From a virus, in IMG/VR virus record IMGVR_UViG_3300032156_000025, positions 1-44,474 of that record: a stretch of 44,474 nt of DNA, one strand, 5' to 3'. A model generated the notes under the pieces. It searched no databases and was not told the DNA's origin. It saw only the letters and a list, made by a program, of their open reading frames with translations. Shown here piece by piece: positions 1-44,474 of this stretch. Both the position numbers and the translations under genes were made by a program. Within the stretch, counting starts at the first letter, position 1; each line of letters starts with the position of its first letter.

Positions 1-179
1 CAGCGGAAAGAGCTGCTCTTCACGTCGCTCGGGCTCGATCAGAAATGGACACCGCTTCTGGACATGGCGAGGCGAGATAAGCGCGCAACCGAGGCGCAGC
101 TTCAAGAGCTAGCCGGCCGCGTAGGGACACTCGAAGCCGAGATCGCAGGCAAGCCTGAGATCAACTCTCGCGCTCTCAC
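1..179. repeat. Terminal direct repeat (circular overlap), left copy
   Basis: Bases 1-179 recur at 44296-44474 with one mismatch (G at 116, A at 44411). The gene interrupted at both ends continues in frame through the join. This is what an assembler leaves when it closes a circular or circularly permuted molecule, so it is probably not a biological repeat. The mismatch changes Gly to Asp in the SbcC coiled coil and may reflect population variation or an assembly error. Confidence 0.9.
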
Positions 180-1743
180 CGCTCGCGCTTCCGAGGAAGC
201 CGCCGAGCAGGCTGTCGCCGATGCCGAGTTAGCGCTCCGCTCCGTCTCCTCCAAGATCGCCGAGGCCGAGAAGTCGGAGGGTCGGCGCCGTGAACTCGAA
301 GCGCGCGAGAGCGCAGCGCAGGCGACATGGCGGCGCTTCGTTGAGATCGACAACGCGGCGGGCGTCGCTGAGAACTTGCTCGTCGGCGTCGCCTCAGAGA
401 TCGCTGCCCTCGAGGCGAACACCTCCGGCCGCGAAGCCGCCGAGCTTCAAGTCGAGACGCTCGAGCACGAAGCGGGCAAGGTCGCCGACAAGATCCGGGA
501 AGCCGATACCGTTGTGCGCGAGAGCGAAGAGCGAGCCGCTCGTGTCCTGCGCCGGCAGGCCGAGATCACAGACCTGCGCGCAAAGGCTGACAGGCTCGGC
601 GCCCTCGCTGCCGCTGTCGTCTCGGGTGAGATCAAGACCTGCGATCGCTGCAAGCAGACGCTCCCCGATGACGCGGTTGACCACGCGCGCGAGAGCTATC
701 TGAACGAGGCGAAGACTCTCAGCGACCGCATCCTCGAGATCGAGCGCGAAATGTCTGACGACGCGACGAACGTAGTCGATGGTATTGCAGCGAAGGGCGA
801 GCTGCCCGGACTCCGACTCCGCGAGAAGCAGATCAGCGAGAACCTATCCGCCGCGCGCGAGACCGTGCGCCAGGCGCAGACCGCCGAAGTCTCCCTCGCT
901 TCGCTCCGTGCCGCCGCCGACTCTCACCGTGCAACATTGGCAAAAACGCACGCAGCCGGATACGCCGACGAGCGGACGCAGGCCGAGATCGAGCTGACCG
1001 CCGCTCGCGACGCTGTCGCCGAGATCAACGGCGCCGAGTCGATCGACCTCGATGCGCTCCGACGCGAAGCACTGATCGCCGAGTCGCGAGTCAAGGAGGC
1101 ACAGACGCGCCGAGACGACGCACGCTCAGAGGTTGCTCGCGTCGAGGCGATGCTCGAGCGGATCGCCAAGGCTGAGAGCGACCTCGCCGAGGCGCAAAGT
1201 ACTTTGAAAGTACTTAACGCCGAGTCCGACCTGCTCGCTCAGCTCGAGCGTGCCTACGGCCGCGATGGCATCCCCGCGCTGGTCATAGAGAACGCGGCCA
1301 TCCCCGCAATCGAGGCAGAGGCGAACCGCATCCTCGCCGAGTTCGCGACCACCTATCGCCTCGAGCTCCGCACACAGCGCGAACTCAAATCCGGCGACGG
1401 GCTGGCCGACACACTCGACGTCGTCCTGGTCGGCGAGCAGGGCACGGAGCGTCCGTATGAGACCTTCTCCGGCGGCGAGCGCTCTCGCATTAACGTCGCC
1501 CTCCGGATCGGCCTTGCGCGCCTACTCGCTCATCGGAAGGGCGCCGAGACGCGCATCCTGATTCTGGACGAGATCGAGTACCTCGACGATGCTGGGCAGA
1601 TCGCGCTCGCCGGCATTCTCCAGGGTCTCAGTAGTGAGTTCGAGACGATTCTCACGGTGTCGCACTCGGCAGGTCTGAGGAAAGCCTTCGATCAGGTCAT
1701 CGAGGTCGTCAAGGAAAACGGGCGCTCCGAGGTTGTCGCGTGA
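1..1743 (+). CDS. SbcC-like ATPase, C-terminal part (continues from 43795)
   Basis: This is the C-terminal 580 residues of a 747-residue SMC/Rad50/SbcC-type ATPase that begins at GTG 43795 and runs through the circular join. It should partner the SbcD-like nuclease at 42171-43337 in processing DNA ends for recombination or replication. Long Glu/Ala/Arg-rich coiled coils flank a CDRC zinc-hook motif at bases 640-651 (about residue 381 of the joined protein), which is near mid-length as expected for a Rad50/SbcC hook. An ABC signature with SGGERSR lies near residue 657, Walker B (LILDE) near 690, and a switch His (VSHS) near the end. At 747 aa it is shorter than E. coli SbcC (about 1050) and nearer phage T4 gp46 or T5 D13 types. 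Its stop overlaps the GTG of the next gene. Confidence 0.92.
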   Translation, partial: QRKELLFTSLGLDQKWTPLLDMARRDKRATEAQLQELAGRVGTLEAEIAGKPEINSRALTARASEEAAEQAVADAELALRSVSSKIAEAEKSEGRRRELEARESAAQATWRRFVEIDNAAGVAENLLVGVASEIAALEANTSGREAAELQVETLEHEAGKVADKIREADTVVRESEERAARVLRRQAEITDLRAKADRLGALAAAVVSGEIKTCDRCKQTLPDDAVDHARESYLNEAKTLSDRILEIEREMSDDATNVVDGIAAKGELPGLRLREKQISENLSAARETVRQAQTAEVSLASLRAAADSHRATLAKTHAAGYADERTQAEIELTAARDAVAEINGAESIDLDALRREALIAESRVKEAQTRRDDARSEVARVEAMLERIAKAESDLAEAQSTLKVLNAESDLLAQLERAYGRDGIPALVIENAAIPAIEAEANRILAEFATTYRLELRTQRELKSGDGLADTLDVVLVGEQGTERPYETFSGGERSRINVALRIGLARLLAHRKGAETRILILDEIEYLDDAGQIALAGILQGLSSEFETILTVSHSAGLRKAFDQVIEVVKENGRSEVVA

Positions 1744-2201
1744 CTGAGCCCTACCGCGATACCGCCGTCCCCGTCGAGCGCTCCAAGCAGCAGATCCGTA
1801 ACTGCTTGAAGAACGCGGGCGCGCGCGGGATGCAGCTCGAGGAGACCTGGGACACTGACGGCCTAGTCGAGGTCTGCCTCGTCCGCTTCCTTTGGCTACC
1901 CGAGAGCAGCACCGTCCCGATTAAGGTGCGCCTCGAGGCGAAGCCGCTACCGCCCGAGAAGCGCACTGACTACCGGGGCGGATGGAAGGTCACTCCGGAG
2001 CAGCGCGAGCGGCAGGCATGGCGCGGGCTCGCCTGGTATCTCGAGAGTCTCGTCAAGGCTGCGACCTTCGGCATCGTTCCCTTCGAGGCCGTCTTCCTCG
2101 CCTACTTCGAGGACGTGCGCGGCCGCACGATCGGCGAGCACCTGATCCCGATGATCGAAAGCGGGAAGCTAGCGCTGCCGGCGATGGGCGGCACGTCTTG
2201 A
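1740..2201 (+). CDS. Conserved-type hypothetical phage protein
   Basis: This 153-residue protein starts at GTG 1740, overlapping the SbcC stop (GTGA), so it is translationally coupled to the SbcCD genes. The N-terminal half is a mixed alpha/beta stretch with basic residues. The C-terminal half, from about residue 80, is helical and aromatic (WRGLAWYLESLVKAA, then FEAVFLAYFEDV). I see no signal peptide, membrane segment or catalytic motif. Its place after RecT and SbcCD suggests an accessory role in DNA metabolism, which is inference from position only. It is the last gene of the rightward early operon and faces the integrase tail to tail. Confidence 0.8.
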   Translation: MTEPYRDTAVPVERSKQQIRNCLKNAGARGMQLEETWDTDGLVEVCLVRFLWLPESSTVPIKVRLEAKPLPPEKRTDYRGGWKVTPEQRERQAWRGLAWYLESLVKAATFGIVPFEAVFLAYFEDVRGRTIGEHLIPMIESGKLALPAMGGTS

Positions 2202-2202
2202 C

Positions 2203-2231
2203 CGCGAGCCCGATGCCCGCCGCCGCTCGCG
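2203..2231. terminator. Hairpin between convergent genes
   Basis: CGCGAG (2203-2208) and CTCGCG (2226-2231) form a 6-bp inverted repeat with a 17-base loop between the end of the plus-strand operon and the stop of the minus-strand integrase. No T run follows, so a termination role is only suggested by the convergent layout. Confidence 0.3.
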
Positions 2232-2233
2232 AG

Positions 2234-3790
2234 TCAGTCGCCCGCGTCTTCGCTTCTATCCTGCGCGCCCGCCACCCCGGCTATGACGTCATCGTCGGGC
2301 CAGAGGAACGGACGGAGCGGCACGCGGTTGCCACGTCTCGGGAAGTCGTCGGGGACCTGACCGCGCCAGAGGATGAGAACGCGCTTCTCGATCGGCAATC
2401 GCCTTCCACTTCTGAGCATGATCGCGTCGATACCCCCGCCGAGAATCCGGCGCCTCTCGTCGAGCGAAAGCGTCGACCACGTCTTGCGAAGAGTCGCGAT
2501 CGGCGGGAGGTCGCGGCCTAGCGCCGCGAGCGAAGCATGGACAGCCGCCGCGCATTCCTCGACCCGCCTACCTCTCGCACTGAGCCCGTCGAGGTAGATC
2601 CCTCGTCCGATCTCGACAATCGAAGTCTCGTCGCGCCAGGCGGTGAGTTCGGCGTCGGCCTCATCGAGCGCGAGCTGCAGGGCGCTGATCTCAGCGGAAC
2701 TCGGGACGATCTGACCGAGCATCCCGTCCGGCTCGAGCGCGGCGAAGAACTGCTCGACAACGTAGGGCTCGATCACTCTCCCCATGACTGCGGAACGGTC
2801 GGGACAGACGCCGGCAGCATGGTCGCCGCGACAACGATAGATCCGAGCGTGCCTTCCGCCTGCGAGCTTCATCTTGTCGGGCTTGAGAACGTAGCGACAG
2901 CCAGCGCAGCGGAGCAGGCCGGAGAGCAGCGTGCCGGATCCGGGCGCCGTCCTACCTCTGACCTCCTGAGCGGCGCGCCAGTCGGCGGCGCTAACGATCG
3001 GCGCGTGAGCGTCCGGGTTCTTCTGCTTCCCCGATCGAGCCTCGCCCGTATAGACCGGATTGTGCAAGAGCTTCGACACGGCGGCGCTAGTCCAGTGGGC
3101 GTTCCCATAGGGGCCGACAACGCCGGCGGCCTCGAGCATGGCGGCGAGTTCCTTGAGGGACGCGCCCTGCGCTCTTGCCGCGAAGACGCTAGTGATGGCG
3201 GGCGCGGCGGCGGGGTCGGGCTCGAGCCGCCTATCCCCTCGTCGCACGTAGCCGGTCGGAGTTCTGGATGCGACGTGGACACCGCGCCTGACGGCCATCT
3301 CCTGAGCGCTCCGCCAGCTCTCGCGGATGCGATCGACTTCGAGCTCGGCGACGGCGAGCATCATCGTTACGGCGAAGCGCCCGATCGGCGTGGACGAGTC
3401 GAAATTGTCATCGACCGAGACGAGCTGCCCGCCGGCAGCGCGGATCCGGTTGATCGCCTGAGCGGCGTCGACCACGCTGCGAGCGAAGCGGTCGAGCTTC
3501 GAGACGATGATCCCGTTCGTCTCCCCCGCTTCTACGCGCGCGAGTGCTCTGACAAATCCCGGTCGCGTGCTTTTCGTACCCGGCTCGTCGAGGTCCTCGA
3601 ACCATTCGGCGATTGCGTACCCGCGCAGGCGAGCGAGCAGCTCGATCTTCTCGCGCTGCACCTTCGGAGAGATGAAGGAGTCGCCGGCGCGACCGCCGAC
3701 ACGGGACACCCTGACGTACGCATCGAGCAGCAAGTAGGCGGAGCCTATACCGCTCTGCCCGTTTGTTCCACCCTTAGTAGGTCGGCCCAA
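2234..3790 (-). CDS. int: Large serine recombinase / integrase
   Basis: This 518-residue large serine recombinase should integrate and excise the phage genome by attP/attB recombination. The resolvase domain occupies about residues 20-170. It contains AYVRVS with the nucleophile Ser29, and later the SKLDRFARS motif carrying active-site arginines. A recombinase domain follows. A zinc-ribbon (CAGC, then two further Cys in YRCRG and GVCPD) lies near residues 290-340, followed by a helical C-terminus. The order and length match phiC31/Bxb1-class enzymes. The longest reading starts at TTG 3790, with no convincing Shine-Dalgarno. A second TTG at 3733 would start just before the catalytic domain and is equally plausible. 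The gene is transcribed opposite to its neighbours, 20 bp from the start of the next gene. Confidence 0.95.
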   Translation of the reverse strand: MGRPTKGGTNGQSGIGSAYLLLDAYVRVSRVGGRAGDSFISPKVQREKIELLARLRGYAIAEWFEDLDEPGTKSTRPGFVRALARVEAGETNGIIVSKLDRFARSVVDAAQAINRIRAAGGQLVSVDDNFDSSTPIGRFAVTMMLAVAELEVDRIRESWRSAQEMAVRRGVHVASRTPTGYVRRGDRRLEPDPAAAPAITSVFAARAQGASLKELAAMLEAAGVVGPYGNAHWTSAAVSKLLHNPVYTGEARSGKQKNPDAHAPIVSAADWRAAQEVRGRTAPGSGTLLSGLLRCAGCRYVLKPDKMKLAGGRHARIYRCRGDHAAGVCPDRSAVMGRVIEPYVVEQFFAALEPDGMLGQIVPSSAEISALQLALDEADAELTAWRDETSIVEIGRGIYLDGLSARGRRVEECAAAVHASLAALGRDLPPIATLRKTWSTLSLDERRRILGGGIDAIMLRSGRRLPIEKRVLILWRGQVPDDFPRRGNRVPLRPFLWPDDDVIAGVAGAQDRSEDAGD

Positions 3791-3810
3791 AAGGCCAGAT
3801 CGGAGGCGTC
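3734..3810. other. Candidate attP region
   Basis: Serine integrases usually have attP just upstream of the integrase start. Here the only space is between the alternative TTG start (3733) and the ATG at 3811. The stretch includes a small inverted repeat, GGCC-CAAAA-GGCC (3784-3796). I cannot identify the crossover dinucleotide, so this is placement by analogy, not detection. Confidence 0.2.
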
Positions 3811-4017
3811 ATGTTGAGGTCGCTACTCGTCGCCGCCGGCTTCCTCGCGCCCGGCGTTCTTATCGGCGCCGCGGGCTTTCTCCTCTGGGGCGTTACCGGC
3901 ACGCTGGCTGCCGCTCTCCCCTATGCCGCGGTCGGGCTACTCGCGATCGGCAACTGGATCGAAGCCCGCCGGGTCGATCGTGCCATGCGCGCGCACTTCC
4001 AGAGGTTGCAGTCTTGA
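3811..4017 (+). CDS. Small membrane protein, two TM segments
   Basis: This 68-residue protein has two hydrophobic segments (about residues 4-27 and 31-50) and a basic C-terminal tail rich in Arg. GGAGG at 3802-3806 sits four bases before the ATG, an unusually clear ribosome site that fixes the start. It opens the plus-strand operon divergent from the integrase. The function is unknown; possibilities include superinfection exclusion or an antiholin-like role, with no motif to decide. Confidence 0.75.
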   Translation: MLRSLLVAAGFLAPGVLIGAAGFLLWGVTGTLAAALPYAAVGLLAIGNWIEARRVDRAMRAHFQRLQS

Positions 4018-4082
4018 GGCGCGCACTGTTCTTCGCCGTCCCGATCCTCCTGCTCGTCTGGATGACTTGGCGGCTGCCTTGA
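4014..4082 (+). CDS. 22-residue hydrophobic peptide
   Basis: A TTG start overlaps the stop of the preceding membrane protein (TTGA) and opens a 22-residue frame that is almost entirely one hydrophobic segment (LFFAVPILLLVWM) between Arg residues. AGAGG at 4001-4005 lies about eight bases upstream. The overlap pattern matches real gene junctions throughout this genome, but such a short frame could be chance. Confidence 0.4.
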   Translation: MRRALFFAVPILLLVWMTWRLP

Positions 4083-4104
4083 CCTACCTAGAACGGAGAG
4101 TGAG

Positions 4105-4767
4105 ATGAAAACGCTGACCATCACCGCCGCCGACGTGAAGGATGGCAAGTACGTCGGCACGGAAGACGTTTCTGACTTCCAGGGCCACATCGAGATCGAA
4201 GCCAATCTCGGATGGGTGCGATTCGACGGACACGTGTCCGTCAGCGGCCGCATTTTTGCGGCCGCCGGTTCGGGCATCGAGGCCGATGAGAGCATCGAGG
4301 CCGGTTGGGGCATCAAGGCCGGTTCGGGCATCAAGGCCGGTTGGGGCATCAAGGCCGGTTGGGGCATCGAGGCCGATGAGAGCATCGAGGCCGGTTGGGG
4401 CATCAAGGCCGGTTGGGGCATCGAGGCCGGTTGGGGCATCAAGGCCGGTTGGGGCATCAAGGCCGGTGAGAGCATCGAGGCCGGTTGGGGCATCCTCGCG
4501 GGATTCTGGATCTCTTGCAAGAAGACGCTCACCTTCCGCCTTCGTCTTTTCGCCGGTGCCTGCTACTGGCGCGAGATCACCGAAGAAGAGAAGACCATCA
4601 CCTGCGGGAAACTGGTCGGCGGTGAGGTCTGCTACGGAATCGTCAAAGAGACCGGGATCGAGGCGCCGCCACTCGTAAGTACCCAAATCGTCTTTAGCGA
4701 ACCCGATCTCGCTACCCGTGTCGCTGAACTAGAGCGCCGCGTCCGGGCGATGGAGACCGCCGCCTAG
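4105..4767 (+). CDS. Hexapeptide-repeat beta-solenoid protein
   Basis: This 220-residue protein has a central block (about residues 55-132) of tandem six-residue repeats of the form AGWGIK, AGWGIE or ADESIE. The period and the Gly/Ile spacing are those of a beta-solenoid. The N-terminal 50 residues already look like irregular solenoid rungs (LTITAADVKDGKYV). After the repeats comes a distinctive tail (RLFAGACYWR, then an acidic/Cys segment) and a short C-terminal coiled coil (ATRVAELERRVRAME). I recall proteins with similar AGWGI repeats and an RIFAG tail from other phages; their function is not known to me. It is followed by a sigma factor whose GTG overlaps its stop. GGAGAG at 4095-4100 supports the ATG. 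Confidence 0.85.
   Translation: MKTLTITAADVKDGKYVGTEDVSDFQGHIEIEANLGWVRFDGHVSVSGRIFAAAGSGIEADESIEAGWGIKAGSGIKAGWGIKAGWGIEADESIEAGWGIKAGWGIEAGWGIKAGWGIKAGESIEAGWGILAGFWISCKKTLTFRLRLFAGACYWREITEEEKTITCGKLVGGEVCYGIVKETGIEAPPLVSTQIVFSEPDLATRVAELERRVRAMETAA
4267..4482 (+). repeat. Twelve tandem 18-bp units inside the solenoid gene
   Basis: Twelve contiguous 18-bp units based on GGTTSGGGCATCRAGGCC encode two tripeptide rungs each, and a thirteenth unit (4483-4500) has diverged. The units are nearly identical at DNA level, with a recurrent variant starting GATGAGAGC at units 2 and 7 and a related GGTGAGAGC at unit 12. Such an array can change length by slippage or recombination without breaking the frame. 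Confidence 0.95.
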
Positions 4768-5312
4768 TGAGCGAGCCGACTCACATCCTCGTTCCGCTTG
4801 CCCAAGCCGGAGATGCCGCCGCGCTCGAGGAGATCGTCCGCCGCTACCAGGCGCTAGCAATCTTGCTCTCCAAGCATCTGTTCCTTGCCGGCGGCGATCG
4901 TGACGACATCGAGCAGGAGGCGCGCATCGCGATCATCATCGCGGTTCGGTCCTACAAGCCCGAGCGAGGCAGCTTCCGCCCCTTTCTCGTTCTCTGTGTC
5001 GAGCGCTGGCTTGTCACTTGCCTAGTCCATGCGCGACGAGACAAGTCGCAGGTGCTGAACCAGGCCGCGCGCACGGCGACAGACGAGGAGGGCCGCGAGC
5101 GCCCGATCGTCGACCTGCTCGCCGACGAGAGCGCGGACCCGGCGCTTGTCGTGATCCGCCGCGAGCGCGTGCGCGAGATCCTTGAGCGCTTCAAGACGCT
5201 GACCGAGCTCGAGCGCGAAAGCCTCGTCGGATATCTCAACGGCGAGAGCTACTACGCGAACAAATCGGCCGACAACGCGATCCAAAGAGCGCGCCGGAAG
5301 CTGGCTGCGTGA
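4767..5312 (+). CDS. SigH-like sigma-70 family factor
   Basis: This 181-residue sigma factor probably redirects host RNA polymerase to phage promoters. Residues about 12-85 match sigma region 2 of the SigH type: LAGGDRDDIEQEAR followed by SYKPERGSFRPF, then CVERWLVT, corresponding to the family's DxxQE, GSF and CITRQI positions. The C-terminus (KSADNAIQRARRKL) matches the end of SigH region 4.2. However, between GESY and KSADN only three residues remain where SigH proteins have about eleven, so the region 4 helix-turn-helix appears shortened. GTG 4767 overlaps the previous stop by one base. It lies upstream of the replication genes, suggesting middle or late gene control. Confidence 0.85.
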   Translation: MSEPTHILVPLAQAGDAAALEEIVRRYQALAILLSKHLFLAGGDRDDIEQEARIAIIIAVRSYKPERGSFRPFLVLCVERWLVTCLVHARRDKSQVLNQAARTATDEEGRERPIVDLLADESADPALVVIRRERVREILERFKTLTELERESLVGYLNGESYYANKSADNAIQRARRKLAA

Positions 5313-5704
5313 GCGCCTCTCTGCCTCTCTCGCGTCCGAAGGGATGCTCGGATAGCGGGGAAGCCCTCCCGTGCGTCTCCGCACGGCTCACGGGGTCGCA
5401 ACCTGCGAGCCACGGGCACGTTCGCAACTACCTGCGCGACCTTAGAGATGCTCGCGGCTTGTCGCTTCTCGACGCCGCTCGAATCACCGGGATCGCGAAG
5501 GGCACGCTCTCGATCCTCGAGCATGGTCACCGCACCGCCTACGCGCGCGAGTGCGATCAGCTCGAGCTGGTCTACGGCTTCGGCCCCTGGTACCCCCCGA
5601 GCGTTCTCCGAGTCCTCACCCCTGACCGTCTCTGCGCCAAGTGCGGGAAGCCTCTGCCGTTCGATGCTCGGCGGAATAGGCGGAAGCACGAGGTTTGTCC
5701 GTGA
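5309..5704 (+). CDS. XRE-type helix-turn-helix protein with zinc ribbon
   Basis: This 131-residue protein combines an XRE/Cro-type HTH (about residues 40-80; RDARGLSLLDAARITGIAKGT then LSILEHG) with a C-terminal Cys motif (CAKCGKPL and a final HEVCP) that could bind zinc. The first 35 residues are low-complexity and may reflect an over-long start. GTG 5309 nevertheless overlaps the stop of the sigma gene, matching local style. It is likely a transcriptional regulator acting with the adjacent sigma factor; this pairing is inferred from position. Confidence 0.8.
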   Translation: MSASLPLSRPKGCSDSGEALPCVSARLTGSQPASHGHVRNYLRDLRDARGLSLLDAARITGIAKGTLSILEHGHRTAYARECDQLELVYGFGPWYPPSVLRVLTPDRLCAKCGKPLPFDARRNRRKHEVCP

Positions 5705-6525
5705 GCATCCAGGAAGAGTTCGCTCTCGCCTGGTGCCCGACTTGCGAGCAGAAGTGCGTACCCATGCGCAACGGCACGTGCGGCTTCTGCGACACGCCGG
5801 TCAAGCCGCTTCCACCCTGGGAGATGTCGGCGAAGGGTAAGCGGCGTCGCCGAACCGGATTGCCGCGCCGGATCTCCGACGCTGATCTCCACAAGCTGCA
5901 CGTCCTACACACGCAGGCGAAGAAGCTCTCTGCTTTAGAACTCGCGCGCAAGGTCTACGTCCGCTTTGGCTACAGCTCGCCCCAGGCTTGCCACGCGGCG
6001 ATTCTCTCTGGCTGGAAAACGCTCGGGCTCAAGGCGCGCGACCGGATAGAGATGACCGTCGAGATGAGCACGAAGAACGGGCTCTCTCCGCGCAACTGGA
6101 CCGATCGACGACGTCGGCGCCTGGCCGCTGGTCTCACGAACAAAGGGAGGGTGCGTCAACCACGCTGCCCCGCCACTACGGCGCGCGGGAAGCGCTGCAC
6201 ACACCGATCTATGCCGAGCGGCTTCTGTTGGGCACACGATCCCGCGCGAGCCGAAGAACGCTCCAGACAGCTTGCCGCCATGCGCGCCAAGTCGCCGATC
6301 TGCATGCGCGAGTACGTGCCCTGGGAGCCGGTGCTCGCCGAACTACGCGACGCCCACGAGCGCGGCTATTCCTGGGAAGAGATTGGGGTCGCGGTCGGCT
6401 TGACCGCATCGACGCTCAAGACATACATGGTGCCGTCGAGGAAGGCGCAGCGGTGCTCGACTGAGCGCGCTTCGCGGATCCGCGCGGGACTCGCGTCACT
6501 CGACTCTCTTGAGAGGGCTGCCTGA
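5701..6525 (+). CDS. Multi-zinc-finger HTH protein
   Basis: This 274-residue protein has three recognisable parts. The first is an N-terminal four-Cys zinc ribbon (WCPTCEQKC then CGFC, about residues 11-31). In the middle is a basic segment and a C-x9-C-x9-C-x2-H unit (CPATTARGKRC then GFCWAHDP), a small zinc motif often found in actinobacterial and phage proteins. The C-terminal HTH (WEEIGVAVGLTASTLKTY) resembles sigma-4 or resolvase-type helices. GTG 5701 overlaps the previous stop (GTGA); an in-frame TTG lies two codons upstream. It is probably a DNA-binding regulator, target unknown. Confidence 0.8.
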   Translation: MSIQEEFALAWCPTCEQKCVPMRNGTCGFCDTPVKPLPPWEMSAKGKRRRRTGLPRRISDADLHKLHVLHTQAKKLSALELARKVYVRFGYSSPQACHAAILSGWKTLGLKARDRIEMTVEMSTKNGLSPRNWTDRRRRRLAAGLTNKGRVRQPRCPATTARGKRCTHRSMPSGFCWAHDPARAEERSRQLAAMRAKSPICMREYVPWEPVLAELRDAHERGYSWEEIGVAVGLTASTLKTYMVPSRKAQRCSTERASRIRAGLASLDSLERAA

Positions 6526-6716
6526 TGCCTCCTCTCCCGCGTGGCACTTGCCCGGCGTGCTTCGCCGACGTCGCTCTTCGCAAGGGTGATCTCGTTCGCG
6601 AGCATCTACCGCGAGGATGCCCGGATGCGAGGACATGCGCCGGCTCTGGCAAGCGGGCGCTCATCTCGAATCAGGAGATCAGGAACGCCTTGGCTGCGCG
6701 GGAGTCCCCGCGATGA
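6525..6716 (+). CDS. Small Cys-containing protein
   Basis: This 63-residue protein starts at an ATG that overlaps the preceding stop (TGATG). CPACF near the N-terminus and two later Cys (RGCPDARTC) could coordinate one zinc ion. It is overlapped in turn by the RusA start. No function can be assigned; it belongs to a run of six genes with similar Cys pairs. Confidence 0.65.
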   Translation: MPPLPRGTCPACFADVALRKGDLVREHLPRGCPDARTCAGSGKRALISNQEIRNALAARESPR

Positions 6717-7153
6717 TCGAGTTCACCGTCTATGGGAAGCCGGCGCCGGCGGGAAGTAAAAAGGGCTTCTACAACGCCAAGGCGGCTCGCGTCATCATCA
6801 CCGACGACTCGAAGCAGTCGCGTCCCTGGAAGGCGCAGATATCAGACGCGGCCGCGGCAGCTATGGGCAATCGCGCGCTGCTCGGCGGCCCGCTCGAGCT
6901 CCGCCTGGCGTTCTACATCCCGCGACCGAAAGGACACTTCGGAGCGAAGGGTGTCAGGCCGTCAGCGCCGGATTCGCCAACTGTGAAACCGGATCTACTC
7001 AAGCTCGCTCGAGCGGTCGAGGATGCGCTCTCTGGGATCGTCTACCGAGACGACTCACAGATCGTGCGCGAGCTGCTCGCCAAGTGCTACGGCGAGCCCG
7101 CGCGAGTTCTCGTCCAGGTCCGCTCGCTATTCGAGCTGAGGGCGACGGCTTGA
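6713..7153 (+). CDS. rusA: RusA-family Holliday junction resolvase
   Basis: This 146-residue endonuclease should cleave four-way DNA junctions during phage recombination, or clear branches before packaging. The RusA fold signature is clear: an N-terminal beta strand with GKPAPAGSK, a central PRPKGHF, then KPDLLKLARAVEDAL and GIVYRDDSQIV. The two aspartates in the last motif and the Asp of KPD correspond to the metal-binding residues of the family. Length fits the family (about 120-150). The ATG at 6713 overlaps the preceding stop. It complements the RecT/SbcCD recombination genes on the other side of the circle. Confidence 0.93.
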   Translation: MIEFTVYGKPAPAGSKKGFYNAKAARVIITDDSKQSRPWKAQISDAAAAAMGNRALLGGPLELRLAFYIPRPKGHFGAKGVRPSAPDSPTVKPDLLKLARAVEDALSGIVYRDDSQIVRELLAKCYGEPARVLVQVRSLFELRATA

Positions 7154-7170
7154 GCCTTGGAGATCCCCCG

Positions 7171-7362
7171 ATGCGTTCTGACGGCAAGTGCGTCGTCTGC
7201 GGCAAGTCGCGCAAGACCAAGCGCTCTAAGCGCTACGGCAAAGACGCAGCCGAGCGCGATCCGTTCTGCTCGACTCAATGTTGCCGCGCCTACCACGGAA
7301 ACCCCCTGTCCGCGCGTTCCATATGGGAACAGGACTACGGCGTCGGGAGGGTGAGCGCATGA
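7171..7362 (+). CDS. Small zinc-finger protein
   Basis: This 63-residue protein has CVVCGKS at the N-terminus and FCSTQCC near residue 38, a CxxC...CxxxC pattern typical of a treble-clef or FCS-like zinc finger, with a basic linker (KTKRSKRYGK). GGAG at 7159-7162 favours ATG 7171. An in-frame upstream extension exists but lacks a better start. It may bind nucleic acid or a partner protein; the specific role is unknown. Confidence 0.7.
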   Translation: MRSDGKCVVCGKSRKTKRSKRYGKDAAERDPFCSTQCCRAYHGNPLSARSIWEQDYGVGRVSA

Positions 7363-7406
7363 CCGAGCTTCGTACTTCACAAACCCAGAGAGGAGAAGCA
7401 GCGTGA
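7359..7406 (+). CDS. 15-residue coupling micro-ORF
   Basis: An ATG overlaps the previous stop (ATGA), and the frame ends in a TGA that overlaps the next GTG start (GTGA) after only 15 codons. The next gene's AGGAG lies inside it. It could keep ribosomes moving across the gap rather than make a useful peptide. See also 8801-8851. Confidence 0.3.
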   Translation: MTELRTSQTQRGEAA

Positions 7407-7642
7407 GCACATTCAAGATCAATGCGAGAGATGCGGCGAAGGCGCTCAACCTCGATCTACTCGACCTGTCGCTGATCCTTCGCAAGCGAGCAGAGGAACA
7501 CCTCGAGATGGCCGCCAGGATGGCAGGGAAAGTTGACGGCATCCCAGACGGCGTGATCGCAAAAGCACAGCATCTTGTCACTGCAGCTCGCGCATGCGAG
7601 ACCGCCTACGACGAGGACCACCCCGACGAGCCTGAGGAGTGA
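7403..7642 (+). CDS. Small acidic helical protein
   Basis: This 79-residue protein starts at GTG with AGGAG at 7391-7395. It is predominantly helical, with a leucine-rich middle (NLDLLDLSLILRKRAEEHLEMAARM) and an acidic tail. No known domain is recognised. It lies between RusA and the replication-initiator region and may be a replication or recombination accessory factor, by position only. Confidence 0.7.
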   Translation: MSTFKINARDAAKALNLDLLDLSLILRKRAEEHLEMAARMAGKVDGIPDGVIAKAQHLVTAARACETAYDEDHPDEPEE

Positions 7643-7650
7643 GGCTGACG

Positions 7651-8100
7651 ATGAGCACCACAGAGAAGGAAAACCCGTTCGCCGGCATGGAGGACGCGAA
7701 CGGAAACGTGATCCCAGAGAACGAGGGGGACGGTCTTCTGGAATCTCCACCTCAGGGTGAGGGTGAGAAACAGGAAGACACCGACGCCGGCAGCGAGAAT
7801 CTGTTCAATCCAGACCGCTACAACAACCCTGCCCTGCAGCTGCCGCGGGTCGACGGGCAGTCGATCGATCGCATCGAGCTTAAGTTCGCGGGTACGGCCA
7901 AGCTCGATCGCTCGAACCCAGACGACGTCGAGTTGTTCCGGCGCTTCCAGCTCGGCAAGTCCATCGACGTCAAAGTCGGCGTCCGGGTAGTCGGCTCGAA
8001 CGCGAAAGAGAAGGACGACGCCGACGGCAACACGGAAGCCGTGATCTCGATCAAGACGCTCGACGTCGACACGATCTATCCACTGAGCGTCGAGGACTGA
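7651..8100 (+). CDS. Hypothetical protein upstream of the replication gene
   Basis: This 149-residue protein has an acidic, disordered first 50 residues and then a compact beta-rich domain (VDGQSIDRIELKFAGTAKLD...LGKSIDVKVGVRVVGSNAKEKDD...VISIKTLDVDTIY). This type of small beta domain is common in phage replication clusters, but I cannot name it. ATG 7651 has GAGG six bases upstream; GTG 7639 overlaps the previous stop and is the alternative start, adding four residues. Confidence 0.75.
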   Translation: MSTTEKENPFAGMEDANGNVIPENEGDGLLESPPQGEGEKQEDTDAGSENLFNPDRYNNPALQLPRVDGQSIDRIELKFAGTAKLDRSNPDDVELFRRFQLGKSIDVKVGVRVVGSNAKEKDDADGNTEAVISIKTLDVDTIYPLSVED

Positions 8101-8108
8101 TCAGGCGC

Positions 8109-8804
8109 GTGAGCTGGATCCGTCTAGACGATGGTTTCACGATCAATGCGAAGGTCGTCGCGCTCTCGGACGGCGACTTCCGCGTGTGGTTGAGGCTCCT
8201 CTGCCACTGCGCGAAGAGCAGCGACCCAACAGTTGACTCGGCCACAATTCGCGAGGTTTCTGGCCTGAATTCCCGCCGAATTCAGCGCTATTTTAGCCTC
8301 GATTTACTCGACGTTTGTGGCGAGTCTTTCATCGTCCACGACTGGGCCTCCTATCAGCCGAAGTTCCTGCAAAGCGCCGAAAGGATGCGCCGCTGGCGTG
8401 CTAATCGTGACGTAACAAGTGACGTAACAAACGGTGTAACAAGTGACAGGGTTACTCACGCGCGCGCGAAACCAGTCCCGTCCTTAAAAGATATTAAGAG
8501 CACCTTGTTACCTAAGGGTAGTAGCGCGAACAGCGTGCCATCTGATCTCGAAAGCGAGACAGAGTCGCTCTTCGCCATTACGCAGCTTCTCGCAGCAGTC
8601 AAAGCAACGGACGACGAGAAGGCTCGTCTCCGTGCGTTCTGTGAGCGATCGGATCTAGCGCCGTTCGCTTTCCACTCGACACGAGACGAGCTCGCAGCAG
8701 CAAAGCAGAAGGGCACGCGGATCAAAAGCGAATGCGCTTACGTCCGCCGCATCATCGAGAGGTACGTCCAAGACGCCAAGCAAGAGCCTGACCTCGAGCC
8801 ATGA
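8109..8804 (+). CDS. Replication initiator-like winged-helix protein
   Basis: This 231-residue protein has an N-terminal domain (WIRLDDGFTINAKVVALSD, then VWLRLLCHCAKS and a helix-turn-helix around SATIREVSGLNSRRIQRYF) like those of phage replication proteins of the lambda O / DnaD class. These bind the origin and recruit the host helicase. The middle (about residues 98-135) is a low-complexity linker encoded by the 12-bp iterons at 8407-8442 and an AT-rich segment. A C-terminal helical domain follows. An initiator gene containing its own origin is the lambda O arrangement. No polymerase or helicase gene is visible, so host enzymes are presumably used. GTG 8109 is the start. Confidence 0.78.
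   Translation: MSWIRLDDGFTINAKVVALSDGDFRVWLRLLCHCAKSSDPTVDSATIREVSGLNSRRIQRYFSLDLLDVCGESFIVHDWASYQPKFLQSAERMRRWRANRDVTSDVTNGVTSDRVTHARAKPVPSLKDIKSTLLPKGSSANSVPSDLESETESLFAITQLLAAVKATDDEKARLRAFCERSDLAPFAFHSTRDELAAAKQKGTRIKSECAYVRRIIERYVQDAKQEPDLEP
8407..8516. other. Candidate replication origin: 12-bp iterons plus AT-rich element
   Basis: Two perfect GTGACGTAACAA units (8407-8418 and 8419-8430) and a third degenerate one (8431-8442) lie head to tail with exact 12-bp periodicity, followed by another GTGAC. Inverted copies follow: GTTACTCAC (8451-8459) and TTGTTAC (8503-8509). Between them is an AT-rich inverted repeat, CTTAA-N6-TTAAG (8481-8496), striking against the GC-rich background. Iterons beside an easily melted element, inside a replication-initiator-like gene, are the classic organisation of a phage origin. 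Confidence 0.7.
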
Positions 8805-8851
8805 CCGAGCGGTTGACGAAACTTGATTTCGAAGAGGAGGTGGCGAGTTGA
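8801..8851 (+). CDS. 16-residue coupling micro-ORF
   Basis: An ATG overlaps the stop of the initiator gene. After 16 codons the TGA overlaps the TTG start of the next gene, with that gene's GAGGAGG inside the frame. This is the same arrangement as 7359-7406, and both peptides begin MTE. It may be only a coupling device. Confidence 0.3.
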   Translation: MTERLTKLDFEEEVAS

Positions 8852-9660
8852 GTAAGCGTGAGAAGGTCGTCCGTCTACTTGAGGTGATGTACGACTGGAT
8901 CCAGGGCCCGCGCACCTCGACGGGCGCGATCGTTCAGAAGTCGAGCTCGCCGGGCGAGACTCCATCCGTGACCGTCGACTGCCCGGCGTGCAAGGGGACG
9001 GGCAAGCGAGGCCGCGAGGTCTGCGATCAGTGCAGCCGCGGACAGATCGTGGTCGACGACTACACGGGCAGGGTCGCCGGCGCGCCGGCGGAGAACGCGG
9101 CGACAGAAGCGATCGAGCGGCGCGAGCGCAGGGCGAAGGTGAGCCGAGAGATCCTGCGCTTGGCGCTCGACGAGAAGGCGAGGGAGTCTGATCTTGACGT
9201 AGAAGGCGATCCCTTCACGTCGTCGGTCGAGGCGAAGGAGCGACACGACAGGTCGGGATCGTTCCCGGAGCTCTACGCCGCCATCGCTCGGCTCGAGAGC
9301 GAGTGGCCGATGCACGGCGTCGCGCTTCGGCTCGTCTACGAGCCCGGCTCCGTGCGGGTGCTGCCGCTTCGCTCGTCGCTGCTCGCTGCAGCCGAACACG
9401 CGATCGATCTGATCACCGTCTGGATGCCGGAGAACCTTCGCGTCCCTCATTGGGCGCTCGAGGACGCCGGCCCTGTCGAGGCGGGCAAGGGGCGCTGGGC
9501 GAACGCTTCGCAGCAGGCACGCCGCAACGATCTGATCTACTCGCTCTCGGACACAGGTAGAGGCCCGACCGAGATCGCTCGAGAGGTCGGGCTCAGTCAT
9601 TCGATGGTCTCGCGGATACTCCAGGCGAGGCCGGTTCCGACACAGGGGATGGTGGCATGA
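8848..9660 (+). CDS. Zinc-finger plus HTH DNA-binding protein
   Basis: This 270-residue protein begins at TTG with a strong GAGGAGG at 8834-8840. Residues about 44-65 carry a DnaJ-type zinc motif (CPACKGTG then CDQCSRG). A basic helical segment (EAIERRERRAKVSREILRLA) follows. The C-terminal 50 residues hold a clear HTH (GPTEIAREVGLSHSMVSRIL) of the sigma-4/MarR-like type. It is probably a transcriptional regulator or replication factor. It is the largest of the Cys-rich regulators and the next ATG overlaps its stop. Confidence 0.78.
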   Translation: MSKREKVVRLLEVMYDWIQGPRTSTGAIVQKSSSPGETPSVTVDCPACKGTGKRGREVCDQCSRGQIVVDDYTGRVAGAPAENAATEAIERRERRAKVSREILRLALDEKARESDLDVEGDPFTSSVEAKERHDRSGSFPELYAAIARLESEWPMHGVALRLVYEPGSVRVLPLRSSLLAAAEHAIDLITVWMPENLRVPHWALEDAGPVEAGKGRWANASQQARRNDLIYSLSDTGRGPTEIAREVGLSHSMVSRILQARPVPTQGMVA

Positions 9661-9878
9661 ACGGTAACGAGATCGAGTGCCCGAGTTGTCATCGCATCAC
9701 GACTACGGGTCTTTGTGGGTGTCCAGCGACGCGAGAGCCGTGGCCGCCGCGGGGCACGATAGAGGGCGACATGGCCGAACTGCGCCGCCAGCTCGCGATC
9801 ATGTTCGCGCCGATCATCGCAATCTGTGAACGCCTAGTGCGAGTCCTCAATCGCGCCCTCACCCGTCGCCGCGCATGA
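9657..9878 (+). CDS. Small Cys-ribbon protein with amphipathic C-terminus
   Basis: This 73-residue protein has CPSC and CGC near its N-terminus (possible single zinc site) and a hydrophobic helix (LAIMFAPIIAICERLVRVL) that could attach to the membrane. ATG overlaps the previous stop and its own stop overlaps the methyltransferase start. The function is unknown. Confidence 0.65.
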   Translation: MNGNEIECPSCHRITTTGLCGCPATREPWPPRGTIEGDMAELRRQLAIMFAPIIAICERLVRVLNRALTRRRA

Positions 9879-10465
9879 ACAACGCGAGCCATCCGATCCG
9901 CGACTACGGCGACGTGCGAGATCTACTGCAGCATCTCCCCCATCGCTTCGACGGCGACTCCTACATGGTCTCCGACATCTTCACGAGCCGCTTCGAGATC
10001 CTGCGCTCGCTCGACCCGCAGCCTCGGAGCGTCTACGAGTTCGGCGCCCTTTTCGGCTACTTCCTGGTGACGGCGGTCGCCGCCTGCCCCTCGATCAAGC
10101 GCGTTGGCTGGTGCGACAACGAGGTCGACATCCCGCGCTCGAACTACTACTGCGACGAGAACGTCTTCTCGGTCAGACCGGAGGTGAAGCGGCAATGCTG
10201 CTTCCGCCGCGAGGACGCGCCGACAGGCGAGACTTGGGACGTCGTCTCGGTCGATAGCGGGCACTCGTTCGAGTGCTGCCTTGCCGACCTCGAGGCGGCG
10301 GAGAAGATGAGACCGCGCTTGATCTTCGTCGACGACTACACGGCAGACGGGCATGCCGAGAACATCGGGCCGGCGGTCGCACGCTACCTCGAGGAGAGCG
10401 CTTTCCCCTGGGAGCTCGAGCTGCTCGAGACGGTCAACGGACTCGCCGTTCTGCGCCGCTCTTGA
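9875..10465 (+). CDS. SAM-dependent methyltransferase-like protein
   Basis: This 196-residue protein has the order of a class I methyltransferase. A motif I-like strand-loop (VYEFGALFGYFLVTAV, about residues 49-64) is followed by an acidic residue after the next strand (VGWCDNE), WDVVSVDSGHSFE as motif III/IV, and a final strand IFVDDYT. This resembles the Methyltransf_24 group that acts on sugars or small molecules rather than DNA. It could modify a virion or host glycan together with the glycosyltransferase protein at 20078-23308, but that link is inference. It is the last gene of the replication/regulation operon and is followed by a promoter and a terminator-like hairpin. Confidence 0.7.
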   Translation: MNNASHPIRDYGDVRDLLQHLPHRFDGDSYMVSDIFTSRFEILRSLDPQPRSVYEFGALFGYFLVTAVAACPSIKRVGWCDNEVDIPRSNYYCDENVFSVRPEVKRQCCFRREDAPTGETWDVVSVDSGHSFECCLADLEAAEKMRPRLIFVDDYTADGHAENIGPAVARYLEESAFPWELELLETVNGLAVLRRS

Positions 10466-10491
10466 CGTCTAGCCGACCGCTGCGCTACAGT
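10462..10491 (+). promoter_or_regulatory. Sigma-70-type promoter candidate
   Basis: TTGACG (10462-10467) and TACAGT (10486-10491) are separated by 18 bases, close to the consensus for primary sigma factors. The -35 overlaps the end of the methyltransferase gene. Predicted transcription would start near 10498 and run into the hairpins and the exported-protein gene. Confidence 0.5.
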
Positions 10492-10497
10492 GATCGC

Positions 10498-10571
10498 GGT
10501 TGCGCGAATCTGTTCGCGACCATCCTCTTTATTTTCACCGACCCTAGAAGCCGGCCAGTGCGCCGGTTTTT
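10498..10571 (+). ncRNA. Possible short structured RNA between promoter and terminator
   Basis: The predicted transcript from 10498 begins with a perfect hairpin CGCGAA-TCTG-TTCGCG (10503-10518) and would end at the T run at 10567-10571, giving about 75 nt. It has no reading frame of note. It could be a small RNA, or simply a leader with an attenuator in front of the late genes. Confidence 0.25.
10548..10571 (+). terminator. Rho-independent terminator
   Basis: CCGGC (10551-10555) pairs with GCCGG (10562-10566) around a 6-base loop, extended by A/T pairs, and is followed by five T (10567-10571). A second perfect hairpin TTGGCT-N5-AGCCAA follows at 10570-10586. It ends the replication operon or attenuates the promoter at 10462. 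Confidence 0.65.
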
Positions 10572-10621
10572 GGCTGATAGAGCCAAGCCACTGCGGGGCG
10601 TGCAGGTGTTAGACTTCTGAC

Positions 10622-11137
10622 ATGTCCAGGTTACGAATCTCGCCGTCGCTGATCGTCGCCTGCCTAGCGCTTTTCATCTCACTCACGGGAGCCGGCGTCG
10701 CAGTCGTCAGCGCCTTGCCGAGAAACAGCGTCGGCACGGCTCAGCTCAAGGCGAACGCTGTTAATTCGAGCAAGGTCAAGGATGGCTCGCTCGGGGCGGT
10801 TGACTTCGCCAGTGGGCAGCTGCCAGCCGGTCCCACCGGGCCGAAGGGCGACGCCGCCGCGACCAACGCCGTTCTGCGCACTGACAACGGCGGCGGTGCC
10901 GCTTCTCGTGGCAGTGTCTCAACCGTCACGGTGCGCTGCGCTGAGGGCGAGCGTGCAATCGGGGGCGGGTTCGCGGTACAGGCCGAGAATCAGCGTACCC
11001 CGGTGAGCGTGAAGGCGAACAAGCCTAGCGGCGCTCCTCCTGATCGATGGGTAGTGGCAATCCAGAACATCTCGGACACAGCCATCGAGGATGGTTCGAT
11101 CGTCGCTGAAGCGTACGTCGTCTGCGTCTCGCCCTAA
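10622..11137 (+). CDS. Host-like exported protein with collagen-like stretch
   Basis: This 171-residue protein has an N-terminal hydrophobic anchor or signal (LIVACLALFISLTGAGVAVV). It continues with an NSVGTAQLKANAVNSSKVKDG-type segment, a short collagen-like run (GPTGPKGD) and a C-terminal beta domain (TVTVRCAEGERAIGGGF, ending YVVCVSP) with a Cys pair that could form a disulfide. This exact layout is widespread in chromosomes of Thermoleophilia and is not a known phage structural type. I therefore read it as a moron acquired from the host, possibly altering the lysogen surface. It has its own flanking terminator and sits just before the packaging genes. Confidence 0.8.
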   Translation: MSRLRISPSLIVACLALFISLTGAGVAVVSALPRNSVGTAQLKANAVNSSKVKDGSLGAVDFASGQLPAGPTGPKGDAAATNAVLRTDNGGGAASRGSVSTVTVRCAEGERAIGGGFAVQAENQRTPVSVKANKPSGAPPDRWVVAIQNISDTAIEDGSIVAEAYVVCVSP

Positions 11138-11142
11138 ATCGA

Positions 11143-11215
11143 AGCGGAGAGGGCGCTGGTGACCCAGGCTGGACTCATGCTCCAGTCCCCGTCTGTTCGA
11201 TTCAGACCTCCGCTC
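11143..11215 (+). tRNA. tRNA-like gene, anticodon CAT (Met/Ile2 type), atypical D arm
   Basis: The acceptor stem AGCGGAG (11143-11149) pairs perfectly with CTCCGCT (11208-11214). The anticodon stem CTGGA/TCCAG (11169-11173, 11181-11185) encloses the loop CTCATGC with T33 and anticodon CAT. The T arm GTCTG-TTCGATT-CAGAC (11191-11207) is canonical, and the variable loop is five bases. The D arm is not: only GGG (11151-11153) and CCC (11163-11165) pair, across a loop containing CTGGT, and position 8 is A instead of T. No CCA is encoded. It could be a real but divergent Met, initiator or lysidine-Ile tRNA, or a tRNA-like element. It lies between the moron and terS. Confidence 0.6.
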
Positions 11216-11231
11216 CCTAGAGAGGTGCGAC

Positions 11232-11717
11232 ATGGCGACGAAGAAGCTGACGCCGAAGCAGGTGCGCTTCGTCGAGGAGTACCTCATCGATCTGAACGCG
11301 TGCGCTGCCGCTAAGCGTTCGGGCTATAGCCAACACACGGCGGGTCAGATCGGTCACGAGCTGCTCAAGAAAGAGAACGTCGTCCGGGCGCTCGTGGCGG
11401 CTGAGCGCAAGCGCTCCAAGCGAGTAGAACTCGACCAGGACTGGATCATCGAGAGGCTGCGCGAGAACACAGAGCGCTCGATGCAGGCCGCGCCTGTCGT
11501 CGACTCGGACGGCAACCCAGTCGGCGAGTACCGCTACGAAGGCTCGGTCGCGAACCGTGCGCTCGAACTGCTCGGTAAGCACCTCGGCATGTTCGCCGAC
11601 CGCCTGCACGTCGAGGGGCCGATGCTCGACCTGTCGCTTCTCACAGACGGGGAGATCGCACAACTCCGGAGCCTGATCGCGAAGGCGAGGCGCGAACAGA
11701 ATGAGCCTAGCTGCTGA
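11232..11717 (+). CDS. terS: Terminase small subunit
   Basis: This 161-residue protein recognises phage DNA to start packaging. The N-terminal region (LTPKQVRFVEEYLIDLNACAAAKRSGYS, then GHELLKKENVVRAL) is the characteristic Terminase_2 helix-turn-helix with the conserved NACAAAKRSGYS stretch. The C-terminal region should oligomerise. AGAGG at 11221-11225 precedes the ATG by six bases. The gene overlaps the large subunit by 17 bases, the usual coupled pair. It opens the structural operon directly after the tRNA-like gene. Confidence 0.92.
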   Translation: MATKKLTPKQVRFVEEYLIDLNACAAAKRSGYSQHTAGQIGHELLKKENVVRALVAAERKRSKRVELDQDWIIERLRENTERSMQAAPVVDSDGNPVGEYRYEGSVANRALELLGKHLGMFADRLHVEGPMLDLSLLTDGEIAQLRSLIAKARREQNEPSC

Positions 11718-13290
11718 CGTCTACGCTGAACTCGGGATTCTGCCGGCGGACATCGAGCAGGTCGAGCGCGAAGACACGATGCGCAAGATGGGAGCCGATC
11801 GCGAGGAGCTGAAGGCGAAGCATCAGACGCTCCGCTCCTACGTCGCCGGCGCCTGGCCTCTGCTCGAGCCGGGCAGGGAGTACGTCCCGGGCTGGCATAT
11901 CGACGCGATCTGCGAGCATCTCGAGGCGGTCTCCCGCGGCGAGATCCGTCGCCTACTTATCAACGTCCCGCCGGGTCACATGAAGTCGCTCTCGGTCGCC
12001 GTCTTCTGGCCGACCTGGGTCTGGACTTTCAAGCCGGAGATGCGCTGGCTGTTCGCCTCCTACGCGCAGACCCTCTCCGTCCGGGACTCGCTGAAGTGCC
12101 GGCGCCTGGTCGAGTCGGAGTGGTATCGGGCGATCTGGGGCGACGTCTTCCGCCTGACCTCGGATCAGAACGAGAAGATGCGGTTCGAGAACGATCGCAC
12201 GGGCTACCGGATCGCGACCTCGGTCGGCGGGACGGCGACGGGCGAGCGCTGCGACGCGATGGTCTTCGACGATCCGCATAAGGTCGAAGAGGGCGAGTCG
12301 GACGTGAAGCGCCAAGGCGTCCTCGACTGGTGGGACTCGACAATGACGACCCGCCTGAACGACCTCGAGACGGGGACGATCGTCGGCGTCATGCAGCGGA
12401 TCCACGACCGCGATCTTGTCGGGCATCTGCTCGAGCAGGGCGGCTACGAGCATCTCTGCCTGCCTGCCGAGTACGAGCCGAAGCACCCCTACCTCTGGCG
12501 GGGCGACCCGCGAACCTATCCCGGCGAGCTCCTCTGGCCGAAGCACGTCGGGCGGAACGCGCTCGACGATCTCAAACTACGGCTCGGGAGCTACCGCGCC
12601 TCAGGGCAGTTGCAGCAGCTCCCCGCGCCGGCAGGAGGAGGGATCTTGAAGCGAGGCTGGTGGCGCTACTTCCCGGTCGAGTGGCTCGAAGAGTGGCGAG
12701 GCCCGGGCCCGGTCGCCCTATTCACGTCCTGGGATACGGCGCTGAAGGAGAAGACATCGAACGACTACACGGTCGGGACGACCTGGATCTGTAACGGGGT
12801 CGACCGCTACTGCGTCCGCCGCGTCCGCGACCGGATGGGACTGCCTCAGGCCTGTGAGGCTGTCTGGGAGAACGCCTCCTGGTGCTCCCGCCACTTCCCT
12901 AACGTCCCGCAGATCCATCTCGTCGAGAACGCGGCGAACGGGCCGGAGGTCCTCGCCTGGCTCCGGGGGAAGGTCTCCGGGCTGATCCCCGTCTCGCCCG
13001 ATAAGGACAAGACCGCGCGAGCGCACGACGCCTCTCCGCAGCTCGAAGCGGGCAACGTCTTCCTTCCGGGCGCTGACGACGGCGCCGGCTCGTACGACAA
13101 GACGCTCACGCCGGCGTGGACGCAGGAGTTGATCGAGGAGTGCGCCCGCTTCCCGAAGGGCGAATACGACGACCAGCTTGACACCGTGACGCAGTTCCTG
13201 ATTCGCGTCGGGCAGCAGGAGTTCCTCCGAGCGCCGGCGGGAGCCGAGCAAGCTCGAGCGAAGCCGCAGATGATCGAGCGCACCTTCTAA
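11701..13290 (+). CDS. terL: Terminase large subunit
   Basis: This 529-residue protein is the packaging motor ATPase and nuclease. The ATPase domain shows a Walker A variant (NVPPGHMKS, residues 88-96), Walker B with VFDDPHK (residues 188-194) and a coupling motif near GVMQRIHDRD. The nuclease domain begins with the metal-binding Asp345 (TSWDTALKEK), and conserved acidic residues recur near HLVENAANG and EYDDQLDTV at the C-terminus. The sequence type is T4/P22-like terminase. The start lies inside terS, with translation likely coupled, as no strong ribosome site is visible. Confidence 0.95.
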   Translation: MSLAADVYAELGILPADIEQVEREDTMRKMGADREELKAKHQTLRSYVAGAWPLLEPGREYVPGWHIDAICEHLEAVSRGEIRRLLINVPPGHMKSLSVAVFWPTWVWTFKPEMRWLFASYAQTLSVRDSLKCRRLVESEWYRAIWGDVFRLTSDQNEKMRFENDRTGYRIATSVGGTATGERCDAMVFDDPHKVEEGESDVKRQGVLDWWDSTMTTRLNDLETGTIVGVMQRIHDRDLVGHLLEQGGYEHLCLPAEYEPKHPYLWRGDPRTYPGELLWPKHVGRNALDDLKLRLGSYRASGQLQQLPAPAGGGILKRGWWRYFPVEWLEEWRGPGPVALFTSWDTALKEKTSNDYTVGTTWICNGVDRYCVRRVRDRMGLPQACEAVWENASWCSRHFPNVPQIHLVENAANGPEVLAWLRGKVSGLIPVSPDKDKTARAHDASPQLEAGNVFLPGADDGAGSYDKTLTPAWTQELIEECARFPKGEYDDQLDTVTQFLIRVGQQEFLRAPAGAEQARAKPQMIERTF

Positions 13291-13301
13291 GGAGGCAAGC
13301 C

Positions 13302-14750
13302 GTGAAGTTCGGACGCTTCGAGATCCATCGCGCGAGCGCAGCCGAGGAGCCCGCCAGGCGGGCTCCGAAGGAGATGGGCTCGTCGGGCACGCTCAACTAC
13401 TCCGGCTATCTGCAGCAAGAGGAATACAACCCGGAACTCGCCGGCGAGCGCGGTCTCGATGTCTTCGACCGCATGCAGCGCTCCGACGGCGCGGTAGCTG
13501 AGACGTACGGGCATATCTCGGCGCCGATCCTCAACGCTCAGTACCCGATCGAAGCGGGCGGGCAGGAGGAGATCGACCTAGAACTTCGCGCCTTCGCCGA
13601 GCATGCTTTCTTTGACTGGCTCGAGCAGCCGTGGCTTGAGGTCCTCGATCAGGTTCTCGACTACCCCGTCTTCGGGCACGCTGTCTTCGAGACGCCCTGT
13701 AAGATCGTCGAGCACGAGCTCGAGTACGAGCTACCCGGGCAGTGGGATGTCGGCGATCAAAGCAAGCGCACGCCGAAGAAGGTCGTTGTGCCGCGGCGCC
13801 AGTTCGTTACCTGGGAGCGGTTCGCGCCCCGCCTGCAACGAACGATCTACAAGTGGAACGTCGACCGCGGGAAGCTCCTCTCGATCACGCAGCACGTCTA
13901 CGGGACCGCCGCTTTGACTGAGGTCACGATCCCCGCGGAGCAGCTGCTCGTCTTCACGAATCGCAAGCGTGGCGACGACTTCACCGGGCGCTCACTCCTT
14001 CGCCCTGCCTACAAGCACTGGTGGCTGAAGGAGCTGCTCGAGAAGGTCGGCGTCCTGGCTGCTATGCGACACGGCATCGGCGTCTGGATCGCCTACCCGC
14101 CGGCGAGCAAGGCGAATGACGAGGCTGTCGCGAAGCGCCTCGAGGAGATCCTGACGGCGCTCGGCTCTGAGGAGAAGACGCCCTACATCGTCGCTCCCGG
14201 GCCGAAGGCGACGGCGACGGTCGACGGCTGGTGGTTCGAGATCGCCGTCCCCGCCGGCGGGATCCCAGACTTCGAGCCTCTCTTGCAGTATCACCGCGGC
14301 GAGATCAAAGGCGCCGTCCTCGTTCGCTTCTCCGAACTCGGCCATGGGCAGACCGGAGCTCGAGCTACGGGCGACACGCAGTCTCAAGTCTGGTACGACG
14401 CGCTGCACGGCGTTGCCTCCTACATCTGCGAGGTCTTCAACGTCGCGCTTAAGCGCCTGATCGACCTCAACTATCCCGGCGTCGAGCGCTACCCGAAGCT
14501 GACCGTCGCGAACATCGAGGCGCGCAACCTGACCGAGTTCGCGGACGCTCACTACAAGCTCGTCCAGTGCAAGGCGATCGAGCCTGACGCGACCTACCGA
14601 GCGGCGGTGCGCGAGTTCGTCGACATGCCTCCGGAGGACGAGGAGCAAGAGAAGCCGGCGCCGCCGGCGGCGCCTCCGCCGAACGTCATCACAATCCCGC
14701 CGGCCGTGACAGAAGGGCTCCCGATCGAGCCACCTGTCAAGGAACCGTAA
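13302..14750 (+). CDS. Portal protein, DUF935 / Mu gp29-like
   Basis: This 482-residue protein should form the dodecameric portal at the packaging vertex. It matches the DUF935 type: an early DRMQRSDGAVAE stretch, a central segment LLVFTNRKRGDDFTGRSLLRPAYKHW, and AARATGDTQSQ-like residues (TGARATGDTQSQVWYD) before the C-terminal stem. The Pro/Ala-rich tail (residues 450-482) is low complexity. GTG 13302 follows a consensus AAGGAGG at 13289-13295. Mu-type portals are usually found with the Mu-like protease and connector, as here. Confidence 0.88.
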   Translation: MKFGRFEIHRASAAEEPARRAPKEMGSSGTLNYSGYLQQEEYNPELAGERGLDVFDRMQRSDGAVAETYGHISAPILNAQYPIEAGGQEEIDLELRAFAEHAFFDWLEQPWLEVLDQVLDYPVFGHAVFETPCKIVEHELEYELPGQWDVGDQSKRTPKKVVVPRRQFVTWERFAPRLQRTIYKWNVDRGKLLSITQHVYGTAALTEVTIPAEQLLVFTNRKRGDDFTGRSLLRPAYKHWWLKELLEKVGVLAAMRHGIGVWIAYPPASKANDEAVAKRLEEILTALGSEEKTPYIVAPGPKATATVDGWWFEIAVPAGGIPDFEPLLQYHRGEIKGAVLVRFSELGHGQTGARATGDTQSQVWYDALHGVASYICEVFNVALKRLIDLNYPGVERYPKLTVANIEARNLTEFADAHYKLVQCKAIEPDATYRAAVREFVDMPPEDEEQEKPAPPAAPPPNVITIPPAVTEGLPIEPPVKEP

Positions 14751-14769
14751 CACGAAGAAGGAGCTCACC

Positions 14770-15168
14770 ATGACTGTCGTCCCGATGGAGCGATTCGAGA
14801 CGAAGGACTGTAAGACGCCTGACTGCACCGGCGAGGCAAACACGAAGTACGATCGCGGTCCCTACTCGGGCCTCTGCGACTCCCACATCGAGCAGAAGCG
14901 CAAGGAGATCTCAGCGCAAGCGTCTGAACGTTGGCGCGAGCGAAACGGCGAGTCCGCGGTGAAGCCCGGACTACGAGCGGTGAAACCTGAGGGCCAAGGC
15001 TTCGAGAAGAAGGCAAAGGCGCTCGTCGCTGTCGGCCGCAAGCTCGATCGAGCTGTCGGCTCGTTCAAGCGCAAGCAGGCATCGCTCGAGCCCGCCAAGC
15101 AGGCACTCGACCAGGCGATGCGCGAATGGCGAACCGCCTGCCGCGACCTCGCCGGCGATCAGGTTTGA
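14770..15168 (+). CDS. Small Cys/His and coiled-coil protein in the head operon
   Basis: This 132-residue protein has CKTPDC then LCDSHIE near residues 14-40, a likely single zinc site (C, C, C, H), and a basic helical C-terminus that looks like a coiled coil (KALVAVGRKLDRAV, then QALDQAMREW). AAGGAG at 14758-14763 supports the ATG. It sits between portal and MuF, a position without a fixed function. It could be a minor head or DNA-binding protein. Confidence 0.75.
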   Translation: MTVVPMERFETKDCKTPDCTGEANTKYDRGPYSGLCDSHIEQKRKEISAQASERWRERNGESAVKPGLRAVKPEGQGFEKKAKALVAVGRKLDRAVGSFKRKQASLEPAKQALDQAMREWRTACRDLAGDQV

Positions 15169-15170
15169 TC

Positions 15171-15968
15171 GTGCCCTTCGAGTTCCCTCGACCGCCGACA
15201 GCGGCCGAGCGACGCGTGAACTGGATCGCTCATCACGAGCACATCTACCAGCGCCGCCAGGCTGTCGAGTCCTACGCGACCCCGGCAGTGAGACGCCTCG
15301 CGCTCTCGATTGCCGACGGGCGGCTGATCCCGCACGCGCGCCTCGCCGAGCTGGCGGAGCGCCTGCAGCGCTCTCTCGAGGTCACCGCTGTCTTCGGCTT
15401 CACAGAGGCGCGGCGTGAGATCAAGGCGATGCGGGAGCAGAATGGCGAGCCGCCCCTGCGCGCTACTCTTGCTTTCGCCGTCCCGGACGCCGGGCACCAG
15501 GGCATCGCTGCCCGGCTGGGGATCGATGGGATCCGGAAACTGATCGGCCGCCGAGCGAAGTATTCCGGCGAGCTGATCGGGGCCGCGACGCTCGGAGCCG
15601 CTGAGGCTGCCCGGATGGCAGGCGCAGAGGACATCGTCGTCGCTGAGGCTGCGCTCACCGCAGCCGCTCGAGGTCTGCACCTTCACGTCCTCGAGCTCGT
15701 CGGCGAAACGCTCAACCTCGGAAGGACGGCCGGCGCTCTTTCGTTCGGCAATCCTCCGGAGTACGCGATGCGGTCGGAGATGCTTGACAAGCAGACCTGC
15801 GATGCTTGCACGCGCGTCCACGGCGAGATCGCTATCGTCGATAGCGCCAACTACTACGCGCTTCTGCCGCCCTCGTACTGCTTCGGTGGCGGGCGCTGCC
15901 GCGGGGTTGTGGTCTTCGAGGATCAGATCTCGAACGTTCGGATGCCGGAGATCGAGACCGCAGCGTAG
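15171..15968 (+). CDS. Phage head morphogenesis protein, MuF-like
   Basis: This 265-residue minor head protein is probably injected with or bound to the portal. The diagnostic part is the C-terminal 60 residues: KQTCDACTRVHGE, a spacer, then PPSYCFGGGRCRGVVVF, matching the MuF/SPP1 gp7 motif of paired Cys before a final beta strand. The upstream part is helical and Ala/Arg-rich. Likely starts are GTG 15171 (AGG eight bases upstream) or TTG 15165 overlapping the previous stop; a longer frame from 15126 is less likely. It follows the portal, as in most MuF loci. Confidence 0.85.
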   Translation: MPFEFPRPPTAAERRVNWIAHHEHIYQRRQAVESYATPAVRRLALSIADGRLIPHARLAELAERLQRSLEVTAVFGFTEARREIKAMREQNGEPPLRATLAFAVPDAGHQGIAARLGIDGIRKLIGRRAKYSGELIGAATLGAAEAARMAGAEDIVVAEAALTAAARGLHLHVLELVGETLNLGRTAGALSFGNPPEYAMRSEMLDKQTCDACTRVHGEIAIVDSANYYALLPPSYCFGGGRCRGVVVFEDQISNVRMPEIETAA

Positions 15969-15977
15969 GAGGGGACG

Positions 15978-16238
15978 ATGAGGATCTTCAGACGCCGCAA
16001 GAAGCCAACGAAGCTCACGCTCGGCAAGATCGCGCCGGCGTTGATCGTCTGGGACTCTTGGCAGCCGGTCACGATGTTCGCGATCCTGAACCGCGACACC
16101 TACCCGACGCTGCCGCCGGGCCCGTTCCCGGTTTGCGTCTGCGTCCGCGCCGGCGATCAGAGGGCGCTCGCTCTCTGCGCCGTGCTCCACGCTGTCCTCG
16201 CCGCTCAGCTCGACGGGCGCCAGCCGGTCACGTCATAG
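15978..16238 (+). CDS. Hypothetical protein in the head operon
   Basis: This 86-residue protein has a very basic N-terminus (RIFRRRKKPTK), a middle with aromatic residues and a hydrophobic C-terminal half (VCVCVRAGDQRALALCAVLHAVLAAQL). GGAGGGG immediately upstream supports the ATG. No domain is recognised. Its position between MuF and protease suggests a head assembly role but nothing more. Confidence 0.7.
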   Translation: MRIFRRRKKPTKLTLGKIAPALIVWDSWQPVTMFAILNRDTYPTLPPGPFPVCVCVRAGDQRALALCAVLHAVLAAQLDGRQPVTS

Positions 16239-16250
16239 GAAGGACTCGCC

Positions 16251-17753
16251 ATGCCTCATCTGAAAGAGAGCTTCCCGGTCAGCGCCGACGCCCTCGTCGA
16301 CGGTCGCTCCTGGATCCAGGTCCTACTCACCGCCGAGAAGGCGCGCAACGGTCCCTGGTTTTTCACGATCACAGCCGACGACCTCGCGGGCTACGCTCGC
16401 TCGATCGCCGGCGGGGCGTGGAGGATCCCGATCGACCGCGACCACGGCGGAGATCGCTCGAACCGCGACCTGCGCGACACGCGCGCTGCGGGATGGTTTA
16501 CCGGTCAGTCTCAAGTCCTCGAAGCTGGCGCGATTCGCCCTGACGGGAGCAACGAACCCGCGCCCGGGCCGGAACTCTGGGCGGAGGTCAAGTGGACGCC
16601 GAAGGCGCTCGACGAGATCCGCGACGGCGAGTATCGCTTCATCTCGCCGACCTGGTCATTCGCGCAGAAGGACAACAAGACCGGCCTGATGACGAAGGCG
16701 AAGGAGATCATCGCCGCGACGCTCACGAACCGCCCCTTCTTCGAGATGGCGCCGGTCAAGGCTTCCGAGGAGGAGATCGCGAGTCTCGACTACATAATCG
16801 CGTGCTACGACGAGGAGATATCCGAACAGGTACGAGCGCGCGTCGACGAGGGCGAGTCCGTCCTCGAGGCGTTCGATAACGTACTCGCGGCCGTCTGGAC
16901 AGGCGCCTATATCAACAGCCTGCCCGACTCCGCCTTCCTCTACGTCGAGCCGGGCAAGAAGGATCGCGATAAGAAGACAGTGCCGCGCAGCCTTCGCCAC
17001 TTCCCGGTGCGCGACGACGCCGGCGCGGTCGATCTGCCTCATCTGCGGAACGCGCTCGCGCGGATCCCGCAGTCGAATCTTCCCGACGAAGTCAAACAGT
17101 CGCTGACCCGGAAGGCGAAGCGACTCCTAACCCAGAGCGCATCGAGCGCTCACGATCAAGGAGACGATGACATGGAGCTAAAGGTCATCGCGTCGGCACT
17201 CGGCCTCGCCGAGGACGCCGACGAGCAGGCCGTCACGGAGGCGATCGCCACCGCGAAGGCCGAGAAGGAGCAGCTCGACGCGAAGGTCAAGGAACTCGAG
17301 GCAGCCGCCGCGAGCGACGAGTCCGGCAAGGTCGAGAAGCTCGAACAGCGGCTGAAGGTCGCCGAGGACGCGCTCGAGGCGGCGGATCGGGAGACCGTCC
17401 TCGCCACCGCCGTCCGCGAAGGGCGCATCCCGCCAGCCGCGAAAGAGACGCTCGCCAAGCAGTTCGAGGGGAACCTCGAAGGGCTGAAGGCGACGCTCGA
17501 AGCGATGCCGAAGGGCACCGTCGTACTCGCAGCGCGCGGGGACGACGGCGACGCACCGCCCAACCCCGACACGGAGACGAGCAAGGACGAGATCCTCGCC
17601 GGCGAGGACAAGCCGGTGGACGGTCTCGACCTAGTCGCCCGTGCCGAAAAGATCCTCACCGACGCTGGCAAGGCAAAGGGCCAGTGGAGTGAGAACGAGT
17701 ACGCCTCGGCGCTCTCCCAGGCCGAGCGCGAGTCGAAGAAGGTCGCCGCCTAG
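16251..17753 (+). CDS. Prohead protease fused to scaffold (Mu gpI-like)
   Basis: This 500-residue protein should cut scaffold and capsid N-termini during head maturation. The N-terminal domain (to about residue 170) resembles Mu I protein: IPIDRDHGG, AAGWFTGQ, GPELWAEVKWTPKALDEIRDGEYRFISPTW. A middle segment (about residues 220-300; SLPDSAFLYVEPG, VPRSLRHFPV, LPHLRNALARIPQ) is the extra domain often seen in proteases of thermophile and actinobacterial phages. From residue 308 a Glu/Lys-rich coiled coil follows, the scaffold. An internal ribosome site (AAGGAG, 17158-17163) before Met308 suggests the scaffold is also made alone. Confidence 0.87.
   Translation: MPHLKESFPVSADALVDGRSWIQVLLTAEKARNGPWFFTITADDLAGYARSIAGGAWRIPIDRDHGGDRSNRDLRDTRAAGWFTGQSQVLEAGAIRPDGSNEPAPGPELWAEVKWTPKALDEIRDGEYRFISPTWSFAQKDNKTGLMTKAKEIIAATLTNRPFFEMAPVKASEEEIASLDYIIACYDEEISEQVRARVDEGESVLEAFDNVLAAVWTGAYINSLPDSAFLYVEPGKKDRDKKTVPRSLRHFPVRDDAGAVDLPHLRNALARIPQSNLPDEVKQSLTRKAKRLLTQSASSAHDQGDDDMELKVIASALGLAEDADEQAVTEAIATAKAEKEQLDAKVKELEAAAASDESGKVEKLEQRLKVAEDALEAADRETVLATAVREGRIPPAAKETLAKQFEGNLEGLKATLEAMPKGTVVLAARGDDGDAPPNPDTETSKDEILAGEDKPVDGLDLVARAEKILTDAGKAKGQWSENEYASALSQAERESKKVAA
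17172..17753 (+). CDS. Nested scaffolding protein (internal start)
   Basis: ATG 17172 is in frame within the protease gene and is preceded at eight bases by AAGGAG (17158-17163), a spacing and context like the true starts of neighbouring genes. The product would be 193 residues: a long coiled coil (about 25-85) followed by a flexible acidic part and a basic C-terminal helix, as scaffolds have. This repeats the lambda C/Nu3 design. Confidence 0.7.
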   Translation: MELKVIASALGLAEDADEQAVTEAIATAKAEKEQLDAKVKELEAAAASDESGKVEKLEQRLKVAEDALEAADRETVLATAVREGRIPPAAKETLAKQFEGNLEGLKATLEAMPKGTVVLAARGDDGDAPPNPDTETSKDEILAGEDKPVDGLDLVARAEKILTDAGKAKGQWSENEYASALSQAERESKKVAA

Positions 17754-17771
17754 TCGAGGCGAGCAGCCACC

Positions 17772-17783
17772 AGGAGCCCACCG
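17772..17783 (+). repeat. AGGAGCCCACCG intergenic motif, copy 1 of 5
   Basis: The 12-mer also occurs at 18252-18263 and 19785-19796, with one change near each of 24802 (CGAGCCCACCG at 24803-24813) and 25942-25953 (AGGAGCCCACAG). All five copies lie in gaps between head and tail genes. Only two directly precede a start codon (19797 and 25954), so the motif is not simply a ribosome site everywhere. Confidence 0.8.
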
Positions 17784-17788
17784 CTCAA

Positions 17789-17802
17789 CTCCTACGAAGG
17801 AG
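17789..17802 (+). promoter_or_regulatory. Hairpin over the decoration gene's ribosome site
   Basis: CTCCT-ACGA-AGGAG is a perfect 5-bp stem in which the 3' arm is the Shine-Dalgarno of the gene at 17811. It could limit initiation or be opened by a protein or by an upstream ribosome. Confidence 0.45.
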
Positions 17803-17810
17803 ATGCCATC

Positions 17811-18233
17811 ATGGCGTTTTCGGATACGGGCCTGCTGTCTCTCAAGGCGGCGTCGGCCATCGTCCAGTGGGCGCCCGTCGGACCTCTCGTCGCTGGTTCT
17901 GAACTCGACGAGACGATCATCCGCGCGGGTTCCTGGAACGTGCTCCCGGTCGGGGTCAATACCGCGACCCTCGCGACCTACGGCCTCCCGGCTGCAGTCG
18001 CGATCAAGGGGCAACGTGCTTACGGGATCGCCGCAGCTTCGCTCGGCGCTCTCACCCCGGTTGCCGTCGGCTCGACCAACGGTCGCCTGATCCCGGTCTG
18101 CGCGTCGGGTATCACGACGCACGCCGGATCGGGCGGAGACGTAGCGTCACGCTACGCAGTCGGTATCGCTCTCAAGAGCGCCGTCGACGGGGACTACTTC
18201 CCCATCATCGTCGACCCGCAGCTCGTCCTCTGA
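17811..18233 (+). CDS. Head decoration protein-like
   Basis: This 140-residue protein lies between scaffold and major capsid genes, where decoration or stabilisation proteins (lambda D / HDPD family) are found. It is beta-rich and small, with alternating Val/Ala/Gly strands (AIVQWAPVGPLVAGSELDE, TPVAVGSTNGRLIPVCASG) and no charged helices. The ending FPIIVDPQLVL resembles small capsid stabilisers. A strong AAGGAG precedes the ATG, inside a hairpin. High expression would be expected. The identification rests on position, size and composition. Confidence 0.7.
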   Translation: MAFSDTGLLSLKAASAIVQWAPVGPLVAGSELDETIIRAGSWNVLPVGVNTATLATYGLPAAVAIKGQRAYGIAAASLGALTPVAVGSTNGRLIPVCASGITTHAGSGGDVASRYAVGIALKSAVDGDYFPIIVDPQLVL

Positions 18234-18246
18234 CGGACGCGGGTCG

Positions 18247-18311
18247 CCTCCAGGAGCCCACCGAAGATCTGTAAGAGCGGGGCGAAGGAACGCCTCGCCG
18301 ACACCTGGAGG
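18247..18311 (+). promoter_or_regulatory. Leader of the capsid gene with SD-pairing inverted repeat
   Basis: CCTCCAGG (18247-18254) is the exact reverse complement of CCTGGAGG (18304-18311), whose GGAGG is the ribosome site for the capsid gene at 18317. A second small stem (GGCGA/TCGCC) lies between. If formed, the fold would hide the capsid Shine-Dalgarno. Confidence 0.4.
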
Positions 18312-18316
18312 ACTTC

Positions 18317-19276
18317 ATGCCTTCGCAGACTGTGGGGAACGTCCACGTCAACGGACCCCTCACGAATCTCGCGCGGCTCTACACGCCGCGGGGCTTCATC
18401 GCTGATCGGGTCTGCCCGCAGATCCCGGTCGTGAAGGAGTCCGATGTCTTCTACGTCTTCGATCAGGGGCCGTTCTTCTCGGTCGAAGTCGAAGACCTCG
18501 TCCCGGATAGGGGCAAGCCGCGCAAGGTCGAGTTCTCGCACTCGACCGAGCAGTACCTCTGCCAGAAGCGCGAGCTGGCCTGGGACATCTCCGACCGCGA
18601 GCGGGCGAACGCCGACTCGCAACTCAACCTCGAGCGGAACAAGCAGAACGGAACCCTCGGGCTCCTGCACCTGCGCCGCGAGAAGCGGGTTGCAGCCGCG
18701 CTTCGCAAGGTCGCGAACGGCGGAGGTCTGAACCTCGGCGCGTCCGCAGCCGTCAAGTGGGACGGCGCTGCCGTGACCTACGCCGGCATCGCGGCCGACG
18801 TGATGATCGGGAAGGAAGCGATGCGTCAGGCGATCGGCGCGGTGCCGAACGTCATTGTGATCCCCGCGGCCGTCGCCGCCGGGATGCACAAGTCGCTCCT
18901 CTATCAGGTGCTGCAGTACACCTACGGTGACGCTACAGCGCGCAAGATGATCGAGGAGGCCTTCCCGTCCCTCCCGCCCGTCATGTTCGGGATGGAAGTC
19001 GTCGTCGGCGGCATGATCTACAACTCCGCCGTCGAGGGGCAGACCGCTTCCTACTCCGATGTCTGGGGTGAGGCTGTCCGCCTGCTCTACGTGACGAACG
19101 GGCCGGCGCTCGAGGAACCCTCCTGCGCCTACACGCTCGTCAACCGGCCGCTCCAGACCCGCCAATGGCGGGACGAGGAGGCCGAGGTCGACTCCTACGC
19201 GGTCGGATGGATCATCGACGACCCGAAGGTAGTCGCACCCGACGCCGGGTACGAGATCAACGACTGTCTGACGTGA
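18317..19276 (+). CDS. Major capsid protein
   Basis: This 319-residue protein is the presumed HK97-fold shell subunit. It follows protease/scaffold and decoration genes and has an expected size after N-terminal trimming. Features include an N-terminal arm (LTNLARLYTPRGFIADRVCPQIPV), a mid domain with PNVIVIPAAVAAGMHKSLLYQVLQYTYGD, and a C-terminal beta segment (SYAVGWIIDDPKVVAPDAGYEI) like capsid proteins of Mu-like heads. Ribosome site GGAGG lies at 18307-18311. Its stop overlaps the next gene (GTGA). The exact capsid family is not certain from sequence alone. Confidence 0.87.
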   Translation: MPSQTVGNVHVNGPLTNLARLYTPRGFIADRVCPQIPVVKESDVFYVFDQGPFFSVEVEDLVPDRGKPRKVEFSHSTEQYLCQKRELAWDISDRERANADSQLNLERNKQNGTLGLLHLRREKRVAAALRKVANGGGLNLGASAAVKWDGAAVTYAGIAADVMIGKEAMRQAIGAVPNVIVIPAAVAAGMHKSLLYQVLQYTYGDATARKMIEEAFPSLPPVMFGMEVVVGGMIYNSAVEGQTASYSDVWGEAVRLLYVTNGPALEEPSCAYTLVNRPLQTRQWRDEEAEVDSYAVGWIIDDPKVVAPDAGYEINDCLT

Positions 19277-19629
19277 TCTTGATGAGCGCCAACGCAAACA
19301 AGACCAACAAGGAGCTGATCGCCGAGCTCGAAGCGCTCGGCGTCAGCATCCCGAAGAGGGCGAATAAGGCCACGCTGCTCGAACTCCTGCGAGGGAGCGA
19401 CAGCGGCGCGGCTTCCAGCGACGTCGCTACAACGGCTGCAGCTGAGCCTTCATCGTGCGACCTAATCGGGTCGGACGGTCGGCGGATCCTACGCGGCGTC
19501 TCCGACTCCGGCTGCCGCGATCTTCAGAAGAAGATCCTCTCGTCGACGGGCGAGAAGACGACGATCGTGACAGCGAGTGGGATCCTGATCGGCGCTGCAA
19601 GCGAGCCCGGAGTGGAGGACGGGGACTAA
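19273..19629 (+). CDS. Small HeH/SAP-motif protein after the capsid gene
   Basis: This 118-residue protein has an N-terminal helix-extended loop-helix motif (NKTNKELIAELEALGVSIPK then ANKATLLELL), a fold of SAP/HeH domains that bind DNA or phage proteins. Its C-terminal part is Ser/Ala-rich with an IGSDGRRILRGVSDSGCRDLQ stretch. GTG 19273 overlaps the capsid stop; ATG 19282 is the alternative. In many siphophages a HeH protein lies at this point and may take part in head completion. It is followed by the structured gap 19647-19756. Confidence 0.75.
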   Translation: MILMSANANKTNKELIAELEALGVSIPKRANKATLLELLRGSDSGAASSDVATTAAAEPSSCDLIGSDGRRILRGVSDSGCRDLQKKILSSTGEKTTIVTASGILIGAASEPGVEDGD

Positions 19630-19646
19630 GACCCCCCTGTCCCTAT

Positions 19647-19677
19647 AGGGCGAGGGGACTGCCACACCCCTCGCCCT
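19647..19677 (+). terminator. Strong 11-bp hairpin after the capsid genes
   Basis: AGGGCGAGGGG (19647-19657) pairs perfectly with CCCCTCGCCCT (19667-19677) around nine bases. Only two T follow, so it is not a textbook terminator. It may reduce read-through into the glycosyltransferase region or protect the 3' end of the abundant capsid transcript. Confidence 0.5.
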
Positions 19678-19696
19678 TACCTCCCGGGGGAGGCTC

Positions 19697-19756
19697 GCGA
19701 TGCGGCGTCGCTGGGCGTTCCGCCTGGTGGGCTCCGCGCCCATCGGCCCGCATCGC
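19697..19756 (+). promoter_or_regulatory. Two-tier hairpin in the leader of the glycosyltransferase operon
   Basis: GCGATGCGG (19697-19705) pairs with CCGCATCGC (19748-19756), and inside it TGGGCG pairs with CGCCCA. Together with the preceding hairpins (including CTCCC/GGGAG at 19681-19692) the 167-base gap is largely structured. It ends with AGGAGCCCACCG directly before ATG 19797. Confidence 0.5.
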
Positions 19757-19796
19757 CAGCTTCCTCGCTTCACCCCTACGCAAAAGGAGCCCACCG

Positions 19797-20081
19797 ATGA
19801 CCCCTTGTGGAACCTGCATGGTTGATTCAACTCTTACGACCGATCAGGGCGCATTCTCAGTCCCCGTCGCGAACCGCCTCTGGCGGTTGCCTCTGCCCGC
19901 GAGGTGGATCACCTTGGAGACGTGGGCTGGCAACCCCGCCTACCGTGCCCTCAACGGAGGTTTTGGGAACTGCAACACCGAGTTTGGCGACCGCGAGAGC
20001 GTTTTCATTATCTGCGGCCTTGGTGGTATCGGCTGCAACGTCAACCACGCGGCAATCAAGCGGGCGGGCGAGCAGGCATGA
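19797..20081 (+). CDS. Small Cys/Gly-rich protein coupled to the glycosyltransferase
   Basis: This 94-residue protein begins at an ATG directly after the AGGAGCCCACCG motif. It has CGTC near the N-terminus, aromatic residues in the middle (LWRLPLPARWITLETW) and a Gly/Asn/Cys-rich end (GGFGNCNTE, IICGLGGIGCNVN). It is not a recognised family. Its stop overlaps the start of the 1076-aa glycosyltransferase (ATGA). It could be a capsid-associated protein or the glycan acceptor; that is conjecture from coupling and composition. Confidence 0.65.
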   Translation: MTPCGTCMVDSTLTTDQGAFSVPVANRLWRLPLPARWITLETWAGNPAYRALNGGFGNCNTEFGDRESVFIICGLGGIGCNVNHAAIKRAGEQA

Positions 20082-23000
20082 CCAAGATCGCCGCCTGCCT
20101 CATCGTCAAAGACTCCGCCGAGATCATCTCGAAGTGTCTCGACTCGATCCGCCCGTACGTCGACGAGATCAACATCTACGACACCGGCTCGACCGACGGG
20201 ACGCTAGAGCTGCTGGAGAAGCTGAGCAAGCAGAAGTCACTCCTCTTCCAAGAGGGAGAGATGGTCTGTCCGAGCAAGTACGAGCCGGGCGACCCTGAGG
20301 CGAAACTAGCCGAGGACCAAGTTCTAGTTCCGCTCGCTCCGATCCGAGTCGAGCGCGGAGAGTGGCGAGAAGACTTCGGCTGGGCACGCGAGCAGTCGTT
20401 CGCGATGGTCTCCGACGACGTCGGCTGGTTCCTCTGGCTCGACGACGACGACGTCATCGTAGGAGCCGAGAACCTTCGGCAGATGGTCGCTCTCGCACAG
20501 CCCGACCTCGATGGGTTCGTGATGTTCTACGACTACGCCCGCGACGAGTCCGGGACGTGCGTCTGTCAGCTCTGGCGGGAGCGTCTGCTCCGTCGCTCGT
20601 CGGGCTTCTACTGGAAGAACCCCGTCCACGAGGTACTCGTCCCGCCGGAGGATACGGCGCCGACGATGCAGTTCGTCCCTCCGCAAGTCATCCGCTACAT
20701 TCACGATCGCCCGGCCGAACGCTACGACGCGGGCCGAAACCTCGCGATCCTACTCCGGGAAAAGGAGAAAGCGGAAGCGGAGGGACGCCCTATCGAACCC
20801 CGCACGCTCGCCTATCTCGGCACGGAGCACATGGCGAAGATGAACTGGGGCGAAGCAGCGCTCTACCTGAACGCCTACGTCGAGCGCCCGGACGCGCGCT
20901 GGGGCGACGAGCGAGCACAGGTGCATCACAAGCTCGCGACGTGCCTGCGCTTCCTCGACAACCCGCTCGGCTCGATCGAGGTCGAGATCGCAGCGGTGAA
21001 GGAGCGGCACGACTGGGCCGAGAACTACGTCGGCCTCGCGCAGTCTTACTCAATGCTCGGCAACTGGTCGGCGGCGCTCCACTACGCACAAGAGGCGCAG
21101 AAGTTCGGGATGCCGCAGTCGTCCTTGATCCTCAACCCGCTCGAGTTCTCGCTCGTCCCTCTACTCGTCGAAGCAGAGGCGCTCGCGCAGCTCGGTCAGG
21201 CGGAGGAGGCGCGGCGCGCGATCGCAAAACTCGTCCAGATCTTCCCAGCGTACGAGATGGCGCAGGCGAAGGCGGCAGACCTCGACCGGATGCTTGCCGA
21301 GAACGACATCGTCAACGCCGTGCTCACGCTGAGGGAAGTGCTCGTCCGACACGACGAGAACGCGAAGGCCTGGCAGCTGATGGAGTCCGTCCCCTACCTC
21401 GTCGCCGAGCGCCCGGAGATAGTCATGGCGCGGGCCGAGCAGCGAGAGATGGTCGCTCACCTACGTCAGCCGGAGGAGTACCGGCGCTGGTACGTCGACG
21501 AGCCGAAGGAGTCGACCGTCGCCGACGAACTCGTCGAGAAGGTCGACGAGTGCATCGAGCGCGCGGCGTATCTCGTCGAGGGGCTCGAAGCGCAGGAGAA
21601 GGAGCTCGGCAGGAAGCCTCGCGTCCTCGACCTGGGTTGCAACGACTACTGGCTGGAGTGCTTCCTCTGGAAGCGGCTCGGATTGAAGGCAGACGGGGTC
21701 GAGCTGAACCGCCAGGCGTACGAGAAGGGACTCGAGCGCAAGCGGACGTTCGGCGCTCCCGGGAGGCTCGTCCACGGCGATCTCTACGACGCGCCGAAGT
21801 TCTTCAAGCGCCATCACTACGACGCGGTCATCCTGTTCGAGGTCTTCGAGCACCTACCCGATCCGGAGTCGGCGCTCGAGGTCATGCGCGAGATGCTCGC
21901 TCCCGGAGGGCGGATCTATCTGACGACGCCGAACGGAGCCTTCGAGCGCGGACAAATCGAAGCCTGGGCGAAGGTCGAGCGCAAAGGGCACCTACACGCC
22001 TTCCCCGCCTCAACCTTGATCGAGATGCTGATCGCTCGCGGCGAGATCAAAGACTTTCGCGTTCACGCCGGCGGGAGACTCGCCTACGCCTCCTATACGC
22101 CCGGCAAGCGCAAAGGCAAGGTCATCCTCTACGACGGCCCAGGCTGGGAGGAGTGGAGCCCGGAGTCGGTCAACAAAGGCGGGCTCGGCGGATCCGAGAC
22201 GGCGATGATCTACCTCGCCGTCGGTCTCGCGCAGGCGGGCTACGAAGTGAAGGTCTACGCAGGCGCGGTGCCTGGCTTCTACGCTGGCTCGCTCTGGCGC
22301 CCGGTCGGAGCCTTCGACCCCTCGGAGGAGTGCGACCTGCTCGTCGTCTCTCGTCGCGCGATCATCTTCGACCTCCCGCTTGCGGCGAAACGCAAGGTGC
22401 TCTGGTGTCACGACCACTCGTACCCGGGGCAGCTGACCGAGAAGCGAATCGAGAACATGGACGCGCTAGTCGTCCTCTCGGAGTGGCAACGCGCCCGATT
22501 CGAGCGCCTCTACCCGACGACGAAGGACAAGCTCGTCATCCGCCGGAACGGCATCGCGCTCGAAGCGCTCGGCGAGCCGAAGTTCGCAAAGGCTGACAAG
22601 CCGTGGTCTGAGCGGGAGCCTCGCTGCATCTACTCGTCGAGCGCCGATCGAGGCCTCGACGTCCTGCTCGGGATCTGGCCGATGATTCGGGAGCAGGTTC
22701 CCGAAGCCGAGCTGCATATCTTCTACGGCTGGAAGACCTACGACGCGGTTGCGAAGATCAACCCCGCGCTCTACGCCTACAAGGCGAAGGTGCTCGAGTT
22801 GCTCGAGGCGGCAGGAGGAGAGGCTGGCGGCGTCTTCATGCGAGGGCGACTCGGACAGGCCGAACTCGCGGCGGAGATGCAGGAGGCCCGGGTACTCGCA
22901 TACCCGACCGCCTTCCTCGAGACGAGCTGCATCTCGGCGATGGAAGCGAAGGCTGCTGGCCTGCCGATCGTCACGTCCGACCTCGGCGCGCTCCACGAGA

Positions 23001-23308
23001 CCGCTGCGGGGCAGACGCTGATCCCCTGGGTCTGGGACGAAGCAGATCGAGCGCTCGCTCTGGAGGGCTTCGACGCTATCGAGTCCGCTCCGGTCAACAA
23101 GACCGCCGGCTACCAGGCCGAGTTCATCGCGAGCGTCGTCCAGCTACTGACGAACGAGGGCGTCTGGAACGATCTCCACGGCCGCGCTCTCGACGGCGCG
23201 ACCGAGAACGCCTGGGAGAAGCGGATCCCGGGCTGGGAGGCTCTAGTGCGTCCGCTAACGAAACCCGCGACTGATAGGTCGCGCCGCCACCTACGCGTCG
23301 CGGTCTAG
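20078..23308 (+). CDS. GT2 - TPR - methyltransferase - GT4 multidomain protein
   Basis: This 1076-residue cytoplasmic protein combines four modules. Residues 1-230 are a family-2 glycosyltransferase: ACLIVKDSA, YDTGSTDGT (34-42) and WLDDDD (about 119-125, the metal-binding DXD region). Residues about 245-420 look like TPR helices. Residues about 510-640 form a class I methyltransferase (VLDLGCND 516-523; LFEVFEHLPDPESAL; APGGRIYLTTPN). From 680 to 1040 is a GT-B family-4 glycosyltransferase (GGLGGSET near 700, RNGI near 823, E948-x7-E956). ATG 20078 overlaps the previous stop. It likely builds and methylates a glycan on a virion protein, since it is embedded between capsid and connector genes. 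The substrate is unknown; altering host surface glycans is the alternative. Confidence 0.88.
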   Translation: MTKIAACLIVKDSAEIISKCLDSIRPYVDEINIYDTGSTDGTLELLEKLSKQKSLLFQEGEMVCPSKYEPGDPEAKLAEDQVLVPLAPIRVERGEWREDFGWAREQSFAMVSDDVGWFLWLDDDDVIVGAENLRQMVALAQPDLDGFVMFYDYARDESGTCVCQLWRERLLRRSSGFYWKNPVHEVLVPPEDTAPTMQFVPPQVIRYIHDRPAERYDAGRNLAILLREKEKAEAEGRPIEPRTLAYLGTEHMAKMNWGEAALYLNAYVERPDARWGDERAQVHHKLATCLRFLDNPLGSIEVEIAAVKERHDWAENYVGLAQSYSMLGNWSAALHYAQEAQKFGMPQSSLILNPLEFSLVPLLVEAEALAQLGQAEEARRAIAKLVQIFPAYEMAQAKAADLDRMLAENDIVNAVLTLREVLVRHDENAKAWQLMESVPYLVAERPEIVMARAEQREMVAHLRQPEEYRRWYVDEPKESTVADELVEKVDECIERAAYLVEGLEAQEKELGRKPRVLDLGCNDYWLECFLWKRLGLKADGVELNRQAYEKGLERKRTFGAPGRLVHGDLYDAPKFFKRHHYDAVILFEVFEHLPDPESALEVMREMLAPGGRIYLTTPNGAFERGQIEAWAKVERKGHLHAFPASTLIEMLIARGEIKDFRVHAGGRLAYASYTPGKRKGKVILYDGPGWEEWSPESVNKGGLGGSETAMIYLAVGLAQAGYEVKVYAGAVPGFYAGSLWRPVGAFDPSEECDLLVVSRRAIIFDLPLAAKRKVLWCHDHSYPGQLTEKRIENMDALVVLSEWQRARFERLYPTTKDKLVIRRNGIALEALGEPKFAKADKPWSEREPRCIYSSSADRGLDVLLGIWPMIREQVPEAELHIFYGWKTYDAVAKINPALYAYKAKVLELLEAAGGEAGGVFMRGRLGQAELAAEMQEARVLAYPTAFLETSCISAMEAKAAGLPIVTSDLGALHETAAGQTLIPWVWDEADRALALEGFDAIESAPVNKTAGYQAEFIASVVQLLTNEGVWNDLHGRALDGATENAWEKRIPGWEALVRPLTKPATDRSRRHLRVAV

Positions 23309-23339
23309 GGACGTTGCAACAGCCCGGAGGAGGCTTCTC

Positions 23340-23801
23340 GTGTACATAGGCGCCACAGAGTTGAGCCTGATCCTGCCGGCGAACGTCTCGATCGGCACGA
23401 ACACCGCGCCGTGGACGCTCGGCGAGGTCGCGTCGCTGATCTGTGAGGTCTCGGCTGAGATCGACTCGGCGGTCGTCGCCGCGGGCTACGGCATCCCGAT
23501 CCCGCCTACTGCGACCGTCCCCTACGGCTACGTCCAGCGCATCTGCAAGATGGGCGTCGGCTGGCAGGTTCTCCGGACGATCTTCCCCGATCTCGGAGGC
23601 CCGGGCGACAAGACGTCGATCGCATCTGACTATCGGACGGCATACGAAGCAGGGATCAAGGCGATCCGCGAGGGCAAGATGCCCCTACCTGGAGCCTCGA
23701 CCATAGCGCCCGACTCCGGCGCCGTATTGCCGAGAGGTAGGTCAACCTCAGACGCTCCAAGTTCGATCGCGTCGGGCCTCTCGATGAACTGGGAGCCGTA
23801 G
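23340..23801 (+). CDS. Head-tail connector, DUF1320 / Mu gp36-like
   Basis: This 153-residue protein is an adaptor expected below the portal. The N-terminal part has a typical connector layout (TELSLILP, then APWTLGEVASLICEVSAEIDSAVVAAGYGIP) in which a helix with SAEID is followed by a Pro-rich turn, as in Mu gp36. A second helix pair contains VQRICKMGVGWQVLRTIFP. The Ser-rich tail (GRSTSDAPSS) is flexible. GTG 23340 follows a GGAGGAGG ribosome site. Confidence 0.78.
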   Translation: MYIGATELSLILPANVSIGTNTAPWTLGEVASLICEVSAEIDSAVVAAGYGIPIPPTATVPYGYVQRICKMGVGWQVLRTIFPDLGGPGDKTSIASDYRTAYEAGIKAIREGKMPLPGASTIAPDSGAVLPRGRSTSDAPSSIASGLSMNWEP

Positions 23802-23802
23802 G

Positions 23803-24294
23803 ATGGCACGCTCGGTCATGGGCGCCGGCGGAGGCGTCTCTCTCACACTCCGCCCGCCGATCGAGTTCATACAGCGACAGAGCGGAGCGTTCCGCAGGCA
23901 TCTCAGGAACCTTGAGCCGCTCTGGGATCGCTTCAAGCCGATCATGTCGGAGATCGAGTCGAAGCGCTTCGACGAGGAAGGTCCCGGCTGGGCGGCGCTC
24001 AAGGAGTCGACGATCCGCCAGAAGGCGGCGGCAGGCTACCCGCTCGACATTCTGATCCGGACGGGCGATCTGCGCGACTCGCTCGTAGAGGAAGGCCGAG
24101 CTGCGAAGACCTCTGCGATGCAGATGGAGTGGGGATCCGACGTCAGTTATGCGGGCTATCACCAGGACGGCACGCCGAAGATGGCCCAGCGCAAGGTGAT
24201 CGAGATCGAGGACGTCGAAGGGCGTCGCAAGCTCGAGCGGGCGATGGTCGGCTGGATCAACCAGGTCGCCCGCGAGACGTTCGGGAGGATCTAA
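23803..24294 (+). CDS. Virion morphogenesis / tail completion protein (Mu gpG-like)
   Basis: This 163-residue protein resembles the Phage_tail_S / Mu gpG family. It has a helical start (FRRHLRNLEPLWDRF), the signature GPGWAALKESTIRQKAAAG, then LIRTGDLRDSL, a strand with MEWGSDVSYAGYHQDGT, and finally RKVIEIEDVE. Members help join tail to head. The start is one base after the preceding stop, and its own TAA overlaps the next ATG. Confidence 0.82.
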   Translation: MARSVMGAGGGVSLTLRPPIEFIQRQSGAFRRHLRNLEPLWDRFKPIMSEIESKRFDEEGPGWAALKESTIRQKAAAGYPLDILIRTGDLRDSLVEEGRAAKTSAMQMEWGSDVSYAGYHQDGTPKMAQRKVIEIEDVEGRRKLERAMVGWINQVARETFGRI

Positions 24295-24794
24295 TGGCGA
24301 ACCTGAAGCTCCGCGAGCCGATCATCGACGCCGTCATCGACAAGCTGAAGGCGGGCTACCCGACGCGAGTGGCGACGATCAACGGGGCCGACACAAAGGG
24401 CATCACGATCGCCGCGCCGTCGAACGACGACTACTTCTACGGGCGCAAGCGCGAGATCGCTCGCGTCCCTGCGATCATCGTCGCCGGTCTCCCCGGCTCG
24501 AGCTTCGACGAGGAGGGCGCTCACTCGTTCCTCTACGCGACGCAGCTCGTCGTCTTCGCGATCGACGAGCACGCCGAGGTCGAGACCCTCGCGCGCATGC
24601 TCGATCGACACGAGCGCGCGATCATCGAGACGCTCTGGGACGACGCTCCGAAGGAGTCTCTCACCGGCTCGGCCTTCCGCCTCCGGCCGACCGAAGATTC
24701 GCTCTCTCCGATTCACGAGCCGCGCGATGGCGGCGTGGCTCCCTACCGATCCTGGATCGGCGTCATCTTCGAGGCGACGTCGACCGAGGCCTAG
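24294..24794 (+). CDS. Tail terminator-like protein
   Basis: This 166-residue protein has the size and alpha-beta order of neck/tail terminator proteins: an N-terminal helix (EPIIDAVIDKLKAGYP), beta strands (RVPAIIVAGLPGSS, FLYATQLVVFAIDEH), a helix (VETLARMLDRHERAIIETLW) and a final strand (RSWIGVIFEA). The ATG overlaps the previous stop. It directly precedes the tail tube gene, which is where the terminator gene is expected. Family assignment is by architecture and position. Confidence 0.68.
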   Translation: MANLKLREPIIDAVIDKLKAGYPTRVATINGADTKGITIAAPSNDDYFYGRKREIARVPAIIVAGLPGSSFDEEGAHSFLYATQLVVFAIDEHAEVETLARMLDRHERAIIETLWDDAPKESLTGSAFRLRPTEDSLSPIHEPRDGGVAPYRSWIGVIFEATSTEA

Positions 24795-24824
24795 CAAGAC
24801 CGCGAGCCCACCGCTACTCACCCC

Positions 24825-24857
24825 GGGCTTTGCACGACCCGCCGAGGGTCCGAGCCC
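24825..24857 (+). promoter_or_regulatory. Two-tier hairpin before the tail tube gene
   Basis: GGGCT (24825-24829) pairs with AGCCC (24853-24857), and GACCC (24836-24840) with GGGTC (24846-24850) inside it. It lies 18 bases upstream of the tube gene's ATG (24876) and after a variant of the AGGAGCCCACCG motif. Structured leaders before abundant structural proteins recur in this genome. Confidence 0.4.
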
Positions 24858-24875
24858 TGACAGAAGGAGATCCTC

Positions 24876-25865
24876 ATGCCGGTCAGCTCAGCTGATCCGT
24901 CGGCCTTCGTCGCCCTGGGCATGCAGTCAGCCCTCGGCACGCCGCAGGTCACCGCTGGAAAGACGCGCTCCGCCAAGTACCTCGGCGGGACGGGCTTCCA
25001 GGCTCAGCTCGAGATCGTCTCGCTCCGAGAGGGCGGGGACGGTCTCCAGAAGGGCTTCACCTACAAGCGCCTGCAGAAGGTCGCGGGGCAGCTCGTCGTC
25101 TACGCCCGCCCGGAGTTCGCGGGGATGCTGCTCTCGCTCGTCCCTGGCGCTGCAACCTGGGATGGCGCGTCGGCGCCCGCCGTTCACCTGTTCCATACGG
25201 GGCACGCTTCCTTCCCCTGGTCGACGATCCTTGCGCAGCACCCGGGGTCGGCAGCCGCTCATCTGCTGAGCGACGTCCGCTTCGGAGGACTCTCGATCGA
25301 GGGTGCCGGCGGAGATCCGATCAAGTTCACCGCCCCGTTCACCGCGATCACGCACGGCGCGTCGATGGCGGCGTTCGTCCCGACGTACCACGACGAGGCG
25401 CCGTTCATCTACTACAACACGCCGACCTACGTCATCGACGGCACGGCCGACTCGGACGTCCTCGGCTACAAGATCGACATCGGCTACGGCCTCGAGGAGC
25501 TGCAGTCGCAGGCCGTCACACTCGATGAGATCGTCGTGCAGAACCTCGACGTCACGCTCGAGATCCGCCGGCGCTTCGAGGACGCGACGCTCTGGAAGAA
25601 GATCGCGATGGGCGCGGCTGTCTCGCCGACGTACTCCGTCGCGACCGGATCGTTCCGGGCGGCTCAGGTCTACGGGGCCGCTGCGGCGCTTCGCGCGCTC
25701 GACATCTCCCTGCCGCTACTCGCCTACAAGTCGCACGACATCGGCGAACTCGACCCGGATGGCAAGACCATCGTCGAGACGATCCAGGCTGACGCGCTCA
25801 AGGGCGCGACGCACAACCTAATCGCCACCCTGAAGAACGCGCACGCCTCGGCCTACGCGTCCTGA
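24876..25865 (+). CDS. Major tail tube protein
   Basis: This 329-residue protein is the likely tube subunit of a non-contractile tail. It is beta-rich, with regularly spaced strands (GTGFQAQLEIVSLREGGD, QLVVYARPEFAGMLLSLVPG, FGGLSIEGAGGDPIKFTAPF, LDVTLEIRRRFED), and lies between terminator and chaperone genes. AAGGAG precedes the ATG. No sheath gene is present in the genome, so this is a siphovirus. High expression is expected, and it is flanked on both sides by strong intergenic hairpins. Confidence 0.8.
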   Translation: MPVSSADPSAFVALGMQSALGTPQVTAGKTRSAKYLGGTGFQAQLEIVSLREGGDGLQKGFTYKRLQKVAGQLVVYARPEFAGMLLSLVPGAATWDGASAPAVHLFHTGHASFPWSTILAQHPGSAAAHLLSDVRFGGLSIEGAGGDPIKFTAPFTAITHGASMAAFVPTYHDEAPFIYYNTPTYVIDGTADSDVLGYKIDIGYGLEELQSQAVTLDEIVVQNLDVTLEIRRRFEDATLWKKIAMGAAVSPTYSVATGSFRAAQVYGAAAALRALDISLPLLAYKSHDIGELDPDGKTIVETIQADALKGATHNLIATLKNAHASAYAS

Positions 25866-25873
25866 TCCACCAT

Positions 25874-25928
25874 GCGGCGCACGCTTCGTCTCGTCTCCTT
25901 CGCGGGGGCGGGATAAGGCGTGCGCCGC
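25874..25928 (+). terminator. Perfect 11-bp inverted repeat after the tail tube gene
   Basis: GCGGCGCACGC (25874-25884) and GCGTGCGCCGC (25918-25928) flank a 33-base loop and are followed by a pyrimidine run (TCTTTCC). It may attenuate or stabilise the tube transcript before the chaperone gene, which is needed in smaller amounts. Confidence 0.5.
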
Positions 25929-25953
25929 TCTTTCCACTGAGAGGAGCCCACAG

Positions 25954-26412
25954 ATGGCACGCATCGTAAACATGGGGCCAGTTCTCCCCGAAGACATCGA
26001 CTTCCGCTTCCCGGACGGCAAGGGCGGGACGACGTCCTACATCGTTCCCGGCGACCCGCCGATGGATCTGATCCTAAAGATCGCGCATCTGAACGATGCG
26101 GCAGAGGGGGTCGAGCTACCCGTAGGCGCGAAGGCGCTGACTAAGGCGCAGAAGGAGGAGGCGCTCGATCGACTGATGATCGAGAAGCTCGACGAACTCG
26201 ACGCCGAGGTTCTTCATCTACTGCGGATCCGACAGCCCGATCTCGACCGCAGTCCGTTCGGGCCGGTCGCCGTCCAGCACTTCGTCGCCGTCCTTCTCGA
26301 GCAGTTCAAGGAACTCGCCGGAGAGGCGGACGAAGATGAGGACCCTACGAAGGCGAAGGGGAAGGCGGCTCCAAAGCCGAGGCCGACGCGATCGAGTGGA
26401 TCGCGATCCTGA
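25954..26412 (+). CDS. Tail assembly chaperone (gpG-like)
   Basis: This 152-residue product lies between tail tube and tape measure, the invariant position of the G protein. Its N-terminal domain is mixed (IDFRFPDGKGG, YIVPGDPPMDLILKIAHLND) and its middle helical. The C-terminal 30 residues are a Lys/Pro/Ser-rich tail encoded in the overlap with the -1 frame. ATG follows AGGAGCCCACAG. It keeps the tape measure soluble and helps polymerise the tube. Confidence 0.85.
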   Translation: MARIVNMGPVLPEDIDFRFPDGKGGTTSYIVPGDPPMDLILKIAHLNDAAEGVELPVGAKALTKAQKEEALDRLMIEKLDELDAEVLHLLRIRQPDLDRSPFGPVAVQHFVAVLLEQFKELAGEADEDEDPTKAKGKAAPKPRPTRSSGSRS

Positions 26413-26594
26413 TCGACGAGTTCGGCTTCCCGCCTGACTACTACATCTCTCGCCCTGACCGCCCGGCTCTCGGGTGGACGTCCTTCCTGGTCTGGCAGCG
26501 CCTAGCTAGGAAGCGCATCCGCGCCCGCCTGGCCGACCAGGCGAATCAGCGGCTGGCCGAAGAACGAGCCAAGAGCAGGAAACCCGGAGGCTGA
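26340..26594 (+). CDS. Tail assembly chaperone T-part, made by -1 frameshift
   Basis: In the -1 frame from 26340 (after a stop at 26337-26339) to the stop at 26592-26594 is a well-behaved coding sequence with a conserved-looking motif EWIAILIDEFGFPPDYY and WTSFLVWQRLARKRIRAR. It has no start codon or ribosome site of its own. By analogy with lambda gpG-gpGT it is translated as a fusion from 25954. Candidate slip sites in the frame-0 message are the GGGG run at 26358-26361 (codon GGG) and CCAAAG at 26371-26376. The shift must occur between 26340 and 26412. Confidence 0.82.
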   Translation, partial: GPYEGEGEGGSKAEADAIEWIAILIDEFGFPPDYYISRPDRPALGWTSFLVWQRLARKRIRARLADQANQRLAEERAKSRKPGG

Positions 26595-26596
26595 CA

Positions 26597-29500
26597 GTGA
26601 CCGACTCGACCGTTCGCGTCATATTCCTGGGCGACTCGGCGAGCGCGATGCGCTCCGTCCGGATCCTCGAGGGCGGGTTCTCTAGCCTCTCGCGTAGCGC
26701 TCTGCGCCTAGCGGGAGCGGTAGGGATAACGCTCGCCGGCGCTCTGACGCTCTCGGTCAAATCGGCGATCGACTTCGATCGCGCGATGCGGAACGTCAAC
26801 TCGATCGCGCGTCTGAACGAGACGCAGTTCAAGGCGCTGAGCAAGTCGGTCCTCGACCTCGCGAAGACCACCGGGCAGTCGCCGAAGATCCTCGCCGAGG
26901 GTCTCTACAACATCGTCTCGTCGGGCTTCAAGGCGGCGGACGCGCTCAAGATCCTGAACGCCGCGGCGGTCGCGGCGACAGCAGGCATGACGACGACGGA
27001 GACCGCCGCGAAGGCGATCACCGCGATCCTGAACGCCTACCAGCTCTCGGCCGACCAGGCCTCGAAGGTCTCGTCGCTCCTGTTCAAGGAAGTCCAACTC
27101 GGCGTCAACACGTTCGAGGAGCTGGCGATGAACATCGGCGACACGGCGCCGATGGCGGCTGCGCTCAAGATCCCGTTCTCCGACGTCGCCGCTGCGCTCG
27201 CGCTGATCACTCTGCACGGCACGAACATGGCTGAGGCCTCGACGCAGGTCTCCCGCGTCATGGCTGACCTAATGAAGCCCTCAGTGGGGCTTTCGGCTCA
27301 GCTCTTGAAAATGGGCTTCGCTACCGGGCAGGCGGCGATCGAGAGTCTCGGCTTCGTCGGCGTGATACAGAAGCTCTCTGCTGCAGCAAAGGGGTCGAGC
27401 GCGACAACTGCTGACTGGTTCGCGAATATCCGCTCCCTCCGCGGCATGCTCAACCTGACCGGGCCGAACCTGAAGAAGTTCGATCAGTTCGCTCGCGAGA
27501 TGGCGAAGTCGTTCCGCGAAGGCGGCGACGATGTCAAGGCTTTCAACGAGCAGTCAAAGTCGATCGGCGTCCAGTGGGACAAGGCGAAGGCGGCTTTAGT
27601 CGCGGCAGCGATCCCGCTCGGTCAACTCCTGTTCCCGGCTCTAGCGAAGGCAGCCGGAGGCGCGCAGCGGCTCGCGGCAGGACTGACTCGCGTCCTCGAC
27701 GCCTCCGGCGCGCATAACAAGATCCGCCAGCTTGGAGATGAGATCCGGGGACTCGGCGAGTCGATCCGTAAGGGACTCGTCGGTTGGGAGGAGCGACCGG
27801 ATCCGAAGGCGATGCACAAGGCGATCCCTGGTCGGATGCTCGGCTTCGGCGACATGGAAGGGACCGTCAAGCATCTCGGTCTCGGCGATCAGATCGCAAA
27901 AGGGATCGAGGCGACGGACTGGGCTGTCGTCGGAGGTGCGATCGTAGACGGGATCGCGAAGGGGATCAAGGCGTCCGCGACGCTCGCGATGTCGATTGCC
28001 GGAGCGGTCTCGGCTGCGGTCGATCAGATCAACTGGGAGCAGGTCGGGGTCAAGCTTGGGCCCGCGCTCGCTTCGGCGATCGCTGCGGCGTTCCTCACGA
28101 TCACAGATCCTGGTTTCTGGGTGCGCCACTGGAAGATGGCGCTCGCGATCGGACTGTTCGCGTTCGGCGGCTTGATCGGCAAGGCGTTTAAGGGCATCGG
28201 TGGGCTGATGTTCCGGGCGCTTGAGGGTCCGCTCACCGACGCGCTCTACGCGATCGAGCGCACTATGGGGCCGCGTGCCGCCTTTATCGCTCTCGCGATC
28301 ATGAAGGCGTTCTACAGGTTGCCCGGTCAGCTCACGGCGCTGCTCGGCAAGGTCAGCGAGTTCATCTCCAAGCACTTCGGGAAGATCCTCGCGTTCACGA
28401 TCAAGATCCTCGGAATACAGGCGGCGCTCGGAGCGATCGCCCAGCTCGCGAAGGCGATCGTCGGCAAACTCGGCCAGGCGCTCGGCTGGCTGAAGGACGA
28501 ACTCGGGAAGGTCGCGGGTTGGATCGTCTCAGCCTTCACGACGAACCCGATCACGACCGCGACCTCGGTCGTGAAGACCCTTTGGAGCTGGATCAAGAAG
28601 CTGTTCGAGTTTGCTGGGAAGGTCATCTCTCTGACGATCGACATCGCCCTACACTTCCCCGGGCAGAGCGTCTGGAACGCCGTCCGAAGCGCGGGAAGCT
28701 CGATCGTCGCGAAGGCCAGGCGCGCGATGGGAGGCTTCATTCCCGGCGCTACCGGGCAGGCCGTCCCGATCCTCGCGCACGCCGGCGAGGCGATCCTCAA
28801 CCCCGCGCAGGTAGAGGCGCTCGGAGGAGCGCAGGCGCTTTCTCGCATGTTCGGCTGGTCGGGCGACCAGGCTGCGTTCGCCAAGGGCGGCGTTGTAGGC
28901 GGCATGAAAATGTCCACGGGCACGCCGCACCGCAAGCGCAGTGCCCGTCGGGTGAGGGCCAAGACAGCGATCGCTCGTAAGGCGCTCGCACGCGTCGACG
29001 CGTTCAACGTCGCAGAGGAAGACTCAGACCGTGGCTACGGCCAGCTCGCGCGGGAGCTGGGGATCTCACAGGAGACGTACATCCTGACCGACGACGCCGG
29101 CAACGAGATCCTGAACGTCAATGACATTACGCAGCGGCTCTCGGAGATCGATCAGCTGATCACGAAGAGAACCGAACTGCTCAGCCTGATCGACAGCGAG
29201 AAGGCAGCGCTCAAGGCAGCACTCGAAGCGCTGAAAAAGGCGATCGCGGAGTTGAAGAAGGCGATCGCCGAGGAACGCAAGGCGGCCGAGCGAGACCGCA
29301 AGCAGGTCGCGGCTCTCACACGTCAGATCCAGGCCGAGCGCAAAAAGAAGAAGCCCGATCAGAAGGTGATCGATCGGCTCGAGAAGCAGGTGGCGGGGCT
29401 CAACACCTCGGCAGGCAAGCACGACACGACCGCCGGCACCTATGCGACCACGCTCGCCGACCTCCGGACCGATACCACCGACGCGAACTCGAACCTCGTT

Positions 29501-30013
29501 CACTCGATCCCGTTCGACCGCCGCGACGTCACCCTCGACATCGCCGAGTTGCGGGAAGAGGCGCGACAGATCCGAGCTATCCGAGCGCGGCCGGCGACGG
29601 ATACCGGCGGAGGCGGCGGAAGCGATACGGGCGTAGCGGCAGAGGGCGCCGCGGCGACCGTCTCGAGCGCGCTCACCGGCTACGACATCGAGAAGCTCCT
29701 TGCTCAGCTCGCTCAGTTCAAGCAGGCGCTCGCCATTCAGGGCGTACAGATCCCGCTCATCGGCTCTTACCAGCGGGGCACGCTGCACGTGCCTGAGACT
29801 GGCATGTACGAGCTTCACTCGGGCGAGCGCGTCACGTCTGCGGGCGTCCCTGGCGGCGTCGCAGTGGCGCAGCCGGTGCAGTCGCACGAGATCCTACTCG
29901 ACCTCGGCGAGCCGCTAAACAAGATGGTCGATAGTCGTGTGATCGAGCTCACGCCGACGATCTCAGTGCTGCTTGGAGATTCCGCGGAACGTCGCCGAAG
30001 AGAAGGAAGGTAG
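26597..30013 (+). CDS. Tape measure protein
   Basis: This 1138-residue protein sets tail length and is injected ahead of DNA. It has the TP901-type N-terminal domain (FDRAMRNVNSIARLNETQF, SKSVLDLAKTTGQSP, LYNIVSSGFKAADALKILNAAA, about residues 55-210). Then come long Ala/Gly/Lys helices, several hydrophobic segments (about residues 440-620) that may cross the membrane during ejection, and a Gly/Pro-rich hinge (RAMGGFIPGATGQ). A C-terminal coiled coil (EKAALKAALEALKKAIAELK) follows. By the usual 1.5 angstrom-per-residue rule it would give a tail of about 170 nm. GTG 26597 follows GGAGG. Confidence 0.93.
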   Translation: MTDSTVRVIFLGDSASAMRSVRILEGGFSSLSRSALRLAGAVGITLAGALTLSVKSAIDFDRAMRNVNSIARLNETQFKALSKSVLDLAKTTGQSPKILAEGLYNIVSSGFKAADALKILNAAAVAATAGMTTTETAAKAITAILNAYQLSADQASKVSSLLFKEVQLGVNTFEELAMNIGDTAPMAAALKIPFSDVAAALALITLHGTNMAEASTQVSRVMADLMKPSVGLSAQLLKMGFATGQAAIESLGFVGVIQKLSAAAKGSSATTADWFANIRSLRGMLNLTGPNLKKFDQFAREMAKSFREGGDDVKAFNEQSKSIGVQWDKAKAALVAAAIPLGQLLFPALAKAAGGAQRLAAGLTRVLDASGAHNKIRQLGDEIRGLGESIRKGLVGWEERPDPKAMHKAIPGRMLGFGDMEGTVKHLGLGDQIAKGIEATDWAVVGGAIVDGIAKGIKASATLAMSIAGAVSAAVDQINWEQVGVKLGPALASAIAAAFLTITDPGFWVRHWKMALAIGLFAFGGLIGKAFKGIGGLMFRALEGPLTDALYAIERTMGPRAAFIALAIMKAFYRLPGQLTALLGKVSEFISKHFGKILAFTIKILGIQAALGAIAQLAKAIVGKLGQALGWLKDELGKVAGWIVSAFTTNPITTATSVVKTLWSWIKKLFEFAGKVISLTIDIALHFPGQSVWNAVRSAGSSIVAKARRAMGGFIPGATGQAVPILAHAGEAILNPAQVEALGGAQALSRMFGWSGDQAAFAKGGVVGGMKMSTGTPHRKRSARRVRAKTAIARKALARVDAFNVAEEDSDRGYGQLARELGISQETYILTDDAGNEILNVNDITQRLSEIDQLITKRTELLSLIDSEKAALKAALEALKKAIAELKKAIAEERKAAERDRKQVAALTRQIQAERKKKKPDQKVIDRLEKQVAGLNTSAGKHDTTAGTYATTLADLRTDTTDANSNLVHSIPFDRRDVTLDIAELREEARQIRAIRARPATDTGGGGGSDTGVAAEGAAATVSSALTGYDIEKLLAQLAQFKQALAIQGVQIPLIGSYQRGTLHVPETGMYELHSGERVTSAGVPGGVAVAQPVQSHEILLDLGEPLNKMVDSRVIELTPTISVLLGDSAERRRREGR

Positions 30014-30016
30014 CGA

Positions 30017-32158
30017 ATGGACTCCTACATCCTCTCCGGCCCGCAGGGTTCAGTGATCAACGTCGGCTCATATGTTCGCGCTGACCCCGGCCCCGACTTC
30101 GGCGCGAAGGATCTACTCAAGGCGGAGTACGCCGAGACGCCCTTTGTCGAGGGCGGCTATCTCGCGGCCGAGTCGATGGGTGTCCGCTCGATGACGTTCC
30201 CGGTCAGGCTTGCCTCGAGCGGTGCCTTCGTGGGAGGCCTCCCGGGCATCGAGGCATTCCTTCGCTCGTGCGCACGCCCGGGCGCGTATGTCGATCTGAT
30301 GCCGAACGGCGTCGCTACAGCGGAGGCGGTACGTTTCGACGTCGTCGGCGGACGCTACGAAGAGGACTATTCGATCCGTCAGAACGAGGTCGGGCGCCGT
30401 GAGGGCACACTTAAACTAGAGGTCGAGCCTTACGGCTACTGGCCGACGCAGATCACTCTCGCTTCAGTCGCCTCGGTAGGTCTACCTGGTCGGGTCGCAG
30501 TGCCCGGCGCGTCTGTGTTAGGCGACGCTCCTGCCCTCGCGCGCATCGCTATTCAGCCGACCGCTCCGACTTCCTACCCGCTCGGGACGTGGGCGCCGGA
30601 TATGCTCGCCTGGTCGCTCGCGGCCAAGCCGAGCGCCGTCCCGTTCTGGCCGGCCGCATCGCTTGCGAGCGCGATCCCCGGTGCTCTCGGCGGTGATGCC
30701 TTCGCACCAGCATCTCAAGCGCTCTCGCTCTACCCCTCCCCCACACAGGGCGGCTGGCGAAACGTCGCAAACCTCACAATCCCCTCGGCGCTCGAGCCGG
30801 ACTACCGCGGACGCTTCCGTGCGTTCGCGTGGGCCAAGCTCACGCCGAGCCAGCCGATCCCCTACCAGCTCTCACTGGATGCCGTTCCCGCAGTAAACCC
30901 GCAGGCGGCGCTCGCCTCCGCCCAGTCTGTCGCCACATTGGCGCCGAACGTGCGCGGAGCTTCGATCGCTGCCGCCTCTCCCGCCTATCACCTACTCGAT
31001 CTCGGCGAGCTCGTACTGCCCCCGGTCGCGTCAGGCCTCAGGCAAGACCAACTCGTGCGGCTATGGGCGAACCCGGCCGGAACGACGATCGGCATCGCGA
31101 CGCCGGTGATCGCGCTCGGCGGTCTCTACCTACTCCCGCTCGACGGTGATGTCGGCTATCTCCCCCGCGGCCTCGGAGTCCCTACGTTCGCCACGCCGAG
31201 TCCTGGTCGCTTTGTCACAGACAAGATCACGCGCCGGACATACATCGGCGTGCCCGGTTCCGATCTCTCAAGCGCCGTCGCACTCGCAAACGCTCCGCAC
31301 TATCGCGGCGCTCAGCCGCAGATCACCGCCTCGACAACGGCACTCGACATTCTCTCTGGCGCTAGGCGCACGGATCTCGCCGCTCAGTACCGAGACGAGG
31401 TCTTGAGCGAAGGCGCAGCGCAGCTCTACTACTACCCGCTCTCGGACGCCGTCCCGACCTACGTGGCGCCGTTCCAGAGCGCTTACGGGCCGACCGGCAT
31501 CTTCTCGGGCACACCGTCGGCAGCGCAGCGTGGGGCTCTTCTCAACCCGTCGGCTCCCGGTGTTTTCTTCACCGCCGCCGGGGCTGTCGCCTCGGGCGTC
31601 TGTATCGGGGCTAGTTCCTTTTCTGCCGAGCTGTGGTTCATGCGCGCGTCGGCTATCGCAACCGAGCAGACGCTGCTCTCGCACGGCACCGCTATCGCGA
31701 CAGCATGGAATCACCTGCGAATCGGCATGGCGTCGCCTAACAGGCTGGCCGTCCGCTTCGGAGCCTCAGACGTCGGCATGTTCAGCGTGCCAAGCTGGCC
31801 GAACCCGGACGCGACCTACCACCATCTCGTGCTCACCTTCGACTACACGACGCTCACGCGCAAGCTCTATCTCGACGCGAGCGTGGTCGCCTCGCAGGTC
31901 GCAGGCACCTACTACGCAGGGCCGAGTTCGACTCTCAGAATCGGCCAGGCCTCCGGTCAGTGGTACTTCCCCGGCCTGATGGACGAGGTCGCGCTCTACC
32001 CCGGCCTCGTACTCTCGCCGACACGGGTCGCGGCTCACTATCTCGCCGGCGTCTCGCCAACAGGAGGCGCGACGGCCCCGCTCGTGCGCGCGTCCGAAGC
32101 CTTCGCGGCGGTATCCGTCACCTACCGGCCGCGCTTCCGATTCCTCAAGACGTTCTAG
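30017..32158 (+). CDS. Distal tail protein with C-terminal LamG-like domain
   Basis: This 713-residue protein follows the tape measure. The first 140 residues resemble distal tail (Dit-type) proteins (SYILSGPQGSVINVGSYV, SMTFPVRLASSGAF, then REGTLKLEVEPYGYW). The middle is a beta-rich Ala/Pro stretch. The last 180 residues form a concanavalin/LamG-like fold (FSAELWFMRASAIATEQTLLSHG, YHHLVLTFDY, LYLDASVVAS, FPGLMDEVALYPGLVLSP), typical of carbohydrate-binding modules. It may bind host surface sugars at the tail tip. GAAGGAAGG lies just before the ATG. Confidence 0.78.
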   Translation: MDSYILSGPQGSVINVGSYVRADPGPDFGAKDLLKAEYAETPFVEGGYLAAESMGVRSMTFPVRLASSGAFVGGLPGIEAFLRSCARPGAYVDLMPNGVATAEAVRFDVVGGRYEEDYSIRQNEVGRREGTLKLEVEPYGYWPTQITLASVASVGLPGRVAVPGASVLGDAPALARIAIQPTAPTSYPLGTWAPDMLAWSLAAKPSAVPFWPAASLASAIPGALGGDAFAPASQALSLYPSPTQGGWRNVANLTIPSALEPDYRGRFRAFAWAKLTPSQPIPYQLSLDAVPAVNPQAALASAQSVATLAPNVRGASIAAASPAYHLLDLGELVLPPVASGLRQDQLVRLWANPAGTTIGIATPVIALGGLYLLPLDGDVGYLPRGLGVPTFATPSPGRFVTDKITRRTYIGVPGSDLSSAVALANAPHYRGAQPQITASTTALDILSGARRTDLAAQYRDEVLSEGAAQLYYYPLSDAVPTYVAPFQSAYGPTGIFSGTPSAAQRGALLNPSAPGVFFTAAGAVASGVCIGASSFSAELWFMRASAIATEQTLLSHGTAIATAWNHLRIGMASPNRLAVRFGASDVGMFSVPSWPNPDATYHHLVLTFDYTTLTRKLYLDASVVASQVAGTYYAGPSSTLRIGQASGQWYFPGLMDEVALYPGLVLSPTRVAAHYLAGVSPTGGATAPLVRASEAFAAVSVTYRPRFRFLKTF

Positions 32159-32167
32159 GGAGACGAG

Positions 32168-34693
32168 ATGGCGACTCCGACAACGGGCCCGTACGGCTCG
32201 CCGCTGCTCGACAATTTCGATCGAGCAGACGGCGACCCCGGTGCTAACTGGACGGGGGAAATCTGGACGGGTGAGGGCAAGGCTCTGATCAGTGGCGGCG
32301 TGGTCAAAGGGACGGCAGACGGCGCCTCGATGGTCTGGAATGTCGCAAAGTTCGGAGCAGCTCAAGAGGCCTGGGGCAAGCTCAACTGGAACGCCTGGGA
32401 GATCTATTTCTATCTCGGCGTCACGGCGGTTCCGCTCACGACAGCCGGAGCAAAAGGGTACTACGTCAGATTCAGGCAGGCGCTTGGGTGGTGGGCGATC
32501 TATCGCGATCTCGCCGGTTCTGACACCACCCTGAAGACCGTCAACCCGTCGACGTTTGACCAGCACGACTATGCGGCGCTTGTTCGTAAGCAGAGCGGCG
32601 CGAACGCGGTACTTGAGGTTTGGCGCTGGCCGGATGGCGGGTCCGCGTGGGCGCTGGTCGACTCGTACACGGACACGTCTGCCTATCTGGACGATGGGTA
32701 TCTAGGTACTGAGCTGATCTCTGGCTCGACGGAGTTCGACGAGTTCGGCGGCGGGACAATCACGCCGGTCAACACGGTCGCCCCGGCGGTCTCTGGTACT
32801 GCGCAGGTCGGCCAGACGCTATCAACAACGAACGGTACGTGGTCGGGTTCTCCGACTTCCTACGGCTACCAATGGCAGCGTGACAACTCGGGCGGCGGCG
32901 TCTACTCAAACATCGGCGGAGCCACGAGCTCGAGTTACACGCTGGTCTCTGCAGATCTCGGCTGCAACGTTCGCTGCGTCGTCACGGCGACAAACGCTGC
33001 GGGCTCGACATCTGCCAACTCGAACGCGGTAGGACCGGTAGCAGCTGCTCCCGCGAGTACGCCAAGTCAGCCCTCTCTTCCCGCTCTCATTGACACGCAG
33101 CTTCGTTTCACCGCCGTTCTGCTCAGAGACGGCGCGGAGCCTCTGACGCTCACGCGCTCGGCGACGATGCTCCGCTACTCGACGATCGCGAACGGCGGCT
33201 TCGGATCCTGCGATCTCGAGTTGCCGGGCAAGCCCGAGGAGTGGACAAGCTCGATCCCCTACCAGGCGATGCTGCGCGTCTGTTACGGCACGCGCATCGT
33301 GTTCGAGGGACGAGTTGAAGACAAGCGGCTCTCGATCGGCTCGGGCTTCTCGACGAAGATCTCGCTCTACGGTCTCAAACGACGGCTCGAAGACGAAAGC
33401 ATCCGGCGGATATGGAGCATGCGCGGAGTGCCGTGGCAGGCGAACATCACCTCGCTCGGCGGGCTCACGGGCTACGGGACGAATGCGATCTGGCTCGATC
33501 CGGTGACGTGGGGCTCTGTCGTGATCGGCGCTTTCGACCCGACCGATCTCACTAGAAGCGGCGTCGCGATCGGGAGCAACGGGACGGTGCCGCCGGGAGT
33601 GGGCATCGCGAACGGCGTGCAGTTCTACACCGAGGGCGTCGAGATCGTCAAGCTCTACCTCGACGCCATTAGATCCGGGAACGACCCGATCTACTACTGC
33701 GTCCGCGACTCTGTCGATGGTTCGACTTGGAACAACAAAGCCGCGGACGCTCTCAGCGGTACGAAGACATCGCTCGCCATCACGCCGACGGCTGGTGCGC
33801 AGTGGCTCCGTCTGATCGCGGCACTCGACACGGCGATCGCGAACCTCAACTCGTTCTGCCAGTACGAGAACATCCGCCTGCTCGGGACGTCGCTCACGGA
33901 AGACGTTGCGGGCGCGATCTATGGCGGCAAGATCATCCGCGACCTGGTCTCGCTCATCCCGGGCCTGGTGCCCGGCGTGATCGACGCGGGCGACGACTTC
34001 GCGCTGCCTTCCTGCGAGGCACTGCAACGCCGAAGCGCGCTCGCCATCCTCGAGGAGATCGTTGGCTACTACACGCGCGAATGGGGCGTCTGGGAGGAAG
34101 GGCGCTTCGACTGGCGACAGCCGAACCTCGACGAGACCCAGTGGATCGCTAACGCCAGCGACCTGCTCCCCGGCTCGGAGATTGTCGGCTCGCTCGACGG
34201 CACCTATAGGCGTGTCTTCGTTCAGTACATGGACGCAGGTGGCGGCTATCAGACCGAGCAATCGGCGGTGACGCAAGACCAGCGCAACCCCTTCGCCGGC
34301 GGCATCTCGAACCGCGATCTGCTTCACAGCGTCAACTTCCCGATGACCACCGCGTCGGCGCTGCAGCTCGCGAACAAGCTCGCAACCCTCGTCGGCTCGT
34401 TCCCGACCGTCACCGGCAGGCTTATCCTCCCCGCTCGTAAACTCGTACAGCACGCGACGAACGGGCCGAGCGAGGCGTTCCTGGTCCGCGCCGGCGACAA
34501 CATCACCGTGCCTGATCTACCGAAGTCGGATCCGCTCGCTGTCGGCCGGGACGGCGAGACGCACTTCCACATCGCCTCGACTGACATCGACCTCGCGGGC
34601 GGCAAGATCACGCTTGAGGTCGAAGGCGGCGTCAAGACGATCGACGCGCTGATGGCGCGCCTCAGTGCCGCGACCCGAGTCCTAACCGGCTGA
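32168..34693 (+). CDS. Tail tip / baseplate protein with concanavalin-like and Ig-like domains
   Basis: This 841-residue protein has three parts. Residues 1-200 look like a glucanase/concanavalin-type sandwich (LLDNFDRADGDPGANWTG, YYVRFRQALGWWAIYRDL). Residues about 200-290 are an Ig-like repeat (VSGTAQVGQTLSTTNGTW, YQWQRDN, YTLVSADLGCNVRCVVTATNAAGS) that is common in surface proteins of Thermoleophilia and other actinobacteria. The remainder is a phage tail hub-type domain (FTAVLLRDGAEP, RIVFEGRVEDKRLSI, and near the end IASTDIDLAGGKITLEVEGG). The first two probably act in adhesion and look added to a conserved tail protein. Confidence 0.75.
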   Translation: MATPTTGPYGSPLLDNFDRADGDPGANWTGEIWTGEGKALISGGVVKGTADGASMVWNVAKFGAAQEAWGKLNWNAWEIYFYLGVTAVPLTTAGAKGYYVRFRQALGWWAIYRDLAGSDTTLKTVNPSTFDQHDYAALVRKQSGANAVLEVWRWPDGGSAWALVDSYTDTSAYLDDGYLGTELISGSTEFDEFGGGTITPVNTVAPAVSGTAQVGQTLSTTNGTWSGSPTSYGYQWQRDNSGGGVYSNIGGATSSSYTLVSADLGCNVRCVVTATNAAGSTSANSNAVGPVAAAPASTPSQPSLPALIDTQLRFTAVLLRDGAEPLTLTRSATMLRYSTIANGGFGSCDLELPGKPEEWTSSIPYQAMLRVCYGTRIVFEGRVEDKRLSIGSGFSTKISLYGLKRRLEDESIRRIWSMRGVPWQANITSLGGLTGYGTNAIWLDPVTWGSVVIGAFDPTDLTRSGVAIGSNGTVPPGVGIANGVQFYTEGVEIVKLYLDAIRSGNDPIYYCVRDSVDGSTWNNKAADALSGTKTSLAITPTAGAQWLRLIAALDTAIANLNSFCQYENIRLLGTSLTEDVAGAIYGGKIIRDLVSLIPGLVPGVIDAGDDFALPSCEALQRRSALAILEEIVGYYTREWGVWEEGRFDWRQPNLDETQWIANASDLLPGSEIVGSLDGTYRRVFVQYMDAGGGYQTEQSAVTQDQRNPFAGGISNRDLLHSVNFPMTTASALQLANKLATLVGSFPTVTGRLILPARKLVQHATNGPSEAFLVRAGDNITVPDLPKSDPLAVGRDGETHFHIASTDIDLAGGKITLEVEGGVKTIDALMARLSAATRVLTG

Positions 34694-34709
34694 CCCCGAA
34701 GGAGTCCCC

Positions 34710-35393
34710 ATGCCTACGACCGCACCCGCTAGGCGGGTTCTCGTGCATATGGGCCACGTCTCACCACGCGAGCCTGGCTTCACTACGCAGACCGGCGCCG
34801 CTGGTGAGATCGAAGAGGTAGAGGCGATCGGCAAGCGCCTCTACGCGCTCCTCGATGCCGACGCGCGCCTGACGCCCACGCTCTGCGGTGGAGACGTACC
34901 CGACGGCTGGACGGGTGACATCGTTCTGGCACTCCACTGCGACGGGTCTTCGAATCCGGCCGCTCGCGGCTACTCGCTCGGCTGGCCTCCGGCGGAGTAC
35001 GGCCCGAAAACGCTCCGGCTGATCGACCACCTTGAGACGCGCTACGAAGCGATCGCGGGCCACCCGCCGCATCACAGCGATAACTACACCGCCGACATGC
35101 GCGGGTACTACGCCTGGCATCGCACGCACGCCGACGCGAAGGTGCTGGTCGAGCACGGCTTCCTCTCGAACGAGGCCGATCGGCTCTGGCTCCAGTCGCA
35201 CGTCTTGGCGATCGCTCAGGCCTGGTATCTCGCCGTGCTCGACTACTACGGCCTCGCGCTTCAGGAGTTGCCGACCTGGGAGGTCGTCGACGCGAAGGGC
35301 AAGGTCGTCTACCAGGGCACGTGGGCCAAGGTGCTCGTCTGGCTTAAGCCGAAGAAGTGGGCCGGGCCGCTGACCATTAGACGGGTGAAGTGA
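34710..35393 (+). CDS. N-acetylmuramoyl-L-alanine amidase (endolysin)
   Basis: This 227-residue enzyme should cut the stem peptide from murein in host lysis. The Amidase_3 zinc site is recognisable: His in VLVHMGH, Glu in EIEEVEAIGKRL, His in IVLALHCDG, and catalytic Glu in KVLVEHGFLSN. The catalytic domain ends near residue 180. The C-terminal 40 residues (WEVVDAKGKVVYQGTWAKVLVWL) resemble a small wall-binding motif. There is no signal peptide, so export needs a holin. AAGGAG precedes the ATG and the next gene overlaps its stop. Confidence 0.88.
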   Translation: MPTTAPARRVLVHMGHVSPREPGFTTQTGAAGEIEEVEAIGKRLYALLDADARLTPTLCGGDVPDGWTGDIVLALHCDGSSNPAARGYSLGWPPAEYGPKTLRLIDHLETRYEAIAGHPPHHSDNYTADMRGYYAWHRTHADAKVLVEHGFLSNEADRLWLQSHVLAIAQAWYLAVLDYYGLALQELPTWEVVDAKGKVVYQGTWAKVLVWLKPKKWAGPLTIRRVK

Positions 35394-35650
35394 TGGCGAA
35401 CGGGATCAACGGCTACACAGTCAAGGAGATCCTCGACAAGTTCGTCATCCCCCCGCTGAATCAGGTTGTCGAGGATGTAGGCGAACTCAAGGAGACCGTC
35501 CAGGGGCATGACGGGATTCTGAAGACGGTCGCGATGCGCGACGCTACGCGCAAGCGCTGGATCTCCACCCGTTGCACGATCGCGATCGATTGGGCAATCC
35601 GCGCCGCTGTCATCGCCGTCCTCGCGGGCCTCGGAATCCACTACTTCTGA
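35393..35650 (+). CDS. Small protein with C-terminal membrane segment
   Basis: This 85-residue protein starts at an ATG overlapping the amidase stop (TGATG; GTG 35390 also possible). A soluble helical region (VKEILDKFVIPPLNQVVEDVGELKETV) is followed by basic residues and one C-terminal TM segment (AIRAAVIAVLAGLGIHYF). Its place between two wall hydrolases suggests a holin or holin regulator; the single C-terminal TM fits hemolysin XhlA-type proteins. The next ATG overlaps its stop. Confidence 0.72.
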   Translation: MANGINGYTVKEILDKFVIPPLNQVVEDVGELKETVQGHDGILKTVAMRDATRKRWISTRCTIAIDWAIRAAVIAVLAGLGIHYF

Positions 35651-36441
35651 TGCCTACCCTCTGGCAAGGCGCGCACGTCGTACTCGGCGATCTCTCGCTT
35701 GACCCGACGGAACTTGGCGCGAAGATGCTCGCGAAGGGCTGGGCCGGCGTCTGGGCGAAGATCCACCACGGCTCTGTTGCGACCGATCCGGGACTCGGCG
35801 AGTGGCTCGAGAAGTTCCGCGCCGCATCGGGTGGGAAGGTGCTCGCTATCGGCTGGGGCGTCAACGGTGCAGACCCGAAAAGCGAGGCCGCGCTGATCGA
35901 GGGTTTCTGTCGCCAGCATCACCTAGTCGCCTACGTCGCTGATGTGGAAGCAGCGCAGAAGGAAGACGAGACGCCGGGCGGTCGCAAGTTGACCGCCGTG
36001 CTCTGGTCGGAACTCCGCCGCCGGATGCCGACCCGTTCGATGGGCTTCACGACCTACGGCGCCGCGTCGGACGACTGGCTGCTCGGCAGCGTTCTCGACA
36101 AGGGAGCACGCTGGTCGGGACCGATGGACTTCGCCTCGCCGTGGCGCGCCGGAGCTCGATTCATCCCGCAGGCGTACCCGAACGAGTACGGCGAGATCTA
36201 CTCGCTCCCGCACTGCGTCCGCCATGCTCGCCGCGCCGGCTGGCCGATCTCATGGGTCCACCCGATGCTCGGCTGTTACGACGGGCCGTTCAGCCGCGAT
36301 CCGCGCGTCTACGTCAGCGACATGATCCGGCTCGGGCTACTGGGTTTCTCCGTCTTCCGCGGAGAGTTAATGACCGACGACGACTGGGCTGTGCTCTCGG
36401 CTGCTATCGGGCCGAAGGGCGTTGCTCGCCGTCTCTACTGA
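35650..36441 (+). CDS. TIM-barrel glycoside hydrolase-like protein
   Basis: This 263-residue protein shows repeated strand-helix units of a barrel: GVWAKIHHGS, KVLAIGWGVNGADP, LVAYVADVEAAQ, RSMGFTTYGAAS, ARFIPQAYPNEYG, ISWVHPMLGCYDG, LLGFSVFRGELM. The acidic pair in YVADVEAA is where GH25-like enzymes carry catalytic acids, but I cannot confirm a family. In the lysis cassette it is most simply a second murein hydrolase or a tail-associated glycanase. ATG 35650 overlaps the previous stop. Confidence 0.65.
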   Translation: MPTLWQGAHVVLGDLSLDPTELGAKMLAKGWAGVWAKIHHGSVATDPGLGEWLEKFRAASGGKVLAIGWGVNGADPKSEAALIEGFCRQHHLVAYVADVEAAQKEDETPGGRKLTAVLWSELRRRMPTRSMGFTTYGAASDDWLLGSVLDKGARWSGPMDFASPWRAGARFIPQAYPNEYGEIYSLPHCVRHARRAGWPISWVHPMLGCYDGPFSRDPRVYVSDMIRLGLLGFSVFRGELMTDDDWAVLSAAIGPKGVARRLY

Positions 36442-36451
36442 GGAGGGAAAG

Positions 36452-36652
36452 ATGAGTCCGTTTCGCCTCGCAATCCTCAAGCGCGCAGGCAAGGGCCTCG
36501 CTGCCTTACTGCTCGCCGCTCTAGCCGGGGCAATCGCCTCGCCCGCCTTTGCCGACTTCGTCGGCGACCACACGCTGACCGCCGTGATTATCGGCGCCGG
36601 AGTTCCGGCGATCCTCGCGGCTGAGAAAGCGCTACAGGGCTGGAAGCCCTGA
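36452..36652 (+). CDS. Holin-like membrane protein
   Basis: This 66-residue protein has a basic N-terminus (FRLAILKRAGK), a first hydrophobic segment (LAALLLAALAGAIASPAFA) and a second (TAVIIGAGVPAILAAE) with a short polar tail. Length and two TM segments fit small class II holins. GAGGAGGG upstream fixes the ATG. A perfect hairpin CAGGGCT-GGA-AGCCCTG (36635-36651) spans its last codons. Confidence 0.72.
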   Translation: MSPFRLAILKRAGKGLAALLLAALAGAIASPAFADFVGDHTLTAVIIGAGVPAILAAEKALQGWKP

Positions 36653-36721
36653 CGCCCAGCAGTACCGGGCGTGGCCGGCGCTCGCAGGTGCGGGCGCGAA
36701 CCTCAAGAAAGAGAGAGGCCA

Positions 36722-37438
36722 CTGAAACGCAGATGGCTACTTTCGATCGTCATAGTCACCGCTTTATTCGTCGCGCTTCTCGCCGGCTGTTGGCCCGCTG
36801 ACGGAGCGCGACGCTCCACTAACCTCGAGGCCGTCACTTGGCTGCGGGGCAAGATCGAAAAGCAGAAACACGAGACCTGGAAATGCCAGAATGCTCTCGG
36901 CTCCCAGCGTACGAAGGGCGCTCTCACCTACCGATGGTCTGAGGACATCGAGTACCTGCAGTTCATCAGGCATCGCTGGGAAGGCCGTCACGTCGCCTGC
37001 GACAAGTTGGCTAGCCGCCGGCTAGCCGTCGTTCAGCGGCTCGCACACGGCCTCCAGGGGACTGCCTTGCGTGGACTTGAGCACGAGTTCGAGCAAGCGG
37101 CCTGGGCTGAGAACATGAACCCGTACTTCCTCGTCGGAGCATCCGGTACAGAGTCATCGTTCGGCGCTGCACCATGCACCCGCGATAACAATCCGAAGAA
37201 CATCTGGGGGCTCGGCGCTTGCGGGACTCGCTGGCAAGAGCCGATCTTCGGGACGTGGCGAGAGGCGATCACGTACTACGTTTGGTTCATCCGAGACAGA
37301 TGGCCGCACGCTCAGACGTGCTACCAACTGTCAGGTTATTGTCCGGAATGTGGAACTTACGGCTGGGGGTTGGCTACGCATCAGAAGATGCGCCAGCTCT
37401 TCGGCTCGGTCAGCGCGAGCCTCGCCTACCCCCGCTGA
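36722..37438 (+). CDS. Lipoprotein-type glucosaminidase/lytic enzyme
   Basis: This protein is 238 residues from CTG 36722, or 255 from GTG 36671. The CTG has AGAGAGAGG just upstream and gives a textbook lipoprotein signal: KRR, a hydrophobic core, and the lipobox LAGC (Cys23). The GTG has no ribosome site. The mature part has a helical stalk with several Cys, then a lysozyme/glucosaminidase-like domain: AENMNPYFLVGASGTESSFG with the presumed catalytic Glu, NNPKNIWGLGACG, and TWREAITYYVWFIRDRW, resembling FlgJ/Bax-type domains. A membrane-anchored wall enzyme in the lysis region could aid DNA entry, lysis or superinfection control. It ends the rightward late operon. Confidence 0.75.
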   Translation: MKRRWLLSIVIVTALFVALLAGCWPADGARRSTNLEAVTWLRGKIEKQKHETWKCQNALGSQRTKGALTYRWSEDIEYLQFIRHRWEGRHVACDKLASRRLAVVQRLAHGLQGTALRGLEHEFEQAAWAENMNPYFLVGASGTESSFGAAPCTRDNNPKNIWGLGACGTRWQEPIFGTWREAITYYVWFIRDRWPHAQTCYQLSGYCPECGTYGWGLATHQKMRQLFGSVSASLAYPR

Positions 37439-37459
37439 AAAGTCGTTCACCCGCGTCTT

Positions 37460-37485
37460 GCCCCCGCCATCGGGCGGCGGCTTTT
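37460..37485. terminator. Terminator between convergent operons
   Basis: CCGCC (37464-37468) pairs with GGCGG (37473-37477) across ATCG, extended past a bulge by GC pairs and followed by TTTT (37482-37485). It ends the late plus-strand transcript just before the minus-strand gene's stop. Confidence 0.6.
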
Positions 37486-37492
37486 CGCGTTT

Positions 37493-37939
37493 CTAGGCGG
37501 TGATCACGAACTGGCCGCTCCACCACCGGCTGCTCTCATCCAAGATAGCGTCATTGGTCGTCGGATAGATCGTCGCCTGTCCGAGCCCGATCCTGAGCGT
37601 GTGCGCTCCCGTTTTCGCCGCGATCAGTCGCGCGTAGAAACCCTTCTTCACATGCGCCCGCAACCGGCCAAAGCAGAACACGTCATCGTCATAGGCGCGC
37701 AGGCCCGGCATCTTGACGACCCACGAATTGTGATCGTCCTCGAAATCTATGCAGAAGTGAGAGAACGAGTTCGAGTTCGTGTTGACGACAATCCCGATCA
37801 TGTAGCTCTGCCCCGCCGTCTGGACCTCTGGCGGTGGGCTCAGGCGGGCCGAGAACCGCGCTTGCACCTGACCGAAGGCGATCCCAGCGCAAGCGAGTAG
37901 GAGAAGGCTGGCGGCGCCGATAACGAAAACCTTACGCAT
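37493..37939 (-). CDS. Exported protein of unknown function (moron)
   Basis: This 148-residue minus-strand protein has a clear signal peptide (RKVFVIGAASLLLLACAGIAFG). A soluble beta-rich domain follows with conserved-looking aromatic and acidic residues (CIDFEDDHNSWVVKMPGL, DDVFCFGRLRAHV) and two Cys that may form a disulfide. ATG 37939 has AGGAGG at 37945-37950 (complement) with good spacing; GTG 37942 is too close. Being alone, opposite to the late operon and next to the repressor region, it is probably expressed in the lysogen. No family is recognised. Confidence 0.8.
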   Translation of the reverse strand: MRKVFVIGAASLLLLACAGIAFGQVQARFSARLSPPPEVQTAGQSYMIGIVVNTNSNSFSHFCIDFEDDHNSWVVKMPGLRAYDDDVFCFGRLRAHVKKGFYARLIAAKTGAHTLRIGLGQATIYPTTNDAILDESSRWWSGQFVITA

Positions 37940-37959
37940 CACGTCCTCCTTTCGGGCGA

Positions 37960-37988
37960 TTGTCTCCTTGTAAACGCGTGTGTAGCAT
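37960..37988 (+). promoter_or_regulatory. Possible plus-strand promoter
   Basis: TTGTCT (37960-37965), a 17-base spacer and TAGCAT (37983-37988) lie upstream of ATG 38006, with GAAGGGGG between. A GCATCGT/ACGATGC inverted repeat (37985-38009) overlaps the -10. The match is moderate. Confidence 0.3.
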
Positions 37989-38005
37989 CGTGCAGAAGGG
38001 GGACG

Positions 38006-38203
38006 ATGCCATACAGCGAGATTCGCTGCCGTCTCGCCGAGATGGCGCGCGAGATCGAGGAGATCGAGGTCATTCTTGAGCTTCCCCGGGATCTTGCTCT
38101 TGATCGGTTCGAGGATGCTCTTGCTCGCTGGCCTTGGTGGTCGCCCGATCGGCCGCCGCCTTCACCGCCGCCGCTTCCTCGCGAGCTGCATCTCGTTCGA
38201 TAG
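38006..38203 (+). CDS. Possible small helical protein overlapping an opposite gene
   Basis: This 65-residue frame has a promoter-like sequence and a purine-rich ribosome site upstream. Its first 25 codons use GC-ending codons as the genome does (CRLAEMAREIEEIEVILELP). From about 38070 it runs antisense to the minus-strand gene 38070-38459, and its codon bias fades. Either a short real gene overlaps its neighbour tail to tail, or this is a shadow with a lucky start. Confidence 0.4.
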   Translation: MPYSEIRCRLAEMAREIEEIEVILELPRDLALDRFEDALARWPWWSPDRPPPSPPPLPRELHLVR

Positions 38204-38459
38204 CGGCGAAGACGTCTGCCGCCTCGAGCAACGGCAGGAGCGTCCCGAGCGTCGGGCCGGCTCGGCGCGATTTCGCGTCCTTGACCTTCATGCGCATCTT
38301 CGCGACGGCGTTGGAGTCGTAGAAGCCGAGAGCGATTGAGAGGCGCTGTTGCGAGCGTGAGGCGATCCCGCGTCGCGCCATTGCGCGCTCGATTAGAGCG
38401 TCTAGAGCTTCGAGTGCATCCACTACTAGGAGTCTGAGGCGCGGGCGTTTGCCCTGCAA
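38070..38459 (-). CDS. Basic/helical protein divergent from the repressor gene
   Basis: This 129-residue frame starts at TTG 38459; GTG at about codon 14 is the alternative. Codon third positions are GC-biased as in genuine genes. It has a helical N-terminus (LVVDALEALDALIERAMARRG), a central basic section (YDSNAVAKMRMKVKDAKSRR) and a long charged Ala/Glu helix ending in a disordered tail. It lacks a recognisable HTH. It is transcribed divergently from the XRE gene across a 57-base gap with a palindromic operator, so it may take part in the lysis-lysogeny switch. Confidence 0.6.
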   Translation of the reverse strand: MQGKRPRLRLLVVDALEALDALIERAMARRGIASRSQQRLSIALGFYDSNAVAKMRMKVKDAKSRRAGPTLGTLLPLLEAADVFAAIERDAAREEAAAVKAAADRATTKASEQEHPRTDQEQDPGEAQE

Positions 38460-38481
38460 TCCGCTGGAAAGTATCGCTTTC

Positions 38482-38510
38482 TTGACATCCTCTTAAGCGT
38501 ATGCTTAACT
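38482..38510 (+). promoter_or_regulatory. Promoter of the XRE regulator (leaderless)
   Basis: TTGACA (38482-38487) is a perfect -35, followed by 17 bases and TTAACT (38505-38510). Transcription would start about seven bases later, at the ATG of the gene itself (38517), giving an mRNA without a leader, as is frequent in actinobacteria. Confidence 0.7.
38493..38508. promoter_or_regulatory. Palindromic operator
   Basis: TTAAGC-GTAT-GCTTAA is a perfect 16-base palindrome between and over the -10 of the promoter. A dimeric XRE repressor bound here would block RNA polymerase, so autoregulation by the adjacent gene is likely. GCATATGC right after it is a second, smaller palindrome. Confidence 0.65.
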
Positions 38511-38516
38511 GTGCAT

Positions 38517-38852
38517 ATGCCCACCAGCGCATTCGATTCGCAGCGACTCGTGCAGGCTCGTCTCAAGGCCCGGATGACGCAAGGCGACCTCGCCTACAGG
38601 CTTCGCGAGTTGTCCGGCGGGAGAGTCAAGACGACGCAATCTCAGATCTCAAACTGGGAACGCGGCGTCGCTGCGCCCAGCTCGATCGCACTCCCCTTTA
38701 TCGCTGAGGCGACAGGCCACGCGATCGAGTTCTTCTATACGTCCGGGCCAGGCGAAGACGACGACGAACAGGAGGCCGCCTTGCCTAGCTACCACGAGTT
38801 TCTTGAGGCTATCCGGCCGGTTGCCCGTCTTTTCGAGAAGGCTGAGCAATGA
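38517..38852 (+). CDS. XRE-family transcriptional regulator (repressor-like)
   Basis: This 111-residue protein has an N-terminal XRE helix-turn-helix (residues about 10-70): LVQARLKARMTQGDLAYRL, a loop, then TQSQISNWERGVAAPSSIALPFIAEATG. The acidic C-terminal half (GEDDDEQEAA, then a helix) may dimerise. ATG 38517 coincides with the predicted transcription start; GTG 38511 is two codons upstream. It is the best candidate for the repressor or Cro-like switch protein. No peptidase or C-terminal CI domain is present. It opens the long early operon. Confidence 0.85.
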   Translation: MPTSAFDSQRLVQARLKARMTQGDLAYRLRELSGGRVKTTQSQISNWERGVAAPSSIALPFIAEATGHAIEFFYTSGPGEDDDEQEAALPSYHEFLEAIRPVARLFEKAEQ

Positions 38853-39088
38853 CCGCCGCAGCCCCCACTCTCACGAAGGGCGTGAGCTGGCGCGACTTCT
38901 GGCTACCGAAGGGCGCGCGGGAAGCACGTACCGACCTCGCCGATTGCCTGGACGACCTGCGCGAGCTCGAGATGCTCGAGTACGCCTTCGACAACCCGAA
39001 CTTCGATCGCATCGTCGACTACCCGGTCTGGCGCGATCGCATCCTCGGACAGATCCGCGCGATCAAGGATCGCTGGGGGATCAAGTGA
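38849..39088 (+). CDS. Small hypothetical early protein
   Basis: This 79-residue protein has an ATG overlapping the repressor stop (ATGA). It is acidic and helical, with aromatic positions (WRDFWLPKGAREARTDLADC, then VWRDRILGQIRAIKDRWG). No domain is recognised. Its stop overlaps the next GTG. Confidence 0.7.
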   Translation: MTAAAPTLTKGVSWRDFWLPKGAREARTDLADCLDDLRELEMLEYAFDNPNFDRIVDYPVWRDRILGQIRAIKDRWGIK

Positions 39089-39384
39089 CCGCGCTCGCCC
39101 TCCTGCATGACGAGTTGGCCGACGTACGCGACGCCGAGAGGCTGCGCCGCCGCCCGATTCTCGGCACTTCGGCTCGCGCGCGCCGCCAAGCGAGCGTGCG
39201 CTATGTGCTCTCCCTCAGCGTCGAGTTCGGCTTCCGCGACATGACCGAGGCCGAGTTCCACGAGATCGAGCGGCTGATCGCTCGCTTCGGTCCGCTGATG
39301 CCAGTCGAGAGTCAGATCGATCGCTTCCGCCATGCGGCGCTGATCGCCGCGACAGTCGTCCAGCTCAGGAGACGAACACGATGA
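39085..39384 (+). CDS. Small hypothetical early protein before recT
   Basis: This 99-residue protein starts at GTG overlapping the preceding stop. It is helical, with a basic N-terminal third (RDAERLRRRPILGTSARARRQ) and a regular pattern after it (MTEAEFHEIERLIARFG, DRFRHAALIAATVVQL). The recT ATG overlaps its stop, which suggests stoichiometric co-expression. The function is unknown. Confidence 0.7.
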   Translation: MTALALLHDELADVRDAERLRRRPILGTSARARRQASVRYVLSLSVEFGFRDMTEAEFHEIERLIARFGPLMPVESQIDRFRHAALIAATVVQLRRRTR

Positions 39385-40526
39385 CCAAGACGCAAGAACT
39401 CGCTGTGCCTGAAACCCCGGCGCAGTCACTCAAGAAAAAGGTCGCGGGTGAAGATTTCCGCAAGCAGGTCGCGCTTGCTCTCCCTGGCGATGTGAGCGCG
39501 GATCGCTTTGTGCGCTCCGCGATCACGGCGCTGATGGCGAACCCAGACATCGCAACTTGCGAGCCGGACTCGATCTTCAATGCGCTACTCAAGGCCGCGC
39601 AGGACGGACTGCTCGCCGACGGTCGCGAGGCTGCGCTCGTCAACTTCAAGGGCAAGGCTCAATACATGCCGATGGTCAGCGGTTTCAGGAAGGTCGCCGC
39701 CGAGTCGGGCTGGTCGATCAAGGCGCGCTGTGTCTACGCGAACGATCACTTCGAGTACACAGAGGAGCCGCCGCTGCTCGTTCATAACCCCGTGCGTCCT
39801 GGCGCTGAGCGCGGCGCTTTGATTGCCGCCTACGCGATCGGTCGCAAGCACGGCGAGGACTCGGTCTTCAAGGTGATGTACCGCGACGAAATCGAGAAGC
39901 GCCGCGCGATCGCGAAGACTGACAACGTCTGGAAGGGCTGGACGGCGGAGATGTATGAGAAGACGGCTGCCCGCAGTCTCTTCGCCGACCTTCCGCTTGG
40001 CGATCGCGAGCGCGTCCGCCGCGTGCTTGAAGCATCCGATCCTAGCGATGCCGCCGCCCTGCTCTATGGCAACGGTGCTCGCGCCGCTCTTAGTTCGGCT
40101 CCCCCAGCCGATGTCGAGGTCATCGATCTCGACAGTCAGCAGGCCGGGGAGGCACAGGCGCCTGCCGAGTCCGCGATTACAGGCGCGGGCGATGCCTCCC
40201 CGGCTCCTGATCCCGCCGAAGAGCCCGAACTCGAACCCGAGCCGACGACCTTCGCGCCTCCGGCCGACGTGGCCGATCGCCAGAAAGCCGCCGAGGCTGC
40301 AGCCGGTTTCGTCGTCCCCAACGACTGGAAGGCGAAGGGTAAGCGACTCTCTGAGATCGCAGCGAAGCCGAGCGGCGAGCAGTGGTTCGGCGTCGCGCTC
40401 CGCAAGTCGGTCCCTGGCGATTTCCGTGATGCCGTGGTCGCCTACGCGCGCGTCTACCTGCCCGACATCTTCGCGGCGTACGAAGCCGAGGTCACGGCCG
40501 CGGGCGGACAGGAGCAGCTCGCATGA
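39381..40526 (+). CDS. recT: RecT-family single-strand annealing protein
   Basis: This 381-residue protein should coat single-stranded DNA and anneal complementary strands in phage recombination. The RecT core (about residues 30-235) shows the family order: DRFVRSAITALMANPDIATC, SIFNALLKAAQDGLLADGREAALVNFKGKAQYMPM, GFRKVAAESGWSIKARCVYANDHFEY, YRDEIEKRR, and WKGWTAEMYEKTAARSLF. The C-terminal 140 residues are an acidic Pro-rich linker and a small helical domain, longer than in E. coli RecT (269 aa). The ATG overlaps the previous stop. The nuclease partner is probably SbcCD, as no RecE or lambda exonuclease homologue is present. Confidence 0.93.
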   Translation: MTKTQELAVPETPAQSLKKKVAGEDFRKQVALALPGDVSADRFVRSAITALMANPDIATCEPDSIFNALLKAAQDGLLADGREAALVNFKGKAQYMPMVSGFRKVAAESGWSIKARCVYANDHFEYTEEPPLLVHNPVRPGAERGALIAAYAIGRKHGEDSVFKVMYRDEIEKRRAIAKTDNVWKGWTAEMYEKTAARSLFADLPLGDRERVRRVLEASDPSDAAALLYGNGARAALSSAPPADVEVIDLDSQQAGEAQAPAESAITGAGDASPAPDPAEEPELEPEPTTFAPPADVADRQKAAEAAAGFVVPNDWKAKGKRLSEIAAKPSGEQWFGVALRKSVPGDFRDAVVAYARVYLPDIFAAYEAEVTAAGGQEQLA

Positions 40527-40642
40527 TCTTCCTTTTCTTCCACTGGTTCTCTCAGGCAACGCACTACGTCCCGGTGATCATCATCTGGCTGATCATCGCG
40601 CTGTACGTCCTCGCTATCTGCCGAGCCGGCCGGGACGACTGA
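40523..40642 (+). CDS. 39-residue membrane peptide
   Basis: The ATG overlaps the recT stop (ATGA). The peptide has an aromatic N-terminus (IFLFFHWFSQ) and one strong TM segment (VPVIIIWLIIALYVLAIC) with a charged end. It is one of several tiny single-TM genes in this genome; the function is unknown. Confidence 0.6.
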   Translation: MIFLFFHWFSQATHYVPVIIIWLIIALYVLAICRAGRDD

Positions 40643-40643
40643 C

Positions 40644-40985
40644 GTGAACCGCGCCGACCGGATGCTCGCTGCTCTTCGCGACGGCACACCCTGGTCGCGC
40701 GCTGAAATCTTCGACCGCGTCGGCTTCATGCTGACGAACAATGCTGCCTCCGAGCTTCGCGACCGCGGCTTCACCGTGATCGAGTCGAGACGCGGCGGCG
40801 AGTATTTCTACCAGCTTCTCAACCCCGCTCAGCCGGAGCGGCTGCGTACCACGGCACAGGTCGAAAGGCCCGAGACCGTGGCTGACCTTCCGGGTCACAG
40901 CCGTCGAGCTATTGCAGCCGCTCCGGCGGGGCGGGTTGGTCCCGAGCCCGTCCCGCAACTGTCTCTCTTGGAGGAGGTCGCATGA
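40644..40985 (+). CDS. Winged-helix-like small protein
   Basis: This 113-residue protein's first 55 residues have the order of a winged helix used in phage regulators (RADRMLAALRDGTPWSRAEIFDRVGFMLTNNAASELRDRGFTVIESRRGGEYFYQL), that is helix, HTH, then a beta hairpin. The C-terminal half is Pro/Ala-rich. GTG 40644 is one base after the preceding stop region and its stop overlaps the next ATG. It is probably DNA-binding. Confidence 0.7.
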   Translation: MNRADRMLAALRDGTPWSRAEIFDRVGFMLTNNAASELRDRGFTVIESRRGGEYFYQLLNPAQPERLRTTAQVERPETVADLPGHSRRAIAAAPAGRVGPEPVPQLSLLEEVA

Positions 40986-41485
40986 TCGATCGCGACCTCG
41001 TCATGGCGACCTACCAAGACGGGAACGGGTACAGGAAGACCGCGCGGATTGTCGGTTGCTCTCCCACTTCCGTCCGCAGGGTTATCGATCCCGAGTATGC
41101 AGAGCGGAGTCGAGTAGGCTCGCGCGCGACGAAGCGGCGGCGTACAGGCACCTGCCGTGAATGCGGCGGGGAAACGCGCTACAGCGGCAAGCACGGGGAA
41201 GCGGTATCTAATCTCTGCTTGCGCTGCTGGCGCCGTCTTGAACAAGAATTACGTCGCTGGACGCGCGATACCATAATCGCAGCGATTCAGGAATGGGCAC
41301 GCGAGCACGGTGGGGTACCGCCAGTAGCTCCCGAATGGCAGAACGCGTCTCGGGGGTCGAGATTCCCCGCCGCCGGGACCGTATATAACAACCCGTCGGC
41401 GCCGTTTGCCTCATGGGCTGACGCGATAGAGGCCGCCGGCTTCCCACGTCCCGTAGTTGGCTGGAAAAGGAAGGCCATCGCATGA
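40982..41485 (+). CDS. HTH plus zinc ribbon plus HEAR-type repeat protein
   Basis: This 167-residue protein has an N-terminal HTH (YRKTARIVGCSPTSVRRVI), a four-Cys zinc ribbon (TCRECGGE, then LCLRCWRR) and a C-terminal unit. The last (WTRDTIIAAIQEWAREHGGVPP, W, then PFASWADAIEAAGFPRP) matches the homing-endonuclease-associated repeat. In endonucleases such repeats read DNA, but here no HNH or other nuclease motif accompanies it. It could be a sequence-specific DNA-binding protein or a homing-enzyme remnant. ATG overlaps the previous stop. Confidence 0.75.
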   Translation: MIDRDLVMATYQDGNGYRKTARIVGCSPTSVRRVIDPEYAERSRVGSRATKRRRTGTCRECGGETRYSGKHGEAVSNLCLRCWRRLEQELRRWTRDTIIAAIQEWAREHGGVPPVAPEWQNASRGSRFPAAGTVYNNPSAPFASWADAIEAAGFPRPVVGWKRKAIA

Positions 41486-41586
41486 CCTCCGCGCGCACCT
41501 TCCTACGCCGCATTGCGCTCTACCTAATCGCGGTCAGCACGGTGCTTGTCGTCTTCGTCAACTGGATCGTGAGAGGAGCCGCATGA
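41482..41586 (+). CDS. 34-residue membrane peptide
   Basis: The ATG overlaps the previous stop and the next ATG overlaps its stop (both ATGA). The peptide has a basic start (SARTFLRR) and a single TM helix (IALYLIAVSTVLVVFVNWIV). The function is unknown. Confidence 0.6.
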   Translation: MTSARTFLRRIALYLIAVSTVLVVFVNWIVRGAA

Positions 41587-41777
41587 GCACGCAAGAAACC
41601 GAGCAGGGCCAGCAGGTCGAGGCTCGCTCGTCAGTGAAAATCTCGCTGAACGCAAAGGGCGAAATCCAGGCGGAAGTGAAAGTCCGCGTCGGCGACACGT
41701 CCGAAGAAGTCGGCGAGGCTCGTCGCCTGGCCGAGATCAACTTCGATCTGCTTCGGAGCAAGTACCCGCGGTCATGA
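41583..41777 (+). CDS. Small beta-rich protein
   Basis: This 64-residue protein has strands SVKISLNAKGEIQAEVKVRVGD and a helix AEINFDLLRSKYP. GAGAGGAG at 41569-41576 precedes the ATG, which also overlaps the stop upstream. Similar small strand-helix proteins occur in early phage operons near recombination genes; no function is known to me. Confidence 0.65.
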   Translation: MSTQETEQGQQVEARSSVKISLNAKGEIQAEVKVRVGDTSEEVGEARRLAEINFDLLRSKYPRS

Positions 41778-42001
41778 CTACCTTCCTCGACACCTTCTTT
41801 GAGACGACGAAGGGCGAGACGAACGCCACGCGATCGCGCGTTCTTCTTCGCCATGTAGCCGACGGAAAGCACGCCGAGGAAGACGAAGCCGTGCTACTCG
41901 TTGCCGCCCAGACGTTCGCCACGCTAGCCGTCGCCGAGCATCTCGAGGAGCTAGTCCGCGCAGTGGAAATCAGTGCGAACGTTCAACCGAGGCGCTCGTG
42001 A
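41774..42001 (+). CDS. Small helical protein
   Basis: This 75-residue protein starts at ATG overlapping the previous stop. An N-terminal FLDTFFETTKGE is followed by a mostly helical, acidic body (EEDEAVLLVAAQTFATLAVAEHLEELV). Its stop overlaps the next GTG. No domain is recognised. Confidence 0.65.
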   Translation: MTTFLDTFFETTKGETNATRSRVLLRHVADGKHAEEDEAVLLVAAQTFATLAVAEHLEELVRAVEISANVQPRRS

Positions 42002-42174
42002 AGGTCAAAGACCTCATCACAGCCCTGCTCGAAGCGCCGATGGACGCCGAGGTCGCGGTAGCTATCGCGGACGGCGATGAAGACATCACTGGCGCGAAAT
42101 ACACGCCGAGCGCCTTCGGCCCCGGCTGGGTCGAGATTCGGATCGTCGGCGAGTATGTCGAGGTCGAGTCGTGA
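41998..42174 (+). CDS. Small phage protein of the KVKDLI type
   Basis: This 58-residue protein starts at GTG (GTGA overlap on both sides). The layout KVKDLITALLEAPMDAEVAVAIADGDE followed by two strands (VEIRIVGEYVEVE) is a pattern seen in many phage early proteins with no assigned function. It is directly coupled to the SbcD-like gene. Confidence 0.65.
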   Translation: MKVKDLITALLEAPMDAEVAVAIADGDEDITGAKYTPSAFGPGWVEIRIVGEYVEVES

Positions 42175-43337
42175 AGCTCCTCTCGACAGGAGATTGGCAC
42201 GCGGGCGCAGGCCAAGAGTATGGCCGCGAGCCGTGGGATCGTCTCGCTGATCAGGATGCAGTCGCCGACAAGATCGCGGAGATCGCTCGCGAACGCCAGG
42301 TGGACGCCGTCCTCTTCGGCGGTGACGGTGGCGAGCGCCGAAAGCCGACACCGCGCGAGAACCTTCTGCTCGCCCACGCCTTCCGCCGCTTCGCGCCGAT
42401 CCCGGTCATCGCGATCCCCGGCAACCATGACGTGAGTGAGGCGGATGGCCCGTGCTCGCTCGACATCTTCGCGCCGGAGTTGCTCACGCTTCAACGGACT
42501 CCTGGCGTCGTCACAGTCGCCGGCACGTCGATCGCGTGTCTTCCTTGGACTCCTATCTCGCGCCTGGTCGCTGCCCGTGACGGCGGTGACCGTGCACAGA
42601 TCAACCGCGAGGCTGCGGGGCTTCTGATCGACACCGCGCGCGGGCTGCGCGCTCAGTGCGAGGGGCCATGCGTGCTTCTGCTCCACTGGTCGGTCGAGGG
42701 TGGCGTGACGGCCACGGGTGTCGAGACGCTCGCCTTCGCCGAGCCCGTCCTACCGCTCGCCGATCTTGAGGCGCTCGGCTTCGATGCGGTCTTCGCGAGC
42801 CACGTCCACAAGCCGATGGCGATCGCGCCCGGGATCATCCAGGTCGGCTCGCCCATGCCGCTCTCGTTTGGCGAGCCTGGCGATCACGGAGTCTGGATCG
42901 TCGATGTTTCCTTGAACGAAACACACGCCGAGTTCGTGCCGATCGAGTCGCGGCCGTTCGTGACGCTAGATCGCGATTGGAGCGCGATACCTGGGGCCGG
43001 TCTAAGCGGTCCAATGGACATCTTTGATTACGGCGACGATCTTTCAGCATTGCGAGACGCGATCGTCCGCGTCCGCTACACCGCCACCGCCGAGCAGGCC
43101 CGCAGGATCGATCATCGCAAGCTGCGCGACGCTCTCTATGCGGCCGGCGCCCACAAGGTCTATGCGATCGAAGCCTCGATCGAACGGGAGACGCGCGCGC
43201 GAGTGGAAGGCGTCGACGAGACGCTAGGCGAGGCCGCTGCGTTGGACGCTTACATCGAGGCGCAGGGCATCGACACCAGCATGGCCGAGCAGATGCGCGA
43301 GCGGACAGGGCGCTATTTGCAGGAGGCGCGAGCGTGA
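42171..43337 (+). CDS. SbcD-like metallophosphoesterase (nuclease subunit)
   Basis: This 388-residue calcineurin-like nuclease should form the catalytic subunit of an SbcCD/Mre11-Rad50 complex. Metal ligands are visible in order: D8 and H10 (GDWH), D52 (GGDGGE), N85-H86-D87 (GNHD), H172 (LLHWS) and H211-H213 (SHVHK). The second motif lacks the second acidic residue of the usual GDLFD, a small deviation. The C-terminal 130 residues form the capping/SbcC-binding region. GTG 42171 overlaps the previous stop. It should resect DNA ends for RecT, as T4 gp47/gp46 do for UvsX. Confidence 0.9.
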   Translation: MKLLSTGDWHAGAGQEYGREPWDRLADQDAVADKIAEIARERQVDAVLFGGDGGERRKPTPRENLLLAHAFRRFAPIPVIAIPGNHDVSEADGPCSLDIFAPELLTLQRTPGVVTVAGTSIACLPWTPISRLVAARDGGDRAQINREAAGLLIDTARGLRAQCEGPCVLLLHWSVEGGVTATGVETLAFAEPVLPLADLEALGFDAVFASHVHKPMAIAPGIIQVGSPMPLSFGEPGDHGVWIVDVSLNETHAEFVPIESRPFVTLDRDWSAIPGAGLSGPMDIFDYGDDLSALRDAIVRVRYTATAEQARRIDHRKLRDALYAAGAHKVYAIEASIERETRARVEGVDETLGEAAALDAYIEAQGIDTSMAEQMRERTGRYLQEARA

Positions 43338-43798
43338 GCGAGCGTTCAGAGTTTGGCGCTGGTCTTATCGTGTGCTTGGCAAAGTTCTCTGAGCATCTTC
43401 GGGATCACCGCGCCTCGAAGGTCATGTCGATCCACTACTACGCCGGATTGAGTCCTACCGAGCGGGAGCGCGAGGAGGCGGAAGCAAAGCGTTATCCGGT
43501 TGGTGACGCAGCCACTCGGCTACTCCAGATCAGCCCATTTCGCAATGGCACGGAGGACTTAAGCCGTGCGCTCGAGATGTGGGCGAATGCCGCGTCTGAC
43601 CATTTCTACGATCTCGACCGCACGAAGGCCCCACCGTCACTTCGGAAGCTAGCCAGCCTCACGTTGTCGATGGGGCATGGATTCTCGGGCGCGGTCTGGA
43701 CGTGGGAGCACTGGGAGGAGATTCACAAACTCTGGAGACAGGCGTGTATCGCCCTTGATCGGCGTCTCGGCGTAAAACCAGATTGGGGCGAATGGTGA
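43334..43798 (+). CDS. Hypothetical protein between sbcD and sbcC
   Basis: This 154-residue protein starts at GTG overlapping the SbcD stop; the SbcC GTG overlaps its own stop. It is helical with several aromatic positions (CLAKFSEHLRDH, ALEMWANAASDHFYDL, HGFSGAVWTWEHWEEIHKLWRQAC). No domain is recognised. Being locked between two subunits of one complex suggests a third partner or regulator, which is inference. Confidence 0.75.
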   Translation: MSERSEFGAGLIVCLAKFSEHLRDHRASKVMSIHYYAGLSPTEREREEAEAKRYPVGDAATRLLQISPFRNGTEDLSRALEMWANAASDHFYDLDRTKAPPSLRKLASLTLSMGHGFSGAVWTWEHWEEIHKLWRQACIALDRRLGVKPDWGEW

Positions 43799-44474
43799 AG
43801 CCCCTCCACCTCCGCGCTACGAACTACCGCACCTTCGAGCAGATCGATCTCGAGCTACCCTCCGGCTGCATCGCGATCGTGGGTCCGAACGGAAGCGGCA
43901 AGAGCAGCCTCGTCCTGCTCCCCGACCTCTGCCTTTTCGGGCCCGAGTCGCGCTCACTCGAGCCATACCTGACAGACGACTCGATCGGCGCTGACCTCGA
44001 GCTCGAGGAGACTTTCGAGCACGACGGCAAGTTCTATCGCGTTCGCCGCGGCTTCTCGTCGAAGGGGAGAGGCAAGGCGACTTGTGATTTCGAGCGCCTG
44101 GACGCCTACGTGGATCGGATCGGCCCCGAAGGTGGCCCGACTGTCGAGGAGTGGGAGCCCCTCACCCGCGAGACGATCAAAGAGACCGACGCGCTCATCG
44201 CGTCCACTATCGGCATGACGAGAGACACCTTCCGAAACTCGGTCTACTTGGCCCAGGGCGACGGCTCCTTCGCCGATCCATCGTGGGATCCGCGCCAGCG
44301 GAAAGAGCTGCTCTTCACGTCGCTCGGGCTCGATCAGAAATGGACACCGCTTCTGGACATGGCGAGGCGAGATAAGCGCGCAACCGAGGCGCAGCTTCAA
44401 GAGCTAGCCGACCGCGTAGGGACACTCGAAGCCGAGATCGCAGGCAAGCCTGAGATCAACTCTCGCGCTCTCAC
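43795..44474 (+). CDS. SbcC-like ATPase, N-terminal part (continues at 1)
   Basis: This is the first 226 codons of the SbcC-like protein, running off the window end and continuing in frame at base 1. Residues 1-29 form the start of the ATPase lobe (HLRATNYRTFEQIDLELP), Walker A is GPNGSGKSS (residues 30-38), and the Q-loop region is NSVYLAQGDGSF near residue 150. The coiled coil begins after the first 190 residues. GTG 43795 overlaps the stop of the preceding gene. From here to 44474 the final 179 bases duplicate the window start, so the complete gene is 43795-44295 joined to 1-1743. Confidence 0.92.
   Translation, partial: MKPLHLRATNYRTFEQIDLELPSGCIAIVGPNGSGKSSLVLLPDLCLFGPESRSLEPYLTDDSIGADLELEETFEHDGKFYRVRRGFSSKGRGKATCDFERLDAYVDRIGPEGGPTVEEWEPLTRETIKETDALIASTIGMTRDTFRNSVYLAQGDGSFADPSWDPRQRKELLFTSLGLDQKWTPLLDMARRDKRATEAQLQELADRVGTLEAEIAGKPEINSRAL
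44296..44474. repeat. Terminal direct repeat (circular overlap), right copy
   Basis: This copy of bases 1-179 differs only at 44411 (A instead of G at 116). It marks circular closure of the sequence. Confidence 0.9.

Follow-up and report, generated by a model that had tools for sequence, protein, structure and literature searches.

A few actinobacteriophages are known to have glycosylated capsids, and there the genes involved are separate ones. Glycans have been reported on the capsid proteins of the mycobacteriophages Che8 and Rita (as cited in PMC11256854), and in phage Corndog the head operon includes separate genes for an O-methyltransferase and three sugar transferases (PMC4351075). In the chlorovirus PBCV-1, the protein A064R joins two glycosyltransferase (GT) domains to a class I methyltransferase and finishes the capsid glycan (PMC9614988), whilst GmaR, a flagellin GlcNAc transferase, combines a GT2 domain with TPR (PMC9638930). 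Our literature search returned no paper on a phage glycosyltransferase-methyltransferase fusion in capsid glycosylation.

The locus described here lies in an IMG/VR virus contig (IMGVR_UViG_3300032156_000025), analysed over its 44,474 nucleotides, which we refer to as the window. It contains an uninterrupted frame of 1076 codons on the + strand (20078-23308) directly within the head genes, and the features around this frame are as follows.

9875-10465, + strand: separate putative methyltransferase, Methyltransf_24-like by weak profile similarity, optional in the lineage
17811-18233, + strand: 140-aa protein between the protease/scaffold and major capsid proteins, possible decoration protein or alternative acceptor, homologues syntenic in relatives
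18317-19276, + strand: major capsid protein (MCP; phrog_1005, 2.3e-51), likely acceptor candidate
19797-20081, + strand: 94-aa ORF with 5 Cys and 12 Gly, ATGA overlap with the fusion start, unconserved in relatives
20078-23308, + strand: GT2-TPR-methyltransferase-GT4 fusion, 1076 aa (Pfam, PHROGs, AlphaFold, Foldseek and 27 further four-module proteins)
20078-20797, + strand: GT2 (GT-A) module, residues ~1-240 (PF00535; DTGSTDGT, WLDDDD (DxD), HE at 184-185)
20798-21487, + strand: TPR helical module, residues ~241-470 (weak Pfam TPR, model helices, SunS/OGT-type structural matches)
21515-22117, + strand: class I SAM methyltransferase module, residues ~480-680 (Methyltransf_23; LDLGCND, GVELN, FEVFEHLPD, TPNGA)
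22118-23275, + strand: GT4 (GT-B) module, residues ~681-1066 (Glyco_trans_1_4; GGLGGSET, E948-x7-E956; PimA/MshA structural matches)
23340-24294, + strand: 153-aa protein and Neck1/tail-completion protein, also next to the fusion on its downstream side in relatives whose sequence extends far enough

Domains and motifs of the four-module protein

The sequence-only reading had proposed that four modules are fused in one protein of 1076 residues, and both the folds and their order were confirmed by Pfam, PHROGs and AlphaFold, with the two GT folds, the methyltransferase and the TPR module all recovered by structure prediction and HMM search. Pfam detected Glycos_transf_2 (1.4e-10), Methyltransf_23 at residues 497-655 (6.7e-18) and Glyco_trans_1_4 at residues 858-978 (1e-8), with weak TPR_14/TPR_2 matches placed between the GT2 and methyltransferase domains, and PHROG 13126 (beta-1,4-glycosyltransferase) spanned GT2 and TPR together (9.6e-33). 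The AlphaFold model, built from a 31-sequence alignment (mean pLDDT 90.3, pTM 0.71), shows a GT-A domain, helices at 220-474, a Rossmann methyltransferase and a GT-B domain, in that order.

Catalytic motifs, the loss of which in relatives would speak against the enzyme, are intact there and have been kept under selection across the aligned members. D122, D124 and D125 (DxD) and H184/E185 of the GT2 domain are invariant in 31 aligned members, and among the aligned four-module members only L012 departs from the GT4 EX7E motif (second Glu to Lys). The methyltransferase motifs (LDLG[CAS]ND, GVELN-like, FEVxEHxPD and TPNGA) are conserved across the near group and can still be made out in more distant members; motif I, the acidic ribose-binding residue and the Rossmann fold of a class I SAM methyltransferase are all present (Pfam, alignment, AlphaFold).

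The top PDB matches in Foldseek were the peptide S-glycosyltransferases SunS and ThuS, followed by the TPR protein glycosyltransferases SPINDLY and OGT, whilst the best PDB match by sequence was GmaR; the model and Foldseek thus place a GT-A domain and a TPR-like helical domain in one chain, the arrangement of SunS and GmaR. With SunS as the best structural match, the 94-aa ORF with its five Cys, translationally coupled to the fusion, might be the substrate of a SunS-like enzyme, the two forming a glycocin-like pair that yields a glycosylated peptide. We consider this very unlikely, as the fusion reaches only 18.7 bits with the SunS equivalog model (NCBIfam TIGR04195), for which the cut-off is 350 bits, and no Cys-rich substrate gene is conserved: the other contigs contain no relative of the ORF and have unrelated ORFs at that place, or none (L011 and L121). 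The coupling itself, as first read from the sequence, is real in the window phage, because the ORF shares ATGA with the fusion start and is itself preceded by a good Shine-Dalgarno site, but the small Cys/Gly-rich gene is not conserved and, without relatives in other contigs, falls outside the conserved unit.

The separate methyltransferase at 9875-10465, also suggested as part of the system, is at most accessory, because its recognition as a methyltransferase is weak (Methyltransf_24, at best 5e-5 among three members) and it is present in three of six long near-group records (the window, L011 and L088). Its AlphaFold model is poor (pLDDT 51), homologues occurred in 2 of 13 related records, and a pattern scan gave no close relative.

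Capsid linkage and distribution of the fusion

The location of the fusion between capsid and connector genes, as proposed, was borne out: terminase, portal and protease/scaffold proteins are encoded upstream of the MCP and the fusion (PHROGs), the MCP gene (18317-19276) precedes it, and the Neck1/tail-completion protein (23803-24294, phrog_26) lies downstream. The 140-aa protein at 17811-18233 received no name from PHROG or Pfam.

The linkage is also found in relatives, both within this capsid lineage and in several other capsid families. When the lineage was searched from the capsid side, the fusion stood behind the MCP gene in 16/16 contigs with downstream sequence, some of which are near-identical (e.g. 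L006, L009 and L125); a seventeenth contig, L129, ends within the capsid gene and is outside this count. The protein upstream of the four-module fusion was a head protein in at least 13 of 16 sampled loci (13 to 16), assigned to phrog_4523/133 in eight and to phrog_1005 in four, with phrog_1650, 1328 and 371 also represented. Fusions with two GT modules and no methyltransferase had a head protein upstream in at least 27 of 30 sampled loci, mostly phrog_1328, although many of these contigs share that capsid family, are related phages and are not independent; in a sample taken in the same way, a major head protein stood upstream of stand-alone GT2 relatives in just 3 of 16. A glycosyltransferase gene is physically tied to virion genes in these phages, and since the capsid families differ, the link appears functional rather than merely inherited. 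Two isolates with a distantly related capsid protein of the same kind, ValentiniPuff and CRP-6, have no fusion gene at that place, so the fusion is not required for the capsid fold and is not fixed in the wider family; the gene was probably gained in this capsid lineage. Placement behind the capsid gene could, however, reflect late timing instead of the acceptor.

The position of the gene bears on two other readings of the enzyme. Its GT4 half structurally matches PimA and MshA (Foldseek), which act on host glycolipid and thiol precursors, and the enzyme might modify a host surface polymer or a lipid-linked precursor, blocking superinfection or changing a receptor. This is unlikely: the gene is fixed in the head operon in all 16 contigs, the GT2-TPR half is of the type that glycosylates proteins, neither the fusion sequence nor its model shows an apparent membrane segment, and no integrase was seen among the window proteins scanned. 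Phage DNA glucosyltransferases also exist, and one DNA alpha-GT appeared at rank 50 of the viral structural matches, yet glycosylation and methylation of hypermodified phage DNA is the least probable reading, given a gene in the head operon, a TPR and GT2 combination that suits a protein acceptor, and the scanned window proteins, in which no enzyme that hydroxylates bases or modifies nucleotides was recognised.

Profile searches of viral contigs recovered the four modules in the same order in 28 proteins including that of the window, the others coming from at least 27 further contigs, and GT2-(TPR)-GT4 chains without the methyltransferase, in which TPR was usually present, in another 42 proteins. 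The query P0001 alone gave no match in the viral contigs, and relatives were reached only via alignments. Full-length relatives exist at 50-58% identity, which excludes chance as the explanation of the fusion. The description of the fusion as unusual therefore holds against isolated phages, with no full-length match in 50,697 phage records, but not for uncultured phages, in which it forms a conserved family. The same fusion in related prophages, which had been suggested as a further check, was not found: the genome contigs gave just two short GT2 matches, both in MAGs, and no host or prophage.

A tree of the GT4 domain requires at least three to four methyltransferase gains or losses, and a methyltransferase of the same subfamily occurs as a separate gene in four contigs, immediately after the two-GT fusion in L019 and L029 and no more than 500 bases from it in L033 and L039, although such a neighbour was present at only 4 of the 42 two-GT loci within the fetched flanks. 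In MW202497, a groEL gene splits a GT2-TPR-GT4 gene inside GT4, and after this split gene come a methyltransferase of the same subfamily and the portal. As the same parts occur both fused and as neighbours, a single pathway is supported. These gains and losses, together with the 42 fusions that manage without the module, also speak for a variant of the reading in which the virion is indeed glycosylated while the methyltransferase methylates protein or serves as a structural spacer, with no methylated sugar as the product; class I methyltransferase motifs do not reveal the acceptor. We give this version a minor share of the probability, as the SAM-binding motifs show strict conservation across the near group, and methyltransferases of this subfamily turn up again next to split or two-GT fusions.

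A hairpin leader between the capsid and enzyme genes

The interval between the MCP gene and the 94-aa ORF contains three further features.

19647-19677, + strand: GC-rich hairpin after the capsid region, terminator-like, without a T run
19691-19762, + strand: long leader hairpin with an apex (19726-19735, GGTGGGCTCC) complementary in sequence to the Shine-Dalgarno region
19786-19795, + strand: Shine-Dalgarno region of the 94-aa ORF (GGAGCCCACC), a 10-nt complement of the hairpin apex

In 14/14 near-group leaders examined, a long hairpin (20-40 bp) follows the capsid region and precedes the first ribosome site of the enzyme's transcript, and in 13 of these the apex pairs with the Shine-Dalgarno region of the next ORF over 7-14 contiguous Watson-Crick pairs, the exception being L085 with a run of only five. 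The distance of the hairpin from the start is 139 nt in L004 and 236 nt in L120, and in the latter the apex-paired site may instead belong to a later ORF. Four leaders, examined once the idea was formed, gave runs of 14, 9, 11 and 7, and in the window the leader's run was the longest at 47 gene starts tested, with two others reaching 7.

Shuffles of single leaders, which are GC-rich, gave modest scores, and the valid test is cross-permutation, in which hairpins and ribosome sites are exchanged between phages. The apex complementarity proved specific to each phage's own ribosome site: the summed duplex energy was -334 (permuted pairs -279 +/- 11.5) and the summed pairing run 129 (permuted 97 +/- 4.3), with none of 50,000 permutations as good in either measure. 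The leader had no match in Rfam. Neither the two-GT phages nor the distant four-module phages were found to carry the hairpin, which means that this element does not accompany the enzyme in general. We infer a loop-to-Shine-Dalgarno pseudoknot that would limit how much enzyme is translated downstream of a strongly expressed capsid gene, for which pseudoknots in ribosomal-protein leaders are precedents (PMC10931766).

Proposed function and comparison with known systems

The sequence-only reading had placed the fusion in a virion glycosylation system, a proposal that is now partly supported. Virion glycosylation is the best reading because the folds and their order, the intact motifs, the capsid linkage and the likeness of the GT2-TPR half to protein glycosyltransferases all agree with it. 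We consider it probable that this single-chain enzyme glycosylates a virion protein and then extends and methylates the glycan. A virion protein is the likely acceptor, and within the virion this is probably the major capsid or decoration protein, whilst the placing of the methyl group on a sugar is an even call.

The enzyme would be produced late, together with the head proteins, and its TPR helices may grip the acceptor in the virion, for which the major capsid and decoration proteins are the likeliest candidates. The GT2-TPR half would draw on a host nucleotide sugar to attach the first sugar and the GT4 half would add a second, in a presumed two-step order, with the methyltransferase between the GT halves methylating the glycan, the outcome being a particle that bears a short methylated glycan. 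Host nucleotide sugars would be used because the scan, which covered part of the window's genes, recognised none for sugar-nucleotide synthesis. The leader pseudoknot might hold the enzyme far below capsid output, or couple it to a capsid-dependent signal. Combined, a one-protein assembly line docked on new capsid protein, its output throttled by the leader pseudoknot, is a tentative picture that we hold with less than even confidence.

If true, it would be the first phage system to methylate a virion glycan with a single-chain, RNA-throttled enzyme. Glycosyltransferases, a putative acceptor-recognising TPR module and a methyltransferase are one conserved polypeptide behind the capsid gene, in a family that recurs behind unrelated capsid families; acceptor choice and the order of the glycan become testable with one purified protein, the family is a putative source of compact protein-glycosylating enzymes, and the leader hairpin would represent a new element of translational control, located between a structural protein made in abundance and the enzyme that modifies it.

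SunS/ThuS (PDB 7msn, 7msp and 7msk) and Listeria GmaR (PDB 22ao) have a GT2 GT-A domain followed by TPR-like helices, as here, and act on protein or peptide acceptors, but they lack the methyltransferase and GT4, are unlinked to capsid genes and share only ~14-18% identity with the fusion in the structural match. The Actinobacillus capsular polysaccharide synthesis multienzyme (PDB 8qoy) is likewise a large multi-domain glycan enzyme, but the whole-chain match is weak (TM only ~0.25) and its product is a capsular polysaccharide. Related proteins annotated as beta4glucosyltransferase occur in the Manatee Spring phages MW202718 and MW202524, with homologous GT2, TPR and GT4 modules (39% identity in GT4, 25% in GT2-TPR) in a gene directly behind the MCP region, as in the window; their chain has no methyltransferase, however, and their capsid family, phrog_1328, is unrelated. 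In Corndog/cluster O and Che8-type phages, glycosyltransferases and an O-methyltransferase are encoded with the head genes, as is the fusion, but, compared by description, Corndog/cluster O has them as separate genes in another operon position rather than as a single chain. A064R also carries two GT domains and a methyltransferase in one viral protein, yet it is 638 aa long, has a GT-GT-MT order, no TPR and other GT families, and belongs to a eukaryotic algal virus; the likeness would be one of design, and we claim no homology. On paper, the fusion resembles known capsid-glycan enzymes in its way of working, but it has a domain order and GT families of its own.

Leader hairpin of the enzyme transcript

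19282-19629: small protein 3' of the capsid gene
19691-19795: long leader hairpin and ribosome site, the hairpin apex being an anti-Shine-Dalgarno

An anti-Shine-Dalgarno also occupies the hairpin apex in twelve leaders from related viral contigs encoding the four-module enzyme (L003, L004, L005, L006, L008, L010, L011, L088, L120, L121, L122 and L126); in the L085 leader the match between apex and ribosome site is weak. Each apex is specific to the ribosome site of its own phage, with all permutations (50,000 of 50,000) in a permutation test worse than the own pairs. The hairpin, which belongs to no Rfam family, is probably a translational pseudoknot switch.

Judged by eye, four leaders (L010, L088, L008 and L005) seem to have a Shine-Dalgarno-like sequence 5' of the main hairpin, and in the first three it appears to form the loop of a first hairpin. 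This stretch looks as if it could be an anti-anti-Shine-Dalgarno, competing for the apex.

The small protein has a C-terminal motif, 'DLIGSDGRRILR...TGEKTTIV', in common with its counterparts in L004, L008, L085 and L088, although the intergenic region is otherwise hypervariable.

Genome form and possible host

64-1743 and 42171-43337: SbcC-like and SbcD-like genes, one at each contig end
4105-4767: protein with many 'GWGIKAGWGIEAGESI'-type repeats
10622-11137: signal-peptide-like protein with a 'NSVGTAQLKANAVNSSKVKDGSL' pattern

The SbcC-like and SbcD-like genes would be adjacent in a circle, which suggests a near-complete, circularly permuted genome. The repeat protein, probably a beta-helix, had no PHROG match. 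The 'NSVGTAQLKANAVNSSKVKDGSL' protein has no counterpart in the ten related records searched. Its pattern is reminiscent of proteins from actinobacteria of the Thermoleophilia type, which may point to the host.

A split enzyme locus

L132 (MW202497) 3472-8678: GT2-TPR-GT4 gene broken by groEL, then a methyltransferase gene

In this phage, groEL splits the fusion gene within its GT4 part, the methyltransferase gene adjoins it, and the whole set is flanked by terminase and portal.
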